From a virus, in the IMG/VR virus record IMGVR_UViG_3300015171_000001, positions 1-64,000 of that record: 64,000 bases of DNA, one strand, 5' to 3'. Positions within the stretch are counted from its first letter, which is position 1; every line of letters begins with the position of its first letter. The notes beneath the pieces were generated by a model that did no database searches, was not told the origin of the DNA, and saw only the letters and a list, made by a program, of their open reading frames with translations. Position numbers and translations under genes: made by a program. Below, one piece after another: positions 1-64,000 of this stretch.

Positions 1-387
1 TGTTGCTGATGTTGAATAATCTCCAGATGATGTGTTCTTTGGATTTAGAAACGCTGGATTTTTAGCTCTGATAATGGACTGTGCTTGCCACCACGAACCA
101 CAATAAACAACATTTCCTTTTGGGAATTTGACTTTCCCATCAAGATTTACAATCGAAGATTCGAGAACTTCTACCACAAGCCAAAGTCGATTTTCATCCT
201 TGGCACGCAAAGAAAAATCCCCCTGTCCCCACAACCATCCATGCAAACCATTGCCACTTTTCCAGTCAGGACAACTCACTTCTCCTTCTTTCGGCCAAAT
301 AAACCCGCCACGACTCGTCATGTCAGAATTACATGTCCTCAACACCAATACAATCTTGTCTTCAGTTTTCATTTCTTCAGTTTTCAT
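1..387 (-). CDS. DUF7666-like protein, 3' end outside window
   Basis: This frame is open from ATG at 387 to the left edge (129 codons, no stop), so the gene is cut by the window. The start of the product carries the pattern VLRTCNSDMTSRGGFIWP, then GNGLHGWLWGQGD, then WLVVEV and KVKFPKGNVVYCG. I recall this order from the DUF7666 family of phage and bacterial proteins, whose function is unknown to me. The start at 387 is supported by a TTGACA-N17-TATTGT promoter ending exactly six bases upstream. A second in-frame ATG lies at 372. The plus-strand frames across this stretch look like shadows of this gene. Confidence 0.75.
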   Translation of the reverse strand, partial: MKTEEMKTEDKIVLVLRTCNSDMTSRGGFIWPKEGEVSCPDWKSGNGLHGWLWGQGDFSLRAKDENRLWLVVEVLESSIVNLDGKVKFPKGNVVYCGSWWQAQSIIRAKNPAFLNPKNTSSGDYSTSAT

Positions 388-422
388 TTTAAAACAATAT
401 CATTATTTTTATAATATGTCAA
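388..422 (-). promoter_or_regulatory. Sigma70-type promoter of the DUF7666-like gene
   Basis: On the minus strand: TTGACA (422-417), a 17-base spacer, TATTGT (399-394), then six bases to ATG 387. The spacer contains TATAAAAA and ends in TGA directly before the -10 box, as in the promoters at 28510, 31629 and 34394. The geometry predicts a leaderless transcript. Confidence 0.6.
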
Positions 423-425
423 TAA

Positions 426-722
426 TTATTTTCCAAATGTTTTCCTAAAAAACGATTTAACTCCAGAAAATTTTTCTTTATTGAGTGACTCCCCAATCAT
501 ATTATGATGTGTTTTTTTGCAATTTTCCAATAAATCTGGACAAAGCATTTTCATTTTTGTTTCTATTTCCAAAACCAATTTTGTTGGAATAGCCGAGATT
601 GTCTCATTATTTTGAGTGGTGGATAATGCCACCAAGTAACTATTTAAATAAAATAGTTCTAGGATTTCTCTTTTAATAGTTTCATTTTCAACATCATTTT
701 TTTCAATTTTATTTTTTGACAT
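426..722 (-). CDS. Hypothetical protein (98 aa)
   Basis: A small, mostly helical, charged protein with no domain I recognise. It has an acidic/lysine-rich start, a central hydrophobic stretch (ILELFYLNSYLVAL, about residues 20-33) and a basic C-terminus ending RKTFGK. It lies in line with the minus-strand gene at 387 but has no clear Shine-Dalgarno. It is divergent from the gene at 773. Amino-acid composition matches neighbouring genes, so it is probably real. Confidence 0.6.
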   Translation of the reverse strand: MSKNKIEKNDVENETIKREILELFYLNSYLVALSTTQNNETISAIPTKLVLEIETKMKMLCPDLLENCKKTHHNMIGESLNKEKFSGVKSFFRKTFGK

Positions 723-731
723 TAAAAATTA

Positions 732-760
732 TTGCATAATTTATTATTACAGTCTACTAT
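732..760 (+). promoter_or_regulatory. Sigma70-type promoter for the 773 gene cluster
   Basis: TTGCAT (732-737), 17 bases, TACTAT (755-760). The expected transcription start is near 767, only about six bases before ATG 773. Confidence 0.45.
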
Positions 761-772
761 ATTTAACATAAT

Positions 773-1273
773 ATGAGCGAAGATTCTAATTTTTTTTTAT
801 TAAAGAGGCAAACAAAACTATCCCCAAACAGAAATTTTGATTATATTTCATTTTTCAAAATACAAGATGATCATATAGTTACGAAAGAAACTCCCGTGGG
901 AAAAAGAGTTATTTGTTCAAATTTACCAGATTATTATAATTTATATTTTTTTAAATATCACATTAAAGGAGAGATATCATATCCACATGGAGGAGTAACA
1001 TTTTATAATGCCAATGATGAAATTTATCAATCTGGCTATTTAGATTGTGTTGCTATACACCCCGCGAATGAATCAATAGAAATATCAAAATTGGATAATG
1101 GACAAATATTTTTTTCAAATATACCAAAACTTATTTATTCCAAGGGGGATTACGATAAAGTATTATCAAAACAAAAGAAAATTAAAAAACTAATTGACAA
1201 ACCTATAAAAACTGTTAAGATTAAAAAGAATGAAAACACAAAACACAGAGGTAGAAAAAAGCAAAAGCTTTGA
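773..1273 (+). CDS. Hypothetical protein (166 aa) with basic tail
   Basis: No family recognised. The first 130 residues look like a compact mixed alpha/beta domain with many aromatics (YYNLYFFKYHIKGEISYPHG). The last 35 residues are a lysine-rich tail (KKIKKLIDKPIKTVKIKKN, then RGRKKQK), suggesting nucleic-acid or phosphate binding. It is the first gene of a four-gene plus-strand run and overlaps the next frame by 44 bases. Confidence 0.65.
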   Translation: MSEDSNFFLLKRQTKLSPNRNFDYISFFKIQDDHIVTKETPVGKRVICSNLPDYYNLYFFKYHIKGEISYPHGGVTFYNANDEIYQSGYLDCVAIHPANESIEISKLDNGQIFFSNIPKLIYSKGDYDKVLSKQKKIKKLIDKPIKTVKIKKNENTKHRGRKKQKL

Positions 1274-1436
1274 AAGATATGTTAAGTTGAACTTTCATAA
1301 TCAAGAAGATGTTGAGATTACTTCAAACATGGTAAATGATTATGGAATTCCAATTGTGACTGAAATGGAAATTTACGAAGAACTTTCTAATATGGAAGGC
1401 TATCGTGAATTTAATCGTTGTTCAAATGAAGAATAA
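1230..1436 (+). CDS. Hypothetical protein (68 aa)
   Basis: A short acidic protein with no recognised family. It begins inside the 3' end of the 773 gene in another frame. The overlap could shrink if a later start is used, since an internal ATG at 1329 follows the only less conserved-looking part. It is followed after 12 bases by the next small gene. Probably real because composition is normal and the reading frames are tightly packed. Confidence 0.5.
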   Translation: MKTQNTEVEKSKSFERYVKLNFHNQEDVEITSNMVNDYGIPIVTEMEIYEELSNMEGYREFNRCSNEE

Positions 1437-1448
1437 ATAAAATATAAT

Positions 1449-1637
1449 ATGAATAAAGACAATTTTATTGGAGTGGGGTTTGCTGTATTTCGAAGTGGTG
1501 TTAGAGTATCTGAAACTATTTATACAGATAGTAGTCCAGAAGGACAAGCTAAAGAAGAAATTCAAATGTGGAAACGATCAATTTCAAAATATCCAGATGG
1601 ATCTATTATTGAATTGAAACCTGTTAATGTTAGATAA
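1449..1637 (+). CDS. Hypothetical protein (62 aa)
   Basis: A small protein that reads like a complete alpha/beta fold: GVGFAVFRSGVRVSETIYTD then EEIQMWKRSISKYPDGSII. The pattern of an N-terminal hairpin plus amphipathic helix is common among small phage proteins of unknown role. It sits 12 bases after the preceding gene and 10 bases before a 56-aa frame, in a likely operon of early or accessory genes. Confidence 0.6.
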   Translation: MNKDNFIGVGFAVFRSGVRVSETIYTDSSPEGQAKEEIQMWKRSISKYPDGSIIELKPVNVR

Positions 1638-1647
1638 TTAAAAATTT

Positions 1648-1818
1648 ATGGACAATGCTTATCCTACAAAAACAAAATATTCTTCACAATCTTTTATTAA
1701 AAATAATAAATTTGTAGATAGAGTAAATATTGACAAACTGTCCGAAAATGCTAAAGCTTCATTAAAAGAAATTGATTCACTGTTTTCGGAGAATATTATT
1801 AATGTAAATAAAAAATAA
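1648..1818 (+). CDS. Hypothetical small protein (56 aa)
   Basis: ATG at 1648 opens a 56-codon frame ending TAA at 1818. The product begins MDNAYPTKTKYSSQSF and has a short helical segment (VDRVNIDKLSENAKASLKE). It continues the plus-strand run with ten bases of spacing and no frame overlap. No family recognised. Confidence 0.5.
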   Translation: MDNAYPTKTKYSSQSFIKNNKFVDRVNIDKLSENAKASLKEIDSLFSENIINVNKK

Positions 1819-2129
1819 TTTATTCAAAAATAAGGTTGTCAACAGTGACTCGATTTTCTAAATAAATTAAAGAAAATTAAAATATTTTGACATTTTTTAA
1901 GACAAAATACCGTAAGTTCTACGGGAATTAACGCTTGTGGAGACATCACCTCTTGGTCTGGAGCAATTCAGAAAAAAGTGATACCGAAGAAACAAGAAGA
2001 TAACAAAGAGTCAACAATTTATTATTTAAAAGTATGAATTTAGATTTTTGTAGGTTTATCAGAACGGCAGCTACAGCATTAATTTGTTGTTTTGGAATCC
2101 TTGGATAGCTGAGCATCTATTAAAACTGC
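1819..2129 (+). other. Intergenic stretch, possible structured RNA
   Basis: About 310 bases with no convincing long gene. It contains TTGACA at 1887 without a good -10 box, and a short hairpin CCGTA-AGTTC-TACGG (1910-1924). Base composition is visibly less AT-rich than the flanking genes around 1910-1990, which is unusual for this genome. A 24-codon frame at 2034-2108 (MNLDFCRFIRTAATALICC...) has a hydrophobic centre and may be a chance frame. I see no tRNA cloverleaf. Confidence 0.3.
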
Positions 2130-2552
2130 TTAAATTATTTTTCTCCACTTAGGATTTTTAAGTGGGCATTGTTCTGTAGATAGACTAAGTTTAAATGTTG
2201 AACATTTACATTGTTTACAAAATCCAATTATTGTATTTGATAGTGACCACCAATGTTCACATCCTTTACAAATTTTCAATCTTTCCCAGAAAGTATTTTC
2301 ATCTACAATTGGATACCCACTTTCTCTCCATTTTTTCATAGAATTTTTTAAACTTTGAATAGAGTCTAATGGATTTGGTTTGGGGTATATTTTATTTTGT
2401 AAATTTTTTCTATCATCTATAGATAATTTCGATATAATCTTTTCAACAAAAAAAGATTTTTCTTCTCCTGAAAACAAATTCCAATATTCAAGGAAATTAT
2501 TATCCTTAAATAATTGTATCATTTCTTCTTCTGTCATTGTGGTTAAATCCAT
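2130..2552 (-). CDS. Zinc-binding phage protein (140 aa)
   Basis: The C-terminal third carries paired cysteines: CKGCEHWW, then CKQCKCSTF and EQCPLKNPKW, a zinc-ribbon-like layout that recurs in short phage proteins of unknown role. The N-terminal 70 residues are acidic and helical. It ends with the motif CP-x-K-N-P-x-W typical of such proteins. The start at 2552 is preceded by a TATTTATT box three bases upstream. It is divergent from the GH73 hydrolase gene. Confidence 0.7.
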   Translation of the reverse strand: MDLTTMTEEEMIQLFKDNNFLEYWNLFSGEEKSFFVEKIISKLSIDDRKNLQNKIYPKPNPLDSIQSLKNSMKKWRESGYPIVDENTFWERLKICKGCEHWWSLSNTIIGFCKQCKCSTFKLSLSTEQCPLKNPKWRKII

Positions 2553-2555
2553 ATT

Positions 2556-2563
2556 AATAAATA
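2556..2563 (-). promoter_or_regulatory. TATTTATT start-proximal box
   Basis: Reads TATTTATT on the minus strand, with three bases (AAT) to ATG 2552. One of the recurrent TATTTAT boxes interpreted as a late promoter -10 element. Confidence 0.45.
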
Positions 2564-2573
2564 TACTATTTAT

Positions 2574-2602
2574 TTGACATTTGTCGATATATATAATATA
2601 AT
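2574..2602 (+). promoter_or_regulatory. Consensus sigma70 promoter, leaderless geometry
   Basis: TTGACA (2574-2579), 17 bases, TATAAT (2597-2602), then six bases to ATG 2609. Both hexamers are perfect. There is no room for a Shine-Dalgarno in the transcript. Confidence 0.75.
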
Positions 2603-2608
2603 AAGTCT

Positions 2609-3502
2609 ATGTTATTTAGTTTATTCCCGCGAAGAAAAGTTCATTATGTAGACTTAATGAAAGCTATGAGTCACACTCCTTTTTATAAAGAATTATCTTT
2701 TTGGGAAAAAACAACAACTTTTATTGCTAGAAGTTTTATTATATGTTTAATATGTGGATTGACATTTGTCTGTTTTTCATTGGTGGGAATATTAAAAGCA
2801 AATCTTAAAATTTCAATCATGTTAAATGAAGATCTAAAAAATAGAGATGTTCTTATTTCACATGATAAAGAATATATTCAACAAATTTCCGAAGAAAATG
2901 CCAGAATGATTAAAATGCAATGTTCTTCTCCGACAGATGCTGTAGAAATTGCCATGATTATTAATCAAATTTTAGATACTGCAAATGGAGAAAAATTTGT
3001 ATTTTTAGAACAGGTAATTCCTCATGCAATTAGATTACAAGTTCAAAAAGGAATTCCTGCATCTGGAATGATTGCTCAGGCTATTTATGAATCTGGGTAT
3101 GGTCAAAGTGATCTAGCAAAAAAACATTATAATTATTTTGGAATGAAAAATTTAACAGGAAAGGGTAATTTTGTAAATTCTTCAACAACTGATAGTGGTG
3201 TAAAGAAAATTCAACCATTTAGAACATTTGGAAATCCATATGAAGGATTTTTAGGATATTATGAGTTTTTAACTAGTGAAGATAAAAATGGAAGATATGA
3301 TTTGGCTCTCCAACAAAAAAATGGAATAGAATATGTAAAACATTTATTATCTGCGGGTTACTGTCCAGATAGTGATTATCTAGAACATATTACAGAAATT
3401 ATTAAACGACATCATTTGGATTTACTAGAAAGAATTCTTTACAAAAATATACAAAATAATTCTATATTAGATAAATTTGGGCCACAAAAAAGACAGAATT
3501 AA
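2609..3502 (+). CDS. Membrane-anchored GH73-type glucosaminidase
   Basis: Probable peptidoglycan hydrolase of the FlgJ/Bax-like GH73 (endo-beta-N-acetylglucosaminidase) family, 297 aa. Residues 39-63 form one hydrophobic segment (SFIICLICGLTFVCF...). Residues 70-105 form a likely coiled spacer, and the catalytic domain covers about 130-280. The hallmark AQAIYESGYGQSDLA gives the expected general acid Glu161, followed by YNYFGMK. The basic N-terminus (RRK) and internal segment suggest an N-in signal anchor placing the enzyme in the periplasm or outer face. It could act in lysis or as a wall-degrading virion enzyme. Its own consensus promoter, away from the structural operon, favours lysis. Confidence 0.8.
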   Translation: MLFSLFPRRKVHYVDLMKAMSHTPFYKELSFWEKTTTFIARSFIICLICGLTFVCFSLVGILKANLKISIMLNEDLKNRDVLISHDKEYIQQISEENARMIKMQCSSPTDAVEIAMIINQILDTANGEKFVFLEQVIPHAIRLQVQKGIPASGMIAQAIYESGYGQSDLAKKHYNYFGMKNLTGKGNFVNSSTTDSGVKKIQPFRTFGNPYEGFLGYYEFLTSEDKNGRYDLALQQKNGIEYVKHLLSAGYCPDSDYLEHITEIIKRHHLDLLERILYKNIQNNSILDKFGPQKRQN

Positions 3503-3524
3503 TTTTTTTAATAGTTTTATAACA

Positions 3525-3532
3525 TATTTATC
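3525..3532 (+). promoter_or_regulatory. TATTTATC start-proximal box
   Basis: TATTTATC followed by five bases and ATG 3538. Matches the recurrent start-proximal motif; no Shine-Dalgarno is present. Confidence 0.4.
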
Positions 3533-3537
3533 AATAG

Positions 3538-3858
3538 ATGAAAATCAAAATTGATAAAAGTGAGAAAAATATTGATAGTTATGTCTTACCAAAAGAAAAT
3601 TCTTTCTTAGAAAAATTTATCATAAAAAATAAAGAAAAATTACTTATTCAAGTAATTGATTGTATAGAAAATGCCGTTTTAAAAAATAAGGAATATATTA
3701 CAATATTCACCTTCGAAGATAGTAAATTTTTTGTTTCTGTTAAAAAAGAAGATTATCTTGAAAATATTAGAAATGTTTTTTTATATTTTTACACAAATAA
3801 AAATCCAGAAATATGTACTAGAATTTCAAGAATAGAAGATAAGTTAATTAAGAAATAA
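3538..3858 (+). CDS. Hypothetical protein (106 aa)
   Basis: No family recognised. It has a charged N-terminus, an amphipathic helix (IQVIDCIENAVLKNKEY) and two probable beta strands (YITIFTFEDSKFFVSV), so a small alpha/beta domain is likely. It is followed two bases later by a zinc-ribbon gene and then phoH, probably one transcript. Confidence 0.6.
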   Translation: MKIKIDKSEKNIDSYVLPKENSFLEKFIIKNKEKLLIQVIDCIENAVLKNKEYITIFTFEDSKFFVSVKKEDYLENIRNVFLYFYTNKNPEICTRISRIEDKLIKK

Positions 3859-3860
3859 AT

Positions 3861-4079
3861 GTGAATTCTAAACTTACTAGAAAACAACAAGCAGAAAAAA
3901 TCATATCCTGCTTAGATAAATATAAAGTGTGTCATGGATGCGAATCTATAACAAGTAAAGAAACATCTGTATGCCCTTTATGTAAGAGTTATAATTTTAA
4001 CCTAGATGTAGAAGCCGTTAGAAAACAGGCTATTGTTTTATCAAATAAAACCCAAACAATAATAACTGACTATGAGTAA
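3861..4079 (+). CDS. Small zinc-ribbon protein (72 aa)
   Basis: Starts at GTG 3861, two bases after the preceding stop. Two CxxC knuckles (CHGCESI and CPLCKSYNF) separated by about a dozen residues form a zinc ribbon, followed by a helix. Such short proteins are common beside phoH in large phages, but their role is unknown to me. The 3' end overlaps the phoH start by eight bases, implying translational coupling. Confidence 0.7.
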   Translation: MNSKLTRKQQAEKIISCLDKYKVCHGCESITSKETSVCPLCKSYNFNLDVEAVRKQAIVLSNKTQTIITDYE

Positions 4080-4905
4080 AAAAATGGCAAAGAAAAAACC
4101 ACAAATTCAAAAAATCACAAATTCAGAGTTTGTTAAAGATAAAAGCCCAACTGTTTTCCAGAGAGATAAATTAAAACATGTATTGAATATTCACGAACGA
4201 ACAGACTATACAGAAAAACAAAAATCGTTTATTGATTTGGTTCTTGATAAAAAAAGTAAAATGATTTTTGTGACTGGAGTATCCGGCACATCAAAAACAC
4301 ATCTTTCGGTATTATGTGGTTTAAAAATGTTATCTGCCAATGAACATGGTGCTGGAAAATATTCAGAACTTTTATATATTAGAAGTGCAGTTGAATCTTC
4401 TGATAATAAATTGGGATATCTTCCAGGAGGTGAAGATGATAAAATGGGACCATATTTAGTGCCGCTAAAAGAAAAATTGGCAGAATTTCTTCCAGGACAC
4501 GATATTCAATTATTAGAAAAAGATCAAAGAATAATTTCTGTCCCATTGGGGTTTGTTCGAGGATTAAATTGGAATGCAAAATATATTATAATTGACGAAT
4601 CACAAAATTGCTCTAAACGAGAATTAATCACACTTATTACTAGAGTGGGAGAATTTAGTAAAATAATTATATTAGGAGATCCATCTCAAAGTGATATTGG
4701 AACTAAGAGTGGATTTACAAATATATACAATATGTTTAACGATGACGAAGCTAAAGAAAATGGCGTATTTACATTTGAATTTACAGAAGAAGATATTGTT
4801 AGAAGTGATTTAGTTAGATTCATTATGAAAAGAATTAAGGATAAATCTACTGATGCAATTAATGATTATGTACCCTCCAAAGATAAAACTTTACTAAAAG
4901 GGTAA
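4072..4905 (+). CDS. phoH: PhoH-like P-loop ATPase
   Basis: 277-aa PhoH-family ATPase, widespread in large aquatic phages and induced by phosphate starvation in some bacteria; its phage function is unsettled. The Walker A loop is GVSGTSKT (69-76), with Ser where Gly usually stands. Later motifs include RSAVESSDNKLGYLPG, the Walker B segment YIIIDESQN and ILGDPSQSD, all diagnostic of PhoH. A basic N-terminal extension precedes the ATPase core; a second start at 4084 is possible. It overlaps the upstream zinc-ribbon gene and lies just before the large fibre genes. Confidence 0.9.
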   Translation: MSKKMAKKKPQIQKITNSEFVKDKSPTVFQRDKLKHVLNIHERTDYTEKQKSFIDLVLDKKSKMIFVTGVSGTSKTHLSVLCGLKMLSANEHGAGKYSELLYIRSAVESSDNKLGYLPGGEDDKMGPYLVPLKEKLAEFLPGHDIQLLEKDQRIISVPLGFVRGLNWNAKYIIIDESQNCSKRELITLITRVGEFSKIIILGDPSQSDIGTKSGFTNIYNMFNDDEAKENGVFTFEFTEEDIVRSDLVRFIMKRIKDKSTDAINDYVPSKDKTLLKG

Positions 4906-4934
4906 ATAATATGAATTTTTTATTATCCCATAGT

Positions 4935-4942
4935 TATTTATA
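4935..4942 (+). promoter_or_regulatory. TATTTATA box before the first fibre gene
   Basis: TATTTATA within TAGTTATTTATA, 15 bases upstream of ATG 4958. It is further from the start than the other boxes, leaving a short leader. Confidence 0.4.
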
Positions 4943-4957
4943 GTAATATAATTTCAT

Positions 4958-7900
4958 ATGGCAAATAAACGAATTTCTGATTTAAACCCCCTATTAGCTT
5001 CTAGTGCAAGTATAAATGACTTAACAGTAGTGGTTGATGTTTTATCTGACACAACTCCTACTGGAGAAGATAAAAAGATGACTCTTGGAGAGTTATCTAA
5101 TTTCGTATTTGATACTGTTCCCCACGTTTCTTCTTCTAATCAATTAGATATTAATGAGTTACAAAATTATCCATTATCAGCAAGTCATGGTGGAACAGGT
5201 GTAACTTATATTCCCACATTTAGTGTTTTAGTTGGACAAGGAACTAGTTCAATAACATTTGCAACTGGAAACATTGGTAATTTATTAGGTTGGGGATTAA
5301 ATGGACCAACATTTGTTTCTGGAGTTATCAGTAGTTCTGCACAAGTTGATTATAATTATTTACAAAATAAACCACAGGGGGTAATATCATCAAGCGATCA
5401 ATTACCAAATGGGTTATATAGTAGTTCTGCACAGGTAAGTTTTCTTGGATTGTCAGATACCCCTAAAACATATGTTACAAATTCATTTATCAAAGTAAAT
5501 TCTTCTGGAAGTGGATTAGACTTTTTTTCATTACCAATTTCTGTTCAAGATTTACAAAAAGGAAAATCCTATGCTAATGGGGTTTATTATTTTAATGGAG
5601 ATATAAGAGAAAGATTATATGCGAACATTCAACCTCAGACAATTTATAGTGGCGGATTAGCAACATACTATCAAGATTTTTTACATTCTGGAAACGTCTG
5701 TTTAGATAAATTTAATAGAAATTTATATTTTGTTAGAGGAACTTGGCCAAGAAGAAAAGGATTAAATTCTTCTGATTATCATGGATTATCTTGGAGAGAA
5801 GCAAATAATACAATTGATTCTAGAGCAGAAGCTGTATGTTCCACAAGAGAAGATGGCCAAAATTTTCAAGTATTAGCAGATTTTTGGACATCAACAATAG
5901 GAGGTTCTTTACCAAATAGTGTTAAAAATTCTTCTGGTAAATATGTAGTTTCTGAACCATCTGCGGTAGCATTTGATAGTAGTTCAAATAGTATTTTCGT
6001 TGCTTGTAGAAATGATCATTGTCCATCAATAATATATAAAATGAATGCAACTGGGTCTCAATCAAGTATTGAGAATAGTACGCAAGTATGGGTCACATTA
6101 GCGAATGGAGATTTAAAAATTGATTGTGTTGAGGTTGGAGTTATTCCTAAAGGATTTTATTATCAAGGAGACGAATCTTTAAATCCATTAACAGATCCTC
6201 CTCAAAATACGCCTTATTTATTTTTCGGAGTGTCTCCAGACTGGAATACTCCTTATGCGTCTGGATCAACTTTAAAACATGCAGCTATTTATAAAGTTCC
6301 AACAAGTGGAACTGCACCAGGAACATTTTTAACAGATTATCCAGTTGCTTATACTCTTCACAGATTTTGGAGAGCAGGGACTGATGCAACAAATCCAGAC
6401 ATGGGAACTACTGGTGTAAAATCAATAAAATTATATATAGCTAGAGCGGGTCAAGATGGTGGAGAATGGAATCCATATTCAGATACACTTCCTTTTGTAA
6501 GAAAAGATAAAAGTAGATTGTTTGTTGTGCATTCTGGAGCACCAAGTCAACAATTGATTTCTCATATAACTGGAAGTACGACATTTTCTAGAAGAACAAT
6601 AACTTCTGCTAGTTTTTATCCAACAGTTCCACAGACACAACCTTCACAGACATCTCCATTAGTTTCTGGAAGTATGTGGTCTACTGCATCACAAACAGTA
6701 TATCCAATTTTAGTACCACAACCAGGACCAACAATTCCGGCACCACTAGCAAGTTTAATAACATCAACAAATCCATTTTTATTTAACAATAATCAATTTG
6801 GTGGACATGGAATTTTTGAATTATTAATTGGTAATACAGGAAGTATATTAGGAAATCCATACACTGGAAGTTTTAGTTCACAAATAGATTTAAATAGACC
6901 ATGGAAAACGTGGAGACAAGGATATGTTAGTGCTGTTAGTGGAACACTAGCTTTATACTTCTCAAATATATCCGATGACCCAGGGTCTCCTATTGGAGAA
7001 ACAGGTTCTAGTGCTCCAGGTGCTCCAAGAAATAGATCATTTGCAATAAATGATAGATTATTTTTATTAACTGCTCCTTCAGATTTTGTAAATTTTGATA
7101 GTACCTCTTCTTTTTTCACACAATCAAGAGGAATTGTTAAAATTGGTGATGTTTCTTGTGGTGTGAATCCTAATACCCCAAGATACTTTTTAAATGGAAC
7201 TTATACAGATCCTAATGAAGAAGGAAATGTAATGGTTATTCCCGTTTTAGCAAATTCTATTAATAATGAAAATACTGCTATAATGGATGGGGGTCAACAA
7301 GGTTTACAACAAATGACAATTGATCCATATGGTGAAACTGCTTATGTTGCCGATTTCTTTTTCTCAAGATACTATACAACATATTTAACATCTTCATATA
7401 ATAATGGAGCACAGGATACATATCCATACGCATCAACTCCAACTCCTGTGACAATTTATTCTCCAGCAGAAACTATTCCAACAAATAGTTCAGTTCCTTC
7501 TGGATATATAAATTATAATAATGGAAACAATTTAACTCCTAGTGAAATTGATTGGCCTACTGCGCCAATCTATCCAGGTGCTCCTACAGGACCATCAGCG
7601 GCATCTGCTGCTGGTTATACTGCTGAAGGATGGCCAAATGGTCCTACACAGGTAACATACTCAGGTCAAAACAATGCTCCTGTGCCAATTACTGCATCAA
7701 ATAATTATAGTGGTCCATTTGGAGCATATTACTTTACACCAACATATTATCCAAAAGCAACTTTTCCGCCAACACCAAACAATCCAAATCCCGCATTGCC
7801 AGGATATGGACAAGCCGCTTCTGGTAGTTATCCTGCTGGACCAGCACCATTAGATGCATACACAGATAATACATTTAATTCTATATATAGTGAATTTGGA

Positions 7901-8476
7901 ACAATATACGAAGCCAATTTATGGACATATAGTCATGGAACAAATGGACAAAGAATATTTGACAATGCAAATCCACAAATTGCTTATTCTAGACCTTGTG
8001 GATTAACTGGATATAATGAAGGACCAAACAAAGTATATAGATTATTATATACAAATGGCGAAAATAATTTCGTATTAAATAATAATAATTTGGGAATGGG
8101 TATATACATTAATGGATTTAGTAGAACATTTACACAAGATGGTGTGCTTGCTCAAGGACACAATGTATTATCAATAAGTGATAAAGGAGCCGGAATTCAG
8201 GGTGGTTTAGTAGTAACTATGCAACAGCCAACTAATACAAGTGATTATGTTGTTATTGCACAAGGTAGTGATGGAGAATTTTTTGGAAGTGGACAACAAC
8301 ATCATGAAAATCCAATAACCTATACAGGAAGTATTGATTCTTTAGATGCTCAAAGTGACGCATCATTATATTTTGGAAAAAATAGAAGTCAATTCAGATT
8401 AACCTATACAGGATCTTTAAATTTAGATGTTTTATATTTTTCAGTAATCGGCGGAGAACTTGGTCCAATTTTCTAA
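4958..8476 (+). CDS. Giant tail fibre / beta-propeller virion protein, copy 1
   Basis: 1172 aa. The N-terminus (MANKRISDLNPLLASSA...VVVDV...TGEDKKMTLGEL) is a segment I associate with the attachment end of tail fibres in marine phages. Residues about 60-170 hold SASHGGTG and ISSSAQV repeats typical of trimeric fibres. From about 190 on, NHL/YVTN-like strands (AVAFDSSSNSIFVAC, QQMTIDPYGETAYVADF) suggest a large beta-propeller. Compared with the paralogue at 8499 it has two extra Pro/Ser/Thr/Tyr-rich stretches, near 6600-6770 and 7390-7880. Likely host-binding; no enzymatic motif seen. Cys residues are few. Confidence 0.75.
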   Translation: MANKRISDLNPLLASSASINDLTVVVDVLSDTTPTGEDKKMTLGELSNFVFDTVPHVSSSNQLDINELQNYPLSASHGGTGVTYIPTFSVLVGQGTSSITFATGNIGNLLGWGLNGPTFVSGVISSSAQVDYNYLQNKPQGVISSSDQLPNGLYSSSAQVSFLGLSDTPKTYVTNSFIKVNSSGSGLDFFSLPISVQDLQKGKSYANGVYYFNGDIRERLYANIQPQTIYSGGLATYYQDFLHSGNVCLDKFNRNLYFVRGTWPRRKGLNSSDYHGLSWREANNTIDSRAEAVCSTREDGQNFQVLADFWTSTIGGSLPNSVKNSSGKYVVSEPSAVAFDSSSNSIFVACRNDHCPSIIYKMNATGSQSSIENSTQVWVTLANGDLKIDCVEVGVIPKGFYYQGDESLNPLTDPPQNTPYLFFGVSPDWNTPYASGSTLKHAAIYKVPTSGTAPGTFLTDYPVAYTLHRFWRAGTDATNPDMGTTGVKSIKLYIARAGQDGGEWNPYSDTLPFVRKDKSRLFVVHSGAPSQQLISHITGSTTFSRRTITSASFYPTVPQTQPSQTSPLVSGSMWSTASQTVYPILVPQPGPTIPAPLASLITSTNPFLFNNNQFGGHGIFELLIGNTGSILGNPYTGSFSSQIDLNRPWKTWRQGYVSAVSGTLALYFSNISDDPGSPIGETGSSAPGAPRNRSFAINDRLFLLTAPSDFVNFDSTSSFFTQSRGIVKIGDVSCGVNPNTPRYFLNGTYTDPNEEGNVMVIPVLANSINNENTAIMDGGQQGLQQMTIDPYGETAYVADFFFSRYYTTYLTSSYNNGAQDTYPYASTPTPVTIYSPAETIPTNSSVPSGYINYNNGNNLTPSEIDWPTAPIYPGAPTGPSAASAAGYTAEGWPNGPTQVTYSGQNNAPVPITASNNYSGPFGAYYFTPTYYPKATFPPTPNNPNPALPGYGQAASGSYPAGPAPLDAYTDNTFNSIYSEFGTIYEANLWTYSHGTNGQRIFDNANPQIAYSRPCGLTGYNEGPNKVYRLLYTNGENNFVLNNNNLGMGIYINGFSRTFTQDGVLAQGHNVLSISDKGAGIQGGLVVTMQQPTNTSDYVVIAQGSDGEFFGSGQQHHENPITYTGSIDSLDAQSDASLYFGKNRSQFRLTYTGSLNLDVLYFSVIGGELGPIF

Positions 8477-8498
8477 TTAAAAATACTTATTAGATAAG

Positions 8499-11459
8499 AT
8501 GGCCAATTCCTACATAAATAATTTAAATGAATTAAGTGCAAGTCAAGCTGCTGTATATGATCTTGCAGTAGTGGTTGATGTTAATAGCAATGCTTCATTA
8601 ACTGGAGAAACGAAGAAAATGACATTCGGAGATCTTTCCGAATTTTTGTTAGCACAACATCCATATGTTAATGAAGAAAATTTAAGTATTAATGATGTTC
8701 CAAAATATCCATTGTCAGCAAGTCATGGTGGAACTGGATTAATATCTTTACCACTGGGAGTTTTAACTGGAAATGGAACAAGTTCATTAATTATTATTAG
8801 TGGGTCAAATGATCAATATTTAGGGTATTTTGGAACAATCAATTTTTATTCTGGATCATATATTACATCGTCTGGGACAAGTTCATACACTGCGTCATTT
8901 ACATCATCAGCAGTGACGTACAGCCTTCAATATTCACATTCTGCACACACATCATCAGCAGATTATAATTTCCCAGATATACAAAATATTCCGACATTTT
9001 TCAGCGAATCTAGTCAATTACCATCATTAATAAGCAGTTCACATCAAGTTAGTTTTAATTTATTGTCAGATGTTCAACACAATTACATATCAGAAAATGT
9101 TGTAGTAGTGAATAATAATGGAACTGGATTAACATATGTTACTTCTTCATTATTTACAAACGACGACACATATAAAAAAGCAAGTGCTGCTGGTGTATAT
9201 TATTTCAATGGGGATATAAGAGAAAAATTATATTCAAATACAAATCCATCGTCTTTATTTTCTGGTACAGATGCATCAATTTATGCACAGAACTTTTTAC
9301 ATTCAACAAATTTATTTCTAAATAAAAATTTAAGACAAATATACTTTACTAGAGGATGTTATCCTAGAAGAAGAGGTGTAGATGTAAATGATTATAAAGG
9401 ATGGACTTGGAGAGAAATGAATAACACAACATCTTCTCAAGCCGAAGCAGTATGTAGATCAAGAGAAGATGGGTATGAATTTATTACATTAGCTAATTTA
9501 TATACATCAAATATCGGAAATAGTTTGACCAATAGTACACAAGATAGTTTTGGAACATTTGTTGTGAGCGAACCTGTTGCTGTTGTATATCACGAACCAA
9601 CAGAAAAGATTTTTGTTGCATGTAGAAATGATCATAACTCTTCAATTATTTATAGAATGGATGCAACTGGGTCACAATCTGATATTGAAAACAGTTGGGA
9701 AGTGTGGGTTGAATTAATTGATGGGACATTAAAAATAGATTGTTTAGAATTAGGAACTATTCCTCAAAGTTTTTATAGTGCAAGTAATCCTTCTGTAAAT
9801 ACAGATTATTTATTTGTGGGTATTTCTCCAGATTGGAATAAAAATACAAATATAGATGTAAATTCAAATGCTGCTATTTTTAAATTTCCTGTAACTGGTT
9901 CTCCAATAGGAAAGTTAAATAATTTTTATCCAAGTGCATATACATTACATCGTTGGTGGGGAAGTTGTTATAACACCGAATTTCCAGATATGGGAAAAAG
10001 TGGAATAAAATCTTTAAAATTATTTGTTGCTAGATTAGATGATGAGGCTTCTGCGTGGGATTCTACAATAGATCCATCATTGGTAGACAAAAGCAATTCT
10101 CGATTGTACACAGTGCATTCTGGTGCGCCTAGTAGGGATGCTATATATACTGCATCAAGTGTTCCTGTTGGAACATATCAAGTAAATTATCCAACTGGTT
10201 CTGCAGTTACGGCAAGTGTATTTTATGATAATAATCAATTTGGTGGACATGGCGTTTTTGAATTATTAATTGGGGAAGTTCCTGATAATAATATCAGCGG
10301 TTCTTTTGATGGAACAAAAGATTTTAATAGACCATATAAAACATGGAGACTTGGAATATTAGAAACTGTTAATGGAAATCAAACTGGATTGAATATTGGT
10401 TATGATGATCCAGGATACCCAACAAATAATACTGGATCATCTGGAATAGGTACTGCAAGAGGAACCAATTTTCAGGTTCATGATAGATTATTCATTTCTA
10501 CATCACCAAATCAAATAGAAGATTTTAATGGAATAACTTATGTTGGACCGTCTGGTTGTAGAGGAACATGTGAAATTACTACGGCAAGTTGCGATCTTTA
10601 TACTGCAAGATATATTTTAAAAAATGGAGATGGTCAAACAGGTCTTGGATTTGTTATGGCAATTCCAGTATTAATGAATAGTGTAAATAATTTTTGTCAA
10701 TCCCCAATAACAATGGGACAACAAGGTTTACAACAAATGACAATTGATCCAGTAGAAGGGAAATTCTATGTTTCGGATTTTTATGCAAGTAATTATTATG
10801 CTACTTTCTCTGGATATACACCGTCACCAGTGTCATCAAGTTATACTGTTAAATTTTCAGAATTTGGAACAATTTATCAAGGAAATTTATGGCAATATTC
10901 TAGAGGAATTAATGGCCAAAGATTATTTGATGATGCCAATCCACAAATTGGATATTCAAAACCTTGTGGACTTACATCTTACAATGAAGGACCAGTTAGT
11001 GCTTCAAGATTAATTTATACAAATGGAGAAAATAATTTTCAATTATCATCTTCATTATTAACTGGCGGAAATACTGTAAATGGATTTAGTAGAACATTTA
11101 CACAAGATAACGTATTGGCACAAGGATTTAATGTATTGTCTATCTCAGATATTGGTCCTACTTATGATGCCGGTATTATTGTAAACTTTTCACAATCTAC
11201 AACCACAAGTGATTATTTGGTTTATGCTTATAATGATCTTGGTGGAAAATTTGGTTCTGGTCAATTACACGATTATGATATTGGATATTATTCTGGATCA
11301 ATTATAACATCATCCATATTACAAAATGCTGCATATTATTTTGGAAAGAACAGAAATCAATTTAGAATAACATACAATGGAGCACAATTTGCTTCTCAAA
11401 GTATGAATGTTTTATATTTTTCGGTATTTGGTGGAAATTATGATAATTTAATTTTTTAA
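8499..11459 (+). CDS. Giant tail fibre / beta-propeller virion protein, copy 2
   Basis: 986 aa and clearly paralogous to the preceding gene over its whole length. It shares the N-terminal INNLNELSAS...MTFGDL segment, the SASHGGTG motif, the YYFNGDIREKLYSN block, the SREDG and QFGGHGVFELLIG blocks, and the C-terminal YFGKNRNQFRITY...VLYFSVFGG end. It lacks the two Pro/Ser/Thr-rich insertions of copy 1. It lies 22 bases downstream, so the pair is co-transcribed. A weak box TACTTATT (8484-8491) precedes the start. The pair could form hetero-oligomers or allow receptor switching (inference). Confidence 0.75.
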   Translation: MANSYINNLNELSASQAAVYDLAVVVDVNSNASLTGETKKMTFGDLSEFLLAQHPYVNEENLSINDVPKYPLSASHGGTGLISLPLGVLTGNGTSSLIIISGSNDQYLGYFGTINFYSGSYITSSGTSSYTASFTSSAVTYSLQYSHSAHTSSADYNFPDIQNIPTFFSESSQLPSLISSSHQVSFNLLSDVQHNYISENVVVVNNNGTGLTYVTSSLFTNDDTYKKASAAGVYYFNGDIREKLYSNTNPSSLFSGTDASIYAQNFLHSTNLFLNKNLRQIYFTRGCYPRRRGVDVNDYKGWTWREMNNTTSSQAEAVCRSREDGYEFITLANLYTSNIGNSLTNSTQDSFGTFVVSEPVAVVYHEPTEKIFVACRNDHNSSIIYRMDATGSQSDIENSWEVWVELIDGTLKIDCLELGTIPQSFYSASNPSVNTDYLFVGISPDWNKNTNIDVNSNAAIFKFPVTGSPIGKLNNFYPSAYTLHRWWGSCYNTEFPDMGKSGIKSLKLFVARLDDEASAWDSTIDPSLVDKSNSRLYTVHSGAPSRDAIYTASSVPVGTYQVNYPTGSAVTASVFYDNNQFGGHGVFELLIGEVPDNNISGSFDGTKDFNRPYKTWRLGILETVNGNQTGLNIGYDDPGYPTNNTGSSGIGTARGTNFQVHDRLFISTSPNQIEDFNGITYVGPSGCRGTCEITTASCDLYTARYILKNGDGQTGLGFVMAIPVLMNSVNNFCQSPITMGQQGLQQMTIDPVEGKFYVSDFYASNYYATFSGYTPSPVSSSYTVKFSEFGTIYQGNLWQYSRGINGQRLFDDANPQIGYSKPCGLTSYNEGPVSASRLIYTNGENNFQLSSSLLTGGNTVNGFSRTFTQDNVLAQGFNVLSISDIGPTYDAGIIVNFSQSTTTSDYLVYAYNDLGGKFGSGQLHDYDIGYYSGSIITSSILQNAAYYFGKNRNQFRITYNGAQFASQSMNVLYFSVFGGNYDNLIF

Positions 11460-11470
11460 TTTATTGTCGA

Positions 11471-11478
11471 TATTTATA
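11471..11478 (+). promoter_or_regulatory. TATTTATA start-proximal box
   Basis: TATTTATA followed by ATAT and ATG 11483. Good match to the recurrent motif, at the boundary between the fibre genes and the accessory island. Confidence 0.5.
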
Positions 11479-11482
11479 ATAT

Positions 11483-11788
11483 ATGAATTCCTATAATTTA
11501 AAATGCGAAGATCTTAATATACAAAATTTTATATTAAATCTAAATGATGATACCACTTTTAATTTGAATATAAATTATGCAAGTGGATCTATAAATGAGC
11601 AGTACAGTGGTAGTTTTGTTAGTTCGGATGATATAAATTATACATTAAATTTTAATACAAATGCAAGTTCAAGTATGAATGATTATTTTTTAAAATTAAC
11701 TATTTCTGGTTCTTCTATTGAGAGTATGAAATATATAAATTCTACAAATATGGCATTTGATTCAAAAATGTATATATTTCATGAATGA
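11483..11788 (+). CDS. Small beta-rich virion-like protein (101 aa)
   Basis: Alternating polar/hydrophobic strands with many Asn, Ser and Gly (SGSINEQYSGSFVSS, NFNTNASSSM) suggest an all-beta protein like the Ser-rich structural proteins here. No family recognised. It lies directly after the fibre genes and its stop overlaps the first radical SAM gene by eight bases. It may be a fibre accessory. A substrate role for the adjacent radical SAM enzyme is possible but there is no Cys-rich or leader/core layout to support it. Confidence 0.6.
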   Translation: MNSYNLKCEDLNIQNFILNLNDDTTFNLNINYASGSINEQYSGSFVSSDDINYTLNFNTNASSSMNDYFLKLTISGSSIESMKYINSTNMAFDSKMYIFHE

Positions 11789-12941
11789 GATAAATAAAGA
11801 TATATGTATTCTTCCTTGGCTTTCTTTATTCATTAGAAATGATGGGAATATATATCCATGCGAGATTTTAGCATGGAGATCAAATGATTATCTATTAGGA
11901 AATTTAGAAACAACTACGCTAGAGGAAGCGTTTAATCATCCGGCCATAAAAAAATTAAGAAAAACGGTTTTATTCACAGGAACATGTGAATTATCAAATT
12001 TTCATAAAAATTCTTGTATGTATCTTATAAATCACGAATTATATTCTGATATATATGATAAAATGTATTCTGATACGAGAGAGGATGGTTATTTTGAATT
12101 TAATTTACAAGCTTTATTTTTAAAATTATCTAATTTATGTAATTTAAAATGTGTTTATTGTAATGAACACAGTAGTAGTGTGTGGGAAAAATTTAAAAAC
12201 AAAAATATTAAAAAAATAGATCCAGATGTATATTTGTCAAAGTTATACCCACATTTAAACAATCTTAAAGAGTTGTTTTTTTCTGGAGGAGAACCCATAT
12301 TATATTCATATAATAAAACAATATTAGATTATTTAAAACAAAACAATAAAAATATACAAATAGGAATTGCCACAAATCTGACATATAATTTTGAAAAGTA
12401 TAAATCTTTTTTTGATATTTTAAGTGAGTTTTCTAATAGTAAAGTTTTTTGTAGTATTGATGTTGATCAAGAACAATTTGAATTCATTAGAGAAAATTCT
12501 GATTGGAATTTAGTGAAATATAATTTGGGAAAAATAAAAAATTACAAGAATATAAATGTGTATTTGAATTCGGTTATTTCTACTTTGAGTTCTTTTTATA
12601 TAATGGATTTTCATAAAAGAATGATTTTGGATGGATTATTAGAATGGGATTCAATTCGGTATATTTGTTTAGATAGTCACGAACATCTAAATATTCAAAA
12701 TATGAATTTTAGTAAAAAGAAAGAATTAGAAAATTATCTTTTATTATATTGTGATTTTTTAAAAGAATATGAAAAATCTAATCAAGTAAGAACATATATA
12801 AATAATAAATTTCCTTCGGAAGCAATATTAAAAATAATAGAATTTATGAATCAGATTCCTGCTGACGAAAATTTTATAAACATATTATCAGAAAAAGTTC
12901 CTATAGATATTATTACAAATATTTTTCCTAAATTGTTATGA
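11781..12941 (+). CDS. Twitch-type radical SAM protein 1
   Basis: 386 aa from ATG 11781, a start chosen because it gives an eight-base overlap and begins just before ICILPWLSLFIRNDG. The N-terminal part has the layout CxLPWxxLxIxxDGxxxPC, then LGNLETTTLEEAFNHP, the SPASM/twitch-like auxiliary region placed before the radical SAM core in this family. The core has the 4Fe-4S motif C120-NLK-C124-VY-C127, then FFSGGEPIL (GGE motif) and later IATNLT. Radical SAM enzymes cleave S-adenosylmethionine to start radical chemistry; the substrate is unknown. It overlaps the next radical SAM gene by four bases (ATGA). Confidence 0.85.
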   Translation: MNEINKDICILPWLSLFIRNDGNIYPCEILAWRSNDYLLGNLETTTLEEAFNHPAIKKLRKTVLFTGTCELSNFHKNSCMYLINHELYSDIYDKMYSDTREDGYFEFNLQALFLKLSNLCNLKCVYCNEHSSSVWEKFKNKNIKKIDPDVYLSKLYPHLNNLKELFFSGGEPILYSYNKTILDYLKQNNKNIQIGIATNLTYNFEKYKSFFDILSEFSNSKVFCSIDVDQEQFEFIRENSDWNLVKYNLGKIKNYKNINVYLNSVISTLSSFYIMDFHKRMILDGLLEWDSIRYICLDSHEHLNIQNMNFSKKKELENYLLLYCDFLKEYEKSNQVRTYINNKFPSEAILKIIEFMNQIPADENFINILSEKVPIDIITNIFPKLL

Positions 12942-13891
12942 ATTGCGTTTTGCCATTTTCTCATTTATACCATTTTACAGATGGAAGCACATATCCTTGT
13001 CCAAAATTAGTTTCTAATAAAAATTATATTCTTGGAAAAAATGAAGATTCTGTTGAAACTTTGTTTAATAATGAAATATTAAAAAAAATGAGGTTGCAAT
13101 TTATAAACAAAAATCCACCATCTGTTTGTATTGATCATTGTTTTAATTCTTTAAGTCCAACAAATAAATGTGTAAGAAGTAATACAGAAGAAAACATTGT
13201 TAATTTTTATAATAATGTTAATGAGAGTGGATTTTTAGATACAAAATTTTACACAATAAAGAATATACCAGAATCAAATATATGTAATTTAAAATGTGTA
13301 TATTGTGATGGTAATCATTCATCAAGACATAATAAAAACGAAATAATATTTTCTTTTCAAGATGATGGATTTCGAGAAAAATTTTTATACAATATAGAAA
13401 ATATAAAAGAATGTTGGTTTTCAAGTGGAGAAAGTTTTTTGCAACCAAATTATTTTTGGGCATTGATGGAATTAAAAAAAAGAAATTTAGAAAATGTAAA
13501 AGTATCTATAATAACAAATGGGACAATACTAAATGAGAAAACAAAATTGTTTTTAAGTGTTTTAAATTCTTTTAAAGATCCACATATATTATTTAGTGTA
13601 GATTCAATAGAAAAAAGATTTGAAATCATAAGACAAGGATCGAACTGGAATGATGTCTTAGAAAATATAAAATATATACGAGACAATTATAAAAACATAC
13701 GAATGATTTTTCAACCAGTAATATCAATATTAAACATATTACATTTAAAAGAATTACATTATTTTTTAATGACAGAAAATTTAATTAAAAGTATTGGAGA
13801 TGTTAGATTATATCATCTTAATGGTCCTTCATTTTTAAATATAAAAAATATTAAAAATAAAAAAATTATAAGACTGGCTTTTAATGATTAA
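12938..13891 (+). CDS. Twitch-type radical SAM protein 2
   Basis: 317 aa. The N-terminal auxiliary region reads CVLPFSHLYHFTDGSTYPC, then ILGKNEDSVETLFNN, closely parallel to the preceding protein. The radical SAM cluster motif is C116-NLK-C120-VY-C123. The usual GGE motif is altered to FSSGESFL, and IITNGTIL and LFSVDSI follow as in family members. The C-terminal third is shorter than in protein 1. Tandem coupling (ATGA overlap) suggests the two act in one pathway, perhaps as partners. Confidence 0.82.
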   Translation: MNCVLPFSHLYHFTDGSTYPCPKLVSNKNYILGKNEDSVETLFNNEILKKMRLQFINKNPPSVCIDHCFNSLSPTNKCVRSNTEENIVNFYNNVNESGFLDTKFYTIKNIPESNICNLKCVYCDGNHSSRHNKNEIIFSFQDDGFREKFLYNIENIKECWFSSGESFLQPNYFWALMELKKRNLENVKVSIITNGTILNEKTKLFLSVLNSFKDPHILFSVDSIEKRFEIIRQGSNWNDVLENIKYIRDNYKNIRMIFQPVISILNILHLKELHYFLMTENLIKSIGDVRLYHLNGPSFLNIKNIKNKKIIRLAFND

Positions 13892-13918
13892 ATTAAATAT
13901 TTGAATACACATGATAAT

Positions 13919-14089
13919 ATGTATGATTATTTTTTTAATACAAAAAGTTTGATTAATAAATTAGATGACATTTATAATTTTATTAATACTTCAGAACAAA
14001 ATCAAAATGATATTATTAATTTAAAAAATTTTATTATTAATATTAACAATGAAGAATTGACAAAAGAAATAGAACTTTTATTAATATGA
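13919..14089 (+). CDS. Small Asn/Ile-rich protein (56 aa)
   Basis: From ATG 13919 a 56-aa helical protein (MYDYFFNTKSLINKLDD...); a TTG at 13901 would add six residues. It is very rich in Asn, Ile and Lys and ends with an acidic helix (NEELTKEIELLLI). Its stop overlaps the next start by four bases (ATGA), so it is coupled to the 279-aa protein. No family recognised. Its size and place after two radical SAM genes make it worth testing as a carrier or partner, but no precursor-peptide features are visible. Confidence 0.5.
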   Translation: MYDYFFNTKSLINKLDDIYNFINTSEQNQNDIINLKNFIININNEELTKEIELLLI

Positions 14090-14925
14090 AAAACGATCTT
14101 ATAAAATTTTATAATAATGATTCTACGCAAAATTTCATTAATAATATAAATAATTTAAATAGAGGACAAAAAAAAGATCCACTATCAACGCTCATATCTT
14201 TTAATTTCTATAAAGAAACTGTTCACACATTTAAACTATATGCCGAATTATTTAAATCTTTTTCAGAAGATGAAATTTTAAAATTTTTACCAGAAACAAC
14301 TCAATTCGAAAAATATTTTCCTTATTGGAACAATACTAGAAATTCCAGTTTATGTTTTGGAATAAAATTGAATAATGATTTAGAGCCGATTTATTATACA
14401 CACATAAAGTTTGATCCAAATAAGAGAATATTTGACAAATTCTCAAAATTTAAAAATCCAAAAATGTTAGATATTACTTATAATTACGAAGAGGTGGAAA
14501 CGGGAATATCTTTTGAATATTATAAACAAACTTGCACAGAAAAAAGATATTGGTATTTTTATGATGATGAAAACAAAAATAAGATTTGTAAAAAATTTGA
14601 TATGTCTAATGAATATATAAATCACATAGAATACACAGAATATGATGATAATACTTCTAAAATAATAATGGTGTATGACTATCCTCAAGATTGGGGAGGT
14701 ACTAATATAGGGACCCCTACAAATTATGTATATGAACAATTAAAAAAACATAATCATGAATTAATTGATAATTGCGTTGATTTTTTCAAAAATGAATTTG
14801 ATATTCTGCCAAAATATTTTGGCTCATATAACAATTCGGAAATAATTAGTATTTATTGGAGTTTGACTAAAAAATGGAACGCCATGAATAAACCATATTT
14901 AAAAAATCACATTATTAATATATAG
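14086..14925 (+). CDS. Unknown protein (279 aa) of the accessory island
   Basis: I do not recognise the family. A helical N-terminus (about 1-90) is followed by repeated long beta strands with charged and aromatic residues: SLCFGIKLNNDLEPIYYTHIK, DITYNYEEVETGISFEYY, KIIMVYDYPQDWGGTNIGTP. The layout of repeated antiparallel strands is compatible with a barrel or half-barrel enzyme, but no catalytic motif is evident. It is translationally coupled to the 56-aa gene and converges with the GT2 gene, overlapping it by 11 bases. It is probably an island-specific enzyme or binding protein. Confidence 0.65.
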   Translation: MKNDLIKFYNNDSTQNFINNINNLNRGQKKDPLSTLISFNFYKETVHTFKLYAELFKSFSEDEILKFLPETTQFEKYFPYWNNTRNSSLCFGIKLNNDLEPIYYTHIKFDPNKRIFDKFSKFKNPKMLDITYNYEEVETGISFEYYKQTCTEKRYWYFYDDENKNKICKKFDMSNEYINHIEYTEYDDNTSKIIMVYDYPQDWGGTNIGTPTNYVYEQLKKHNHELIDNCVDFFKNEFDILPKYFGSYNNSEIISIYWSLTKKWNAMNKPYLKNHIINI

Positions 14926-15655
14926 TTAAACATTCAACAAAATTTTTGATGATAAAATCATTTCCCCACAATTTACCTAAATTAGCTATATATTTCTTAT
15001 CTTTAATATCTTGGTATGTTTTTTTTGCTCCACAAACATCTTTAATATCAGAATCTTCATAAGAAGTTAATTGAGCTTCATAATTTACACTTCGCTCATA
15101 ATTGGAATGATCTATAAATTCTAATTTATTGTGATCTAAAAGTCTACATTTCAATCCATATTTCAAAGATCTTAATTTTAAATCAGAATCAATGTAACAT
15201 CTAGTTACTAAATTGCTTCTATTTTCGTCATATCCCCCCAAGGCAATGAAATTATTTCTGTGGAGGGTGATTCTACCACAACTCCCATTTGTTCTCAATT
15301 TCGTCATTAATATTTCATTTTCTCTCAAATTGATCAAATTCTCTAAAAAATAATCATTTATTATATTATCAACATCTAAATTTACCACAATTTCGTTTCT
15401 TGATAATTTATGACATACATTTTTTGAGTGTGCTTCTTTATAATATATCTTATTTTTTGAATAAAAATATGAAAAATTATCATTGATCTTGCAATTGTCA
15501 AATACCCAAGTATCTAATCCATCTGTCGATGAATAATCCAAAAGAACAATTTCATAATTTAATTTCCACTTATTCAAAATATCCAGATTCTTAAAATAAG
15601 TTTCTTTAAAATGGTGTAATCTATTTTTACAAGTTATACAAAATGAATATGTCAT
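14915..15655 (-). CDS. Family 2-like glycosyltransferase
   Basis: 246 aa from ATG 15655, chosen because a TATTTATA box directly abuts it; an upstream TTG at 15676 would add seven residues without support. GT-A fold signs: start SFCITCKNRLHHFKET, then EIVLLDYSSTDGLDTW, then NEIVVNLDVDNI with the metal-binding DVD at 94-96, and FIALGGYDE in the acceptor region. It would transfer a sugar from a nucleotide sugar in the cytoplasm; donor and acceptor unknown. It is divergent from the GT-B gene at 15710. Confidence 0.8.
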   Translation of the reverse strand: MTYSFCITCKNRLHHFKETYFKNLDILNKWKLNYEIVLLDYSSTDGLDTWVFDNCKINDNFSYFYSKNKIYYKEAHSKNVCHKLSRNEIVVNLDVDNIINDYFLENLINLRENEILMTKLRTNGSCGRITLHRNNFIALGGYDENRSNLVTRCYIDSDLKLRSLKYGLKCRLLDHNKLEFIDHSNYERSVNYEAQLTSYEDSDIKDVCGAKKTYQDIKDKKYIANLGKLWGNDFIIKNFVECLTIY

Positions 15656-15663
15656 TATAAATA
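15656..15663 (-). promoter_or_regulatory. TATTTATA box abutting the GT2 start
   Basis: Reads TATTTATA on the minus strand immediately followed by ATG 15655, the shortest spacing of this motif in the window. Confidence 0.4.
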
Positions 15664-15709
15664 AAATATCAAACAATTTTTATAATAATAAAATTAATAT
15701 ATATTTTCA

Positions 15710-16624
15710 ATGATCCATTTTTTATCCGAACATTATGTATGTAATTATACAGAAGAAAAAAACAACGAATATTCAAAATATTGTTTGGGAAAGACTACCC
15801 ATTCTGGATATTATTATTGGATTTTAAAAAATTTGGGAATAAAAAATATAAATTTATGTCTGGACTTATGTGAAATAAAGGAAGGTGATATTGTATTTTT
15901 TTATCACGAAAATTATGTTAATTCTCCAGAATATAAATTTAAGGATTTAGAATATATAAAAAATATAACAAAAATCCAAATTATGGGTGATACAGACAAA
16001 AATATTTGGGCAGATATTTATGCTATAAATGATTTAACATATGTTAATCAAAACGAAAATATATATTTTTTAAATTTTCCTTTGCCATCTAATATAAGAA
16101 AAATGAAAGCAAATTTCCCACCAATTACTTTTGGGACATGTTCTACTAGCTGGGGATTAGATACAAAATTTAAAAAGAAGAAATATATAGAAAAATTCAA
16201 AGAATTAAATATGAATATGATTTATGAATTTGAAACAAATTATATGAGAGAAAATATAGATGTATTTTTTTACTTAAGAAATAAACAATTGCATTTACAT
16301 TTTGATGATATGGGTGAACCAAAACATCCAGTTAGAGGATATAAACACGCTAATAGGCTATATCAATCATTTTACATGAATGTTCCTGCTATATTAAATC
16401 CAGAGTCTGCATTGATTAGTGTAAAGAAATCGGAATATGATTTCTTAGAATGTAATACTATTGACGATTTTATTGATAAATCCATTTTTCTTAAAAATAA
16501 TGAATTTTTCTTTAAAAATATGGTAGACAATTGTATAGCAAGATCCGAAGAACATTCTCATCAGGCAATAAAAAGTCAATTTGAAAAAATATTAAATACA
16601 ATATGTGCAGCTTTTCATTTATAA
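15710..16624 (+). CDS. Probable GT-B glycosyltransferase
   Basis: 304 aa. The C-terminal part has the donor-site pattern KHANRLYQSFYMNVPAILNPESA, which I associate with GT-B-fold nucleotide-sugar transferases in marine bacteria and phages. The N-terminal half is a Rossmann-like domain (GDIVFFYHENYVNSPEYK; ITKIQIMGDTDKNIW). No exact family can be named. Its 3' end overlaps the AsnB-like gene by 22 bases, suggesting coupled expression and a shared pathway. Confidence 0.65.
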   Translation: MIHFLSEHYVCNYTEEKNNEYSKYCLGKTTHSGYYYWILKNLGIKNINLCLDLCEIKEGDIVFFYHENYVNSPEYKFKDLEYIKNITKIQIMGDTDKNIWADIYAINDLTYVNQNENIYFLNFPLPSNIRKMKANFPPITFGTCSTSWGLDTKFKKKKYIEKFKELNMNMIYEFETNYMRENIDVFFYLRNKQLHLHFDDMGEPKHPVRGYKHANRLYQSFYMNVPAILNPESALISVKKSEYDFLECNTIDDFIDKSIFLKNNEFFFKNMVDNCIARSEEHSHQAIKSQFEKILNTICAAFHL

Positions 16625-17904
16625 ATTCAAAAATTGATATTGATCGTTTATATGAGGCCAATTCTATTCAAAAATTAAGAGGGCCAGATAATACAACTAT
16701 TTCATATTTTAAAAATTACACATTCTTACATAATTTATTAAGCATTACTGGAAACAATGTTAACCAACCATTAACAAATAATTCTGAAGATGTCATTTTA
16801 TTGTTTAATGGAGAAATTTATAATTATGATGCAAAATTTTCTGGAGATTCTGCTTATTTATTAAATTTATATGATGAAGATCCAAATAATTTTTATGAAA
16901 GTTTAGATGGAGAATTTGCTTTTGTTATATGTGATTTAAAAAGAAATCAATTAGTTGTTTCGAGAGATATATTTGGAACAAAGCCATTGCATATAGGAAG
17001 AAATGAAAATGTATTTGGAATATCATCTTATCCATCTTTTTTAAATAAATTAGGAATTGTTGATGTTAATATAATATCTCCAAATAAGATATATTATTAT
17101 TCTTTTTCAGATTTTAAAATCATTAATGAAAAAATAATAAAACGATTTGATTTGAATCAATATAAAAATTCTTATGATGATTGGATTTGTTCATTTGAAA
17201 ATTCCATTAAAAAAAGAACAAACACAGATAAAAATATATTCATGACTCTCAGTAGTGGATATGACAGTGGAGTTATTTTTCACGAACTTAATAGACAAAA
17301 TATAAATTTTGATACATTTTATATTCCAATAAATGAAGATTTGGATATTTTAAAAGAAAGATTACAATTTTTCAAATCTTACAAAAATTTTAATGAAATA
17401 TTTATAAATAATATAGAATTTTTTGAAAAAAATGTCGAGAATTTTGTTTATAACTTTTTTAATCAAACTGTTTTTACCGATAACGCTTCTAAAGGAATGT
17501 ATCAAATTTGTTTGGAGGCAAGGAAAAGAAATAATAAGATTTTAATTTCTGGTCAAGGATCTGATGAAATATTTTCAGATTATGGAATTTTGGGATATGA
17601 TAGATATAATTATTCAACATTAAAAGGAATTTTTCCAGAAAATTTATCCGAAGTTTTTCCTTGGAATAATTTTTTTGGTGGTAAACAACAAGCTTATTTA
17701 TTAAAAGAAGAGAGTGTTTCAGGAGCATGTGGCATAGAATCTAGATATCCATTCTTAGATAAATTAGTTGTTCAAGAATTTTTGAATTTAAGTGTGAAAT
17801 TAAAAAATAGAAGATATAAATCTCCACTAGATTATTATTTTAATAAATATAAATTTCCATATTTACTGAATGATAAAAAAGGATTCTCTCCATATGCAAA
17901 ATAA
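16603..17904 (+). CDS. asnB-like: Asparagine synthetase-like glutamine amidotransferase
   Basis: 433 aa, shorter than typical bacterial AsnB (about 550). The start is fixed by MCSFS, which leaves Cys2 as the N-terminal nucleophile of class II glutaminases. NGEIYN (69-74), LDGEFAFVI and SRDIFGTKPL complete that domain. The synthetase half has the pyrophosphate loop LSSGYDSG (216-223), an altered SGGxDS motif, and SGQGSDEIF (316-324). Such enzymes amidate carboxyl groups: aspartate in AsnB, but also sugars or peptides in modification clusters. Its position between glycosyltransferase genes favours a glycan or peptide substrate over free asparagine (inference). It overlaps the next gene. Confidence 0.85.
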   Translation: MCSFSFINSKIDIDRLYEANSIQKLRGPDNTTISYFKNYTFLHNLLSITGNNVNQPLTNNSEDVILLFNGEIYNYDAKFSGDSAYLLNLYDEDPNNFYESLDGEFAFVICDLKRNQLVVSRDIFGTKPLHIGRNENVFGISSYPSFLNKLGIVDVNIISPNKIYYYSFSDFKIINEKIIKRFDLNQYKNSYDDWICSFENSIKKRTNTDKNIFMTLSSGYDSGVIFHELNRQNINFDTFYIPINEDLDILKERLQFFKSYKNFNEIFINNIEFFEKNVENFVYNFFNQTVFTDNASKGMYQICLEARKRNNKILISGQGSDEIFSDYGILGYDRYNYSTLKGIFPENLSEVFPWNNFFGGKQQAYLLKEESVSGACGIESRYPFLDKLVVQEFLNLSVKLKNRRYKSPLDYYFNKYKFPYLLNDKKGFSPYAK

Positions 17905-18703
17905 ATCTCTAGTTTGTTTATTAGATAAATCATATTCAGAACAATTCTCAATTTTTATTTATTCTTTATTAAAAAATAATCCTTGGTTTAATTATGATAT
18001 AAACGTTTTTTATTGGGAAGATGATCTAATAAATGATATTGATAAATTTAAAAATATATATAAAAAAATAATTTTTAATAAAATAAACGAGACATTGTAT
18101 GAAGATTGTTTAATAACTAAAAAATGGAGAATTTGGAATTACAATCCATTTTATAGATTTGAAATATTTTCATTAAAAAATTATTCCAAAATTGTCTATA
18201 TGGATTTAGATATGTTAATTTTAGGAGACATTTCATTTCTGTTCAATAATGATATTGATTTTGCTGGGTGTCCAATATTATTTGGGACTGGTATGGAATT
18301 TATAGGAAAAACAAATAAAAACAGATTTAATGGAGGATTACTTATTATCTCCGAAAAGTATCTAGGTAATAAAATACGAGACGATTTAATTAGTATGTGT
18401 GAGATGAAAAGTTATTCTGGAAATCAAACCCCATTAAATTTTTATTTTCAAAACAATGTTACTTTTATAGATCCTATTTATAATTTTTCTTTAGATTTAA
18501 ATTTTGATATTAATTTCGAAGATATTAAAGTGTTGCATTTTATAGGAAATATAAAGCCATTTTTTTCAAATCCAAATAAATTTTTAATAACAGAAAATTT
18601 TGAAGAATATATATATTCAAAAGCATCTATTAAAAATTGCTTTAATGCTTTATTAATTTACGATCAATATAAAAAAGAGTTTTATGATAAACACATTCAT
18701 TAA
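17894..18703 (+). CDS. Family 8-like glycosyltransferase
   Basis: 269 aa from ATG 17894, preferred over ATG 17870 because the fold begins at once (KSLVCLLDKSYSEQFSIFIYSL) and overlap with the AsnB-like gene falls to 11 bases. The metal-binding motif is YMDLDMLILGD (DLD at 104-106), followed by FNGGLLIIS and GNQTPLNFYF, the order seen in GT8 enzymes that use UDP-sugars with retention. The C-terminal VLHFIGNIKPF matches the H-x-x-G-x-x-KPW region of GT8. It overlaps the next gene by 20 bases. Confidence 0.82.
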   Translation: MQNKSLVCLLDKSYSEQFSIFIYSLLKNNPWFNYDINVFYWEDDLINDIDKFKNIYKKIIFNKINETLYEDCLITKKWRIWNYNPFYRFEIFSLKNYSKIVYMDLDMLILGDISFLFNNDIDFAGCPILFGTGMEFIGKTNKNRFNGGLLIISEKYLGNKIRDDLISMCEMKSYSGNQTPLNFYFQNNVTFIDPIYNFSLDLNFDINFEDIKVLHFIGNIKPFFSNPNKFLITENFEEYIYSKASIKNCFNALLIYDQYKKEFYDKHIH

Positions 18704-19496
18704 AGATAATTTAAATTTCCATAATAAATTATTTATAAATTCTGTTCTATCAAATGCGGGATCTTGTTGTGTGTGGACTTATAATGTAGAAAATTTAAAA
18801 AAACAAACTCCATTTGGAGTAAAAATTAAAAATGCAGAAGAAATAATTCCAAAAATAATTATGGAAGAAATTTATAACATTTTTCCAAATTTATTCATAA
18901 AATATTTTAAATTTGCCTATTTGTATGATTATGGTGGATGTTTTTGTGACCCAACAATTGTAATTACAAATAAAAAATTAATAAAAGAAATAGACTCTCA
19001 TGAAAATTTGATATTTTGTGATAAAGAGTATTGTGATTTTCTAACGAGTGGCAATTTAGATAAAGAAGCTTTTGATAAATTTATAAAAGTTGGTAAAAAT
19101 AAAATAGAATTTTCTAGAGATATGTTTTTATATATAGAAAATTTTATTTTTAAGGAAAATAAAAATCCTAGATTATTTTTTCCAGAAATGAATATAACAT
19201 ATATTAATAAAAAAATAGAAACTTGTAATCAATTTTATAAGAAATTATATTATTCTGCTAATGAATATAAATTTCAAATTGGTGATGACAATCAATTAAC
19301 TATAGAATGTAAAGAAGATTGGAAGAATTTTCCTATTAGTGATATGAATAAAATTAGGGAAAAATTAAAAATCATTATGGATAATCTATATTATATAGAT
19401 TTATCAAATTTTAATTTAACTAATTTACATACATTACCAACAATAATAATGTTGTTAATAAAAAGAATACAAAATTCTGAATTTAATATATTATAA
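18684..19496 (+). CDS. GT32-like sugar transferase
   Basis: 270 aa. Recognised by the pattern YFKFAYLYDYGGCFCDPTIVI, equivalent to the FxDxxRYxxLYxxGGxYxDxD signature of DXD-containing sugar-binding transferases (GT32/Gly_transf_sug). The second Asp of the DxD is replaced (CDPT), so metal binding may be altered. The N-terminal WTYNVENLKKQTPFGVK also fits. It ends the plus-strand run 15710-19496 and converges with radical SAM 3. Confidence 0.68.
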   Translation: MINTFIKDNLNFHNKLFINSVLSNAGSCCVWTYNVENLKKQTPFGVKIKNAEEIIPKIIMEEIYNIFPNLFIKYFKFAYLYDYGGCFCDPTIVITNKKLIKEIDSHENLIFCDKEYCDFLTSGNLDKEAFDKFIKVGKNKIEFSRDMFLYIENFIFKENKNPRLFFPEMNITYINKKIETCNQFYKKLYYSANEYKFQIGDDNQLTIECKEDWKNFPISDMNKIREKLKIIMDNLYYIDLSNFNLTNLHTLPTIIMLLIKRIQNSEFNIL

Positions 19497-19498
19497 CA

Positions 19499-20761
19499 TT
19501 ACTCAAGTAAATACTCATTTATTAGTCCATCAATTTTATTACAAATATTTATTGGAAAATTATTATCAAAACAACTTTGTTTTAAAAAAGTTCTTATCTC
19601 TATTTTTTTTTCTATTGTTAGAGAATTAATCGTAAATATTGGAATTTTTTCTAAAAGAGGTGGTTCCTTTTTTCTAACACAATGACTCGGAATATCTTTT
19701 ATTTCACTAAAAATTTCATTTATGGAAGCACCAATTACTTCATTATTATCAAATAATAATTTTATATTATTTTCAATACAAAAATCTCCATTTTTTAATA
19801 AAATATTTATTATTTCTGAATCTGTATATTTTTTTATACTAGTCAAAGGAATTTCATGAATTCCTTGAATGTATCCACCAATTGCACCATCTGTTCTATT
19901 AAAACAAATTTCTATTCCATTTTTAATACAATATTTTATTATATCTGGAATTTCTAAAATATTTTGTAACATAGGACAAATGGCAAGTCCAAATAAAACT
20001 TTCTTTTCTAGAAAATGATTTATATTAGACATTACATTTTTATAATTTCCATTTTTTCTTATTTTTTCATATGTTGTTTCATTTATAGAATCCATTGAAA
20101 TTGTCAATTTTAAATTTTTCAATTTCTTAAAATAATTTTCCATTTTTTCATTTAAAATAGAACCATTTGTTGTGATTGAAATATTAACATCAGGATTTAT
20201 TTTAATAATTTCGTCAAGAATTTTATAATTCAGATCATATAAAAATGGCTCTCCTCCATAAAATTTCACAATTTTTAAATATGGAATGAATTCAATAAGT
20301 TGTTCTATAAATGAATCATTGTATATATTTTTTATTTTGGGAAGACATTCTCTATTTTTTCTTATAGATGATGAATTTTCTCCACCACACATAATACATT
20401 CATAATTACATATATTGGACAATTCAAAAGTAATGTCCATTGGATATTTATTATCTTCTTCTTTATAATTTTTATAATCATCAAATACTTTTAACATTAC
20501 ATTTTCATAATTTCCCTTTTTAATAGGATTTATACAAGAATTCATACAAACATCTGGAAATTTATGATTCGCCATATCTAATCTCATCTGTTTTATGCCA
20601 TTCCCAACCCAAATTTCTTTAATTGATTGTTCTGGCCATTTACCTATAGAATATGATTTTGTTTTACAACAAACAGAAACTTTTCCATTTTTATCAAAAT
20701 ATAAAGTGTGGTGCGGTGCTAAACAAGGAAATTTCCTATTTAAAATATCTTTGATGTCCAT
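19499..20761 (-). CDS. Twitch-type radical SAM protein 3
   Basis: 420 aa from ATG 20761. An upstream extension to 20902 is possible but adds a low-complexity segment, and TAGTTATC lies three bases before ATG 20761. The N-terminal auxiliary region is CLAPHHTLYFDKNGKVSVCC, then WPEQSIKEIWVGNGIKQMR and CMNSC. The radical SAM motif is C118-NYE-C122-IM-C125, then KFYGGEPFL (GGE intact), ITTNGSIL and TISMDSI. It is the most canonical of the three radical SAM proteins here and on the opposite strand from the other two. Substrate unknown. Confidence 0.85.
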   Translation of the reverse strand: MDIKDILNRKFPCLAPHHTLYFDKNGKVSVCCKTKSYSIGKWPEQSIKEIWVGNGIKQMRLDMANHKFPDVCMNSCINPIKKGNYENVMLKVFDDYKNYKEEDNKYPMDITFELSNICNYECIMCGGENSSSIRKNRECLPKIKNIYNDSFIEQLIEFIPYLKIVKFYGGEPFLYDLNYKILDEIIKINPDVNISITTNGSILNEKMENYFKKLKNLKLTISMDSINETTYEKIRKNGNYKNVMSNINHFLEKKVLFGLAICPMLQNILEIPDIIKYCIKNGIEICFNRTDGAIGGYIQGIHEIPLTSIKKYTDSEIINILLKNGDFCIENNIKLLFDNNEVIGASINEIFSEIKDIPSHCVRKKEPPLLEKIPIFTINSLTIEKKIEIRTFLKQSCFDNNFPINICNKIDGLINEYLLE

Positions 20762-20764
20762 ATT

Positions 20765-20772
20765 GATAACTA
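20765..20772 (-). promoter_or_regulatory. Variant start-proximal box TAGTTATC
   Basis: Minus strand TAGTTATC, three bases (AAT) before ATG 20761; one mismatch from TATTTATC. Same variant and spacing as before the gene at 36504. Confidence 0.35.
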
Positions 20773-20824
20773 TAAAATATTTTTTAAGATAATATATTTT
20801 AATATTTTTTTCATATTTAATAAT

Positions 20825-21346
20825 ATGGCTAAATCGATTGTTTATAAAAATGTAGATGGTACACTTGAGATTCTTCGTGGATGTATTTCTAAAAAATCCC
20901 ATGAGGGCGAAATTGAATATTTAACTAGAATCGCAAAAACAACTTATGGTAATAGAAAATTTAATATTGTGGATATTCCTCATTCAAATTTAATTTCTAA
21001 TAAAAAATATCCTTATGATTTAAATTTCAGAAAGGCTTGGACCGTGGAAAATAATAAATTAATAGTAAATTTAGATAAAGCAAAACAAATCTGGAAAGAT
21101 ATTATAAGAGATTATGCCAATAAAGCTATTTTAAAATTAAATGAAGAAATTCAATTATATTTAGAGCAAGCCGATTTGGAATCTATAAAAGAATTGGGGG
21201 AAGTAAAACAAATATTAAAAAATGTTCACACTACTGTTGATGAAATTGATTTTAAATCATTGGATCATTTGAAAAGCTACTGGCCAACAATTTTATTTCC
21301 TGCACCCGATTTTGTATTAAATATTCCCATGGAACAGTTCAATTAA
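20825..21346 (+). CDS. Tail-fibre-assembly-like protein (173 aa)
   Basis: The middle carries YPYDLNFRKAWTVENNKLIVNLDKAKQIWKD. It resembles the FRxAW...ISVNMxKAKxI element in phage tail proteins and small tail-fibre assembly or chaperone proteins. The rest is a long helical region (about 85-150). It may be a chaperone or adaptor for the fibres upstream. It overlaps the GT32 gene by one base (TAATG), which ties fibre assembly and sugar transfer in one transcript and supports a fibre-glycosylation idea. Confidence 0.6.
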   Translation: MAKSIVYKNVDGTLEILRGCISKKSHEGEIEYLTRIAKTTYGNRKFNIVDIPHSNLISNKKYPYDLNFRKAWTVENNKLIVNLDKAKQIWKDIIRDYANKAILKLNEEIQLYLEQADLESIKELGEVKQILKNVHTTVDEIDFKSLDHLKSYWPTILFPAPDFVLNIPMEQFN

Positions 21347-22155
21347 TGAATAGTCCAATAAAATATGATAATATAATAAATTTTCTGTGGATTGATGGAG
21401 AACTTTCCTTATTGGAAAAAATGTGTGTTAATTCATTTTTAATGAATTCTTATGTGGTTAAATTATGGACATATAATAAAAATTTAGAAATATCTTCTTG
21501 GATATTTAATTCTAAAGAATCTCATTTTTCAGTGTGTGATGCAAATAAAATAATTCCATCTAAAAATGTATTTAAATATTTGGGCAATGGAGATTGTAGA
21601 AAGAATAGTTTTGGAGGATTTAGTGATATTTTTAGATATGAATTATTATATCAAAATGGAGGATGGTATTGCGACATAGATATGATGTGCATAAATCCAT
21701 TTGCAGATTTTCATAATCAGGAGTATGTTTTTCGATCCCACCACATGACAGAAATTTGTGGAAATATTATAAAATGTCCAAAAGGATCTGATATAATGAA
21801 TGATTGTAGATATGAATCAAAAAAATTAATTACTTGTGAAAATAATGATTGGCATTTGCCTTTAAAAATATTACAGAGAAATTTTCACAAATATTCTTTG
21901 GAAAAATATATAGCAGAAAAAAAATATTATGGTAATGACGATTCCGAAAATTTAATAATATCTAATAGAGCATATAATGATATATTTTTAAGTACTATAA
22001 AAAAAATATATAAAATTCCATATGAATATGCATTTCATTGGATGAACGAAGCAAATAAAAATGGATTATATGGAAATAAACCGGTTGATTGGAATACTCC
22101 TTTTCCTAGAACAGTATACAAAGAATGTTTAAAAAAATATGAAATCAATAAATAA
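21346..22155 (+). CDS. GT32-family glycosyltransferase
   Basis: 269 aa with a textbook signature: FSDIFRYELLYQNGGWYCDIDMMC, containing the DxD metal and donor site (split here: FSDIFRYELL; YQNGGWYCDID). The N-terminal NIINFLWIDGELSLLEKMC and VKLWTYN are also typical, as is ending in a conserved His/Trp segment (YAFHWMNEA). It would transfer a sugar from a nucleotide donor. It is coupled upstream by TAATG and overlaps the SGNH hydrolase gene by 17 bases. Confidence 0.85.
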   Translation: MNSPIKYDNIINFLWIDGELSLLEKMCVNSFLMNSYVVKLWTYNKNLEISSWIFNSKESHFSVCDANKIIPSKNVFKYLGNGDCRKNSFGGFSDIFRYELLYQNGGWYCDIDMMCINPFADFHNQEYVFRSHHMTEICGNIIKCPKGSDIMNDCRYESKKLITCENNDWHLPLKILQRNFHKYSLEKYIAEKKYYGNDDSENLIISNRAYNDIFLSTIKKIYKIPYEYAFHWMNEANKNGLYGNKPVDWNTPFPRTVYKECLKKYEINK

Positions 22156-23029
22156 TTATTATGAGTTATTTAAAACTAACACAATTCCAAAAACAATATG
22201 CTCTTCTCCAAATTCATATTTAAATTTTTATCACTGTGATTCAGAAGAAAATTTTAATACAGATCCTCACCCAAATTATATAAATAAAAACTTTGGATAT
22301 ACATTTAATAACTTTGGATATAGATGTGACAATTTTTCTAATGAAAATGAATATAAAATATTAACTATTGGATGTAGTATTTCTTTTGGTGTGGGATTGC
22401 CAATAGAAGAAACATATGCAAATATATTATGTAACAAACTAAGTATAAAATATGGAAAGAAAATTTCAAATTATAATTTATCTGCCAATGGAGCAGGGTC
22501 TGATTATATATCAAGAATTCTTTTACAAACCATAGATATTTTACAACCAAATTTTGTTATTATTTTATTTCCAGAATTTTCTAGACTAGAACATTATTGC
22601 GAGAATTCAAGATATGAAAATGTAAGTGCATCTGGAATATTAAATGGTTATAGTGAATCCGTAAAACATATTTATGCTGAACTTATTACAAACAATTCAC
22701 ATATGTTTTTCAATTTTGTGAAAAATTTTTATTTAATAAATGAAACATTGAAAAATAGAAAAATAGATTTTTATTGGAATAATTGGAGTTCGGATTTTTT
22801 AAATGGATTGTCTGATAAAAATTATATTAATGAATTAACGCAATACATTTCATTAACTAATACAGATATTTCTCAAGAATTTATAAAAGATTTTTTAACT
22901 AAAATGTATAGTGAATCGTGGGAAAATAAAATATATAAGGCTAGAGATTGGATACATACTGGAAAAAATTTTCACGAATACTTTGCTAATTATTTATATG
23001 AAAAAATTGTTAAAAAGAATATTTTTTGA
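22139..23029 (+). CDS. SGNH/GDSL-like hydrolase
   Basis: 296 aa. Block I is KILTIGCSISFGVGLP with the likely nucleophile Ser80. Block II is NLSANGAGSDYISR. The C-terminal Asp-x-x-His pair is found in ARDWIHTGKNFHEYFA. These are SGNH features; members deacetylate or acetylate glycans or cleave esters. No signal peptide is seen, so a cytoplasmic role on a glycan intermediate is more likely than secretion. It overlaps the GT32 gene, which fits sugar O-acyl editing. Confidence 0.75.
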   Translation: MKSINNYYELFKTNTIPKTICSSPNSYLNFYHCDSEENFNTDPHPNYINKNFGYTFNNFGYRCDNFSNENEYKILTIGCSISFGVGLPIEETYANILCNKLSIKYGKKISNYNLSANGAGSDYISRILLQTIDILQPNFVIILFPEFSRLEHYCENSRYENVSASGILNGYSESVKHIYAELITNNSHMFFNFVKNFYLINETLKNRKIDFYWNNWSSDFLNGLSDKNYINELTQYISLTNTDISQEFIKDFLTKMYSESWENKIYKARDWIHTGKNFHEYFANYLYEKIVKKNIF

Positions 23030-23095
23030 TAAAATTAAAAAGGTTATATTATACTATAAATTGAAGAAACTTTCTAAAAAAGATCCATTTATTTA

Positions 23096-24583
23096 TTAGT
23101 ATATTCGAATATTATACTTTTCTGAAAATTGTTTACAATCTTCTTCATTATTTATAATAGGTTGCCCTTTTATATTTAATGATGTGTTTAATAACATTGG
23201 ACAACCAGTTCTACTATTCCATTCACTTAATAATTGATAGTAAAAATAATTTTGTTTTTCATTTACTGTTTGTATTCTACATGTTCCATCAACATGTGTT
23301 ATTTCACTATATTTCTTAGGATCTCTTGTTTTAAAAACATATTGCATATTTGGAGAAAATACTCGTTCTTCTCTTTCACAAAAAAAGTATTTTTTAGCAT
23401 AAGATTCTAATATAGAAACAGCAAATGGTCTAAACTCTTCCCTTTGTTTTATATTATTTACTTCATTTTTAATTCCAATTTTTCTTGGATCTGCTAATAA
23501 TGATCGATTACCTAAAGCTCTAGGACCAAATTCAGATTTTCCTTGTGCTAACCCAATTATTTCTCCACGTTCTAATTTAGACACCATTTCTGGTATTTTA
23601 TCAACATTTGATTCCAAATTATATCCTAAATATGGCGCGGGTTTATTTATATGTTGAGTTAATACTGCTCCCATAGAAAGTCCACCATCTCCACAATTAA
23701 ATGGGATATAAACATTATTAAACAATCTAGAACTTAATATTTTTGTATTTGCTACACAATTCAATGCACATCCACCAGTCAATATTAGATTTTTTGAGTT
23801 GTTTAATGATTTTGCAAAGATACAAAATTTTTCTAAATAATCTTCATATAAAATTTGAATGGCATTTGCGGTTCTAAATGGATTTTCATTAAACCTTGAT
23901 ATTTCTTCTTCTGAGAATCCTTTGTGTAAATTTCTTACTTTAAATGATTCAATATTTTTATCTATAATGAAGTCTTCCAATCCTTCATAATATAAAGAGT
24001 TTTCAAATGAAGACATACCCATTACAATATATTCTTCTTCATTTGGTTTCTTCCCCAATGCTTTTGTTATTGCCGAATATAATAATCCTAATGAATTTGG
24101 ATAATATGTCTTGTGTAGACATGTTAATTTGTTATCTATACCTTTCCATATAGAAATACATTCGTCGTCACCTATAGCATCTACAACTAAAATGGTGGCG
24201 TCTTTAAACTCGGATGTAAAAAAACCCTGTCTTGCATGAGCCAAATGATGTGAACAATATTCTATATTATAATAAAAATCGCCAGTATCAAAACAACTTA
24301 TAATAGATTCAAACTGTTTTTTTGGAGAGATTTCAAATACTTTTTTCCATTGGCCACTTTTTATTTCTCTATATTTTTTACTAATCGGATTTTCTGCAAT
24401 AATTATATTTTCGGGAACACCAAACTGAAAAGCATAGTCAATTAAATCTTTCCCAATAGATGTATCATTTTTTATCTTACTAAATCTTTCATTCTCACTT
24501 GCAAATAAAATTTCTTTTTTATCAGTATCAAATACACATAAAGATGCATTATGATTTTGATTATTAATTCCCCATTTAAGCAT
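23096..24583 (-). CDS. NodU/CmcH-family O-carbamoyltransferase
   Basis: 495 aa. The N-terminal ASKHA-fold half begins WGINNQNHNASLCVF, with the metal-binding motif CSHHLAHA (110-117), VVDAIGDDE and LTGGCALN. The C-terminal half has GKSEFGPRALGNRSLLADPR, REEFRPFAVSIL and CPMLLNTSLNIKGQPI, all hallmarks of the carbamoyltransferase family. The reaction is transfer of a carbamoyl group from carbamoyl phosphate via carbamoyl-AMP to a hydroxyl, often of a sugar. It is somewhat shorter than TobZ/NodU because the extreme C-terminus is trimmed. It overlaps the upstream GT8-like gene by eight bases, so a carbamoylated sugar is the likely product. Confidence 0.92.
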   Translation of the reverse strand: MLKWGINNQNHNASLCVFDTDKKEILFASENERFSKIKNDTSIGKDLIDYAFQFGVPENIIIAENPISKKYREIKSGQWKKVFEISPKKQFESIISCFDTGDFYYNIEYCSHHLAHARQGFFTSEFKDATILVVDAIGDDECISIWKGIDNKLTCLHKTYYPNSLGLLYSAITKALGKKPNEEEYIVMGMSSFENSLYYEGLEDFIIDKNIESFKVRNLHKGFSEEEISRFNENPFRTANAIQILYEDYLEKFCIFAKSLNNSKNLILTGGCALNCVANTKILSSRLFNNVYIPFNCGDGGLSMGAVLTQHINKPAPYLGYNLESNVDKIPEMVSKLERGEIIGLAQGKSEFGPRALGNRSLLADPRKIGIKNEVNNIKQREEFRPFAVSILESYAKKYFFCEREERVFSPNMQYVFKTRDPKKYSEITHVDGTCRIQTVNEKQNYFYYQLLSEWNSRTGCPMLLNTSLNIKGQPIINNEEDCKQFSEKYNIRIY

Positions 24584-25358
24584 TTAAATATTCCTGTTGA
24601 GTTTTAATAAAAATAGGATTTTGTTTTCTATTACCATCTCCGCTCCAAATAATACCGTCTTCAGTAAATTTATCATCTTTAAAAATTGAAGATAGTTTAT
24701 GTAATGTTAATGCTGCGTGGTATTTGTTATAAACATTATAAAAGTCTAGTTGATCGCCTACTGTATAAACTCCATTTGATACAATTTCATCTCTTAGTGC
24801 TTGAAAAAATCTTAATGAATTATGTGTGGCTTTTATTCCAATTAACCCACAAGCATATGTTGTAAATTTTCTCCAATCTATAGGATGATCTATAATAGGA
24901 TATTTATAAATAGAAATATCATTTTGAGAAATTATGTCAACTAAAGGCGCGAGGTCTTTCACGACCAAATTATCAACATCTATATATAATATATTCTGCT
25001 CTTGTTTTGATTTTAATAATTGAGTTATTATTTCTGGAAACATTTGGTATCTTAAATTATTACAAAATGCAAATTCATCTGACATAAATCTTCCACTTAG
25101 TTGACCACATTCATATCTAGTTAATTTGTTTTCAGTAGAATCTAATTTAATATCAATAAATTTTGGTAATATAAAAATTTTAGAGTCGGCATATAATTTA
25201 GTATAAAAACTATTAACTTCTGTTTTATCACAATTTACAAAATATGTTAATACACTAGAAACACAATGACTTGAATTTTTTGCTAGACTTTTTACAAATG
25301 ATTTAAAATATGGTAAATATTTTTGATTGGTGACGCAGACAATGTTTAATTTGTTCAT
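24576..25358 (-). CDS. GT8-like nucleotide-sugar transferase
   Basis: 260 aa. N-terminus LNIVCVTNQKYLPYFKSFVKSL, metal site ILYIDVDNLVV (DxD), then YACGLIGIK and VGDQLDFYN in the acceptor region, as in GT8 enzymes. The C-terminal IIWSGDGNRKQNP resembles the sugar-binding H-x-x-G-x-x-K element with Ser for His. It is the first gene of a minus-strand two-gene operon with the carbamoyltransferase. The start at 25358 follows a TATTTATC box by four bases. Confidence 0.75.
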   Translation of the reverse strand: MNKLNIVCVTNQKYLPYFKSFVKSLAKNSSHCVSSVLTYFVNCDKTEVNSFYTKLYADSKIFILPKFIDIKLDSTENKLTRYECGQLSGRFMSDEFAFCNNLRYQMFPEIITQLLKSKQEQNILYIDVDNLVVKDLAPLVDIISQNDISIYKYPIIDHPIDWRKFTTYACGLIGIKATHNSLRFFQALRDEIVSNGVYTVGDQLDFYNVYNKYHAALTLHKLSSIFKDDKFTEDGIIWSGDGNRKQNPIFIKTQQEYLNA

Positions 25359-25362
25359 TTGA

Positions 25363-25370
25363 GATAAATA
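25363..25370 (-). promoter_or_regulatory. TATTTATC start-proximal box
   Basis: Minus strand TATTTATC, four bases (TCAA) before ATG 25358; drives the GT8-like/carbamoyltransferase pair. Confidence 0.5.
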
Positions 25371-25433
25371 GATTATGAAATATAAAAAATATTAAGTCTA
25401 TATTTTTTATAAAAATTTGATATATATCTTATT

Positions 25434-26054
25434 ATGCTCCTAAATCTTAAAAATTATTTCCACGTCGAAAAGTCTGTTTTTTCTAAAGAATTTTGTGAAA
25501 AAATAATATCTGTTTCTGAAAAAAATTGGGAAAGGGATAAAATTGAAAAAGATTTTGAATATAGAAAATCTAAAGTAGTTTTCTTACAGAATATAAATGA
25601 CCCAGAAATTCAATTCATAAAAAATACAATTTTTCCCGTCGTGGAACAAATTAAAAAACAAAAATGGAAAACTTTTAAATTATATAACCTTCAACCTATG
25701 CAATATACTGTTTATAAAGCACCTCACGGAAATTATTCGTGGCATTCTGATACAAGTGATAGAAATCAACCAACTATGAAAAATAGATTATTATCATTCT
25801 CGATTCAATTAACAGATCCCCAATCAAATTATGAAGGAGGAGAATTTGAAATTATAGAAGAACTTTCTCAGAATTGGTCGTGTTGTAAAATAAACTCGCT
25901 CTTCAATTTTGATAAGAAAAAAACTATTACAGCAGAAGACTTTCCGCAAGGATCAATTTTGGTCTTTCCGTCTCTATTAGGACATAGAGTAACTACAATC
26001 ACCGAGGGAACTCGGCGATCATTGGTTGGATGGACAGAGGGAACTTTTATTTAA
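25434..26054 (+). CDS. 2OG-Fe(II) oxygenase (PKHD/prolyl hydroxylase type)
   Basis: 206 aa with the facial triad H104-x-D106 (YSWHSDTSD) and H184 (LLGHRV), plus the 2-oxoglutarate-binding Arg in TRRSLVGW. The pattern GGEFEI and PQGSILVFPS between them is typical of the 2OG-FeII_Oxy fold. It hydroxylates a substrate using O2 and 2-oxoglutarate. Such enzymes are common in aquatic phages with unknown targets; here it flanks the glycan island and may act on sugar or protein. Its 3' end overlaps the zinc-finger gene on the other strand by 36 bases. Confidence 0.88.
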   Translation: MLLNLKNYFHVEKSVFSKEFCEKIISVSEKNWERDKIEKDFEYRKSKVVFLQNINDPEIQFIKNTIFPVVEQIKKQKWKTFKLYNLQPMQYTVYKAPHGNYSWHSDTSDRNQPTMKNRLLSFSIQLTDPQSNYEGGEFEIIEELSQNWSCCKINSLFNFDKKKTITAEDFPQGSILVFPSLLGHRVTTITEGTRRSLVGWTEGTFI

Positions 26055-26249
26055 ATTTATAATTTCCTTGCCACAATTAATACAAGTTCTAAATAATTTT
26101 TCATTTTTATTATGTTTTAATTGTTTTGCGTGACAACAAACAACACATTTTGATTTATTTTTTGTGGCATAATAATATCCATTATTTGAATAATATGCAA
26201 TCTCCTTATTACAATCTGGACAATTTCTTTTATATAAGCTTTCTACCAT
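26019..26249 (-). CDS. Small four-knuckle zinc protein (76 aa)
   Basis: Three CxxC-type pairs (CPDCNKE, CVVCCHAKQ, CINCGKE) and a late Cys indicate two zinc sites. Such modules are known from HNH-type homing endonucleases and from stand-alone phage proteins, but no HNH nuclease motif is present. It is convergent with the 2OG oxygenase and overlaps it by 36 bases, so selection on both frames is possible. Function unknown. Confidence 0.6.
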   Translation of the reverse strand: MVESLYKRNCPDCNKEIAYYSNNGYYYATKNKSKCVVCCHAKQLKHNKNEKLFRTCINCGKEIINLNKSSLCPSNQ

Positions 26250-26374
26250 ATGATTAGTTTACAACAATAAACAAAAATCCTCAAGATAATAATTAACAAA
26301 TGTTTATTATAATTATTAAGTCATTATAATTTAAAATAAATTTACAATTTTATAAATCTATCGCATAATTAATC

Positions 26375-27052
26375 ATGATTGATTATAAAAAGTGTGAAAA
26401 TTGGACAGAAAAGGATTTGGAAAAGAATTACAATGATTTTATTACTTTTGTAAAAAAAGTTCTTCCTGATTCGGAAAGAACCATTAAGTTATTGAGGTTA
26501 TATGATAAATTTGCTGATAGAATTGCGACTGCTCCTGCAAGTGGCAAAGCAAACTTTCACATGGCTATTCCAGGAGGATATGTATGTCATATTATGAATG
26601 TGTGTAGATCTGTAACAGGTGTTAAAAAACTATATGAAGCAATTGGGGGAACTATTGACTTTTTAGACACAGAGATGTATTTCGCATGTCTCAATCATGA
26701 CCTAGGAAAAATTGGAGATGAAAATGGTGATTATTATATTCCAGAAGATTCACAATGGAAAAGAGACCAAGGAACTTTATATAAAATAAATGGACAGATC
26801 CAGAATATGCATGTTACGGATCGATCCCTGTTCCAATTACAAAAACACGGAATTGAAACTACACAAAAAGAATGGCTTGCTATTAAACTTTCAGATGGTT
26901 TGTATGAAGAAGAAAATAAATATTATTTAATTAGTAATACCCACGAAAAAACATTAAAAACAAATTTACCACATATTGTTCATACGGCAGATTTTCTTTC
27001 TTTTAAGATGGAAAAAGATGCGTGGAATAAAACCTTGCCAGATATAACTTAA
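26375..27052 (+). CDS. HD-domain phosphohydrolase-like protein
   Basis: 225 aa. The metal-binding HD arrangement is visible: GGYVCHIMNV (His72), ACLNHDLGKIGD (His108-Asp109) and a late IVHTADFLS (Asp). This order is typical of HD-superfamily phosphohydrolases acting on nucleotides or nucleic acids. The N-terminal 60 residues are helical. It may dephosphorylate nucleotides in phage nucleotide metabolism; the exact substrate is not evident. It converges on the GSFTG-repeat gene with a four-base overlap. Confidence 0.78.
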   Translation: MIDYKKCENWTEKDLEKNYNDFITFVKKVLPDSERTIKLLRLYDKFADRIATAPASGKANFHMAIPGGYVCHIMNVCRSVTGVKKLYEAIGGTIDFLDTEMYFACLNHDLGKIGDENGDYYIPEDSQWKRDQGTLYKINGQIQNMHVTDRSLFQLQKHGIETTQKEWLAIKLSDGLYEEENKYYLISNTHEKTLKTNLPHIVHTADFLSFKMEKDAWNKTLPDIT

Positions 27053-28467
27053 AGTTTAATTAAGTTAGTCCCCAATGCCCAAAAATATTGATTAGCACCA
27101 AAAATATTACCATAAAAAGCACTTATTGTTTCAACTGATGCTGAATTTATTGTAGATCCTGTTGATTGAGCAAATCCGGTTCCTGAAGGAAGCACATATG
27201 CTGGTGCAATAGATGTACTCGAACTCATAATTAACATATAGGTTTGTCCGATAACTGGATTTGCAAATACAGGATTGTATGTACTTCCAGTCAAAATAAT
27301 ATATTGAACTAATCCATTTGCCCAATTGATGGCAGAACTGCTTGCTTGAAATATAGTAGCTCCTTGAGAATTTAATGTATAACTTGCTGTATTAGAATTT
27401 GATGCATAAGAAGAAGTGCCTAACAATGAACCAGTAATTGATCCTGTATAAGATCCAGTGAAAGAACCTGTATGACTTCCAGACATTAATCCATTTAAAC
27501 TTCCTGTATAAGAACCTGTGAAACTTCCAGAAGTGTTTCCACAATATAAACTACCTGTAATAGAAACACTTCCTGTAAATATTTGAGTATTTCCCAAACT
27601 ATTACCAAAAATATTAGATCCGGTACTAAATTCGGTAGATGCAGTTATAAAATTTGTATAAATAATAGAGATAGAAGCAGTTCCAATAACATTTAAATTT
27701 CCTGTTATTGTTTGATTTCCTGTAAAGGAATTTGCTCCCAAAGTAGCACCATTTGTTGTGTAGGATGCTGTTGATGCATTCTGTGCAAATCCAGCATAAG
27801 AAGAGGATGTTACAGTAGCACCACCAACAATATACGAGGCGGTAGATGCGTTTGCTGCATTATTTGAGAAGGAGGCAGTTCCTAAGAAAGATCCAGTAAA
27901 GCTTCCAGTGAATGATCCGCTATTTAAACCTAACGCATTTAGAGCATATGAAGCCGTTGTAGAAAATGATGAACTTACTGAATTTAAATTATAACTAGAA
28001 GTTTGTGATAATGTAGAACTGGAAGCATAACTTGAAGAATTTGAAAAAGTTGCATAACTAGATGTTCCTAATAAACTACCCGAAAAACTTCCAGTGAATG
28101 ATCCACTATTTAAACCTACTGCATTTAGAGCATATGAAGCCGTAGTTGCATTACCAGCCACTAAGGAAAAACTTGAAGTTCCTAATAACGAACCTGTAAA
28201 ACTTCCTGTATGAGAGCCAGTAGTTATTCCATTAAAACTGCCAGTATGTGATCCCGTGAAAGAACCTGTGAAAGAGCCAGTAGTTATTCCAGAAATATAA
28301 GATGCTGTTGAGGCATAAGATGCGGATGGTACTATAGCTCCTACAGCAAGATAAGAAGCGGTAGAAGTATATGATGCACTCACACAATTAGATGCGGTCG
28401 CAAATAAAGTACCTCCTACAGTTAAATTTCCAGTTAATGTTGTGGAATCAGTTAAAATAATCGACAT
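27049..28467 (-). CDS. GSFTG/TASYA-repeat fibre protein
   Basis: 472 aa dominated by repeats. GSFTGSFTG and GSHTGSF units (about residues 60-110, 125-135, 190-200, 315-350) alternate with TASYA or SSSYA units. This gives a regular Ser/Thr/Gly pattern compatible with a beta-solenoid or trimeric fibre shaft. The N-terminus (LTDSTTLTGNLTVGGTLFATAS) resembles the T-x-x-G-N-L-x-V-G-G-T start of phage fibre proteins. The C-terminal 110 residues are non-repetitive and hydrophobic and may form a knob. It is unusual in being on the minus strand, away from the structural operon. Confidence 0.75.
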   Translation of the reverse strand: MSIILTDSTTLTGNLTVGGTLFATASNCVSASYTSTASYLAVGAIVPSASYASTASYISGITTGSFTGSFTGSHTGSFNGITTGSHTGSFTGSLLGTSSFSLVAGNATTASYALNAVGLNSGSFTGSFSGSLLGTSSYATFSNSSSYASSSTLSQTSSYNLNSVSSSFSTTASYALNALGLNSGSFTGSFTGSFLGTASFSNNAANASTASYIVGGATVTSSSYAGFAQNASTASYTTNGATLGANSFTGNQTITGNLNVIGTASISIIYTNFITASTEFSTGSNIFGNSLGNTQIFTGSVSITGSLYCGNTSGSFTGSYTGSLNGLMSGSHTGSFTGSYTGSITGSLLGTSSYASNSNTASYTLNSQGATIFQASSSAINWANGLVQYIILTGSTYNPVFANPVIGQTYMLIMSSSTSIAPAYVLPSGTGFAQSTGSTINSASVETISAFYGNIFGANQYFWALGTNLIKL

Positions 28468-28470
28468 ATC

Positions 28471-28478
28471 AATAAATA
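28471..28478 (-). promoter_or_regulatory. TATTTATT start-proximal box
   Basis: Minus strand TATTTATT, three bases before ATG 28467 of the repeat fibre gene, consistent with late expression. Confidence 0.5.
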
Positions 28479-28509
28479 GTTGTCAATTTCAAATTAAATT
28501 ATATTTTTG

Positions 28510-28538
28510 TTGACATTTTATAAAAAATATGATATAAA
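28510..28538 (+). promoter_or_regulatory. Sigma70-type promoter with conserved spacer
   Basis: TTGACA (28510-28515), 17-base spacer containing TATAAAAAAT and ending TGA, then TATAAA (28533-28538). Nine bases separate it from ATG 28548. Divergent from the fibre promoter at 28471. Confidence 0.65.
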
Positions 28539-28547
28539 TAAAGTATT

Positions 28548-28679
28548 ATGAAAATTTCAAAATATATAATCGAATTGCCTATTACATCAAATCAGTATAT
28601 TTTTTCTGATTGGATTAAGAATTTCAGAACAGATTGGACAGATTCAATTGGATCAAATTTGGTAGAGGGAAGTGATTGA
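28548..28679 (+). CDS. Small protein (43 aa)
   Basis: Starts nine bases after a strong -10 box. The product begins MKISKYIIELPITSNQY and ends NLVEGSD. No family recognised. Placement right behind a consensus promoter and at the head of a five-gene run supports it being translated. Confidence 0.45.
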   Translation: MKISKYIIELPITSNQYIFSDWIKNFRTDWTDSIGSNLVEGSD

Positions 28680-28702
28680 AAAATAATATATAATTATAAA
28701 AT

Positions 28703-28873
28703 ATGAATACAAATAAACTTTTATTAATATTGATTCTTGGTTCATTTGCAATGACAATGTTTCTTCTCCATATGCAATCGGAAGAAAATATACAAATGGC
28801 AAAACAAGGATTAGAACAAAGAGTTATTGGTTCGGGATTTAATACAAATATAATCTGGGTAAAAAAAGATTAA
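28703..28873 (+). CDS. Small membrane protein (56 aa)
   Basis: One N-terminal hydrophobic segment (LLLILILGSFAMTMFLL, residues 6-22) followed by a polar 34-residue domain. It could be a single-pass membrane protein. The TAATG junction couples it to the next gene. No family recognised. Confidence 0.55.
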   Translation: MNTNKLLLILILGSFAMTMFLLHMQSEENIQMAKQGLEQRVIGSGFNTNIIWVKKD

Positions 28874-29193
28874 TGAAAGTTTCTGAAATTAGTTTTTCAA
28901 AAATACACAATCCTCATAAACAAATGATGATTGATTGGATTTCTAAAAATACAGTATTAAAAGAACAAATTAACTCTTCTGAAACAAATGGAATGCTTCT
29001 TCTAATTAAAAATGAAGAGGCAGAAAGAATTCCATTAAAAAGATTAATGAAACATGGATTAGAAAGTTTTGTGATTATTCATAAAAAATCTTTATCAATA
29101 GACAATATTATAAAAATGGATTCTGTAGAACAACCGGATGGATTTTATGAATTGAATGAATATTGGAACATTATAATGATAACCGAAGTATGA
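28873..29193 (+). CDS. Hypothetical protein (106 aa)
   Basis: A mixed alpha/beta protein with no family I recognise: MKVSEISFSKIHNPHKQMM, then MLLLIKNEEAERIPLKRL. It is coupled on both sides: TAATG with the upstream small membrane protein and ATGA with the downstream gene. This suggests the three are made together. Confidence 0.6.
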   Translation: MKVSEISFSKIHNPHKQMMIDWISKNTVLKEQINSSETNGMLLLIKNEEAERIPLKRLMKHGLESFVIIHKKSLSIDNIIKMDSVEQPDGFYELNEYWNIIMITEV

Positions 29194-29615
29194 AAAAAAC
29201 TTTAAAAGATATATTGCTCCTAATTTTTTCAGAAGATTTGATTATTACTAAAAAAAATATAGTAGAATCATTTAAAATTTCTAATAAATCACCTCTGGAT
29301 TATTCAAGAAATTGCCCAATATGTCTTGCTATAAAAGATAAAGTAAATAATATTTTGGATATTGTAAATTTTCCAGAAAATAATGTTAATTTAGATGTTC
29401 AAATTGATAAAAATTTTTTTGATTTTTACACATATTCGTCCAACCAAATTAATAAAAACTTGGAAGAAAAAATGCAGTTAAGCGTTCCAAATCATTTATT
29501 TTCTTGGATAACTATATTCGACAGAGAATTTTTAAAAATATTGGGGAATAAAGAAGAAGAAAATAATTTTATTGACTCTTTTAAAGATACTAAATTTTCT
29601 ATAAAACTTATTTAA
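29190..29615 (+). CDS. Hypothetical protein (141 aa)
   Basis: Taken from ATG 29190, which overlaps the previous stop as ATGA; an upstream TTG at 29163 would add nine residues. The N-terminal half is helical and basic (KKTLKDILLLIFSEDLIITKK) and contains a lone NCPICLAIKDK cysteine pair. The C-terminal half is acidic. It ends five bases before the left repeat of the IS607-type element, whose insertion did not disrupt it. Confidence 0.55.
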   Translation: MKKTLKDILLLIFSEDLIITKKNIVESFKISNKSPLDYSRNCPICLAIKDKVNNILDIVNFPENNVNLDVQIDKNFFDFYTYSSNQINKNLEEKMQLSVPNHLFSWITIFDREFLKILGNKEEENNFIDSFKDTKFSIKLI

Positions 29616-29619
29616 ATTG

Positions 29620-29633
29620 AACTTTTGTGTTGA
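29620..29633. repeat. Left 14-bp flank repeat of IS607-type element
   Basis: AACTTTTGTGTTGA; matches AACTTTTGTCTTGA at 31619-31632 with one mismatch. The two copies bracket the tnpA-tnpB pair and are taken as the element boundaries. Confidence 0.5.
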
Positions 29634-29638
29634 GATAT

Positions 29639-30961
29639 CTAAACAGTACAAATCTTAAACATATTATATAATAATACATTGGATTTAATACTATTTAAAC
29701 TAAAAACTTTAAATAATTTTGTGTTTAAAGAAATTCGGTATCTGATTTCCGACTTTTTTAAGATTTGGCTAAATTCCTTCCAAGATTCGACAACACTTCC
29801 GAGAACGATATTCTTCCGACGACACCACTCTCGAATTAATTGTTGATCAAACTTCGGATAAAATTTATCCTTCTTTTTTTGAATGTAACATTCAAATCCT
29901 CTTCTTCCAATTTCTATTGAAGCAGAAATTGGATCAAATTCTTCATAATTAATATTTCCTATTAAACTACTATAACACGGATTAATTTCTACTAATTTTA
30001 AATTGTAAATATTGCACCATTTTGTTAAATTATTTAAAAATAATCCTTTTAACCATTTACTCTGACATAATCTATTTAATTCTTTGCAAGGTAAATTTTT
30101 ATTAAAACTTAGAGATTCTACAGAAATATTTCCAACATGAAAAGATTTACATTTTGTGATTATGTCTTTTATAATCTGGTAATATTCATGTTTTAATTTA
30201 TTATGTAAATATTTTGATTTTTTGTGTGAAGAACTTTCTTCACTTTTTATAGTTAATTTGGAAAGATCATAACAAAATTTGTGAATAATTTTTTGGTTAT
30301 TATTTTTATCAAATTCTAAAATAGAACAACCGATATAATTTGGATTTAAATCTATTCCAAGAATCCTGTTAGATTTTGTTTTAAATTGTTCGTGTAATTT
30401 TAATATTGTTTCATCATAACCAACACAAATATGAGTTTTAGAAATCATAATAGAATAAGATAACAAATTTTGTTGACTCAATTCATTTATTTTATTAAGT
30501 AATTTATTATAATTTTTGCTTAAATTTGGTAGTTTTAAATTAATATGTTCTTTTCTATTTAATTTAAATATTATTTGATTATTTTTAAGTTCAAATTTAA
30601 AATATCTATTTCCTCGAACTTTAAGTTCTCCTTGTAAATTTAGTGGAGATAATTTATTTTCTCGAAATTGTTCTTTAGTTATTTTATTCTTACATCTTTG
30701 TAAAAAATTAAACTTTCCTCCAAATATAATTTTCTTATCTTTATGTTTAGAAAACATAAATTTTGCATCACAAATTGCATAAAGTTGTATTCTTTTGGAT
30801 AATAAATTAATATTTTTAAGATTAGAAACAAATTTTTCTATTTCTTTTTGGCTTAAGTTTTCCTGAAATCTATTAAACGCAAAATGAATAGCATTATTAT
30901 ATTGTTTCAATAATAGACTAAAATCATAATCTGAAGAATATGGAATTTTAATGGTTTGCAC
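29639..30961 (-). CDS. tnpB: TnpB, RNA-guided nuclease-like, zinc ribbon absent
   Basis: 440 aa. The RuvC catalytic residues are all visible: Asp204 in ILGIDLNPNYIG, Glu282 in ISVESLSF and Asp343 in EEFDPISASIEIGRRG. The CxxC...CxxC zinc ribbon normally between the last two motifs is missing; EINPCYSSLIGNI runs straight on. TnpB proteins are guided by an omega RNA from the element end and aid element persistence. The stop lies only about ten bases from the left boundary, so any omega RNA scaffold must come largely from the tnpB 3' coding sequence. Confidence 0.85.
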   Translation of the reverse strand: MQTIKIPYSSDYDFSLLLKQYNNAIHFAFNRFQENLSQKEIEKFVSNLKNINLLSKRIQLYAICDAKFMFSKHKDKKIIFGGKFNFLQRCKNKITKEQFRENKLSPLNLQGELKVRGNRYFKFELKNNQIIFKLNRKEHINLKLPNLSKNYNKLLNKINELSQQNLLSYSIMISKTHICVGYDETILKLHEQFKTKSNRILGIDLNPNYIGCSILEFDKNNNQKIIHKFCYDLSKLTIKSEESSSHKKSKYLHNKLKHEYYQIIKDIITKCKSFHVGNISVESLSFNKNLPCKELNRLCQSKWLKGLFLNNLTKWCNIYNLKLVEINPCYSSLIGNINYEEFDPISASIEIGRRGFECYIQKKKDKFYPKFDQQLIREWCRRKNIVLGSVVESWKEFSQILKKSEIRYRISLNTKLFKVFSLNSIKSNVLLYNMFKICTV

Positions 30962-31553
30962 TTAATAATTCTTTTTTAATTTTATTTAATTTTCTTCTTT
31001 GAGAATACATTTTAGTAGAAAAATGATGGATAATACTGACTAAATCTTCCACCATTTCTTGTTCATTGGTTTTATTTTGAATTGTATTATTAATAACTAA
31101 AATTTTTGTGCCAAAATACTTAAAAATATTTTCTAATAATTCAAATCCAAATCTTACCAATCTATCTTTATTTTCAACAATAATTAATTCAATTTTTCCA
31201 TTAATAACATCTTGTAATAAGTTATTAAAATTGTTTCTATCAAAATTCATTCCGCTTTTTATGTCTTCGTACTGAACATCTATTTTTATATTATTAGAAA
31301 TACACCAATTATAAATTCTATTTGTTTGTTCCTTTAATTGAGCTTTTCTATCTCCCGAAGAAACTCTGGAATAAGAAATATTTATTTTTTCCTTTTTTTC
31401 TTTTTTTAATCCGATAATTTTATAAACATCATCATCATTATAGATGTAATGATTATTATTAATTTTATTAAATTTAATAAGGCCAGATTTAATATAATTG
31501 TGCAAAGTTTGATGGGTTATTCCAAGAATTTTCTTTACTTCTTTTGCTTTCAT
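30948..31553 (-). CDS. tnpA: IS607-family serine recombinase TnpA
   Basis: 201 aa. Residues 1-45 form a MerR-like DNA-binding helix-turn-helix (KEVKKILGITHQTLHNYIKSG). The catalytic domain follows with ISYSRVSSGDRKAQL, where Ser65 is the expected nucleophile, then IVENKDRLVRFGFELLE and a C-terminal EQEMVEDLVSIIHHFS helix. These are standard for the small serine recombinases of IS607 elements. It appears intact. TATTTATA lies ten bases upstream of its start (31564-31571, minus strand). Confidence 0.9.
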   Translation of the reverse strand: MKAKEVKKILGITHQTLHNYIKSGLIKFNKINNNHYIYNDDDVYKIIGLKKEKKEKINISYSRVSSGDRKAQLKEQTNRIYNWCISNNIKIDVQYEDIKSGMNFDRNNFNNLLQDVINGKIELIIVENKDRLVRFGFELLENIFKYFGTKILVINNTIQNKTNEQEMVEDLVSIIHHFSTKMYSQRRKLNKIKKELLSANH

Positions 31554-31618
31554 TATTAATAAGTATAAATAACTTTATTAAAAAATCAATTATTTTTAAT
31601 ACTTTTATATAATAATGA

Positions 31619-31632
31619 AACTTTTGTCTTGA
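31619..31632. repeat. Right 14-bp flank repeat of IS607-type element
   Basis: AACTTTTGTCTTGA, partner of 29620-29633. Its last four bases are part of the -35 TTGACA of the next promoter. Confidence 0.5.
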
Positions 31633-31657
31633 CATTTATAAAAAATGTGGATATAAT
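31629..31657 (+). promoter_or_regulatory. Consensus sigma70 promoter, leaderless geometry
   Basis: TTGACA (31629-31634), a 17-base spacer with TATAAAAAAT, then TATAAT (31652-31657) and six bases to ATG 31664. Confidence 0.75.
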
Positions 31658-31663
31658 TAATAA

Positions 31664-31888
31664 ATGAGCGAAAATTTATACATAATTGATTGGAAGGAGT
31701 TCCCAAAAAAGTCATCTGTCCAAAAATTGACAAATAATAGAACTGGAAAGACTTATATCAGATCAACTTCTTTAGATGAAGCTTCTATTGAATTTAATAG
31801 AGTCTTTCCATATAGAAAGTTGCTTACTATTGTAAAGGAAGAAAAAGAAATTTTGCCAGAAATTCCAGATACATTAGAATCTGAATGA
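31664..31888 (+). CDS. Hypothetical protein (74 aa)
   Basis: A small acidic protein (LYIIDWKEFPKKSSVQKL, RTGKTYIRSTSLDEASIEF). No family recognised. It is headed by a consensus promoter whose -10 box is six bases from its ATG, with no Shine-Dalgarno, so it is a good example of a predicted leaderless gene. Confidence 0.65.
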   Translation: MSENLYIIDWKEFPKKSSVQKLTNNRTGKTYIRSTSLDEASIEFNRVFPYRKLLTIVKEEKEILPEIPDTLESE

Positions 31889-31972
31889 GTTGTATTTATC
31901 AATATATCCGTATTATTTGATAATATTGGCATACTTTGTGCTTAATATTAATTGATAATAAAGGAGATAAAT

Positions 31973-32164
31973 ATGACTATAGAAAAAACATTCGTAATTA
32001 ATTCATCAGATGATTCTATGGATAAATTAAAATCGTACTTCGCAGAAGGATTCGTTGTGGCTAAAAAAGAATTTTTGGGAGTAGATGTGTATGGTAGAAT
32101 TAATAAATTGGTGACTATTAAAAAAAATAGTTCCGTAAATTATAAATTTTTGAGCGAAGCTTGA
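31973..32164 (+). CDS. Hypothetical protein (63 aa) with strong Shine-Dalgarno
   Basis: Start ATG 31973 is chosen because AAAGGAG precedes it by seven bases; an upstream in-frame start at 31952 has no support. The product is a compact alpha/beta protein (KTFVINSSDDSMDKLKSYF, then GFVVAKKEFLGVDVYGRI). No family recognised. The strong ribosome-binding site is unusual here and shared only with hsp20, suggesting abundant, host-type translation. Confidence 0.6.
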   Translation: MTIEKTFVINSSDDSMDKLKSYFAEGFVVAKKEFLGVDVYGRINKLVTIKKNSSVNYKFLSEA

Positions 32165-32172
32165 TTATTTGT

Positions 32173-32201
32173 TTGACAATTTTTAGTAAATAGAATATAG
32201 T
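32173..32201 (+). promoter_or_regulatory. Promoter of the tRNA cluster
   Basis: TTGACA (32173-32178), 17 bases, TATAGT (32196-32201). The expected start is near 32208, about 30 bases before the first tRNA. Confidence 0.65.
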
Positions 32202-32214
32202 TATTATTACGATA

Positions 32215-32232
32215 GTTGATCTTTGATAGAAA
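32215..32232 (+). repeat. 18-bp repeat before the first tRNA
   Basis: GTTGATCTTTGATAGAAA, identical to 32393-32410; it lies four bases before the 5' end of the class II tRNA. Confidence 0.6.
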
Positions 32233-32236
32233 ATAT

Positions 32237-32331
32237 GGGTTCGTAGTGTAATTGGTAAGCACAAACAGATTTATATCCTGTGCGCCCCTGAATAGGGCTT
32301 AGCCTCGGTTCAATTCCGAGCGAACCTACCA
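32237..32331 (+). tRNA. Class II tRNA, probably Leu-type, anticodon UAU as read
   Basis: Acceptor GGGTTCG/CGAACCT with G-U at the first pair, U8-A9, D arm with GG in the loop, T arm CTCGG-TTCAATT-CCGAG and encoded CCA (32329-32331). A long variable arm (GCCC/GGGC stem) and A73 mark a Leu-type class II tRNA. The anticodon stem is irregular: ACAGA (32265-32269) faces CCTGT (32277-32281), leaving an A-C mismatch below a loop TTTATAT, and one extra A precedes the stem. Read this way the anticodon is UAU (32272-32274), not a Leu anticodon. It may be degenerate, or a base may be wrong. Confidence 0.7.
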
Positions 32332-32392
32332 TCCATAGTGGAAAAGATTTTGCTAGTTTGTTAAAATTGATATATAATTATCAATATGTTAG

Positions 32393-32410
32393 GTTGATCT
32401 TTGATAGAAA
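32393..32410 (+). repeat. 18-bp repeat before the initiator-type tRNA
   Basis: Second exact copy of GTTGATCTTTGATAGAAA, seven bases before the tRNA at 32417. Possibly a processing or duplication relic. Confidence 0.6.
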
Positions 32411-32416
32411 TTACAT

Positions 32417-32493
32417 CGCGGGAAAGACAAAAAGTTGAGTCGCTTCGCTCATAACGAAGAAATAGGGTCTTGGTGCAATTCCCCCTCCCGCAA
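32417..32493 (+). tRNA. Initiator-type tRNA-Met (CAU) with interrupted T stem
   Basis: Acceptor CGCGGGA/TCCCGCA with the C1-A72 mismatch that marks bacterial initiator tRNA, then A73. The D stem is GAC/GTC; the anticodon arm CTTCG-CTCATAA-CGAAG is perfect with CAU at 32450-32452. The T stem pairs as GGG(32465-32467) + GG(32472-32473) with CCCCC (32481-32485) only if TCTT (32468-32471) is looped out; the T loop is TGCAATT. The 3' end reads TCA rather than CCA, so CCA would need to be added. Confidence 0.65.
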
Positions 32494-32498
32494 TCATA

Positions 32499-32583
32499 AA
32501 GATACACACAGCAATCCAAAAAATATGGAAAGATAGAAGAAATTCTATCAAAACTCATGAAGGAGTCTAAACTGATGTATCTT
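32499..32583 (+). ncRNA. Candidate structured RNA between tRNA genes
   Basis: An outer helix AAGATACA (32499-32506) with TGTATCTT (32576-32583) encloses a perfect seven-pair hairpin GATAGAA-GAAA-TTCTATC (32532-32549) closed by a GNRA tetraloop, and a short ACTC/GAGT hairpin near 32553-32566. The multi-branch layout is tRNA-like but no anticodon or T loop can be assigned. It could be a decayed tRNA or a separate small RNA. Outer helix is followed by a U-rich run. Confidence 0.4.
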
Positions 32584-32591
32584 GTTTTTAT

Positions 32592-32664
32592 GCGATTGGT
32601 AGTTTAATTAGAATATCTATCTACCAGATAGAAGAATGTGGCTCTAATCCACACCAACGCTCCA
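32592..32664 (+). tRNA. tRNA-Gly-like, anticodon ACC
   Basis: Acceptor GCG-(A)-TTGG pairs with CCAACGC if A32595 is bulged. U73 and encoded CCA (32662-32664) follow; C2-G71, G3-C70 and U73 are glycine identity features. The anticodon arm is TCTAT-CTACCAG-ATAGA giving ACC at 32623-32625, which would read GGU. The T arm TGTGG-CTCTAAT-CCACA is perfect. The D loop is only five bases and lacks the GG pair. A34 in a glycine tRNA is atypical, UCC being expected. Confidence 0.65.
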
Positions 32665-32674
32665 GTTTTTCGCA

Positions 32675-32781
32675 GGACATTATACATGACGAGATATGAA
32701 AATAGGTGTAATGTCCCAGATAGGAGAGGTCAACGCTTAACATATTTTCTTGTTCTCGTTAAGTTTGTCATTGACCTCTCC
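32675..32781 (+). ncRNA. Two consecutive long hairpins, untranslated
   Basis: Hairpin 1 pairs GGACATTA (32675-32682) with TAATGTCC (32709-32716), extendable to 11 pairs. Hairpin 2 pairs GGAGAGGTCAA (32723-32733) with TTGACCTCTCC (32771-32781), with an inner CTTAAC/GTTAAG helix (32736-32741, 32758-32763). The 3' arm of hairpin 2 is also the -35 box of the promoter at 32771. It could be a small RNA at the end of the tRNA transcript, a processing signal or an operator. No U-tract follows, so it is not a classic terminator. Confidence 0.5.
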
Positions 32782-32799
32782 TTTAAAATAACATATAAT
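32771..32799 (+). promoter_or_regulatory. Sigma70-type promoter inside a hairpin arm
   Basis: TTGACC (32771-32776), 17 bases, TATAAT (32794-32799), then six bases (ATTAAA) to ATG 32806. The -35 box lies in the 3' arm of a long inverted repeat. Confidence 0.65.
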
Positions 32800-32805
32800 A
32801 TTAAA

Positions 32806-33066
32806 ATGAAATTAAAAGAAGCTGATGATAAGTTGTCCATGTATTTAATGCAACAAGAATGGTTACACAACCAAATTTCCAAATTATCAAATAAAATGGA
32901 AAAAACAAAAACATTAAATAGTTCTGATAGAAAGAAATTTAAGGAACTTTATGCCAGATTGCATTCTTTCAATAAAGAAATTGATAGTTTTATGTTAGAG
33001 AATTTTCAAACATCAAATATTAATGAAGTTAAAAAAGAAATAAAGAACATTTCAAGAGATATTTAG
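32806..33066 (+). CDS. Small coiled-coil protein (86 aa)
   Basis: Start ATG 32806 is fixed by the promoter ending six bases upstream; the open frame back to 32638 runs through the tRNA and hairpins and is not coding. The product is almost entirely helical and charged (MKLKEADDKLSMYLMQQEW, SDRKKFKELYARLHSF), likely a coiled coil. No family recognised. Confidence 0.65.
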   Translation: MKLKEADDKLSMYLMQQEWLHNQISKLSNKMEKTKTLNSSDRKKFKELYARLHSFNKEIDSFMLENFQTSNINEVKKEIKNISRDI

Positions 33067-33076
33067 ATTTGTTAAT

Positions 33077-33367
33077 ATGGCCACTCAGGAATTCAATTTT
33101 ATCATCTCTAACCAAAATTTAGAGTCGAATAAGGATTTGATATCATTTTTGTTTAATGATGATCCTATAGAGTTTTTAGAGCCAACAATGACCATGTGGG
33201 ATATTTTAGTTAAATGTGAGATATTTCAAAGCAAGTCACAAGCAAGAAAAGATCCAAAATGGACATCTTCTACTATTCCAGAAGGATTTAATATATTTGC
33301 TCTTGGAAAATTAAAGCATAAAATATATATTTGGAATCCAATTAATTATGAAAATTTTATGTATTAG
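33077..33367 (+). CDS. Hypothetical protein (96 aa)
   Basis: No named family. The middle, TMWDILVKCEIFQSKSQARKDPKW, resembles the short S4-like or tRNA-synthetase-like segments with SxSxARR seen in small phage proteins, but the match is weak. It ends IYIWNPINYENFMY. It overlaps the metallophosphatase gene by 20 bases, implying coupling. Confidence 0.55.
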   Translation: MATQEFNFIISNQNLESNKDLISFLFNDDPIEFLEPTMTMWDILVKCEIFQSKSQARKDPKWTSSTIPEGFNIFALGKLKHKIYIWNPINYENFMY

Positions 33368-34142
33368 TGATATTCATCTTAGGCGAGAAATGTTTAGTAA
33401 TAAACTTCAAAAGATTTACAATCCCGATTTAACGATATTTTTAGGAGATTATTTTGATAATTGGCCAGAGACACATAAGCAAACAGAAAAGACTGCCATC
33501 GAATTAGCATGGTCATTACAGCAACCCAACAGAATTCATTTAATTGGCAATCACGATGCTTTTTATGCTTCTGGTGGAAAATATGCATTTGAGTGTAGTG
33601 GATTTACTCATCAAAAATTAGAAATTATAAATGATTATATCTCTCAAAAAATGTGGCAAGAACAATTTAAATTGGTTCATATAATAGATAATATTATATT
33701 TTCACATGCAGGATTATCAGAAGCAATTTGGTTTTGTCCATTTGTTAAAGATATTAAAAAATATATTTATGACAAAGAAGAACTTGCTATGAAATCTCTT
33801 TTGACTGGAGAAGAAGTCCCTCAATTATATGCAAGTTATCTTCGCGGAGATTATCGACGAAAATTAGGACATGCTGGTTGTACATGGATGGATTGGAAAG
33901 AATTTTCTTTGGTTGAAGATTATATACAAATTGTTGGTCATAGCAAAGGAACTGATGTAAAATTAAATATGAAAAACAAAAATACTTTTAATTTCTGTTT
34001 AGATACGAAAAATAACCACGTATTAACCATTGATACAGATAAAAAAGAATTTTTAGTGCATGATAACCACGAATATTTAAAAAATCCTAGAAATAAATCT
34101 TTAAAAGACTGTGTCACTGGAAGAAATATATTTTCTCTATAA
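33348..34142 (+). CDS. Calcineurin-like metallophosphoesterase
   Basis: 264 aa. All dimetal motifs are present in order: CISDIH (Asp8, His10), LGDYFDNW (33-37), IGNHDAFY (GNHD, 67-70), IFSHAGLS and IVGHSKGTD. This is the PPP/metallophosphatase fold; substrates in phages include phosphoproteins and nucleotides. It is distinct from the Mre11-type domain at 57145. The C-terminal 40 residues extend past the core. Confidence 0.85.
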   Translation: MKILCISDIHLRREMFSNKLQKIYNPDLTIFLGDYFDNWPETHKQTEKTAIELAWSLQQPNRIHLIGNHDAFYASGGKYAFECSGFTHQKLEIINDYISQKMWQEQFKLVHIIDNIIFSHAGLSEAIWFCPFVKDIKKYIYDKEELAMKSLLTGEEVPQLYASYLRGDYRRKLGHAGCTWMDWKEFSLVEDYIQIVGHSKGTDVKLNMKNKNTFNFCLDTKNNHVLTIDTDKKEFLVHDNHEYLKNPRNKSLKDCVTGRNIFSL

Positions 34143-34172
34143 AAATGAATATAATTAAATTCTTAATCAATC

Positions 34173-34352
34173 ATGAAAAAAACAAATTGTAAAGAAGATT
34201 ATAATTTATCTAACAGAGAAAAATCGCAATCTCCAAGAAAAGTTTATTTGTGGTGTGATTGTGATATGAATATGGTGGCACCATATCAAAAATGTTCGGT
34301 TTGTGGAAACAGAGTAGGAAAATTCAGACTCAAGCGAGATTCTAATTCTTAA
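34173..34352 (+). CDS. Small zinc-ribbon protein (59 aa)
   Basis: Frame from ATG 34173 to TAA 34352. The C-terminal half has CDCDMN and CSVCGNRVGKFRLKRD, a CxC plus CxxC zinc ribbon followed by a basic tail suited to nucleic-acid contact. It lies between the phosphatase and the promoter at 34394. No family recognised. Confidence 0.6.
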   Translation: MKKTNCKEDYNLSNREKSQSPRKVYLWCDCDMNMVAPYQKCSVCGNRVGKFRLKRDSNS

Positions 34353-34393
34353 TTAATATTTACATTCCCCAGATAAAATTCCAATAAAAATTC

Positions 34394-34422
34394 TTTACAT
34401 TTTATAAAAATCGTGATATATT
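34394..34422 (+). promoter_or_regulatory. Sigma70-type promoter, leaderless geometry
   Basis: TTTACA (34394-34399), a 17-base spacer with TATAAAAAT ending TGA, TATATT (34417-34422), and six bases to ATG 34429. Confidence 0.65.
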
Positions 34423-34428
34423 AATTAA

Positions 34429-34878
34429 ATGATTAAATCTTTGTTTAAATATATGTTCAATATTGTTGAGGATCAAATCGATCCTACATATGAAATAACT
34501 ATTCCCACAAATAAGTGTTTTTATAAAGTAACTTTTATAGATGACTCGTTGTTTGAAAATTGGATAGAGCCCACCATAGATGAAAATTATATTTATTCTG
34601 GACTACATCACGCAAATAATATGCTCCTTTCAGATGAACAATTTTATAAAGTGTCTGGTACTTCTGTAAATTACCCAAAAAGTTCAATTAAAAATATATT
34701 TTTACACACATTGCCATTAAATGTACAAATGACAGTTAAAAAGTCCGATCTATACATTTATATAGATGGAAAAAAGAAGCCACTTTCTAACTTTGATAAG
34801 AAGGAAATTCCAATAAATATTCCATCAGATATAGTAAATTCAATTTCTTTTTGTATAAACCACATTGGAAATAGTTAA
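34429..34878 (+). CDS. Hypothetical protein (149 aa)
   Basis: A mixed alpha/beta protein of unknown family (MIKSLFKYMFNIVEDQIDP, then FYKVTFIDDSLFENW). It is expressed from a predicted leaderless promoter. It converges with the capsule-type glycosyltransferase gene, overlapping by four bases. Confidence 0.6.
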   Translation: MIKSLFKYMFNIVEDQIDPTYEITIPTNKCFYKVTFIDDSLFENWIEPTIDENYIYSGLHHANNMLLSDEQFYKVSGTSVNYPKSSIKNIFLHTLPLNVQMTVKKSDLYIYIDGKKKPLSNFDKKEIPINIPSDIVNSISFCINHIGNS

Positions 34879-35771
34879 ATTAGAATTCTATTCATTATCT
34901 CTTCTACATTTCCATTTTTATAAAAATATTGACTTTTATAAACTGCGGTCAAAACTTTAGTAATTTGTTCTTCTGTTGATTTATTATCTATTTTATTTGA
35001 TAAAATAATACCTTCTCCAATAGATATTGTTGGGACTCCTAATATTAAACTCTGATATAGACTTGTGGAATTAATGCCATATACCAATTTTGCTTTACTG
35101 GCTAATTTCATAAAAGCATCATTAGATTCTTTATAAGACAAATTAATATCCATTACAAATTTATTTTTAGATAACTTCTTATACTTTTTATAATTTTTAA
35201 AATCTCGTGGATGTATTTTATATATTATTTTTTCATTTTCAAATTTTTCCTCGCAGTGTTTTATAAAGTCTGTCATTTTTAAAAATGGTGAATGTAATTT
35301 GATACTACAGTCCCATTCCATTTGTGTGGGAATTAGAATATAATCTTGAGGGGAAATAATATAATCTTTCACATATTCTTTTTGAAAATATTTAAATTCA
35401 TTAATATCTGTTTGAGATACCCACGATATATCTTTACAGAGAGAAGATTTTCCAATGATGCCCTGTGGGTCAATCTGAACAGTTTCGTCCTGTGGCAAGA
35501 ATCCTGATTCAAAATAGAGGGTCTTCTTACTTAATTGCTCACAAGCAAAACGACAATTGATTATTTCTTCTCTAGATCCATTATACACAATACAGATGTC
35601 GTATGAAGTTATCAATTTTTTCCACTGATTTGTTGTTAATTTATTTCCACAACAAAAATCTACCGAATAGTTTTTATCTATGAAGTATTTTACATGGGGC
35701 AGGGTTTTATAATATTTGCTTCCATATAATGAAGTTATTTCATCTAACCAATGACAGTACAAAATTTTCAT
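34875..35771 (-). CDS. Capsule-synthesis-type glycosyltransferase
   Basis: 298 aa. The C-terminal part reads IIYKIHPRD, then AKLVYGINSTSLYQSLILGVPTISIG. This is the pattern of capsule polysaccharide (KpsS/LipB-like, Capsule_synth) and related GT-B transferases, where the S-T-x-x-x-x-A/S-L segment binds the nucleotide sugar. The N-terminal half is Rossmann-like (DICIVYNGSREEI; TLYFESGFLPQD). It lies apart from the main glycan island but could join the same pathway. Confidence 0.72.
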   Translation of the reverse strand: MKILYCHWLDEITSLYGSKYYKTLPHVKYFIDKNYSVDFCCGNKLTTNQWKKLITSYDICIVYNGSREEIINCRFACEQLSKKTLYFESGFLPQDETVQIDPQGIIGKSSLCKDISWVSQTDINEFKYFQKEYVKDYIISPQDYILIPTQMEWDCSIKLHSPFLKMTDFIKHCEEKFENEKIIYKIHPRDFKNYKKYKKLSKNKFVMDINLSYKESNDAFMKLASKAKLVYGINSTSLYQSLILGVPTISIGEGIILSNKIDNKSTEEQITKVLTAVYKSQYFYKNGNVEEIMNRILI

Positions 35772-35824
35772 TAAAATATTAAAATAAATTTATTTTTTAT
35801 TAAATTTCAAATATATATTGAATA

Positions 35825-35873
35825 GAAATTAAATCAACAGGGTTTAATTTCCATTTATGCCAACAAGAGTTGG
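35825..35873 (+). promoter_or_regulatory. Tandem hairpins upstream of hsp20
   Basis: A nine-pair inverted repeat GAAATTAAA (35825-35833) with TTTAATTTC (35843-35851), then CCAAC-AAGA-GTTGG (35860-35873). They lie 50-100 bases before the hsp20 start and do not cover its Shine-Dalgarno. They may be an operator or a leader structure. Confidence 0.4.
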
Positions 35874-35924
35874 GTAAATTTTAATATAAATTGTGTGCCA
35901 TATTGGACATAATAGGAGATAGAA

Positions 35925-36434
35925 ATGAGTACAAAGACAATAGTAAGTCATCCAAGAAATGACTTTAAATATAATGCAGTTCCATATAAATCATTCGATT
36001 CAATATTTGAATCATTTGATAAAATATTCGAGACTGCTTTTCGAGATTCTTTTCCAGAGTTTGAAAAGAGTTTTGGTTTTAGTTCAATAACAAATCAAGC
36101 TTATCCAAAAGTAGATATTATTGATTATCCAGAAAAAGTAGTAATCAAATCAGAAATTCATGGAATTGATAAGAAGGATATTAAAGTAACTTTAGAAAAA
36201 GGTTATTTAACCATATCTGGAAATAAACAAGATTCAGTTAAATCTGATGAAAAAGATGACGGAAAATATATTAGACGAGAAATTAAAAAGTCTTCTTTTT
36301 CCAGATCATTTACATTAGATGATCGTTTTGATGAATCTTCTATAAAAGCCGATCATAAAGATGGTATTCTATCGATAACCGTAAAGAAAAAGGTTATTTT
36401 AGAAGATCCTGTAAAAGTGATTAACATAGAATAA
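35925..36434 (+). CDS. hsp20: Small heat-shock protein (Hsp20 / alpha-crystallin)
   Basis: 169 aa. An N-terminal arm (1-60, FDSIFESFDKIFETAF) precedes the alpha-crystallin domain (about 65-160): YPKVDIIDYPEKVVIKSEIHG, then LTISGNKQD, then REIKKSSFSRSFTL and DGILSITV. The oligomer-locking I-x-I/V motif is present near the end. It is an ATP-independent chaperone, common in T4-like aquatic phages, perhaps helping capsid or host protein folding. It has a strong Shine-Dalgarno (TAGGAG, nine bases before ATG) and its own terminator, so it is a monocistronic unit. Confidence 0.93.
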   Translation: MSTKTIVSHPRNDFKYNAVPYKSFDSIFESFDKIFETAFRDSFPEFEKSFGFSSITNQAYPKVDIIDYPEKVVIKSEIHGIDKKDIKVTLEKGYLTISGNKQDSVKSDEKDDGKYIRREIKKSSFSRSFTLDDRFDESSIKADHKDGILSITVKKKVILEDPVKVINIE

Positions 36435-36444
36435 TCAAAATATT

Positions 36445-36480
36445 AAAGGCACAGTTGAAATATACTGTGCCTTTGTTTTA
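36445..36480 (+). terminator. Rho-independent terminator after hsp20
   Basis: Perfect 11-pair hairpin AAAGGCACAGT / ACTGTGCCTTT (36445-36455, 36464-36474) followed by GTTTTA. It is the clearest intrinsic terminator in the window. Confidence 0.85.
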
Positions 36481-36492
36481 TTTAGTAATTAA

Positions 36493-36500
36493 TAGTTATA
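36493..36500 (+). promoter_or_regulatory. Variant start-proximal box TAGTTATA
   Basis: TAGTTATA, three bases (TAG) before ATG 36504; one mismatch from TATTTATA. Confidence 0.35.
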
Positions 36501-36503
36501 TAG

Positions 36504-37475
36504 ATGAATCAAAACAAATTTTTTATATATATTGTACTTTTTAGTGCTTTATTTATAGCATCTTGTGCGGCATTCTTTTCAATAAGAGGAATGGTTTTAT
36601 TATTTGCTAGTGCATATGTGGGAATTATGGGGAGTTCTCTTGAACTGGGTAAGGTGGTAACAATATCATTTTTATATAGATATTGGAATAAAATAAATAA
36701 TTTACTCAAAGTATATTTGTTTGTGGCGGTGTTATTCTTGATGGGTATAACATCATTGGGAATTTTTGGATTTATGTCCAGCTTATTTAGTACAAGTGCT
36801 GATAGTTTTGGGATATATACTCAAAAAATTGAATTAGTTCAGAATCAAAAGAATTATCTTGATATAGAATTAAAACAAAAACAAAAAAGAATAGATGATC
36901 TAAATAATATAAGAAACGAGCAAGAAAAAAGAATATCTTCTATTACGAATAATGCGACAAATAATAATTTAACAAGTATTCGTAAATTACAAGAACAAAA
37001 TATTCAAGAAGGAACTAATACAGAAACTCAAATTAAACAAATAAATTCAGAGGTAGATGTAATAAACAATAAAGAAATAGATTTAGATACTCAAATAGCA
37101 AAATTAAAATCAGATTCTACAAATACTAAAGATATTCAGACATTCAAATTTATAGCCGACGCCTTTAATATTCCACTAAATACAGCAGTAAAGTGGTTTA
37201 TTATTTTAATTATAATTGTGTTTGATCCATTAGCCGCAGGATTAATATTAGCATATAATATTGCATCTTTTGGAAAAATTAATAGAGATTTGGAAACTAA
37301 TGAAATAAATTCGACACAAAAAATAACTAATACATCACCTAATATTCAAGAAACAATAATTCCCAAAATTATTAAAGAAGCCCCGATTCCAGAAGAAAGA
37401 AATAATTTTTTAGAAGATTTGAAACAAGTCGAACAAATTATTGACGAGACAAATAAAAAAAAAGTAGTGAAATAA
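36504..37475 (+). CDS. Multi-pass membrane protein with coiled coil
   Basis: 323 aa. Hydrophobic segments lie near 8-25, 29-46, 69-92 and 229-252. Between the third and fourth is a long charged coiled coil (about 108-205, KIELVQNQKNYLDIELKQKQ...). This design of N-terminal helices, coiled coil and C-terminal helix occurs in phage membrane proteins of unknown role. The frame ends just after a run of nine A's (37455-37463); a -1 shift there would add about 68 residues from the next frame. Confidence 0.75.
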   Translation: MNQNKFFIYIVLFSALFIASCAAFFSIRGMVLLFASAYVGIMGSSLELGKVVTISFLYRYWNKINNLLKVYLFVAVLFLMGITSLGIFGFMSSLFSTSADSFGIYTQKIELVQNQKNYLDIELKQKQKRIDDLNNIRNEQEKRISSITNNATNNNLTSIRKLQEQNIQEGTNTETQIKQINSEVDVINNKEIDLDTQIAKLKSDSTNTKDIQTFKFIADAFNIPLNTAVKWFIILIIIVFDPLAAGLILAYNIASFGKINRDLETNEINSTQKITNTSPNIQETIIPKIIKEAPIPEERNNFLEDLKQVEQIIDETNKKKVVK

Positions 37476-37669
37476 TAGAAGAAATTCCTAAGTATGCCTT
37501 GACTGCTTCTATGATCAATAACATTATAGTAGAAAATGTTTATGGGGAAACTCCTAACTATGTTGATAATAAAAAAGTTATATTGAATGATTATGATCAA
37601 TCTCAAATAGAACTGGATAAAAAAAGAGGAAATCTCAGACCTTATGAACAGTGGAATGCTGGTCGATAA
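37464..37669 (+). other. -1 frame extension of the membrane protein, or separate small gene
   Basis: After the A9 run, the -1 frame is open to TAA 37669 and reads EIIEEIPKYALTASMINN, ending RPYEQWNAGR. Translation could reach it by slippage at A-AAA-AAA, by transcriptional slippage, or start independently at ATG 37511 (52 aa, MINNIIVENVYGETPNYVD). The independent start has no Shine-Dalgarno or TATTTAT box, which favours the extension. A homopolymer sequencing error would give the same picture. Confidence 0.45.
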
Positions 37670-37738
37670 AAATATTTAATACACAAAAATGTTTAATATA
37701 ATTTTTTTTTAATATGTAACTAATATATTATTACTACA

Positions 37739-38368
37739 ATGGAATATAAATTAGTATCAAAAACAAAGTTGATTAGAACAAATACTCAAGTTCTAAATGA
37801 AGAAGAAGGAAAACAAATAACCTCTAAATTATTAGAAGCATTAACACAATTTCACGAAAACAAAATACCTTTATTAGCACTATCTGCTCCAATGATTGGA
37901 ATTTGTAAGAGAGTTATTGTCACAATGTGCAACGGCTCAGAACCTAAAGTTTTTATAAATCCAGAAATTATAGAAAAAAGTCAAGATTTGGTTTTTTATG
38001 TTGAGCATAATCCATGTGTATCTTCTAAACATTATAAAACTATTAGAAGTAGATCAATTACAGTAAAAGATTCTTCAACAAATTATGTTAGAATATTTTC
38101 TAATGAAGTGGAATTAAAAGAAGAAAAAATGTATTCTGATCTTGGATTGAGAGAGTGTGTTTTATTACAGGAACAAATTGAATTATTAAATAATGTATTA
38201 CTATGTAATAATTCCGACATTAAAGTAAATAAATTTGTTAAAAAAGAACCTATTCAAAAATATGGTAGGAATGATAAGGTTTATATAGAAAAGGATGGGG
38301 AATCTCAATTTATAAAATATAAACTCGCAATAGAGTTAATTAATAAAGAAAATTGGAAATTAATTTGA
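37739..38368 (+). CDS. Degenerate peptide deformylase-like protein
   Basis: 209 aa with the deformylase framework but broken motifs. Motif 1 (normally GxGLAAxQ) is LLALSAPMIG with Met52 for the catalytic Gln. Motif 2 (EGCLS) is HNPCVSSK, keeping Cys93. Motif 3 (HExxH) is LLQEQIELLNN around 142-152, with both metal His replaced. FINPEI and the ITV strand fit the fold. It should lack metal-dependent deformylase activity. It may bind N-termini or ribosomes as a pseudoenzyme (inference). Confidence 0.65.
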   Translation: MEYKLVSKTKLIRTNTQVLNEEEGKQITSKLLEALTQFHENKIPLLALSAPMIGICKRVIVTMCNGSEPKVFINPEIIEKSQDLVFYVEHNPCVSSKHYKTIRSRSITVKDSSTNYVRIFSNEVELKEEKMYSDLGLRECVLLQEQIELLNNVLLCNNSDIKVNKFVKKEPIQKYGRNDKVYIEKDGESQFIKYKLAIELINKENWKLI

Positions 38369-38401
38369 TTTTTCATTAAATTTTTTTATATATAGATAAT
38401 T

Positions 38402-38551
38402 ATGACGAAAAAGACTATCAAGGAATTAATTAATATTATTGAATACTGTTTAGAGAAAAACAAAGTATCTAATTTAGAAGAAGCATTAGAAATTTTATAT
38501 GACGCTTTAGAAGAGTGTGATTATGGATCTGATGATTATGAAGATCAGTAA
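38402..38551 (+). CDS. Small acidic helical protein (49 aa)
   Basis: Frame ATG 38402 to TAA 38551. A basic start (MTKKTIKELINIIEYCLE) leads to an acidic end (ALEECDYGSDDYEDQ). The size and charge resemble small phage regulators but no family is recognised. It lies four bases before the next gene. Confidence 0.5.
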   Translation: MTKKTIKELINIIEYCLEKNKVSNLEEALEILYDALEECDYGSDDYEDQ

Positions 38552-38554
38552 TAT

Positions 38555-38827
38555 ATGACAATTTATATTTTATTTGCAGTTTCCATTATTATTAACATAC
38601 TACTAATATATGGGATTATAAATTTATATAAAAAACTAAATAATTGTGAAGAATTAGTAGACTATAATGAAAAATGGTCACAATATTTCATATTAGAAAT
38701 TGAAAAACTTTATAATTCATTAAAGTTAATAGACGACAAAAATCTTTTTGAAAAAGATGATGAAGTTGGTTTTATCTTCTCAGAAATCTTAAAGATTACT
38801 GAAGAATTCAAAGAAAAAATCAAATAA
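38555..38827 (+). CDS. Single-pass membrane protein (90 aa)
   Basis: The N-terminal segment IYILFAVSIIINILLIYGIIN (split as needed: residues 3-23) is a clear membrane span, followed by a basic residue pair and a 65-residue helical, charged domain likely in the cytoplasm. No family recognised. It directly precedes the late sigma factor gene. Confidence 0.6.
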   Translation: MTIYILFAVSIIINILLIYGIINLYKKLNNCEELVDYNEKWSQYFILEIEKLYNSLKLIDDKNLFEKDDEVGFIFSEILKITEEFKEKIK

Positions 38828-38839
38828 AAATAAGTAAAA

Positions 38840-39646
38840 ATGTCCAAAGGATATAGAGTACCATCAGAAAACGTGTCTTCAGAAAAAATGTATTTTAAAG
38901 AAGAAAATCAAATAGCAATTCTAGAATATATTAAAGAACAGGATATTAAAGTTAGAGAACATTTATATGAAAACAAAATAAAAAGACCTTTTGAAAAATT
39001 GGCGGAGAATGTTTTTAATACATTTAAATTTCAATATTTTGAGGTAGGTCCTCTTGATGCTCAGCGCGAATGCATCACACATTTGATGGAAAATATTCAT
39101 AAATTTACTGAATTTAAAAATGATGACGAAAAATATCAATTTGATGAAGATCTTAAATTATATTGCATAGATCCAAAAACAAAACAAAGAACTAAAAATC
39201 AAGCATTTTCATATTTTTCAGTAGTTGCAAAACATTTTTATATTGGTAGAAATAATAATAATTACAAAAACAATCAGCGACATGTGGATTTTAATGATTG
39301 CCCAATGAATCAAAAAGAATTTGTTGTTGATTCTGAGAATTCTTCTAAAAAAACTTATTTAAAAGAATTTATTCCATTGATGATTAATTTCTGGGAAAAA
39401 AATATTAATAATTTATTCTCAAAAGAGAGAGATATTATTATTGCTAATTCAATTATTCACTTATTTAGAAGAACCGCTCATATAGAAGAATTTAATAAAA
39501 AAGCAATTTATTTATATATTAGAGAAATGACAAATTGTAAAACCCAACATATTACTAAAGTTGTTAATAAAATGATGAGTTGCCAGAAAAACTTATCTAG
39601 AGAATTTAAGAATACTGGACTTGTTACTCAAGAAATGTCCAATTAA
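38840..39646 (+). CDS. Late-transcription sigma factor, gp55-like
   Basis: 268 aa. The central part LAENVFNTFKFQYFEVG...ECITHLMENIHKFTEF, then KNQAFSYFSVVAKHFYIGRNN, matches the sigma region 2 core seen in phage T4 gp55-like factors, where the AFSYFSxVAK element contributes to core binding and -10 recognition. The C-terminal 100 residues are helical and charged, beyond the usual gp55 length (185 aa in T4). It would direct host RNA polymerase to late promoters with only a -10 box. It lies just before the structural operon; the TATTTAT boxes are its plausible targets. Confidence 0.68.
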   Translation: MSKGYRVPSENVSSEKMYFKEENQIAILEYIKEQDIKVREHLYENKIKRPFEKLAENVFNTFKFQYFEVGPLDAQRECITHLMENIHKFTEFKNDDEKYQFDEDLKLYCIDPKTKQRTKNQAFSYFSVVAKHFYIGRNNNNYKNNQRHVDFNDCPMNQKEFVVDSENSSKKTYLKEFIPLMINFWEKNINNLFSKERDIIIANSIIHLFRRTAHIEEFNKKAIYLYIREMTNCKTQHITKVVNKMMSCQKNLSREFKNTGLVTQEMSN

Positions 39647-39659
39647 ATAAGTTTTAAAC

Positions 39660-39667
39660 TATTTATA
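39660..39667 (+). promoter_or_regulatory. TATTTATA box at the head of the structural operon
   Basis: TATTTATA, three bases (TCT) before ATG 39671, with no Shine-Dalgarno. Confidence 0.5.
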
Positions 39668-39670
39668 TCT

Positions 39671-40081
39671 ATGGATTTAAAAGAAATAGAGATATTTGGT
39701 GGAAAAAATGCTTCTCAATTGGCCGAAGAGATTTACAGAAATTCTTTGGACAAAAGAAATCAAATAGATGTTATAATTTCCGAGTTACGAAGTCTAGTAA
39801 AAGGACTAAATGACGCTGTAATGATTGTACCATTAATAAAAGATCAACTAGATGTTGGTGTTAAAAATGATGAACAATTATTAAAATTATTTGCTATTAT
39901 TCAAAGAATAAATGCTAATAATGAAAATGCTAATTCATCTGATGGTGGCGGAATGTTAATAAGTGATGAAGAAAAAGCAGCTATTATGAAAGAAATAGAA
40001 GAGTCTCAAAAAATCAATAAGAAAATTGATAAGAAAATTCAAGAAGGGGAATCAAGTGTCTTACATAAAAGTAAACAATAA
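39671..40081 (+). CDS. Hypothetical structural-operon protein (136 aa)
   Basis: A helical protein with a predicted coiled coil (GKNASQLAEEIYRNSLDKR, LRSLVKGLNDAVMIVP) and an acidic-basic tail (MKEIEESQKINKKIDKK). No family recognised. It is the first gene of the baseplate operon and overlaps the hub/spike gene by 26 bases, suggesting a baseplate or chaperone role. Confidence 0.6.
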   Translation: MDLKEIEIFGGKNASQLAEEIYRNSLDKRNQIDVIISELRSLVKGLNDAVMIVPLIKDQLDVGVKNDEQLLKLFAIIQRINANNENANSSDGGGMLISDEEKAAIMKEIEESQKINKKIDKKIQEGESSVLHKSKQ

Positions 40082-41441
40082 ATGTCAACCAATTAAAAGA
40101 CAAACTGGTGGTTTACTAGATAGATCCTATAAATCTACCGAAGCCGATTCTAATTTTTATGAGTTGGAACCTGCTATTGTTATAGACATTATTTTAGACA
40201 GTCACCATCCAGCTTTCACGCAAACAATTTATGATATTAATGATTTTCCATTAAGATCTGATGGAACATCACACACCACAAACGACCCAGATTATTCTTG
40301 GATAGGTAAAGCGAAGATTAGATTATTTTATAGTGATCAAGGAAAAGAAGTTTCTAAAATGGTGTGGGCAACTCCATTAGAAAACAATATTAAAGAATAT
40401 CCTTTAATTAATGAAGTAGTTATTGTTGCAAAATATTTTGAAAAATATTATTATACAAGAAAACTAAATTTCAAAAATACAATTAATTCCAATGCAGATT
40501 TTCTTTTTGAAAAAAGAGCAAGTTTAAATAATACTTCTGCTGGTGTTGGAAAAGGAGTCTCTAGTCAAATAAATGTTAATCCAATTTCAACAAATTCTAA
40601 TGGAGTTTTAGGAAAATATTTTCAATTTAATAATAAAATAAGACCATTACAATCTTATGAGGGCGATTCTATAATAGAAAGTAGATTTGGATCTTCCATT
40701 AGATTTGGTGCATATATTGACAATCCAAGCATTGATTCCGATTTTGGAAATCCCTCTATATTGATTAGAAATGTTCAACGACCATTAGTAGGAAATGAAA
40801 CAATAATTAATACGCCATTAACAGAAGATGTAAATAAAGATGGATCTTCCATTCAAATTACTTCTGGAAAAAGTATAAGTAATTGGATAACAACTGTTGG
40901 AATGTCTACATCATTTACAAAATTGAATAGTAGTGATTTAACTAATAACCAGATTATTATTAATACAGACAGATTAATATTATCCTCTAGAGAAAACGAA
41001 ATATTTAACTTTTCTAAAAAAAGATATGCTATCGTAACTGATGATGAATTTACGGTAGATTCTAATAAAGGAATGACTCATTATACTAACGAAACTTTTG
41101 ATTTGTTTGCAAAAAAAACAATAACAATCAATTCAAATGAGGAAACAATAATAAATTCAAATCAAATATATTTAGGAGACACAAATAAAACACAGCCTGC
41201 TATATTAGGAAACAATTGTATAGATATATTGAATGAATTAATAAATTGGTTAAAAATGCATACGCATTGGTATAAACATTCCCATAAAAATGCTGGTGAA
41301 GCAGAGCCAGATGTGACACAGCAACCAGTTGAACTACAGCAATTAATAGAAATTCAATCAAAATTAACATCTATGTTAAGTGACCGCGTATTTATTGTAG
41401 ATAAAAATTTATTACCACAAGTGTATGTACAAGATAGATAA
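40056..41441 (+). CDS. Baseplate hub spike, gp5/VgrG-like
   Basis: Start GTG 40056 is preferred: AAGAAGGGG lies six bases upstream and overlap with the previous gene is 26 bases; an alternative TTG at 40026 has no such site. 462 aa. The N-terminal 180 residues form a gp5-type OB fold (ADSNFYELEPAIVIDII, WIGKAKIRLFYSDQG). Then come ESRFGSSIRFGAY and NPSILIRN, repeats of the spike/VgrG kind, and strand-rich ITINSNEETIINSNQIYLGD typical of the triple beta-helix needle. It would cap the tail tube. No lysozyme domain is seen. Confidence 0.78.
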   Translation: MSYIKVNNKCQPIKRQTGGLLDRSYKSTEADSNFYELEPAIVIDIILDSHHPAFTQTIYDINDFPLRSDGTSHTTNDPDYSWIGKAKIRLFYSDQGKEVSKMVWATPLENNIKEYPLINEVVIVAKYFEKYYYTRKLNFKNTINSNADFLFEKRASLNNTSAGVGKGVSSQINVNPISTNSNGVLGKYFQFNNKIRPLQSYEGDSIIESRFGSSIRFGAYIDNPSIDSDFGNPSILIRNVQRPLVGNETIINTPLTEDVNKDGSSIQITSGKSISNWITTVGMSTSFTKLNSSDLTNNQIIINTDRLILSSRENEIFNFSKKRYAIVTDDEFTVDSNKGMTHYTNETFDLFAKKTITINSNEETIINSNQIYLGDTNKTQPAILGNNCIDILNELINWLKMHTHWYKHSHKNAGEAEPDVTQQPVELQQLIEIQSKLTSMLSDRVFIVDKNLLPQVYVQDR

Positions 41442-41444
41442 AAT

Positions 41445-41852
41445 ATGAAAATAGAAGAATTAAAAATTATAATCGAGGAATGTGTTAGAAAAGTTATTAA
41501 GGAAGAACTATCAAATAAAGGTATTTTAGCGGAAACAAAAAAATCACCAATTTCTCCTATTAATAAAATTATTCCAAAAGAAAAACTTTTGGGATTGTCG
41601 GGATTGCCTATTAACAAAATAAAATTAAAAACAGGAAATGTTTTATTAGACAACGTATTGGCAGAAACTACTGGAGGAATTCCACAACAAGATGGGTCAT
41701 CTGTGATGCAGATGCTTCCTATGCAATCAATGTTAAATGAATCTAATGAATCTGAAATAAAGGAAAATGCTCCAGAAGTATACAAAGCAATGACAAGAGA
41801 TTACTCATCTATGTTGAAAAAGATGGAACAAATAAAGCCTTCTAAAAAATAA
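41445..41852 (+). CDS. Hypothetical virion protein with LKxIIxEC N-terminus
   Basis: 135 aa. It opens with KIEELKIIIEECVRKVIKEE, a helix also found at the start of the genes at 63248 and 63849. The rest is poorly ordered and rich in Pro, Met and Ser (GGIPQQDGSSVMQMLPMQ). Such N-terminal helices in T4 internal proteins target the prohead and are cleaved after an (L/I)-x-E site; the I-I-E-E run here fits. It is three bases after the spike gene. Confidence 0.6.
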   Translation: MKIEELKIIIEECVRKVIKEELSNKGILAETKKSPISPINKIIPKEKLLGLSGLPINKIKLKTGNVLLDNVLAETTGGIPQQDGSSVMQMLPMQSMLNESNESEIKENAPEVYKAMTRDYSSMLKKMEQIKPSKK

Positions 41853-41885
41853 ATTGATAACTTGATTGAGATTAGGATATTTTTA

Positions 41886-41893
41886 TATTTATA
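41886..41893 (+). promoter_or_regulatory. TATTTATA start-proximal box
   Basis: TATTTATA, three bases (TAG) before ATG 41897 of the gp25-like gene. Confidence 0.5.
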
Positions 41894-41896
41894 TAG

Positions 41897-42289
41897 ATGC
41901 TGCCTCAAAATCAAATACCAATTGGAATAATTTTTCCTATAAGATTAGGTAATAGTGGATATTTTGAACAATCATTTGATACAATAACTCAAATTACAAC
42001 AAATTTAATTAATTTTTTTTCTACTAAAAAAGGAGAACGTCCATTAAATCCAGAATTTGGGACAGATTTATTTTCTAATTTAATGGAAGAAGATACAGAT
42101 TCTTTAAAAATAATAGCTCAAAATATAATACAATCTGAACTGAGTTTATATTTTTCAACATTACAATTTGTTTCTGCAACTATAAGCAATGTATCTGATT
42201 CAGATAGAAATGTTCAACGCATATCGATTACTGTGCAAGAAACATTGAGTACAGAATTTATAAACATAGAGGTGATTTCAAATATATGA
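41897..42289 (+). CDS. Baseplate wedge protein, gp25-like
   Basis: 130 aa. IIFPIRLGNSGYFEQSFDTITQ, then KGERPLNPEFGTDLFSNLMEE (the KGERPxxPxFGxxL signature of gp25/GPW), and a C-terminal ISITVQE strand. It forms part of the wedge core that contacts gp6 and the sheath. Members are sometimes called lysozymes but lack clear catalytic residues. It overlaps the gp6-like gene by four bases, as in the T4 order. Confidence 0.9.
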   Translation: MLPQNQIPIGIIFPIRLGNSGYFEQSFDTITQITTNLINFFSTKKGERPLNPEFGTDLFSNLMEEDTDSLKIIAQNIIQSELSLYFSTLQFVSATISNVSDSDRNVQRISITVQETLSTEFINIEVISNI

Positions 42290-44190
42290 TAACATCCACA
42301 AACAAATCTTTTACGCCAAATTCAAAGAATGTTAGTTATCTTAATAAAGATTTTGATTCTCTGAAAAATGCGTTAATTACATTTGCACAAACATATTATC
42401 CAAATACATATAAGGATTTTAATTCCGCTTCTCCAGGAATGATGTTTATTGAATTGGCGGCGTATGTGGGTGATGTATTGTCATTTTATATTGATTATCA
42501 GTTTAAAGAATCTCTGATGGAATATGCGGAGGAAAGAAAAAATTTAATAACACTTGCTAGATTTTTAGGTTATAAAACAAAAGTCACATCTCCATCCGTT
42601 ACAACATTAGATGTTTTTCAAGTTATACCAGCATTACAAAACGATGATGGAACATACAGTCCAGATTATAAATACGCATTATCCATTCAAGAGGGGATGT
42701 CAGTAAAAGGATCTTCTGGAATATCTTTTAGAACTTTATCATCAATTGATTTTTCTATAAATACAAATACAGATCCTACAGAAATTTCTATATATAATAG
42801 AGATCAATCAGGAAATCCTCAATTATTTTTATTAAAAAAATCTGTTGGGGCAACATCAGGAACGATTGTTACAAGAAATTATAACATTGGAGATTCTCAA
42901 CAATTTTATAGAATCAATTTACCAGAGAATAATATTATAGAAATAACTGGTGTTGTGGATAGCAATAATAATAATTGGTACGAAGTTGATTGTTTGGCAC
43001 AAGAATTAGTTTTTGAAAGTATTCCAAATAATGAAATTTATCAGACCACATTTTCTACATATAAAAACACAGTTCCATATATTATAAGTGCATTAAAAAC
43101 ATCTAATAGATTTATTACTGGTGTGTATGATGACAACACAACATATTTGGAATTTGGTGCTGGAACAAATACATCTGCTGATGAGTTAATAATTCCTAGT
43201 ATAAATACTGTAGGAAAGGGATTGACACAACAAATAAGAGACAATGTTTCTTATGATCCTTCTAATTTTCTAAAAACAAAAACTTATGGTGCTGCTCCAT
43301 CAAATACAACATTAACAATAACATATGTAATTGGAGGTGGTATTGAGTCAAATATTAATACGGGAGACTTAAATTCCGTAACAAATATAACATATCTAAA
43401 TGATATAAATGATTTTTCTTCAAACGAGCAACAATTAGTTAATGTTGTTAGAAATTCGTTATCTATAATAAATTCAAGTCCTGCTGTTGGTGGTGCTGGT
43501 CCAGAAACAACTGATGAAATTAGACAAAATGGACTAGGTAATTTCTTTTCACAAAATAGAATAGTTACAAAAGACGATTATATTATTAGAATTTATGGTA
43601 TGCCTCAAAAATTTGGAGCCATTGCAAAAACATATCTTATTCAAGATCAATCTATTGATATGAATAATGTATTATATAAAGAGAATAATAATCAATTTGC
43701 TATAAATCTATACACTCTTTGTTATGATAATAACAAAAATTTAACACAACCAAATGATGCTGTTCTATATAATTTAAAAAATTATTTGGATAGATATAGA
43801 ATGATAACAGATTCAATAAACATTTACTCAGGATTTATAATTAATATTGGAGTAAAATTTCAAATATTAACTTATAAAAACTATAATAAACAACAAGTTT
43901 TGTCAAATTGCATAGTTGCTGTTCAAAATTTCTTTAATATTGATTTGTGGAATTTCAATGATGTTATAAATTTAAACAGTTTGCAATTGGAAATAGCTAA
44001 AGTAGCTGGTGTTCAAAGCGTTTCTAATTTACAAATATACAACCTAACATCAAATGATGGTGATGGATACTCTTCAAATGCATATGATTTTAATAAAGCT
44101 ACTGTGGATAATATAGTATATCCTTCTTTAGATCCTTGCATTTTTGAATTAAAATATCCCAACACAGACATTATTGGAAGCGCAAATTAA
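42286..44190 (+). CDS. Baseplate wedge protein, gp6/baseplate J-like
   Basis: 634 aa. The N-terminus VSYLNKDFDSLKNALITFAQ, SPGMMFIELAAYVGDVLSFYIDYQF and ERKNLITLARFLGYKT are the signature of gp6/J-type wedge proteins. The middle carries GAGTNTSADELIIPS and the conserved FFSQNRIVTKDDYIIRIYGMP. It dimerises to form the iris ring around the hub. Length is close to T4 gp6 (660 aa). Confidence 0.92.
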   Translation: MITSTNKSFTPNSKNVSYLNKDFDSLKNALITFAQTYYPNTYKDFNSASPGMMFIELAAYVGDVLSFYIDYQFKESLMEYAEERKNLITLARFLGYKTKVTSPSVTTLDVFQVIPALQNDDGTYSPDYKYALSIQEGMSVKGSSGISFRTLSSIDFSINTNTDPTEISIYNRDQSGNPQLFLLKKSVGATSGTIVTRNYNIGDSQQFYRINLPENNIIEITGVVDSNNNNWYEVDCLAQELVFESIPNNEIYQTTFSTYKNTVPYIISALKTSNRFITGVYDDNTTYLEFGAGTNTSADELIIPSINTVGKGLTQQIRDNVSYDPSNFLKTKTYGAAPSNTTLTITYVIGGGIESNINTGDLNSVTNITYLNDINDFSSNEQQLVNVVRNSLSIINSSPAVGGAGPETTDEIRQNGLGNFFSQNRIVTKDDYIIRIYGMPQKFGAIAKTYLIQDQSIDMNNVLYKENNNQFAINLYTLCYDNNKNLTQPNDAVLYNLKNYLDRYRMITDSINIYSGFIINIGVKFQILTYKNYNKQQVLSNCIVAVQNFFNIDLWNFNDVINLNSLQLEIAKVAGVQSVSNLQIYNLTSNDGDGYSSNAYDFNKATVDNIVYPSLDPCIFELKYPNTDIIGSAN

Positions 44191-44199
44191 TTTGACACA

Positions 44200-44207
44200 T
44201 ATTTATT
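44200..44207 (+). promoter_or_regulatory. TATTTATT start-proximal box
   Basis: TATTTATT, three bases (TGC) before ATG 44211; TTGACA sits just upstream at 44192 but has no -10 at the usual distance. Confidence 0.45.
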
Positions 44208-44210
44208 TGC

Positions 44211-45371
44211 ATGGCAGTTATTAGACTTTTTCCAACACAAGATACATATATTACAAATAATACCTTATTATTAAATAATAATTTTGGTATAGATGAGGTA
44301 TTGTTATTACAAAAGTCTTCAATATTCAATCCTAGACAATATAGATTGTCTCAAACACAATCTTTTCAAGAAGAAGTTGATTCTCGAATTTTAATACAAT
44401 TTGATTTAAATAAAGTTTCATCTCAAGTTTCGGGAGGAGTTATTCAAAATCCAAAATGTTTTTTAAATCTAAAAACATTAAATGCAGTTGAACTTCCTTT
44501 AAATTATAATATCGATATATTTCCCGTCTCACAGAGTTGGAATATGGGGACGGGGAGAAGTGCTGTAAATGTACAAAACGGAGCAAGTTGGAAGTATAAA
44601 GACAATTATAGCGGGTCCTATTGGATAAGTGGATCACAACCATTTGATAAATCTGGCGGCGGAACTTATTATGTCGGAAGTGTTTTCAATCACTTAAATA
44701 TTAACACATCTTCATTTTTATATAATTTTTGCAATTATTCATCTTCATTACAAATATCTCAATCTTTTTCATATCAAGATTCTGATATTAATGTTGATGT
44801 GACTGATATAGTTAGAAGTTGGGTGTGTGGACAAATTCCAAATAATGGATTTCTCATAACATATCCAACCGCAAGTGATGGTATAGATTATGGATCATTA
44901 CAATTTTATTCTAAAGACACAAACACAATATATTCTCCTTATTTAGAAATAAAGTGGGATGATTCTATTTATAATACAGGATCTTTAAATTCAGCCTCTT
45001 TAAATAAAGTAGTTTATGCCAATAATTTAGGAAAACAATATAAACAAAACTCTTATTCAAGAATAAACGTATTTGCAAGAGAATTATATCCATTAAAAAC
45101 ATTTAATAAATTTTTCTTTGGATATATTGATTTAACATATTTACCAAAAACCAGTTATTATTCTATTTTAGATGCTGAGAGCAGAGAAATTATTATTGAT
45201 TTTGATGATAATTTTACAAAAATAAGTTGTGATTCGTGTGGAAATTATTTTATGTTAAATATGTGTGGACTTCCTCAAGAAAGATTTTTCAAAATATCAT
45301 TTAAAATTATAGAATCTGATGGAAGTATAAATTTTTATGAAGATCCAAATTATTTTAAAGTCGTTAGATAA
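44211..45371 (+). CDS. DNRLRE-domain virion protein
   Basis: 386 aa. The first 250 residues follow the DNRLRE/CBM96-like pattern: IRLFPTQDTYITNN, then SRILIQFDLNKV, then DVTDIVRSWVCGQIPNNGFLI and YLEIKWDDS. This jelly-roll-type fold occurs in bacterial surface proteins and in tail proteins of large phages and may bind carbohydrate. The C-terminal 120 residues are a separate beta domain. It sits after gp6 and overlaps the next gene by one base. Confidence 0.75.
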   Translation: MAVIRLFPTQDTYITNNTLLLNNNFGIDEVLLLQKSSIFNPRQYRLSQTQSFQEEVDSRILIQFDLNKVSSQVSGGVIQNPKCFLNLKTLNAVELPLNYNIDIFPVSQSWNMGTGRSAVNVQNGASWKYKDNYSGSYWISGSQPFDKSGGGTYYVGSVFNHLNINTSSFLYNFCNYSSSLQISQSFSYQDSDINVDVTDIVRSWVCGQIPNNGFLITYPTASDGIDYGSLQFYSKDTNTIYSPYLEIKWDDSIYNTGSLNSASLNKVVYANNLGKQYKQNSYSRINVFARELYPLKTFNKFFFGYIDLTYLPKTSYYSILDAESREIIIDFDDNFTKISCDSCGNYFMLNMCGLPQERFFKISFKIIESDGSINFYEDPNYFKVVR

Positions 45372-45871
45372 TGAAAAATTTTACAGATTATTTACAAGTT
45401 TTTGACAGTATAGAACTTCAAAATATTTTATCGAGTGGTTCTAGTGGATCTTATTTTACACCAGTGACAAATTCATTAGGTAAGATTTTATTAAATTATT
45501 CTCAATCTAGTGTCACGGGAAGTTGTATTTTTATTCCATTAATAAATTATACATACGATGAAACAAAAGCAATGTCTTTATATGGAATAACATCGAGTAT
45601 AACAAATATAACCTCGCAATCTATAAATAGTTCATCTGTAAGTACATCTGTAGATTTTAGATCTCTTTATTTACAAACATTAAATCAAAAAACAAATTTG
45701 GAAACTCAATTAAACACAATTGTCAGTCAAAGTATTGACACGAGTGCTTTGTCAGATGTGTCGGCAGCAAAATCAGTAATTGAGAATCTTAGAATACAAT
45801 TAAGTCAGGGTGTTTCTTCTTCAGATTTTTCTGATATATTTCCTTATTTACCAATCACGAATAATAGATAA
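45371..45871 (+). CDS. Small tail/baseplate protein with coiled coil (166 aa)
   Basis: Ser/Thr-rich beta segment in the first 90 residues (SSGSSGSYFTPVTNSLG), then a coiled coil (LYLQTLNQKTNLETQLN, SDVSAAKSVIENLRIQL). No family recognised. Joined on both sides by TAATG one-base overlaps, so it is stoichiometrically linked with its neighbours. Confidence 0.65.
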   Translation: MKNFTDYLQVFDSIELQNILSSGSSGSYFTPVTNSLGKILLNYSQSSVTGSCIFIPLINYTYDETKAMSLYGITSSITNITSQSINSSSVSTSVDFRSLYLQTLNQKTNLETQLNTIVSQSIDTSALSDVSAAKSVIENLRIQLSQGVSSSDFSDIFPYLPITNNR

Positions 45872-48800
45872 TGAGTTTTATTAATCAAATAGGCAGTGGT
45901 AGTTTATATTCATTTTTAGACGAATCTGATTTAGATTTTATCCAAAATGGACAGTATGTACCAGAATTTGGCACGTATGAAAATGATGTTTTAGAGTGCT
46001 CTATTTTTGATTACAACAATAATTTATTATCTTGGAGTGTTGATTATCCATCTAACAATTTTACAGAAATAAATACAATCTACAATGGAACAGATGGTGT
46101 TAATTATCCTTTAAATTATAAATTATTTAAAGGATATTTTCAAAATAGCGATGGAAATTTGTTAATAAATCCAGTGTTTTTCTTACAACAAAATAATCTT
46201 CCACAAGGGGATTATAAAATAAAGTTTTTTCCGACAAAAAACTTTTTGGGGAGTGATGTATCTAATGAAAAATTAAAAGTTATTTCTATAAATAATAATG
46301 GAACACAAGTAAATTGCGTCCCTAATACATCATATAATGCTACTTCTTCTGAAGAAATAAATTTCAATAAACAATATAACGATTTTATTCAAAATAAAAT
46401 ATATGTTAAATATATTTCTCAAGAAATTATAAATCAAATAAATTCTCCTGAATTAAATCAAAATTATCAATCTGTTAAAAAATCAAACCAAAACATATTT
46501 AATGAGATTTCTCTAAATTACGCTTTTATAAATGATTCTGCCTATTATAATTTCATATTCAATGTTTATTCAATAATTTCAAATTACTATCAGTATTTTA
46601 TTTTATCAAATTATGATTCTGTATTCTTTTATGATGAAATAAAAAATGTATTTTATAATTATATAATTTCTACAATTAATTCCTCATTAAATCAAATAAG
46701 ATCTACATTAACTCCATATTTTCAAAAAAATCACGATCAATATGTAAATTTCTTTTTTAATATTTTTGCACCAACTATTGATTTTGATTCTATTTTTGAA
46801 AATTATTCTTCTAACTTTTTTGGAATATTTAAATATTCTTTAAATTTTGGAAATGATAATATCTACCCATATTTAAATTTCACAACAATTCCGCAGGATA
46901 ATAATCACACAATTATTTCTTTCTTAATAGAACCTTCTATTTTAAATGATATTTCTATTGGAGATTATTGTTGGATAATAAATAATGTAGCACTCCCTAT
47001 TGAGCAAGAATATTTAATTTATGGTTCTTCTCCAGATACATTAAATTATTTACAGGGACCAAATCTCCAATTAAAAACACAAATTTTTGGAAGTTCTACT
47101 AAACAATTAAGTTATTCCCAATTAACAAAAAATCAATCTTCTTTACAAAAGATAAATTCTTATTTTTCACAATCTCTTCAAATTGGAAAAATTAATGTAG
47201 ATTATAGATATTTTGAGAATTTTATTAATTTTTCTAGTGCTCAACAAAGATTAAATAATTATAATTATAAATTAACAACAATTTCTCAATTATCAGAAGA
47301 ACAAAATACTTTATTAATAGAGGCAAATAATAATTTAGACATATATTATCAATCAGAATCTATTGATTTAAATACTAAAACCCAAACTGTACTAAATAGT
47401 TTCGATGGTTATGAGAATTTTTTATATCAAAATCCAAATTGGTATGATATACATAGTTCTCAAGTTGGGGCTGGGGCGAATTCTTATACATCAGCATCAT
47501 TATATGATTCATTTAATAATAATAATTTATTAGTGAGTACTCCTGAATTCATAAGGAGCAATTCAGATAATCAAGATTATTTAACGTTTGTTCAAATGAT
47601 CGGACAATTTTTTGATCAAATTTGGTTACATATTAAAGAAATGCCTTCATTAAAATATCCAGAAAATAATGATGATTTGGGAATTTCAAAAGAACTTATT
47701 TGGAACATACTTTCGTCATTTGGGTTTGAATTAGATTCTGGATTTAATGATACTGATTTATTGTTAAGTATTTTGGGACAAGATGGAGATGGAAATACTA
47801 TAGAGACGACTCCAAGTCAAGATAGAACAAAAACAATTTGGAGAAGAATATTAGCATGTCTCCCATATATGTTAAAAACAAAAGGTTCTCAGGAATGTAT
47901 TAAATACTTACTGTCTTGTTATGGAATCCCAGATGGACTTTTTAGAATTAGAGAATTTTCTGGATTGAGAAATTCATATATTCAAACAAATGATTCCAAT
48001 TTTATATTTGATTCTGGAGATTTTTCATTGAGATTTATTTCTGGAAGTGAATATTTGAGTCTTCCATTTTATTCTGGGTCACAAACAGTAGAAATGAAAT
48101 TTGCATTTGATACTTCAAAAAATTATATTTCTGGGTCACAATATCAATTATTTTCAGGAGATGACACTTGGGCATGTGGGTTAATTAGAGATGTTGGAAC
48201 ATATTGGGGAAGAGGATATTTTACTATTCAATATTCTGGAAGTTATTTATCTGCTATAACTGATAAAGTTCCGGTTTTTAATGGAGATACATTTTCATTT
48301 GTATTTAGAAAATATGATAAAAATATTTATTTTGATCCAACACAAACAACCAGTTCAATTGATTTAATACCATTGCAATATGAAATTATTGTCACAAATA
48401 ATCAAGAGGACTCAATAAATTTTGATCAAAGAGCTTCTGTTATTTTGAGCAGTTCTTATAATACTACATTTAAAAGTGCATCAATATTATATTTTGGAAA
48501 TTATAATTCACCGGCATCTTTTTATGGAAATGTAGAACAAATAAAAGTGTGGAAAAGATTTATTCCAGACGACAGAATTGCTTCTCATGTAATGTTTAAT
48601 GATTCTTATGATAGTGATGATTATACAACAAATGTGTCTGATTTATTAGTAAATTTAAATTTTATCAATCCTACAAATTTATATACATCAAGCAACGTAT
48701 CATATATTCAAAACGAATCCTATAATCAAAATTTTGTAACATATATTACTGCTTCTAATTTTCCAGATTTAGATATAAATTCACAATCATTGTCAGATTG

Positions 48801-49986
48801 TAAATGTGATACAATTGATACTATAATCTCCGCATCATTTCCATGGCAATTTTCGGAAAAGATTGTAACAAATTATGCATCTGTTCCAAGTTTTGGTTCT
48901 CCAATCTATTCAAATTCAAAAATAAGATTGGGTTCACAAAGTTTAGTGGCACCATTGTCTCCTACAGAACGAGCTACAGAAAGATCAATAACATTATATC
49001 AAAATGATACAAATAAAGTGGGAGTATATTTCTCTCCAATAGATTTGGTAAATGATGATATTTTAAAATTCTTCGGAAATTTAGACTTATCAGATATTAT
49101 AGGAACTCCTGCAAATGTTTATGACAGACAATATACTCAATTAAAATCTTTTATATTGTCTTATTTTAAATATGGATCGTTGAGTTTTGATAATATTTTT
49201 TATATAAATGTCGTAAAATCTTATTTTGATAAAAGCATATTCAAACAAATTGAGAAATTAGTTCCCGCAAAATCCAAATTAATCACTGGTCTTTTAATTG
49301 AGCCACATATTTTGGAAAGACCAAAAATAAAATATAGTCCTCCAATTGTTTTATTAGAAAACAATTTTGCATCTAGTTTAAATGTAAAACCTGCCCCAAA
49401 ATCTTCATTATTTCCAAGATTGTCAGATACAGTATCATTTAATTTTGGGGTAAAAGAAAATGCAATGAACATATCTGGACTAATATCACAAACAGGAAAT
49501 TCTTCATTTGAAAATAATTACTTTACATATATTGAGGATGATCCGTTATTATTTAAAACATATACACAAAATGGATTACTAATTTCTTTAGAAAAAACAG
49601 ATGTGTATTACACAACAAAATATTATAAATTGGAATTATTTAATAAAAAATTTAGTAAAGCCTCTGATAATGGAGACGGAACATTTTCGACATCTTCTAA
49701 AAATATTAAAAAATTAAATTTAATACCCATTTCTTCAATAGATTCATTTAATTCTACTCCATTAACATTTTCCGACTCAATTATATACAAAGGATCAAAT
49801 ACAAATCACTCTAGATATAGAAGAAGAATATTTAAAAGTATAAGTAGGCAAGACTCAACTACCACAATAGATCCAACAAGTGGAATCGAAAATGGTTCTT
49901 TGCCAATAGTCTCCACACAAGTAGATAGTGGAACGCTTTCGGTAGGAAATCAAAATTCTGGAGTTATTTTAAATACAAATAGCTAA
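45871..49986 (+). CDS. Large baseplate protein with gpI-like and LamG-like domains
   Basis: 1371 aa. Residues about 1-550 are Asn/Tyr/Ser-rich with long coiled segments. Around 560-690, FVQMIGQFFDQIWLHIKEMP, then WRRILACLPYMLKTKGSQECI, then LLSCYGIPDGLFRIREF resembles the P2 gpI-type tail protein element (K-G-T/S...L...YGI). About 700-920 looks like a LamG/concanavalin A-type lectin: DSGDFSLRFISGSEYLSLPF, FSFVFRKYDKNIYFD, GNVEQIKVWKRFIPDDRIAS. The C-terminus includes KIRLGSQSLVAPLSPTER and a small barrel. It probably links wedge to fibres. Confidence 0.7.
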   Translation: MSFINQIGSGSLYSFLDESDLDFIQNGQYVPEFGTYENDVLECSIFDYNNNLLSWSVDYPSNNFTEINTIYNGTDGVNYPLNYKLFKGYFQNSDGNLLINPVFFLQQNNLPQGDYKIKFFPTKNFLGSDVSNEKLKVISINNNGTQVNCVPNTSYNATSSEEINFNKQYNDFIQNKIYVKYISQEIINQINSPELNQNYQSVKKSNQNIFNEISLNYAFINDSAYYNFIFNVYSIISNYYQYFILSNYDSVFFYDEIKNVFYNYIISTINSSLNQIRSTLTPYFQKNHDQYVNFFFNIFAPTIDFDSIFENYSSNFFGIFKYSLNFGNDNIYPYLNFTTIPQDNNHTIISFLIEPSILNDISIGDYCWIINNVALPIEQEYLIYGSSPDTLNYLQGPNLQLKTQIFGSSTKQLSYSQLTKNQSSLQKINSYFSQSLQIGKINVDYRYFENFINFSSAQQRLNNYNYKLTTISQLSEEQNTLLIEANNNLDIYYQSESIDLNTKTQTVLNSFDGYENFLYQNPNWYDIHSSQVGAGANSYTSASLYDSFNNNNLLVSTPEFIRSNSDNQDYLTFVQMIGQFFDQIWLHIKEMPSLKYPENNDDLGISKELIWNILSSFGFELDSGFNDTDLLLSILGQDGDGNTIETTPSQDRTKTIWRRILACLPYMLKTKGSQECIKYLLSCYGIPDGLFRIREFSGLRNSYIQTNDSNFIFDSGDFSLRFISGSEYLSLPFYSGSQTVEMKFAFDTSKNYISGSQYQLFSGDDTWACGLIRDVGTYWGRGYFTIQYSGSYLSAITDKVPVFNGDTFSFVFRKYDKNIYFDPTQTTSSIDLIPLQYEIIVTNNQEDSINFDQRASVILSSSYNTTFKSASILYFGNYNSPASFYGNVEQIKVWKRFIPDDRIASHVMFNDSYDSDDYTTNVSDLLVNLNFINPTNLYTSSNVSYIQNESYNQNFVTYITASNFPDLDINSQSLSDCKCDTIDTIISASFPWQFSEKIVTNYASVPSFGSPIYSNSKIRLGSQSLVAPLSPTERATERSITLYQNDTNKVGVYFSPIDLVNDDILKFFGNLDLSDIIGTPANVYDRQYTQLKSFILSYFKYGSLSFDNIFYINVVKSYFDKSIFKQIEKLVPAKSKLITGLLIEPHILERPKIKYSPPIVLLENNFASSLNVKPAPKSSLFPRLSDTVSFNFGVKENAMNISGLISQTGNSSFENNYFTYIEDDPLLFKTYTQNGLLISLEKTDVYYTTKYYKLELFNKKFSKASDNGDGTFSTSSKNIKKLNLIPISSIDSFNSTPLTFSDSIIYKGSNTNHSRYRRRIFKSISRQDSTTTIDPTSGIENGSLPIVSTQVDSGTLSVGNQNSGVILNTNS

Positions 49987-50031
49987 TTTTTATAAAATTT
50001 AATAGTTATGTATAATCATTAAGAAAAAATT

Positions 50032-50682
50032 ATGGCATTTTTAGACAATCAAACAATAAGCGTAAACGCAATTTTAACAAAAAAAGGCAGAGAACTGCTT
50101 GCCTCTCAAGGTGCGTTGAATATCACATCATTTGCTTTGGCAGACGATGAGATTGATTATTCATTATATGACCCAAATCATCCAAATGGATCTTCTTACT
50201 ACGATGTTGCCATAAGAAACACTCCTATTCAAGAGCCATTCTCAGATGAGACTCAAGTTCTAAAATTTAAATTGGTGACTTTACCTTCTGGCGTAACTAG
50301 CATCCCAATAATAACATTAGATAGAAGTTCTATTATTGTAAATATTAATAATTATAGTGGACAATTCACAATTACGCCTTCCACAAATCCTTCTTATAAT
50401 ACAACGCTCGGATATACTGCGATATTATCAAATAAAAATGCCGGAACAATTGTTGGACAAAATTTACCAAATACCAATGCAACAGTTCCTAGTTTTATTG
50501 GAGATGCCGAATCTACTACAGCACAGGTTGCTATTGGATTAAGTTTTATTTTCATACCTAATACGTCTATTACAACAAATATTACCACACGATTAACCAT
50601 AATTGGGAATGAAAGTGGGGGAAATGTATCTATTCCAATTACTGTATATAATAATACACTACCATCTTCATTACTAAACTAA
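50032..50682 (+). CDS. Structural protein of the LDNQTIxVNAILTKKGRELLA type
   Basis: 216 aa. The N-terminus DNQTISVNAILTKKGRELLA...FALADDEIDYSLY is a segment I recall from hypothetical virion proteins of large aquatic phages. The remainder is all-beta with two Ig-like halves (ITPSTNPSYNTTLGYTAIL; ITTRLTIIGNESGG). Function unknown; its place among tail genes suggests a fibre base or decoration protein. It abuts the next gene with one base between. Confidence 0.7.
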   Translation: MAFLDNQTISVNAILTKKGRELLASQGALNITSFALADDEIDYSLYDPNHPNGSSYYDVAIRNTPIQEPFSDETQVLKFKLVTLPSGVTSIPIITLDRSSIIVNINNYSGQFTITPSTNPSYNTTLGYTAILSNKNAGTIVGQNLPNTNATVPSFIGDAESTTAQVAIGLSFIFIPNTSITTNITTRLTIIGNESGGNVSIPITVYNNTLPSSLLN

Positions 50683-50683
50683 T

Positions 50684-51769
50684 ATGAGTACAAGCTTTAT
50701 TTTCAAAGATTTTCAATCCACAGATGTAGTTACTGGGAGAATACAAAGTGTGTCCAATCCATTGTGGACATCTGGAGATTTTGAATTAAATAATTTTTAT
50801 ACTTCTAGTATACAAACAATTATTACTGGCGCAAATGCATTAGAACCATTATCTGGTTTATATTATTTAAATGTATATGATTCCGATCCAAATATAGATC
50901 CAACAGCAGAGATTCAATTTTCTATTTCTTATGGGAATCAAGTCGGTTCTGGTAGTTTTTCTTCTGTAAATTCGGCATCAATTTATCCCACACAAACAAT
51001 TTATACACAGTATAAAAACATCATATTATCTCCAAATGAAAGTCAATTTACATTTGCAACCGCCAGTTTTAATAATGGAATTGCATCTCAAGATATTTAT
51101 GTGATAAGTATTTCTGGAAATAGATATAAAGAAAATTTTGATGCTGGTCAGTTCCAATTTGCTTTATATGGAAATAATGGAATTTCATATTTCATCGACG
51201 ATTCCTCTCAATCTACTCAAAATGGAGTATCTACAAATAATGTATTTAATATTGTTTCTGGAACATTAGACGATGGAATTTATCTACAAAATGGAAGTTC
51301 TAGCTTATATGCCGGATTGGTGTATCCAACAATTGGAACTATTATTTTATATCCAAAGGCTTTGGGTGATATTGTTGGATCAAATTTATATCCAAATACA
51401 AGTTCAAATGCAACACAATTAAATCAATATAGATTATTTTCAGCAATTTCGAATGTATTTTCAACAAATTCCGGCTCATTTATCGCAAGATCAACCGAAT
51501 ATATTCCATCTGAACAATATTTTATAAGAGCGGGAAATCAAGAATTTAATTATAGCAATAATCCAACATTTGTGTTGTCAAATCAAACAAATCAATCATT
51601 AAATGGGCAATTATTGTTTACTAGTTTTTATACAGATCCACATACATATGTGACTACTGTTGGATTATATGATGCAAATAATGACTTGGTTGCAGTCGCT
51701 AAATTAAGTCAGCCTATTGAAAAAACTTTTGAGAATGAATTATTAATAAAGGTAAAATTAAACTTTTGA
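50684..51769 (+). CDS. Tail structural protein with TTVGLY C-terminal domain
   Basis: 361 aa, all-beta, Ser/Asn-rich. The last 50 residues, YVTTVGLYDANNDLVAVAKLSQPI, match the end of the 1026-aa protein at 52302 (YVTTVGLYSNYELVAVAKLAKPY). The shared tail suggests a common docking or trimerisation module. No other domain recognised. It is followed seven bases later by a PKD-domain gene. Confidence 0.7.
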   Translation: MSTSFIFKDFQSTDVVTGRIQSVSNPLWTSGDFELNNFYTSSIQTIITGANALEPLSGLYYLNVYDSDPNIDPTAEIQFSISYGNQVGSGSFSSVNSASIYPTQTIYTQYKNIILSPNESQFTFATASFNNGIASQDIYVISISGNRYKENFDAGQFQFALYGNNGISYFIDDSSQSTQNGVSTNNVFNIVSGTLDDGIYLQNGSSSLYAGLVYPTIGTIILYPKALGDIVGSNLYPNTSSNATQLNQYRLFSAISNVFSTNSGSFIARSTEYIPSEQYFIRAGNQEFNYSNNPTFVLSNQTNQSLNGQLLFTSFYTDPHTYVTTVGLYDANNDLVAVAKLSQPIEKTFENELLIKVKLNF

Positions 51770-51775
51770 TGAAAA

Positions 51776-52165
51776 ATGTCTTTATATCCTACTCCGACTC
51801 CCGATCCATTTTTAATTTTAACATCAACTGTGCCATTACAGCCTGATTATATTCCAGTACCTGCATATTTCACTTATCCAACACCAACAGCAAGTCCTAC
51901 ATCACCACCAGATTGTGGTCCATTTACTAATTCTTTATATCCATCATTCTCATACTTAATAAGTTCATCAACAGTAACATTTATTAATACGACAATATCC
52001 AATACGAAAATATCTGGATATAATTGGGATTTTGCAGATGGATTCACTGGCTATGTAAAAAATCCCACGCATAAATATGCAACTCCAGGAACTTATAATG
52101 TAAATCTAACAGAAATGACAATTACTGGATTAACAGCATCCTTTACTCAATCTTTGACTATATAA
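51776..52165 (+). CDS. PKD-domain protein (129 aa)
   Basis: A Pro/Thr-rich N-terminus (LYPTPTPDPFLILTS, PTPTASPTSPPDC) leads into a PKD-like Ig fold: VTFINTTISNTKISGYNWDFADG, then NPTHKYATPGTYNVNLT. The WDFxDG and KY-x-x-PG-x-Y-x-V motifs are diagnostic. PKD domains mediate surface or carbohydrate contacts; here probably on the virion. One Cys precedes the domain. Confidence 0.8.
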   Translation: MSLYPTPTPDPFLILTSTVPLQPDYIPVPAYFTYPTPTASPTSPPDCGPFTNSLYPSFSYLISSSTVTFINTTISNTKISGYNWDFADGFTGYVKNPTHKYATPGTYNVNLTEMTITGLTASFTQSLTI

Positions 52166-52170
52166 ATTAT

Positions 52171-52302
52171 ATGATTAAGCCTATAAAGCAATCCAATATA
52201 ACTGTAAATCAATTTAAAGTATTTAAAAATTGGCACATTTATACAATTCCAAATACGTTATATACCGGATCATTATTAGTTAATACAACCAATAGTAATT
52301 AA
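52171..52302 (+). CDS. Small linker protein (43 aa)
   Basis: ATG 52171 to TAA 52302; the product reads MIKPIKQSNITVNQFKVF and ends NTTNSN. The stop shares one base with the next start (TAATG), the same coupling used throughout this operon, which supports its being real. No family recognised. Confidence 0.55.
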   Translation: MIKPIKQSNITVNQFKVFKNWHIYTIPNTLYTGSLLVNTTNSN

Positions 52303-55300
52303 TGTCTCCGAATATACCACAATTTGTTTATATAGATTCTAGAGATGTAACACAAGATGTAAAAATTCTTGAGGGGATTTCTGGTTCTGGAACATTTTTT
52401 GAAACAATAGATAAGAGATATAATTCATTAAAGAATCCAATTAATTGGGACAACTCTTATAAACGGATTATTTATAGTACATACAAACATATGTTTTATG
52501 AATATATAAATCAACCCGATTATCTATTTGGAGTTGAAAGAGATAATGATGGGCCTGATGGACAATTTGAAGTAAGAAATATAAATGATAGAATTACTGT
52601 TTTAAAACTTCCTCAACCATTATTTGGAGAAACTATTGTCCCAAATACTGTTAAAATAAATGATAGATCAAATTTAAGTACAGAATTAAATATTACAGAT
52701 GATGGATATAGTAATTTAATATTTTCGACACAAAGTATTATTACTACAGGATCTTTTGTTGGAAATAATTTTAACAATATTGAGGAAATTAATGCCGAAA
52801 TAAATCCAGAAATTTATTTAGACCCGCAATATAGAAAATATGATCCAGTGAATGAAAGATATGGATATGCCGTTTCTTCTTGGGATAATTACTTATTAGT
52901 TGGGTCTCCTATGGACACAAATAGTTTTTGTAGTTCTAAAACAGGAAAGGCCGATTTATTAAAATTTGATATAATTGAACAACAATATAGATACATAAAA
53001 ACATTTTATAATATCTATACACAAAATGGATTTGCAACAGAAGAATCTAGTGATGGATCTGAATTATTCATAAATGAATTTGGAGAATTTTTAACAGAAA
53101 ACACATCATCTGTAAATGATAGATTTGGCCAATCAGTATCAATAAATGAATCATTTTCAGCTATTGGATCTTTAGAAAATTGTGGGTGTAATTTTAATGA
53201 TCAATGCGGAGCGGTATTCATTTATGATAAATATAAAGGAGGGGCTGATAATTGGGGATTAATTAATTTATATGTTGGAGAATCAATTGGGGATCAATTT
53301 GGATATTCAGTATCTATTACTGATGATTGGTTGGCGGTGGGTGCTCCATATTTTAGTGGGTCTGGGGCAGTGTATATTTTCAAAAAGGAAATTATTGGAC
53401 AAACAATACCAACAAGTTCTATAACAAGAACATTTCAAAATGAACTTTATAGTATAATAAATTGTCCACCAACACTAATCGACGAAATTACTGATGAAGA
53501 TTTAATAGACGAATTACAATATACAGGTCCATCAGGATCTATTAATGATAACAGTTATCAATTTTATCAAAGAATTCCATCTCCAAATAATTTATCAAAT
53601 GATTGTTTTGGAGGAAGTTTGCAATTAAGTGGAAGTATTTTAGTTGTTGGAAATTGTAAAATTAATCCAACTGGAGATGTCAAACTTTTCCATTTAAATC
53701 AACTAGGAACCGGCTCATATTATGGAACCGGATCATGGGATTTATTTCAATCCATAACAGGATCAATTACACAAACAGGAAATGTTAATTTCTTTAGTTC
53801 ATCAATTGTTCCAGTAACACACTCGCTACAATATTTTGGAAATGCGGTTTGTCTAAATAATAATTTATTATTCATAGGTTCTCCTAGTGACAAATGGTAT
53901 TATGAATATCAAGGAGCAACAACATTATATAAATCTGGCGCAGTTTATATTTATCAATATAATTTATCATCCTCGTATAATTTTGTTGATAAAATATTTG
54001 CAAATGAAATAGATTCAAGAACAGATGAATTTGGTTGTTCAATAGATTCTAAAAATAATTTAGTGGCAATTGGAGCGTTAATAGGAGATCAAATAATTTC
54101 GGCATCATATGTGCCAACATCTTCTGGAACAGGATCTTTTATTATACAACACTACCAAGATTATGCTCAAAGTATAGACGATATTAACCATGTTAATGGA
54201 AAGGCATATTTTTATGAAATACAGACTTTTCTTGGAAATTATTCAGAATTAATTCCACTACAAAATGTTAAAGAAAATAAATTATATGCTGCTCCAAAAC
54301 GACAATATGGGTGGAGCGTAGCTGTTTCGGATAATGGTTATGCTTTTATCGGAGATCCTTTATTTTCCTATCAAAATCCAACAAGTTCTGCTTTTTATGA
54401 TCAAAACATATTAAGAAATAATTATCCATATTTTTATTCTGGGTCTGTATTCGCATATAATCTAAACTCATTAACCGGATCAATAAATTCCAATATTTTA
54501 GGAAATGTTTTTTATAAAAATGGAATTATAACCATAACAGCAACTGGATCGAATATAAATAATACAATAAATCCCGCACAAAGTAGATTTGGATTTGATA
54601 TTGAATATGTTTCTCAGCACACTATAAATGAATACGAAATTATTTGTCCCGTAGAAATTGGAGAATTTAATGTATCTACAAATCCATCATCAGTTATTAG
54701 ATCTAGAATTTTATTTGACGTAAATAACGATGGGGTATTTGATGAAAAAGATTTAGATTTAATTTTAAGATTCATAAATAAATTAATTCAATATAATTCA
54801 CAAACATTAAATAATTCTAGTTTTGAAGATGAAAATGGATTTATATTGGAACAATCAGAAGATTGGTGGAATCCATCGGTATTAATTACGGAAAATATCG
54901 ATGTTATATATGTTAATTCTATTTTACAATCCTTGCCTTCACAAGAAGATTTTATTATTGATTCGGAGATTAATCAATCCACATATGATTATTTGATATT
55001 TTTATTTAATTCTGGATATTTGGATTTAAATGGAGACAATACGGTTAATTCTAAAGATATGGCTATATTGATTAATTATTTTTATTCCAATTTTGATTTT
55101 AAAGGAATTAGAAATAATATAGGATCTTTAAAAAATGCGACTACTATTATTACCAATTTAAATCAATATACTGGTAAAAATAATGGGATTTATATAGATG
55201 GGAATTTTTTAAATTATGCAGAATCGGCATCTATAGACAAAACCGGAAGTTATTTGGCTCCATATGTTACGACAGTTGGCTTATATTCAAACTACGAATT

Positions 55301-55382
55301 GGTTGCAGTGGCTAAATTGGCCAAGCCTTATAAAATAACTTCGGAATTTCCAATAAATTTTCGTATTACTTTTGATTTTTAA
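52302..55382 (+). CDS. FG-GAP beta-propeller protein with dockerin-like repeats
   Basis: 1026 aa. Seven or so FG-GAP-like blades run from about 180 to 760, each with (R/Q/Y)-F/Y-G-x-x-V/I then L-x-V/I-G-x-P/A: RYGYAVSSWDNYLLVGSP, QFGYSVSITDDWLAVGAP, EFGCSIDSKNNLVAIGA, QYGWSVAVSDNGYAFIG. Two EF-hand-like dockerin type I repeats follow: DVNNDGVFDEKD (about 806) and DLNGDNTVNSKD (about 907). The C-terminus repeats the TTVGLY...LVAVAKL module of the gene at 50684. Integrin-like propellers with calcium loops suggest surface adhesion. Confidence 0.8.
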   Translation: MSPNIPQFVYIDSRDVTQDVKILEGISGSGTFFETIDKRYNSLKNPINWDNSYKRIIYSTYKHMFYEYINQPDYLFGVERDNDGPDGQFEVRNINDRITVLKLPQPLFGETIVPNTVKINDRSNLSTELNITDDGYSNLIFSTQSIITTGSFVGNNFNNIEEINAEINPEIYLDPQYRKYDPVNERYGYAVSSWDNYLLVGSPMDTNSFCSSKTGKADLLKFDIIEQQYRYIKTFYNIYTQNGFATEESSDGSELFINEFGEFLTENTSSVNDRFGQSVSINESFSAIGSLENCGCNFNDQCGAVFIYDKYKGGADNWGLINLYVGESIGDQFGYSVSITDDWLAVGAPYFSGSGAVYIFKKEIIGQTIPTSSITRTFQNELYSIINCPPTLIDEITDEDLIDELQYTGPSGSINDNSYQFYQRIPSPNNLSNDCFGGSLQLSGSILVVGNCKINPTGDVKLFHLNQLGTGSYYGTGSWDLFQSITGSITQTGNVNFFSSSIVPVTHSLQYFGNAVCLNNNLLFIGSPSDKWYYEYQGATTLYKSGAVYIYQYNLSSSYNFVDKIFANEIDSRTDEFGCSIDSKNNLVAIGALIGDQIISASYVPTSSGTGSFIIQHYQDYAQSIDDINHVNGKAYFYEIQTFLGNYSELIPLQNVKENKLYAAPKRQYGWSVAVSDNGYAFIGDPLFSYQNPTSSAFYDQNILRNNYPYFYSGSVFAYNLNSLTGSINSNILGNVFYKNGIITITATGSNINNTINPAQSRFGFDIEYVSQHTINEYEIICPVEIGEFNVSTNPSSVIRSRILFDVNNDGVFDEKDLDLILRFINKLIQYNSQTLNNSSFEDENGFILEQSEDWWNPSVLITENIDVIYVNSILQSLPSQEDFIIDSEINQSTYDYLIFLFNSGYLDLNGDNTVNSKDMAILINYFYSNFDFKGIRNNIGSLKNATTIITNLNQYTGKNNGIYIDGNFLNYAESASIDKTGSYLAPYVTTVGLYSNYELVAVAKLAKPYKITSEFPINFRITFDF

Positions 55383-55387
55383 TTTTA

Positions 55388-55401
55388 TATTTATATTTAT
55401 T
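55388..55401 (+). promoter_or_regulatory. Double TATTTAT box
   Basis: TATTTATA (55388-55395) overlapping TATTTATT (55394-55401), five bases before ATG 55407. Confidence 0.5.
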
Positions 55402-55406
55402 ATATT

Positions 55407-55631
55407 ATGGCAGACAATACCTTTAACAGACCTTCATTAACAACTAATCTCGTTGCAAGATATAATAATCTTGGGGGGAAATATGATCCAATGGCCGTAC
55501 ACTTTTTCCAAAGTGTTTTTGCACAAGGATTTACATTAAATGAGACGACAACTGAATTTACATTTCAGGCATCAACATATGCTCCAACAGGGAACGAAAT
55601 TACACCATATTATGTAGGTGTAAATGCATAA
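55407..55631 (+). CDS. Small virion-associated protein (74 aa)
   Basis: A small beta-rich protein: FNRPSLTTNLVARYNNLGG, then FTLNETTTEFTFQASTY. No family recognised. Its composition matches the structural genes. It ends in TAATGA-type overlap with the resolvase gene, so tail and replication genes are joined in one transcript here. Confidence 0.6.
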   Translation: MADNTFNRPSLTTNLVARYNNLGGKYDPMAVHFFQSVFAQGFTLNETTTEFTFQASTYAPTGNEITPYYVGVNA

Positions 55632-56146
55632 TGATATTTTTAGGACTAGATTTATCCACTACAACATGTGGATGGGCGTTTACTGAAAACAATTCTTTAA
55701 ATAATAAAAATATATTGGATTGTGGATTTTTAGATATATCCAAATTTTCTTCACATAAAGAAAAAGCAGAATTTATAATTTCTGAATTAGATAAAAAAAG
55801 TATTGTTTTTGATGAAATAAATTTAGAAGCTGCATTGGGTGGTTGGTCTGGTGGGGGTGGTAATATGCAAACAGTTATAAAATTAGCAAGATGGAATGCT
55901 GTATTTGAATATATTCTTTCCGAAAATTATAATATAAAAATAAATTTATCTAATGCTGTTACAATGCGAAAACAAATTTTAGGAAAATGTTTTATAAAAG
56001 GGGTTAAACCAAAAGATTTTGTTAAAGAACACCTTGAAAAAATGTACGATTTAAATAAATGGCTTATTTTAAATAAAAAAGGAAATGAAGACAAAAGAAT
56101 GTCAGACATCAGAGACGCTATAATTTGTTCGTTGTATCGACCATGA
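55631..56146 (+). CDS. RuvC-like Holliday junction resolvase
   Basis: 171 aa. RNase H-fold acidic residues fit RuvC: Asp7 in FLGLDLSTTTCGWA, Glu66 in EINLEAALGG, and Asp159/Asp162 in RMSDIRDAIICSL. Length is near E. coli RuvC (173 aa). It would resolve branched DNA during replication or before packaging. T4 uses the unrelated gp49 for this task. It is upstream of primase and the Mre11-Rad50 fusion, forming a recombination/replication block. Confidence 0.83.
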   Translation: MIFLGLDLSTTTCGWAFTENNSLNNKNILDCGFLDISKFSSHKEKAEFIISELDKKSIVFDEINLEAALGGWSGGGGNMQTVIKLARWNAVFEYILSENYNIKINLSNAVTMRKQILGKCFIKGVKPKDFVKEHLEKMYDLNKWLILNKKGNEDKRMSDIRDAIICSLYRP

Positions 56147-56183
56147 CTTAATATAAGTTTATTTTATTTGGAACCTCGTCTAT

Positions 56184-56191
56184 TATTTATA
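56184..56191 (+). promoter_or_regulatory. TATTTATA box one base from the primase GTG
   Basis: TATTTATA followed by one base and GTG 56193. It may serve the primase and recombination genes. Confidence 0.4.
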
Positions 56192-56192
56192 G

Positions 56193-57143
56193 GTGGATAT
56201 TGTTTTAGAACAAAAATTAATAGATCTTCTTAATAGAACATTAAATCAATCCCCGATTGTTAAAAATACAAAAAACGGGAGACAATTTATTTATTATTCT
56301 CCATTTATTTCACACAGAAAAAGAAAATTGGAAGTAAATTTTCCCACAATGAAATGGCATTGTTGGATATCAAATAAAGGCGGATTTAGTATAAAAAGTC
56401 TTATTTTTAAAATAAATCCACCAGAATGCATTTTAAGAGAATTACAATCTTTATTAAAAGATGAACCAATAAAATTCCACAGTGAATTTTCAAAAACAGA
56501 AGTTATTTTAAAACTCCCAGACGAATATATTCCTTTAATAAAAAAATCAAACACAATAGAATATAAACATGCTATAAATTATTGCAAAAAAAGAGGACTA
56601 TCAATATTAGATATTTTTAGATATAAAATTGGTTATTGTATAGAAGGAAAATATAAAAATAGAATAATAATTCCTTCATATGATTCAAATTTCAATATAA
56701 AATTTTTTGTCGGCAGAAGTTGGTATTCAAATTCAACTTTACCATACTTAAACTCGCCATTTTCAAAAAATATTATAGGATTTGAATCTTTAATTAATTG
56801 GAAGTATCCAATTGTGTTAGTGGAAGGCAGCTTTGATGCAATTTCTGTAAAAATAAATGCTATTCCGCTTTTTGGAAAAGTTTTGTCTGAAAATTTAATA
56901 CTCAAAATTATAGATGAGGGAGTAAAAGAAATACATGTTTGTTTAGATAATGATGCTCTTTCCAGTAATTTGAGAATATGTGAAAAATTCTTAAAATATG
57001 GAATCAAAGTAAAATTCATAAATTTGCTAGAAAAAGACCCTTCTGCAATAGGTTACAAAAAAATCACAGAAATAATACAAAATACAGATTATATTGATGA
57101 ATTTTCATTGTTAAAATTTAAAATTAAATATGGAATAAAATAA
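56193..57143 (+). CDS. DnaG-type DNA primase with degraded zinc ribbon
   Basis: 316 aa, GTG start. TOPRIM motifs are clear: PIVLVEGSFDAISV (Glu, about 209) and IHVCLDNDAL (DxD, about 248-252). The N-terminal zinc ribbon is recognisable from its framework (SHRKRKLEVNF...KWHCWISNKGG) but three of the four expected Cys are replaced: Ser36, Ile39 and Ser60, with only Cys57 kept. It makes RNA primers for lagging-strand synthesis, like T4 gp61. It lies one base before the Mre11-Rad50 fusion gene. Confidence 0.85.
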   Translation: MDIVLEQKLIDLLNRTLNQSPIVKNTKNGRQFIYYSPFISHRKRKLEVNFPTMKWHCWISNKGGFSIKSLIFKINPPECILRELQSLLKDEPIKFHSEFSKTEVILKLPDEYIPLIKKSNTIEYKHAINYCKKRGLSILDIFRYKIGYCIEGKYKNRIIIPSYDSNFNIKFFVGRSWYSNSTLPYLNSPFSKNIIGFESLINWKYPIVLVEGSFDAISVKINAIPLFGKVLSENLILKIIDEGVKEIHVCLDNDALSSNLRICEKFLKYGIKVKFINLLEKDPSAIGYKKITEIIQNTDYIDEFSLLKFKIKYGIK

Positions 57144-57144
57144 A

Positions 57145-60100
57145 ATGGACTATAAAATAACAAAATTAGAGACACAAATTTCAAAGGTCAAAAGAATATT
57201 TCATATAGGAGATATTCATCTTAGACTATTAAAAAGACATGATGAATACAATGTCGTGTTCAATAAAATGTTCTCAAAATTTTCAGAAATTGGTTTGGAA
57301 GATAGTATAATATGTATTTTAGGAGATTTGGTTCATTCAAAAGTAGAATTAAGTCCAGAATTAATTAGAGAATGTTCTAAATTTTTAAAAAAATGTGCGG
57401 AACTATGTCCAACAATATTAATTGCTGGAAACCACGATGCCAATTTAAACAATAAAAATAGATTAGATTCATTAACTCCCATTGTGGACAGTTTAAATCT
57501 TAAAGATCTATTTTATTTAAAAGACACCGGATTATATCAATTTGCCGATTGTCTTTTTTCTAATTTTAGCGTATTCGATCATAATAATGTCGAGAAATAC
57601 ATTAAAATGACCAAAGTTCCAAAATCTATTAAGCGAAATGCCTCTCATTTAATTGGGTTATTTCATGGTCCCTTACATAATTCCATAACAGACGTTGGAT
57701 ATAGGGTGGATAATAAATCGTTGTGCCTAGACCTATTTGACGGACTGCATACTGTATTGTGTGCAGATATTCATAAAAGACAGACATTACAAACACGAGA
57801 TGATTTAAATGACAAACCAATTGTTATTTATCCAGGGAGTTTAATTCAACAAAATTATGGTGAAACATTGGAAAATCACGGATTTTGTTCATGGGATTTG
57901 ACTAATCAAACACATAAATTTTATGATATTGATAATGATTATGGATTCTGTACATTAGAAATAATGAATGGGAAATTAATATCTCCATTATCAACTCTCA
58001 CTAAAAACACCAGACTCCGATTAAAATGCACAGATACTTTGCCATCAGAAGTTAAAAAAATACTCGAAAAAATACAAGAAAAATTTAACATCGAAGAAGT
58101 TTGTTATTTAAAGGATTCTACAATAGAAAAATCTAGAAATAATTTAAATGAATTAAAATTAGAAGATGTTCATAATGTTGAATATCAGAATTCTTTAATA
58201 AAACAATTCTTAATTCAAGATTCAATTGATGTTGATGTTTTAGAAGAAGTTTGTAATATAAATAAAGAAATTAATTTGTCGATAATTAAAAATGACAAGG
58301 CACAAAACATAAAATGGATTCCAAAGAAATTTGAATTTTCTAATATATTTTCTTATGGAGAAAATAATGTTCTTGATTTTTCAAAAATGAAAGATCTCAT
58401 AGGACTCTTTTCAAAAAATGCGTCAGGAAAATCGAGCCTTTTCCACATATTATCTTTTTGTTTATTTGACAAATGTTCGGAAACTTCCAGAACAGCAAAA
58501 ATGATGAATACTCAAAAAGATACATTTAAATGTAAATTTAATTTTTTATTAAATGGAGAAGACTATTTTATCGAAAGAATTGGGAAAAAAGACAAAAAAG
58601 GAAATGTTAAGGTTGATGTTTCTTTTTATAAAATAAAAAATGGGAATAAATTGGAATTAAATGGAGAAGGCAGATATTCAACGAATGACGTTATTCGAGA
58701 TTATGTTGGTACATTTGATGATTTTATATTGACTTCATTATCATTGCAGGGAGGGAAATCACTATCTTTTATTGAGTTAGGACAAACAGAAAAGAAAGAT
58801 TTATTAATCAAATTTATGGGAATTGATGTGTTTGATAATTTAGAAACATGTGCCTCAAAAAAATTACAAGAAATTATATTGGACCTAAAAAAAGATAATA
58901 TTGAACAATTGAATCAAGACTCTTCGGATTATTCAAAAAATTTAGAGTTTTTATTAGAAAATACTGTTGAAATAAAAGAGAAACTATCGATTGAAAATGA
59001 TCAATTAAATAACATAACAACTTTGATTGAAAATGAGAATAAAAAATTAATCCCATTGCAATATGTTCCAAAAAAGTCTTTAGAACAATATAAAAAAGAT
59101 TTGGTTATTAAAAAAGAAAACGAAATTTCAACACTTTCTTCTATATCGGAAAATAAAAATATTGAAAAACAACTGTCTATAGAAATAGAAAAGCTGACAA
59201 TTTATAAAGAAAAATTTGAAGAAACTAATTTGTTAAATAATGTTACGGAGTACCAAAATATATCAAAAGAATTGGAGATTAAAACACATTGTTTTGAAAA
59301 AGAAAAGGTTATAATTAACTCTAAAATAGAAAAGTTAAAAAATCTAGAATCTCATAAATATGACCCATCTTGTCAATATTGTATCGACAATGTATTTGTA
59401 AAAGATGCTATTAAAACAAGAGAAGAACTAATCACAGATAAATTAAGGATGTCTGAATTAATTAATAAACTTTCCGAATTAAAAAATAAAAAAGAATCCT
59501 TTGGGGATATATTAGAACAATATGAAAAATATAAAAAGTTATTGGAAGAAATTAATAACAAAAATAAAAAACAATATCTAATATCAAATACATTGTTAAA
59601 ATTACAAAATGAATTACAATCTATTTCTTCAAGTGTTTTAAACATAGAATCCGAAATAAATCAATATATCCAGAGTGAAGATAATATAAAACACAATCTA
59701 ATTATCGAAAAAAATATTGTTGATCTAAAAAATAAAAGGAATGTAATCAAGTCTACTCAAACAGAATTAAATAGTTTGTTATATAAAAATGCGACAAAAC
59801 AATCTAGCATAGAAGATAAAATTGTTTATTTAAAAAATAGAATATTGGAAATTGGTTCTTTGGAAAAAAAGAAAGATTGTTACGAACTGTACATTTCTTC
59901 TATTTCTAGAAATGGAATTCCCAATATGTTAATTGAGAGAAGTGTTCCTAAAATTCAAGACGAAGTAAATAATATATTAAGACAAATTGTCGATTTTACT
60001 CTAGAAATTTTCATAGAAGATAAAGATGTTTATAGTAATATTGTTTATGAAGATAAAAAATCTTCTTTAGAATTAGGAAGTGGAATGGAGAAATTTATAT

Positions 60101-60351
60101 CATCTCTTACATTGCGATGTGCTATATCTAATATTTGTCACTTGCCAAAATCAAACTTCCTTGTTATAGACGAAGGATTTGGTCAATTGGATAGTGATCA
60201 TTTCCAATCAATTGTTACATTTTTTAATTTTTTAAAAACACAATATGAATTTATTATTATAATAAGTCATTTGGAAGCTATGAGGGAATTGGTAGATTGT
60301 CAATTGGAAATTAAAAAAGAAGGTTCTTTCTCTAAAATTGAATATCTCTGA
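57145..60351 (+). CDS. Fused Mre11(SbcD)-Rad50(SbcC) recombination protein
   Basis: 1068 aa in one uninterrupted frame. The N-terminal 350 residues are an Mre11/SbcD nuclease: IFHIGDIHLR (19-26), CILGDLVHSK, LIAGNHDAN, GLFHGPLH and CADIHKRQ. From about 395 the Rad50/SbcC ATPase begins, with Walker A FSKNASGKSS near 420-430. Two coiled-coil arms flank a zinc hook CQYC (743-746). Then come the signature LGSGMEKFISSLTLR (about 977) and Walker B FLVIDEGFGQLD (about 1005). In T4 these are separate proteins, gp47 and gp46. The complex processes DNA ends for recombination-dependent replication and host DNA degradation. Confidence 0.92.
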   Translation: MDYKITKLETQISKVKRIFHIGDIHLRLLKRHDEYNVVFNKMFSKFSEIGLEDSIICILGDLVHSKVELSPELIRECSKFLKKCAELCPTILIAGNHDANLNNKNRLDSLTPIVDSLNLKDLFYLKDTGLYQFADCLFSNFSVFDHNNVEKYIKMTKVPKSIKRNASHLIGLFHGPLHNSITDVGYRVDNKSLCLDLFDGLHTVLCADIHKRQTLQTRDDLNDKPIVIYPGSLIQQNYGETLENHGFCSWDLTNQTHKFYDIDNDYGFCTLEIMNGKLISPLSTLTKNTRLRLKCTDTLPSEVKKILEKIQEKFNIEEVCYLKDSTIEKSRNNLNELKLEDVHNVEYQNSLIKQFLIQDSIDVDVLEEVCNINKEINLSIIKNDKAQNIKWIPKKFEFSNIFSYGENNVLDFSKMKDLIGLFSKNASGKSSLFHILSFCLFDKCSETSRTAKMMNTQKDTFKCKFNFLLNGEDYFIERIGKKDKKGNVKVDVSFYKIKNGNKLELNGEGRYSTNDVIRDYVGTFDDFILTSLSLQGGKSLSFIELGQTEKKDLLIKFMGIDVFDNLETCASKKLQEIILDLKKDNIEQLNQDSSDYSKNLEFLLENTVEIKEKLSIENDQLNNITTLIENENKKLIPLQYVPKKSLEQYKKDLVIKKENEISTLSSISENKNIEKQLSIEIEKLTIYKEKFEETNLLNNVTEYQNISKELEIKTHCFEKEKVIINSKIEKLKNLESHKYDPSCQYCIDNVFVKDAIKTREELITDKLRMSELINKLSELKNKKESFGDILEQYEKYKKLLEEINNKNKKQYLISNTLLKLQNELQSISSSVLNIESEINQYIQSEDNIKHNLIIEKNIVDLKNKRNVIKSTQTELNSLLYKNATKQSSIEDKIVYLKNRILEIGSLEKKKDCYELYISSISRNGIPNMLIERSVPKIQDEVNNILRQIVDFTLEIFIEDKDVYSNIVYEDKKSSLELGSGMEKFISSLTLRCAISNICHLPKSNFLVIDEGFGQLDSDHFQSIVTFFNFLKTQYEFIIIISHLEAMRELVDCQLEIKKEGSFSKIEYL

Positions 60352-60368
60352 TATACTTATAGAGTATA

Positions 60369-63200
60369 ATGCCTACTGATTTAAGAACTATAACTGCCGA
60401 TATTGTTGATACCGGAACAAATTCCAATTATTTTATTGTTGGAGAATTATCTAACACACTTACTTCTGGAAAAAATGCACTGACATTAAACGGATCTAAT
60501 TTATTATTACCTACTAGTAATATTTATTTTCAGGTATATGATTCCTCTGGAAATTTGTTATATACAGAAATCGCCAGGGGGAGTTCGAATATAAATTATA
60601 GGGAAGGGGTATCTATAATTATTTCTATTTGGGTAGATGATTCTACTGCAATTGGTACTGGAAAATTAATAATTGTTGGGCAAGACACAAATTCTAAAAT
60701 AGTAAAATGGACAAAAAATGTAAATATTAATCCATACCAAATAAATTCCTCAAAAATAAGATTTTATAATACTCCATCGATAGAAGTTGACCCATATCTA
60801 TCAGAAATTATAGTTTTTGATTCATTTTCAGACAATTTTAATTCTGGAACATCTAATACAAAGGCAATTGTTCCAAAACAAAATTTTCCATATTTTTCCT
60901 TCGATTACTTAAGAAACACAATAGATTATAGAGTGTATAATACATCAGGAAATCCATTCGATTCCTTCATGGAAGGTAATGTGATGAATTTCACAAATAT
61001 TAATGGAACTACAGCATCATTCTCTTCTAATGTATTGGAAGTCATTTCTGACTCGGAATTGAAAATAGAATTTCCATATCTAGAAAATAATATAGTAAAA
61101 AGTATAAGTTCATCAAATTGGAATATTTCTTATATACCATACGAAGAATTAAATTCACCACAATTTGTGGAAAAAGAATTGTCGGGGTCTATATTCACAT
61201 ATAAACAATCAGTAGCATATGTGTATTTCAAAAATATAAATACATTCACCGGAAATGTATATAGATTTAAATTATATAGAAAAGGATTAAATTCTAATTT
61301 TGATAGTGAATGTATAGCAGATGACTTAATTACTACAAAAGAAATATTAATAGATGATACTACACCAAATAGATCTTTAGAAAATATCGGGTATTTTTAT
61401 GAAACAGACCATATACAAAAATATTGGTTTACTAGTAGTAATGTATCATATTCATATACTACATTCCCTCTTATTGATAGCATGTTTATTGAAAATTCAT
61501 ACACAGGATCATCTAATATTTTTTCAAGACCATATATTTTATCAAAAGATGATACCACAACAGATTTCAGAAACTCTACATATATTCCTTATGATGCAAC
61601 GCAATCTTCTGCTTTATCTGGAAGTGCATATGATAGTAATTTTTTGAGAATATTTAATGGTGTCGAGTATGTCTTAACAGCAAATATTATTGCAACAAAT
61701 TCGGGAAGTTTTTCTACAGATAATGGAATTTTAGATTTTTATCTAACTGGATCTTTATTAAATAATTCCGTATCTAATCAATATGATGGTTATGGTGTAA
61801 AATTAATGTCAGTAATAGTCCCGAGTGGAACAGGAACAAAATACTTATATCAAGTAAGTAGTTCATTTACATTAAATGAAGATGTAAATTGTGCGCTGGT
61901 TTTATCTCCATATAATGCAAGCTTTTATGTTTCTAAAATATCAATACAACCAAAAGAAAGTTTTTCTTTTTCTCCTCAAATATTTTATATAAAAGTTCCA
62001 TTTCCTATAGATACAAGAAATTCTAGATATGTAATTTCTGCTGAATTGTTTGATGTGAATAGTGACCACGTTCCTATAACATTAGAAACTACTCAAAATT
62101 TTGACCCTCTTGGGGAATCATTATTTATGCCATCGGCAAGTATATCAGAATCTCCTAATTATGTAGTAAATGCAACAAATGCTAGTTTTCAAAGTTTAAC
62201 AGTATATCCAGGATTAACAAATTTATCTAATTTAATTGTTCAAAATATTACTGCAAATGGACAAGTCACATTTAATAATCAAGTCTATATTCCAGGAGGA
62301 AATGCATTATTTACATCAAGTTGGGCCAATAATTCTATAAATTCAATTTCTTCATCATATAGTAGTGTTTCATCTTACACATTAAATTCAATTTCTTCAT
62401 CATATGCATCAAGTTCTACTTTTTCAAATACCGCATCATTTTTATTAGGAACAATTGCATCTGCATCATATGCCACAACGTCTTCTTATTCTAATAATAC
62501 AATTTCATCATCATTTGCATCTAATTCAAATTTTTCAAATACAGCATCTTATGCTTTAAATTCTGGCATTAGCATAATTGCTAGGTCATTCACTTCATCT
62601 GTTACTTATATACCAACTACAGGGACGCGTTATGCTATTATAGAGGGCGTTGGTGGTGGTGGTGGGTCAGCAGGATCTCCTTCTACAAATTCAACAACAA
62701 TAGTAGTCGGTGGTGGTGCTGGAGGAGGTGCTTATTTTAGAAAAGTAGCAACCTCTGCAGAATTAATTTCTGGAGCAGTTATAGTTATTGGAAATGCTGG
62801 ATCGCCAGGTTCTAGTGGAGGCGGTGTGGGTGGTAATGGAGGAAATACAGTTATTACATACAGTTCTGTCACTCTTACAGCGGGAGGTGGGCAAGGTGGT
62901 AGTTATAACAGCATTTCGGTAAACTGGGCTGCAATAGCAGGAAGTCAAGGAGGAGTTGCTACTGGCGGAGATGATAATTTTTCTGGAGGAGTTGGTGGAA
63001 CTGGTGCTGGATATGGAAATCAAGATTCTGGATACGGTGGAAATGGAGGAAGTAGTTTCTTTAGTGGTGGTTCTACAAGCGCAGAACCTGGAAATGGGTA
63101 TGGATCTGGTGCTGGTGGATTATTTATTGGGGTTAGTGGTGCAGCCACTCCTGGACTTATTGGGGGCATTGGTTATGTACGAATTACCGAATTCTTATAA
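60369..63200 (+). CDS. Adhesin with glycine-rich receptor-binding C-terminus
   Basis: 943 aa. Residues 1-300 hold beta domains (VYDSSGNLLYTEIARGS; VGQDTNSKIVKW) that may anchor to the virion. The middle resembles carbohydrate-binding jelly rolls. At about 640-735 lie repeats of the SISSSYASSSTFSNTASF and SSYSNN kind. The last 190 residues are a glycine-rich sheet (GGGAGGGAYF, GGVGGTGAGYG, GSGAGGLF). Gly-rich tips of this kind form the receptor-binding part of gp38-like and other T-even adhesins. The start follows TACTTATA by seven bases. Confidence 0.75.
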   Translation: MPTDLRTITADIVDTGTNSNYFIVGELSNTLTSGKNALTLNGSNLLLPTSNIYFQVYDSSGNLLYTEIARGSSNINYREGVSIIISIWVDDSTAIGTGKLIIVGQDTNSKIVKWTKNVNINPYQINSSKIRFYNTPSIEVDPYLSEIIVFDSFSDNFNSGTSNTKAIVPKQNFPYFSFDYLRNTIDYRVYNTSGNPFDSFMEGNVMNFTNINGTTASFSSNVLEVISDSELKIEFPYLENNIVKSISSSNWNISYIPYEELNSPQFVEKELSGSIFTYKQSVAYVYFKNINTFTGNVYRFKLYRKGLNSNFDSECIADDLITTKEILIDDTTPNRSLENIGYFYETDHIQKYWFTSSNVSYSYTTFPLIDSMFIENSYTGSSNIFSRPYILSKDDTTTDFRNSTYIPYDATQSSALSGSAYDSNFLRIFNGVEYVLTANIIATNSGSFSTDNGILDFYLTGSLLNNSVSNQYDGYGVKLMSVIVPSGTGTKYLYQVSSSFTLNEDVNCALVLSPYNASFYVSKISIQPKESFSFSPQIFYIKVPFPIDTRNSRYVISAELFDVNSDHVPITLETTQNFDPLGESLFMPSASISESPNYVVNATNASFQSLTVYPGLTNLSNLIVQNITANGQVTFNNQVYIPGGNALFTSSWANNSINSISSSYSSVSSYTLNSISSSYASSSTFSNTASFLLGTIASASYATTSSYSNNTISSSFASNSNFSNTASYALNSGISIIARSFTSSVTYIPTTGTRYAIIEGVGGGGGSAGSPSTNSTTIVVGGGAGGGAYFRKVATSAELISGAVIVIGNAGSPGSSGGGVGGNGGNTVITYSSVTLTAGGGQGGSYNSISVNWAAIAGSQGGVATGGDDNFSGGVGGTGAGYGNQDSGYGGNGGSSFFSGGSTSAEPGNGYGSGAGGLFIGVSGAATPGLIGGIGYVRITEFL

Positions 63201-63235
63201 TAAAAAGTGGAATGTAATATATCAATAGTTAATTA

Positions 63236-63243
63236 TATTTATA
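63236..63243 (+). promoter_or_regulatory. TATTTATA start-proximal box
   Basis: TATTTATA followed by ATAT and ATG 63248, the same arrangement as at 11471. Confidence 0.5.
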
Positions 63244-63247
63244 ATAT

Positions 63248-63847
63248 ATGAAAATCAAAATTTCAGAATTAAAATCAATAATACGTGAATGTATTAATGA
63301 GGAAAAACAAGTTTTATACGAAGCAATGACATATGATCAATTAGTACATGCGACTAAATCCAATTGGCCTACTAGATTTGAAAATACAAAAAATGTAATA
63401 ACAGTTCCTCCAAAATTAGTTGTTTTAAAAAGTGGAAATGTTGATTTGCAATTCAATTATAGATCAACAACATCAAAAAGTGGAAATTCTCACTTGGGGC
63501 AAATTATTTTCTTTCCAAATAAAATGAGTGCAATAAATAAATTTGGTAATTGGTGGAAGAAAATAAAAGATCAATTTAATAGATTTATTGGAAAGTCTGT
63601 TCCTCCAAATGTATTAAATAATGATGATTTGAGAAAAATGAATTGTAAATGCACTTGTGATTGCGAAGATTTTTTATATAGAATGGAAGTTGCCAATCAT
63701 AAGAAAGATGCTTCTGATATTAAATATAGCAATGGAAAAGATCCTATAATAAGAAACCCCCAAATGAGACCAGGATTATGTAAACATCTATTGGGAACTT
63801 TAAAATATCTTATAAACAAAAAACCATTAGAATCTGAAATAGATTAA
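63248..63847 (+). CDS. SWIM-type zinc-finger protein with LKxIIxEC N-terminus
   Basis: 199 aa. The N-terminal helix ISELKSIIRECINEEKQ matches those at 41445 and 63849. The C-terminal half has CKCTCDCEDFLYR, then PGLCKHLLGTLKYL, the CxCx(n)CxH SWIM zinc motif, usually DNA- or protein-binding. Between lie basic segments (KFGNWWKKIKDQFNRFIG). The N-terminal tag suggests packaging into the head; the SWIM domain could bind DNA there (inference). Confidence 0.75.
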   Translation: MKIKISELKSIIRECINEEKQVLYEAMTYDQLVHATKSNWPTRFENTKNVITVPPKLVVLKSGNVDLQFNYRSTTSKSGNSHLGQIIFFPNKMSAINKFGNWWKKIKDQFNRFIGKSVPPNVLNNDDLRKMNCKCTCDCEDFLYRMEVANHKKDASDIKYSNGKDPIIRNPQMRPGLCKHLLGTLKYLINKKPLESEID

Positions 63848-63848
63848 T

Positions 63849-64000
63849 ATGAAACTTTCAAAATTAAAAACATTAATAAAAGAATGTATATTGGAAATTA
63901 AAGATTCCCAAAGTAATGTGGAATTATTTAAGAAAAAATATAATATATCTGATAATGACGAAATTTATGATTTATTTAAAAGATTTAATAAAAATCTTCC
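63849..64000 (+). CDS. Hypothetical protein, 3' end outside window
   Basis: Opens at ATG 63849, two bases after the SWIM gene, and runs off the right edge with 50 codons visible. It starts KLSKLKTLIKECILEIKDSQ, the third copy of the LKxIIxEC-type N-terminal helix in this window, then continues with a charged helical region. Function unknown; tandem placement with the SWIM protein suggests a shared destination. Confidence 0.65.
   Translation, partial: MKLSKLKTLIKECILEIKDSQSNVELFKKKYNISDNDEIYDLFKRFNKNL

Follow-up and report, generated by a model that had tools for sequence, protein, structure and literature searches.

A GC-poor island of glycan-related genes in a T4-superfamily phage, possibly assembled from recurring phage modules and acting on tail fibers

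Introduction

Phages carry many sugar-modifying genes, the targets of which are mostly unknown. The locus described here lies in a 64,000-nucleotide stretch of viral DNA (the window), in which radical SAM, glycosyltransferase (GT), amidotransferase and carbamoyltransferase genes are found side by side. It raises the question of whether these genes serve a common product and, if so, where that product is placed. A first-pass annotation, made from the letters alone, proposed that they form one pathway, not previously described, for a glycan on the phage fibers or on the host surface.

Results

The source phage is a 157-kb member of the T4 superfamily, with Flavobacterium phage immuto as kin. The island has a GC content of 23.2%, compared with 27.8% for the genome, and ranks third lowest among 288 segments of the same length. 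With this low GC and family E-values down to 1e-52, the island is more than a chance finding. The genes make up about seven transcription units and, because both strands are used, the island is not one operon. The features are as follows.

4958..11459, +, two paralogous fiber-like proteins (1172 and 986 aa; ORFs), left border
11471..11478, +, late-promoter-like motif TATTTATA, directly before h11483
11483..11788, +, h11483, small protein (101 aa; ORF), leader of the radical SAM unit
11757..12941, +, radical SAM rS1 (TTG 11757 or ATG 11781; NF033640, 196.2 bits; CNLKCVYC)
12938..13891, +, radical SAM rS2 (NF033640, 181.1 bits; ended by an in-frame TAA)
14086..14925, +, u14086, protein without known function (iterated profile search and adjacency)
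14915..15676, -, GT2, probable start ATG 15655 (PF00535, 1.8e-6, exceeds cutoff)
15710..16624, +, protein without assigned function (weak match to phrog_33989, E 0.001)
16603..17904, +, short AsnB-like class II amidotransferase, Cys2, SSGYDS (Pfam, S-SCSM1 alignment, tree, family scan)
17870..18703, +, GT8 directly downstream of AsnB (PF01501, 5.7e-21, 75.7 bits, exceeds cutoff)
18684..19496, +, divergent GT32-like protein, no DXD (PF04488, E 0.021, 16 bits, under cutoff)
19499..20764, -, radical SAM rS3, ORF open to 20902 (NF033640, 172.3 bits; CNYECIMC)
20825..21346, +, helical phage protein, WPxxLxPxP motif at its C terminus (18 family members aligned)
21346..22155, +, GT32 with DID motif (PF04488, 1.8e-8, 35.4 bits, exceeds cutoff)
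22139..23029, +, SGNH-hydrolase-like protein (GCS and DxxH motifs only)
23096..24583, -, NodU/TobZ-type O-carbamoyltransferase (PF16861, 5e-52, 176.4 bits; PF02543, 1e-27, 97.7 bits)
24576..25358, -, divergent GT8-like protein with DVD (PF01501, E 0.023, 14.7 bits, under cutoff)
25434..26054, +, 2OG-Fe(II) oxygenase (PF13640, 6.8e-13; HxD...H)
26375..27052, +, h26375, HD-type phosphohydrolase-like anchor kept beside baseplate genes in relatives, right border

On the left, the two fiber-like paralogues match each other (phmmer, 1e-237), and a PHROG search with the second gave no match; they are called fiber-like because of their composition and place, not their family. No Peptidase_S74 fiber was found when one was looked for in this phage, and family searches with h11483 gave no confident family. 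On the right, h26375 is 41 to 46% identical in six relatives, including immuto, and 35 to 40% identical in two others. A bacterial fragment misjoined to phage DNA was rejected as an explanation, since h26375, PhoH and baseplate genes flank the island and relatives have similar cassettes at the corresponding position. An IS607-like element lies near the island, and a Capsule_synth gene is present at 34875, within the window.

Of 126 genes outside the island, 21, many of which are structural, have the late-promoter-like motif in the 60 nt before their start, where random placement would give 1.9. At the island it precedes h11483, whose unit continues with rS1 and rS2; none was found before the island's GT units. 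Sigma-70 promoter scans showed no excess (146 matches versus 162 in shuffles). Overlapping or abutting gene starts, as first described, were borne out at 12938, 16603, 17870, 18684, 21346, 22139 and 24576.

All three genes annotated as twitch-type radical SAM proteins exceed the curated cutoff of NF033640 (N_Twi_rSAM), which is 170 bits, and all carry the CxxxCxxC cluster motif. The second is shortened: its TAA stop (13889-13891) falls inside the family match, and the frame is open again to about 14050. rS3 probably starts at 20764, in which case the 19499 gene does not overlap 20825.

About six GTs had been listed, and this count was reduced. The GT2, the GT8 at 17870 (whose start had been placed at 17894) and the GT32 exceed their Pfam cutoffs. 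The calls at 24576 and 18684 are weaker than claimed, being under the cutoffs and joining GT8 and GT32 only through iterated profiles (8e-27 and 1e-5, respectively). The 24576 protein gave no tblastn match to annotated phages, and 18684, which lacks a DXD, is possibly inactive. The sixth, 15710, is not supported as a GT: searches of Pfam, NCBIfam, PDB sequences and annotated phages (tblastn) found nothing, its sole, weak match is to a PHROG of unknown function, and its AlphaFold model, built without relatives, has a pLDDT of 36.

The remaining enzyme calls fared better. The 16603 protein has the features of a class II glutamine amidotransferase, namely, an MC start, both domains (Asn_synthase, 3e-19; GATase_7, 3e-18) and an SSGYDS variant of the PP-loop, as annotated. 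It scores 151.5 bits against TIGR01536 (asparagine synthetase B), below the curated cutoff of 267, and is thus AsnB-like rather than an AsnB equivalog. The NodU-type assignment of the 23096 gene holds at the family level, since both its C-domain and its N-domain exceed their cutoffs and the HHxxH metal motif is present (HHLAH at 112); a PDB sequence, 7xb6, matches at 6e-48. The 2OG oxygenase was likewise correctly called. The putative SGNH hydrolase shows the motifs and a weak BLASTP match (4e-4) to an SGNH-like protein adjoining NodU in contig L027, but no SGNH family match; tblastn against annotated phages also found nothing.

The gene at 20825 had been described as tail-fiber-assembly-like and coupled to the adjacent GT32 gene. 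The first part was not upheld. Neither the protein nor its 17 relatives has a Pfam match, tail-fiber-assembly families (Caudo_TAP and Phage_tail_APC) included; tblastn against annotated phages gave no match; and a lambda Tfa-type fiber chaperone was rejected on an hhalign E-value of 0.22 and the lack of a profile match. In the AlphaFold model, confidence is confined to a helical hairpin at the C terminus. The coupling, however, stands: the two genes abut at 21346, and at 15 of 23 nonredundant viral loci the 20825 family lies directly upstream of a GT32 gene on the same strand. A GT8 gene is nearby at 17 of these 23 loci, and the GT32 itself has relatives at 33 viral loci. Tail-fiber genes precede the 20825 gene in five phage contigs: in three (L341, L342 and L348) the pair follows fiber genes with Peptidase_S74 and Mtd_N domains, and in the other two (L343 and L354) this layout was recognized by motif. 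The pair probably acts on fibers.

AsnB and GT32 relatives were found in viral contigs with aligned pairs as queries; single-protein scans of these contigs with AsnB, GT32 and an SbcC-like gene returned nothing. The island's AsnB belongs to a virus-typical clade of about 440 aa with the SSGYDS motif. Among the best 80 loci, rather than the whole collection, the neighbors of the related viral AsnB genes are GTs, nucleotide-sugar epimerases/dehydratases and methyltransferases, and a GT8 gene lies within five genes of AsnB at 31 of the 54 nonredundant loci. No GT8 was seen near AsnB in the cellular loci examined. The cellular rows of a first tree were the 40 longest sequences; in a second tree, with short cellular ones, one of them (L246) grouped within the viral clade, which is thus typical of viruses without being strictly viral. 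L246 shares its locus with genes for ABC-type polysaccharide export and with an epimerase and a sulfotransferase.

Co-occurrence in related phages gave a mixed picture. The nearest relatives (by capsid protein) have different enzymes at the island position: content at the same anchor differs among the island, G007 and G009 (radical SAM, SGNH, 2OG and sulfotransferase-like genes) and immuto, which has its own LPS-type island. The closest relatives of the island parts lie in different phages. The modules 20825-GT32, AsnB-GT8 and radical SAM-u14086 recur as linked units in phages. u14086 follows a radical SAM gene both in the island and in L329-L331/L333. In other phages NodU is usually distant from radical SAM genes. 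Strands, GC and relatives together contradict a single conserved operon of all parts.

Two contigs come closer to the whole. L339 (IMGVR_UViG_3300023174_009201), unrelated to the island's phage, combines 20825, GT32, GT8, AsnB, a second GT8 and NodU, although in other order and strands, with a DegT aminotransferase upstream and no radical SAM gene in the stretch. G028 (IMGVR_UViG_3300028581_003582), a T4-like phage (portal, tail-sheath stabilizer), has adjoining SGNH-like and NodU genes, two GT8 genes, oxygenases and a GT32 preceded by the 20825 family, next to tail fibers; its fiber genes pass unbroken into glycan genes. Unlike the island, it has no AsnB or twitch radical SAM gene and encodes PIG-L deacetylase, aminotransferase, epimerase and transketolase functions.

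The idea of a single pathway that nobody has described is not supported, and two described systems come close to the island. In Synechococcus phage S-SCSM1 (MK867354; PMC9602691), about 25 kb hold NodU, AsnB, several GTs and 2OG oxygenases, and its short AsnB is orthologous to that of the island (about 40% identity, same length, SSGYDS). It differs in having methyltransferases and GDP-sugar genes of its own; the record shows no twitch radical SAM gene, and neither GT32 nor GT8 came up at the thresholds applied. The host recognition cluster (HRC) of pelagimyophages and cyanomyophages (PMC7029224), in T4-like phages, is a variable stretch of the structural region, bordered by VrlC and gp14, with several GTs (GT8 the commonest), tail-fiber genes and, in pelagimyophages, radical SAM cassettes with GT8-rich glycan islands. 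The island shares the variability, GTs, radical SAM cassettes and structural region, but belongs to another T4 branch (near immuto and Mel-JY01), lies between fiber-like and baseplate genes and also has AsnB and NodU. It is therefore a phage region of a known type, though an unusually rich one, and not a brand-new pathway.

In mycobacteriophages, GTs glycosylate virion proteins (Freeman et al. 2023, as cited in PMC12619734). As far as this literature comparison goes, the proteins are the capsid and tail tube of siphophages, unlike the case considered here. To our knowledge, no AsnB or carbamoyltransferase is associated with that system.

Discussion

The glycan reading of the first-pass annotation is supported, as is the idea that some of the genes belong together, on the AsnB neighbors and the linked genes; the single undescribed pathway is not. 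Our favored explanation, which we hold tentatively at close to an even chance, is that this is a glycan assembly and decoration island, an HRC-type variable locus built from phage modules (AsnB-GT8, 20825-GT32(-GT8), NodU-GT8 and radical SAM-u14086), with the 20825/GT32 pair working on fibers. From the families, motifs, linkage and positions observed, we infer reactions, acceptor and benefit as follows. Because the island has no nucleotide-sugar genes, its GTs would use the infected cell's own sugar donors. The 20825/GT32 pair would most likely add a first or early sugar to a tail-fiber protein, AsnB would turn a sugar acid into its amide, NodU would transfer a carbamoyl group to a hydroxyl, and the benefit may be changed fiber binding or virion shielding. 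The explanation gains from the families and active-site motifs, from the 20825-GT32 pair adjoining fiber genes in other phages and the unbroken passage from fiber to glycan genes in G028, from the GT8 genes and sugar-related neighbors of viral AsnB, from the late-promoter-like motif ahead of h11483 and from the genes that G007 and G009 have at the island position. It is weakened by the absence of fiber-chaperone homology and the partly confident structure of 20825, by the lack of a Peptidase_S74 fiber in the phage and of the late motif before the GT units, and by the export locus of L246. The fuller version, in which AsnB/GT8 amidate, 20825/GT32 start the chain and NodU, the radical SAM proteins and oxygenases decorate one amidated and carbamoylated fiber glycan, seems improbable; we know of no phage decoration of such a kind.

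Two small pairs of genes emerge from the comparison: GT32 and the 20825 family, and GT8 and the virus-typical short AsnB. Should the first pair glycosylate fibers, phages would have a general means of altering the surface with which they bind receptors, and this would affect host range and neutralization; should the host be the target, the pair would offer a route to superinfection exclusion. With either target, two widespread, unstudied phage gene families gain a hypothesis.

The strongest competitor is that the infected cell has its envelope glycan (LPS or capsule) altered by the island, either to exclude superinfection or to release progeny from receptor-bearing debris. We consider this quite possible, though short of an even chance. 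The same has been proposed for GTs of pelagimyophages and cyanophages, with PMC7029224 arguing it for GT8-rich islands. The nucleotide-sugar and O-antigen-type genes around viral AsnB, the surface-polysaccharide export locus of L246, the Capsule_synth gene, the LPS-type island of immuto and the motif-free GT units all point to envelope glycans. Taken alone, it leaves unexplained the tight 20825-GT32 coupling and the fiber genes that adjoin the pair elsewhere. A collection of separately acquired cargo genes that share no product, clustered at an insertion hot spot, would account for the use of both strands, the low GC, the broken radical SAM gene, the nearby IS607-like element, the scatter of closest relatives over phages, the differing content of the nearest relatives and the mostly unlinked radical SAM and NodU genes. 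Yet 20825-GT32-GT8, AsnB-GT8 and AsnB/NodU linkages recur, and one contig has five island parts together, so that we judge this reading unlikely.

Lastly, the radical SAM genes might function independently of the glycan genes, with a substrate such as a peptide, a nucleotide or a protein of the virion, which we rate as very unlikely. Tandem radical SAM arrays occur without adjoining GTs in G033 and G025, a phage with 12 radical SAM genes of this type has been described (PMC5332604), and the late-promoter-like motif lies ahead of rS1/rS2 and not of the GT units. Against this, phages of the L329 type place 20825-GT32-GT8 only two genes after radical SAM-u14086.

Composition of the glycan island

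The 157,280-bp IMG/VR virus record whose first 64 kb form the window encodes a major capsid protein (genome 80020-81645) with 52% identity to that of Flavobacterium phage immuto, 51% to Microcystis phage Mel-JY01 and 37% to Rhodothermus phage RM378. On these identities, the phage is placed as a T4-superfamily myovirus of a distant branch. Judged by eye only, its portal and prohead-protease genes (genome 68588-72808 and 74605-76284) appear to be interrupted by intein-like sequences with C-x-x-G-D/S-T-L-I type starts. We also noted the following in the window:

32237-32331, plus strand: tRNA-Ile, anticodon TAT, the sole tRNA of the window
29639-31553, minus strand: IS607-like pair, a MerR-HTH serine recombinase and an adjoining TnpB-like protein

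The recombinase (30948-31553, minus strand) matched Resolvase at 5e-21; the 440-amino-acid TnpB-like protein had no match in Pfam or NCBIfam.

The finding of a glycan island holds. In family searches, all three twitch-domain radical SAM proteins (rS1 to rS3) scored above the NF033640 cut-off; the rS2 gene is cut short by an in-frame TAA; both AsnB-type domains were found in the amidotransferase 16603 and both NodU/TobZ carbamoyltransferase domains in 23096, and the 2-oxoglutarate (2OG) oxygenase call for 25434 was upheld. About six glycosyltransferases (GTs) had been proposed in the first-pass annotation. GT2 (14915), GT8 (17870) and GT32 (21346) exceeded Pfam cut-offs, and 24576 and 18684 are distant relatives of GT8 and GT32, respectively, the latter without a DXD motif. 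No search supported 15710 as a GT; its one weak match was to a PHROG of unknown function. The proposed hydrolase 22139 is SGNH-like at the motif level only, and 20825, labeled as tail-fiber-assembly-like, matched no fiber-assembly family. A further glycan gene, of the Capsule_synth family (PF05159), lies outside the island (34875-35771, minus strand), as does a GT4-like gene (genome 116017-117078). Adjoining the island is a GSFTGSFTGS-repeat-rich protein (27049-28467, minus strand), a possible sugar acceptor; similar repeats occur at genome 97589-101782.

The 20825-GT32 module

Searches for GT32 relatives with aligned queries yielded 33 viral loci, or 23 once near copies were removed at 90%. 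The 20825 family was present in 16 of the 23, in 15 of them on the same strand and immediately upstream of GT32, often with an overlap of 4 to 17 nt. The 20825 relatives have little in common except a C-terminal WPxxLxPxP motif. Other genes in these 23 loci were GT8 (17), AsnB (8), radical SAM (5) and NodU (3). By inspection, some GT32 proteins (L347 and L355) are fused to additional GT domains. The module follows fiber genes with Peptidase_S74 and Mtd_N domains in L341, L342 and L348 and, by motif, has the same layout in L343 and L354. In phage genome G028, the series runs from fiber genes through a second 20825 relative, oxygenases, 20825-GT32-GT8-GT8 and a deacetylase to NodU with an SGNH-like gene. 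Locus L339 brings together 20825, GT32, GT8, AsnB, GT8 and NodU, and L329-type phages combine radical SAM, the protein u14086 that follows rS2 in the island, 20825, GT32 and GT8. Because of these neighbors in other phages, we lean toward the GT32 part acting on the tail fiber rather than on the host envelope. In an uncultured phage (L334), a Tryptophan-halogenase-family gene (1334-2869) lies among the genes upstream of a 20825-GT32-GT8 module.

The viral AsnB family and its frequent GT8 neighbor

AsnB relatives are encoded in at least 443 viral stretches. Among the matches listed, the 78 full-length viral proteins examined (median, 442 amino acids) all start with MC, and 69 contain SSGYDS, versus 1 of 89 cellular proteins (median, 621 amino acids). 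Viral and sampled cellular sequences separate in the tree with support of 98 to 100, which long branches caution against over-reading, except for L246. This AsnB, from a deltaproteobacterial single-cell contig, has SSGYDS, groups inside the viral clade and sits in a polysaccharide export locus; phage-host gene exchange is possible.

GT8 lies within five genes of AsnB in 31 of 54 nonredundant viral loci among the matches listed. In 11 of them it is the next gene downstream, an arrangement shared with the window, and the two genes mostly overlap by 4 nt. The same profile found no GT8 near AsnB among the cellular loci listed. The commonest of 115 proteins adjoining viral AsnB, among the matches listed, were epimerases/dehydratases, methyltransferases and GT families (Nucleotid_trans, TOD1/MUCI70, GT2, GT34 and NodZ). 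Asparagine synthesis would not require such neighbors, which would fit an amidotransferase that acts on a sugar acid.

Comparison with relatives and known regions

Gene 26375, at the right border, is kept in relatives, adjoining baseplate genes. Upstream of its counterpart in G007 and G009 (capsid protein identity, 56 to 57%) are a radical SAM-like gene, SGNH-type hydrolases, 2OG oxygenases and a sulfotransferase-like gene, with no identifiable GT; their NodU is a more distant copy within the baseplate region. Immuto has its own lipopolysaccharide (LPS)-type island about 17 kb upstream of the counterpart, and the other relatives have no such island upstream of it. These differences indicate a variable position with exchanged content. 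Independent gain of cassettes, which would argue against the proposed functional unit, is thus partly borne out in the nearest relatives, and the unit itself is partly supported.

This kind of region is already known, given cyanophage NodU (since at least 2010; PMC3037559), pelagimyophage host recognition clusters with fibers, many GTs (GT8 being the commonest) and radical SAM cassettes (PMC7029224), the set of 12 radical SAM genes in one T4-like environmental genome (PMC5332604) and cyanophage S-SCSM1. In S-SCSM1, NodU and the same AsnB as in the island lie with GTs and 2OG oxygenases inside about 25 kb; neither NodU nor AsnB is discussed in its description (PMC9602691). The mixture in the island is richer, and no description of the 20825-GT32 or AsnB-GT8 pair was found in the open-licence text searched. 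Tandem twitch radical SAM arrays also occur in uncultured phages, at L137-L138 (G033, 31 to 49 kb) and L140 (G025, 197 to 204 kb); one of these records has 12 twitch radical SAM matches and the other has 7.

Strand layout and a late-promoter-like motif

The island genes form about seven units on both strands, whereas the rest of the genome is almost entirely on the plus strand, and GC content is 23.2% in the island versus 27.8% (gene-level Mann-Whitney P = 5e-6). Read on the opposite strand, the motif TATTTATA gives TATAAATA, the T4 late -10 box. Of 126 non-island genes, 21 have the motif in the 60 nt upstream (1.9 expected), and many of the 21 are structural genes (capsid protease, sheath, tube and, by position, gp25-like). 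The upstream-motif test found none before the GT units, an absence that is not significant with seven unit heads. Near the island, the motif precedes h11483; since this small open reading frame runs into rS1, both rS1 and rS2 are possible late genes. Across the genome, the motif is frequently just 3 to 10 nt upstream of the start codon (e.g., 4935, 11471, 41886 and genome 74593, 91893 and 126477); if it acts like a -10 box, late mRNAs would be nearly leaderless.
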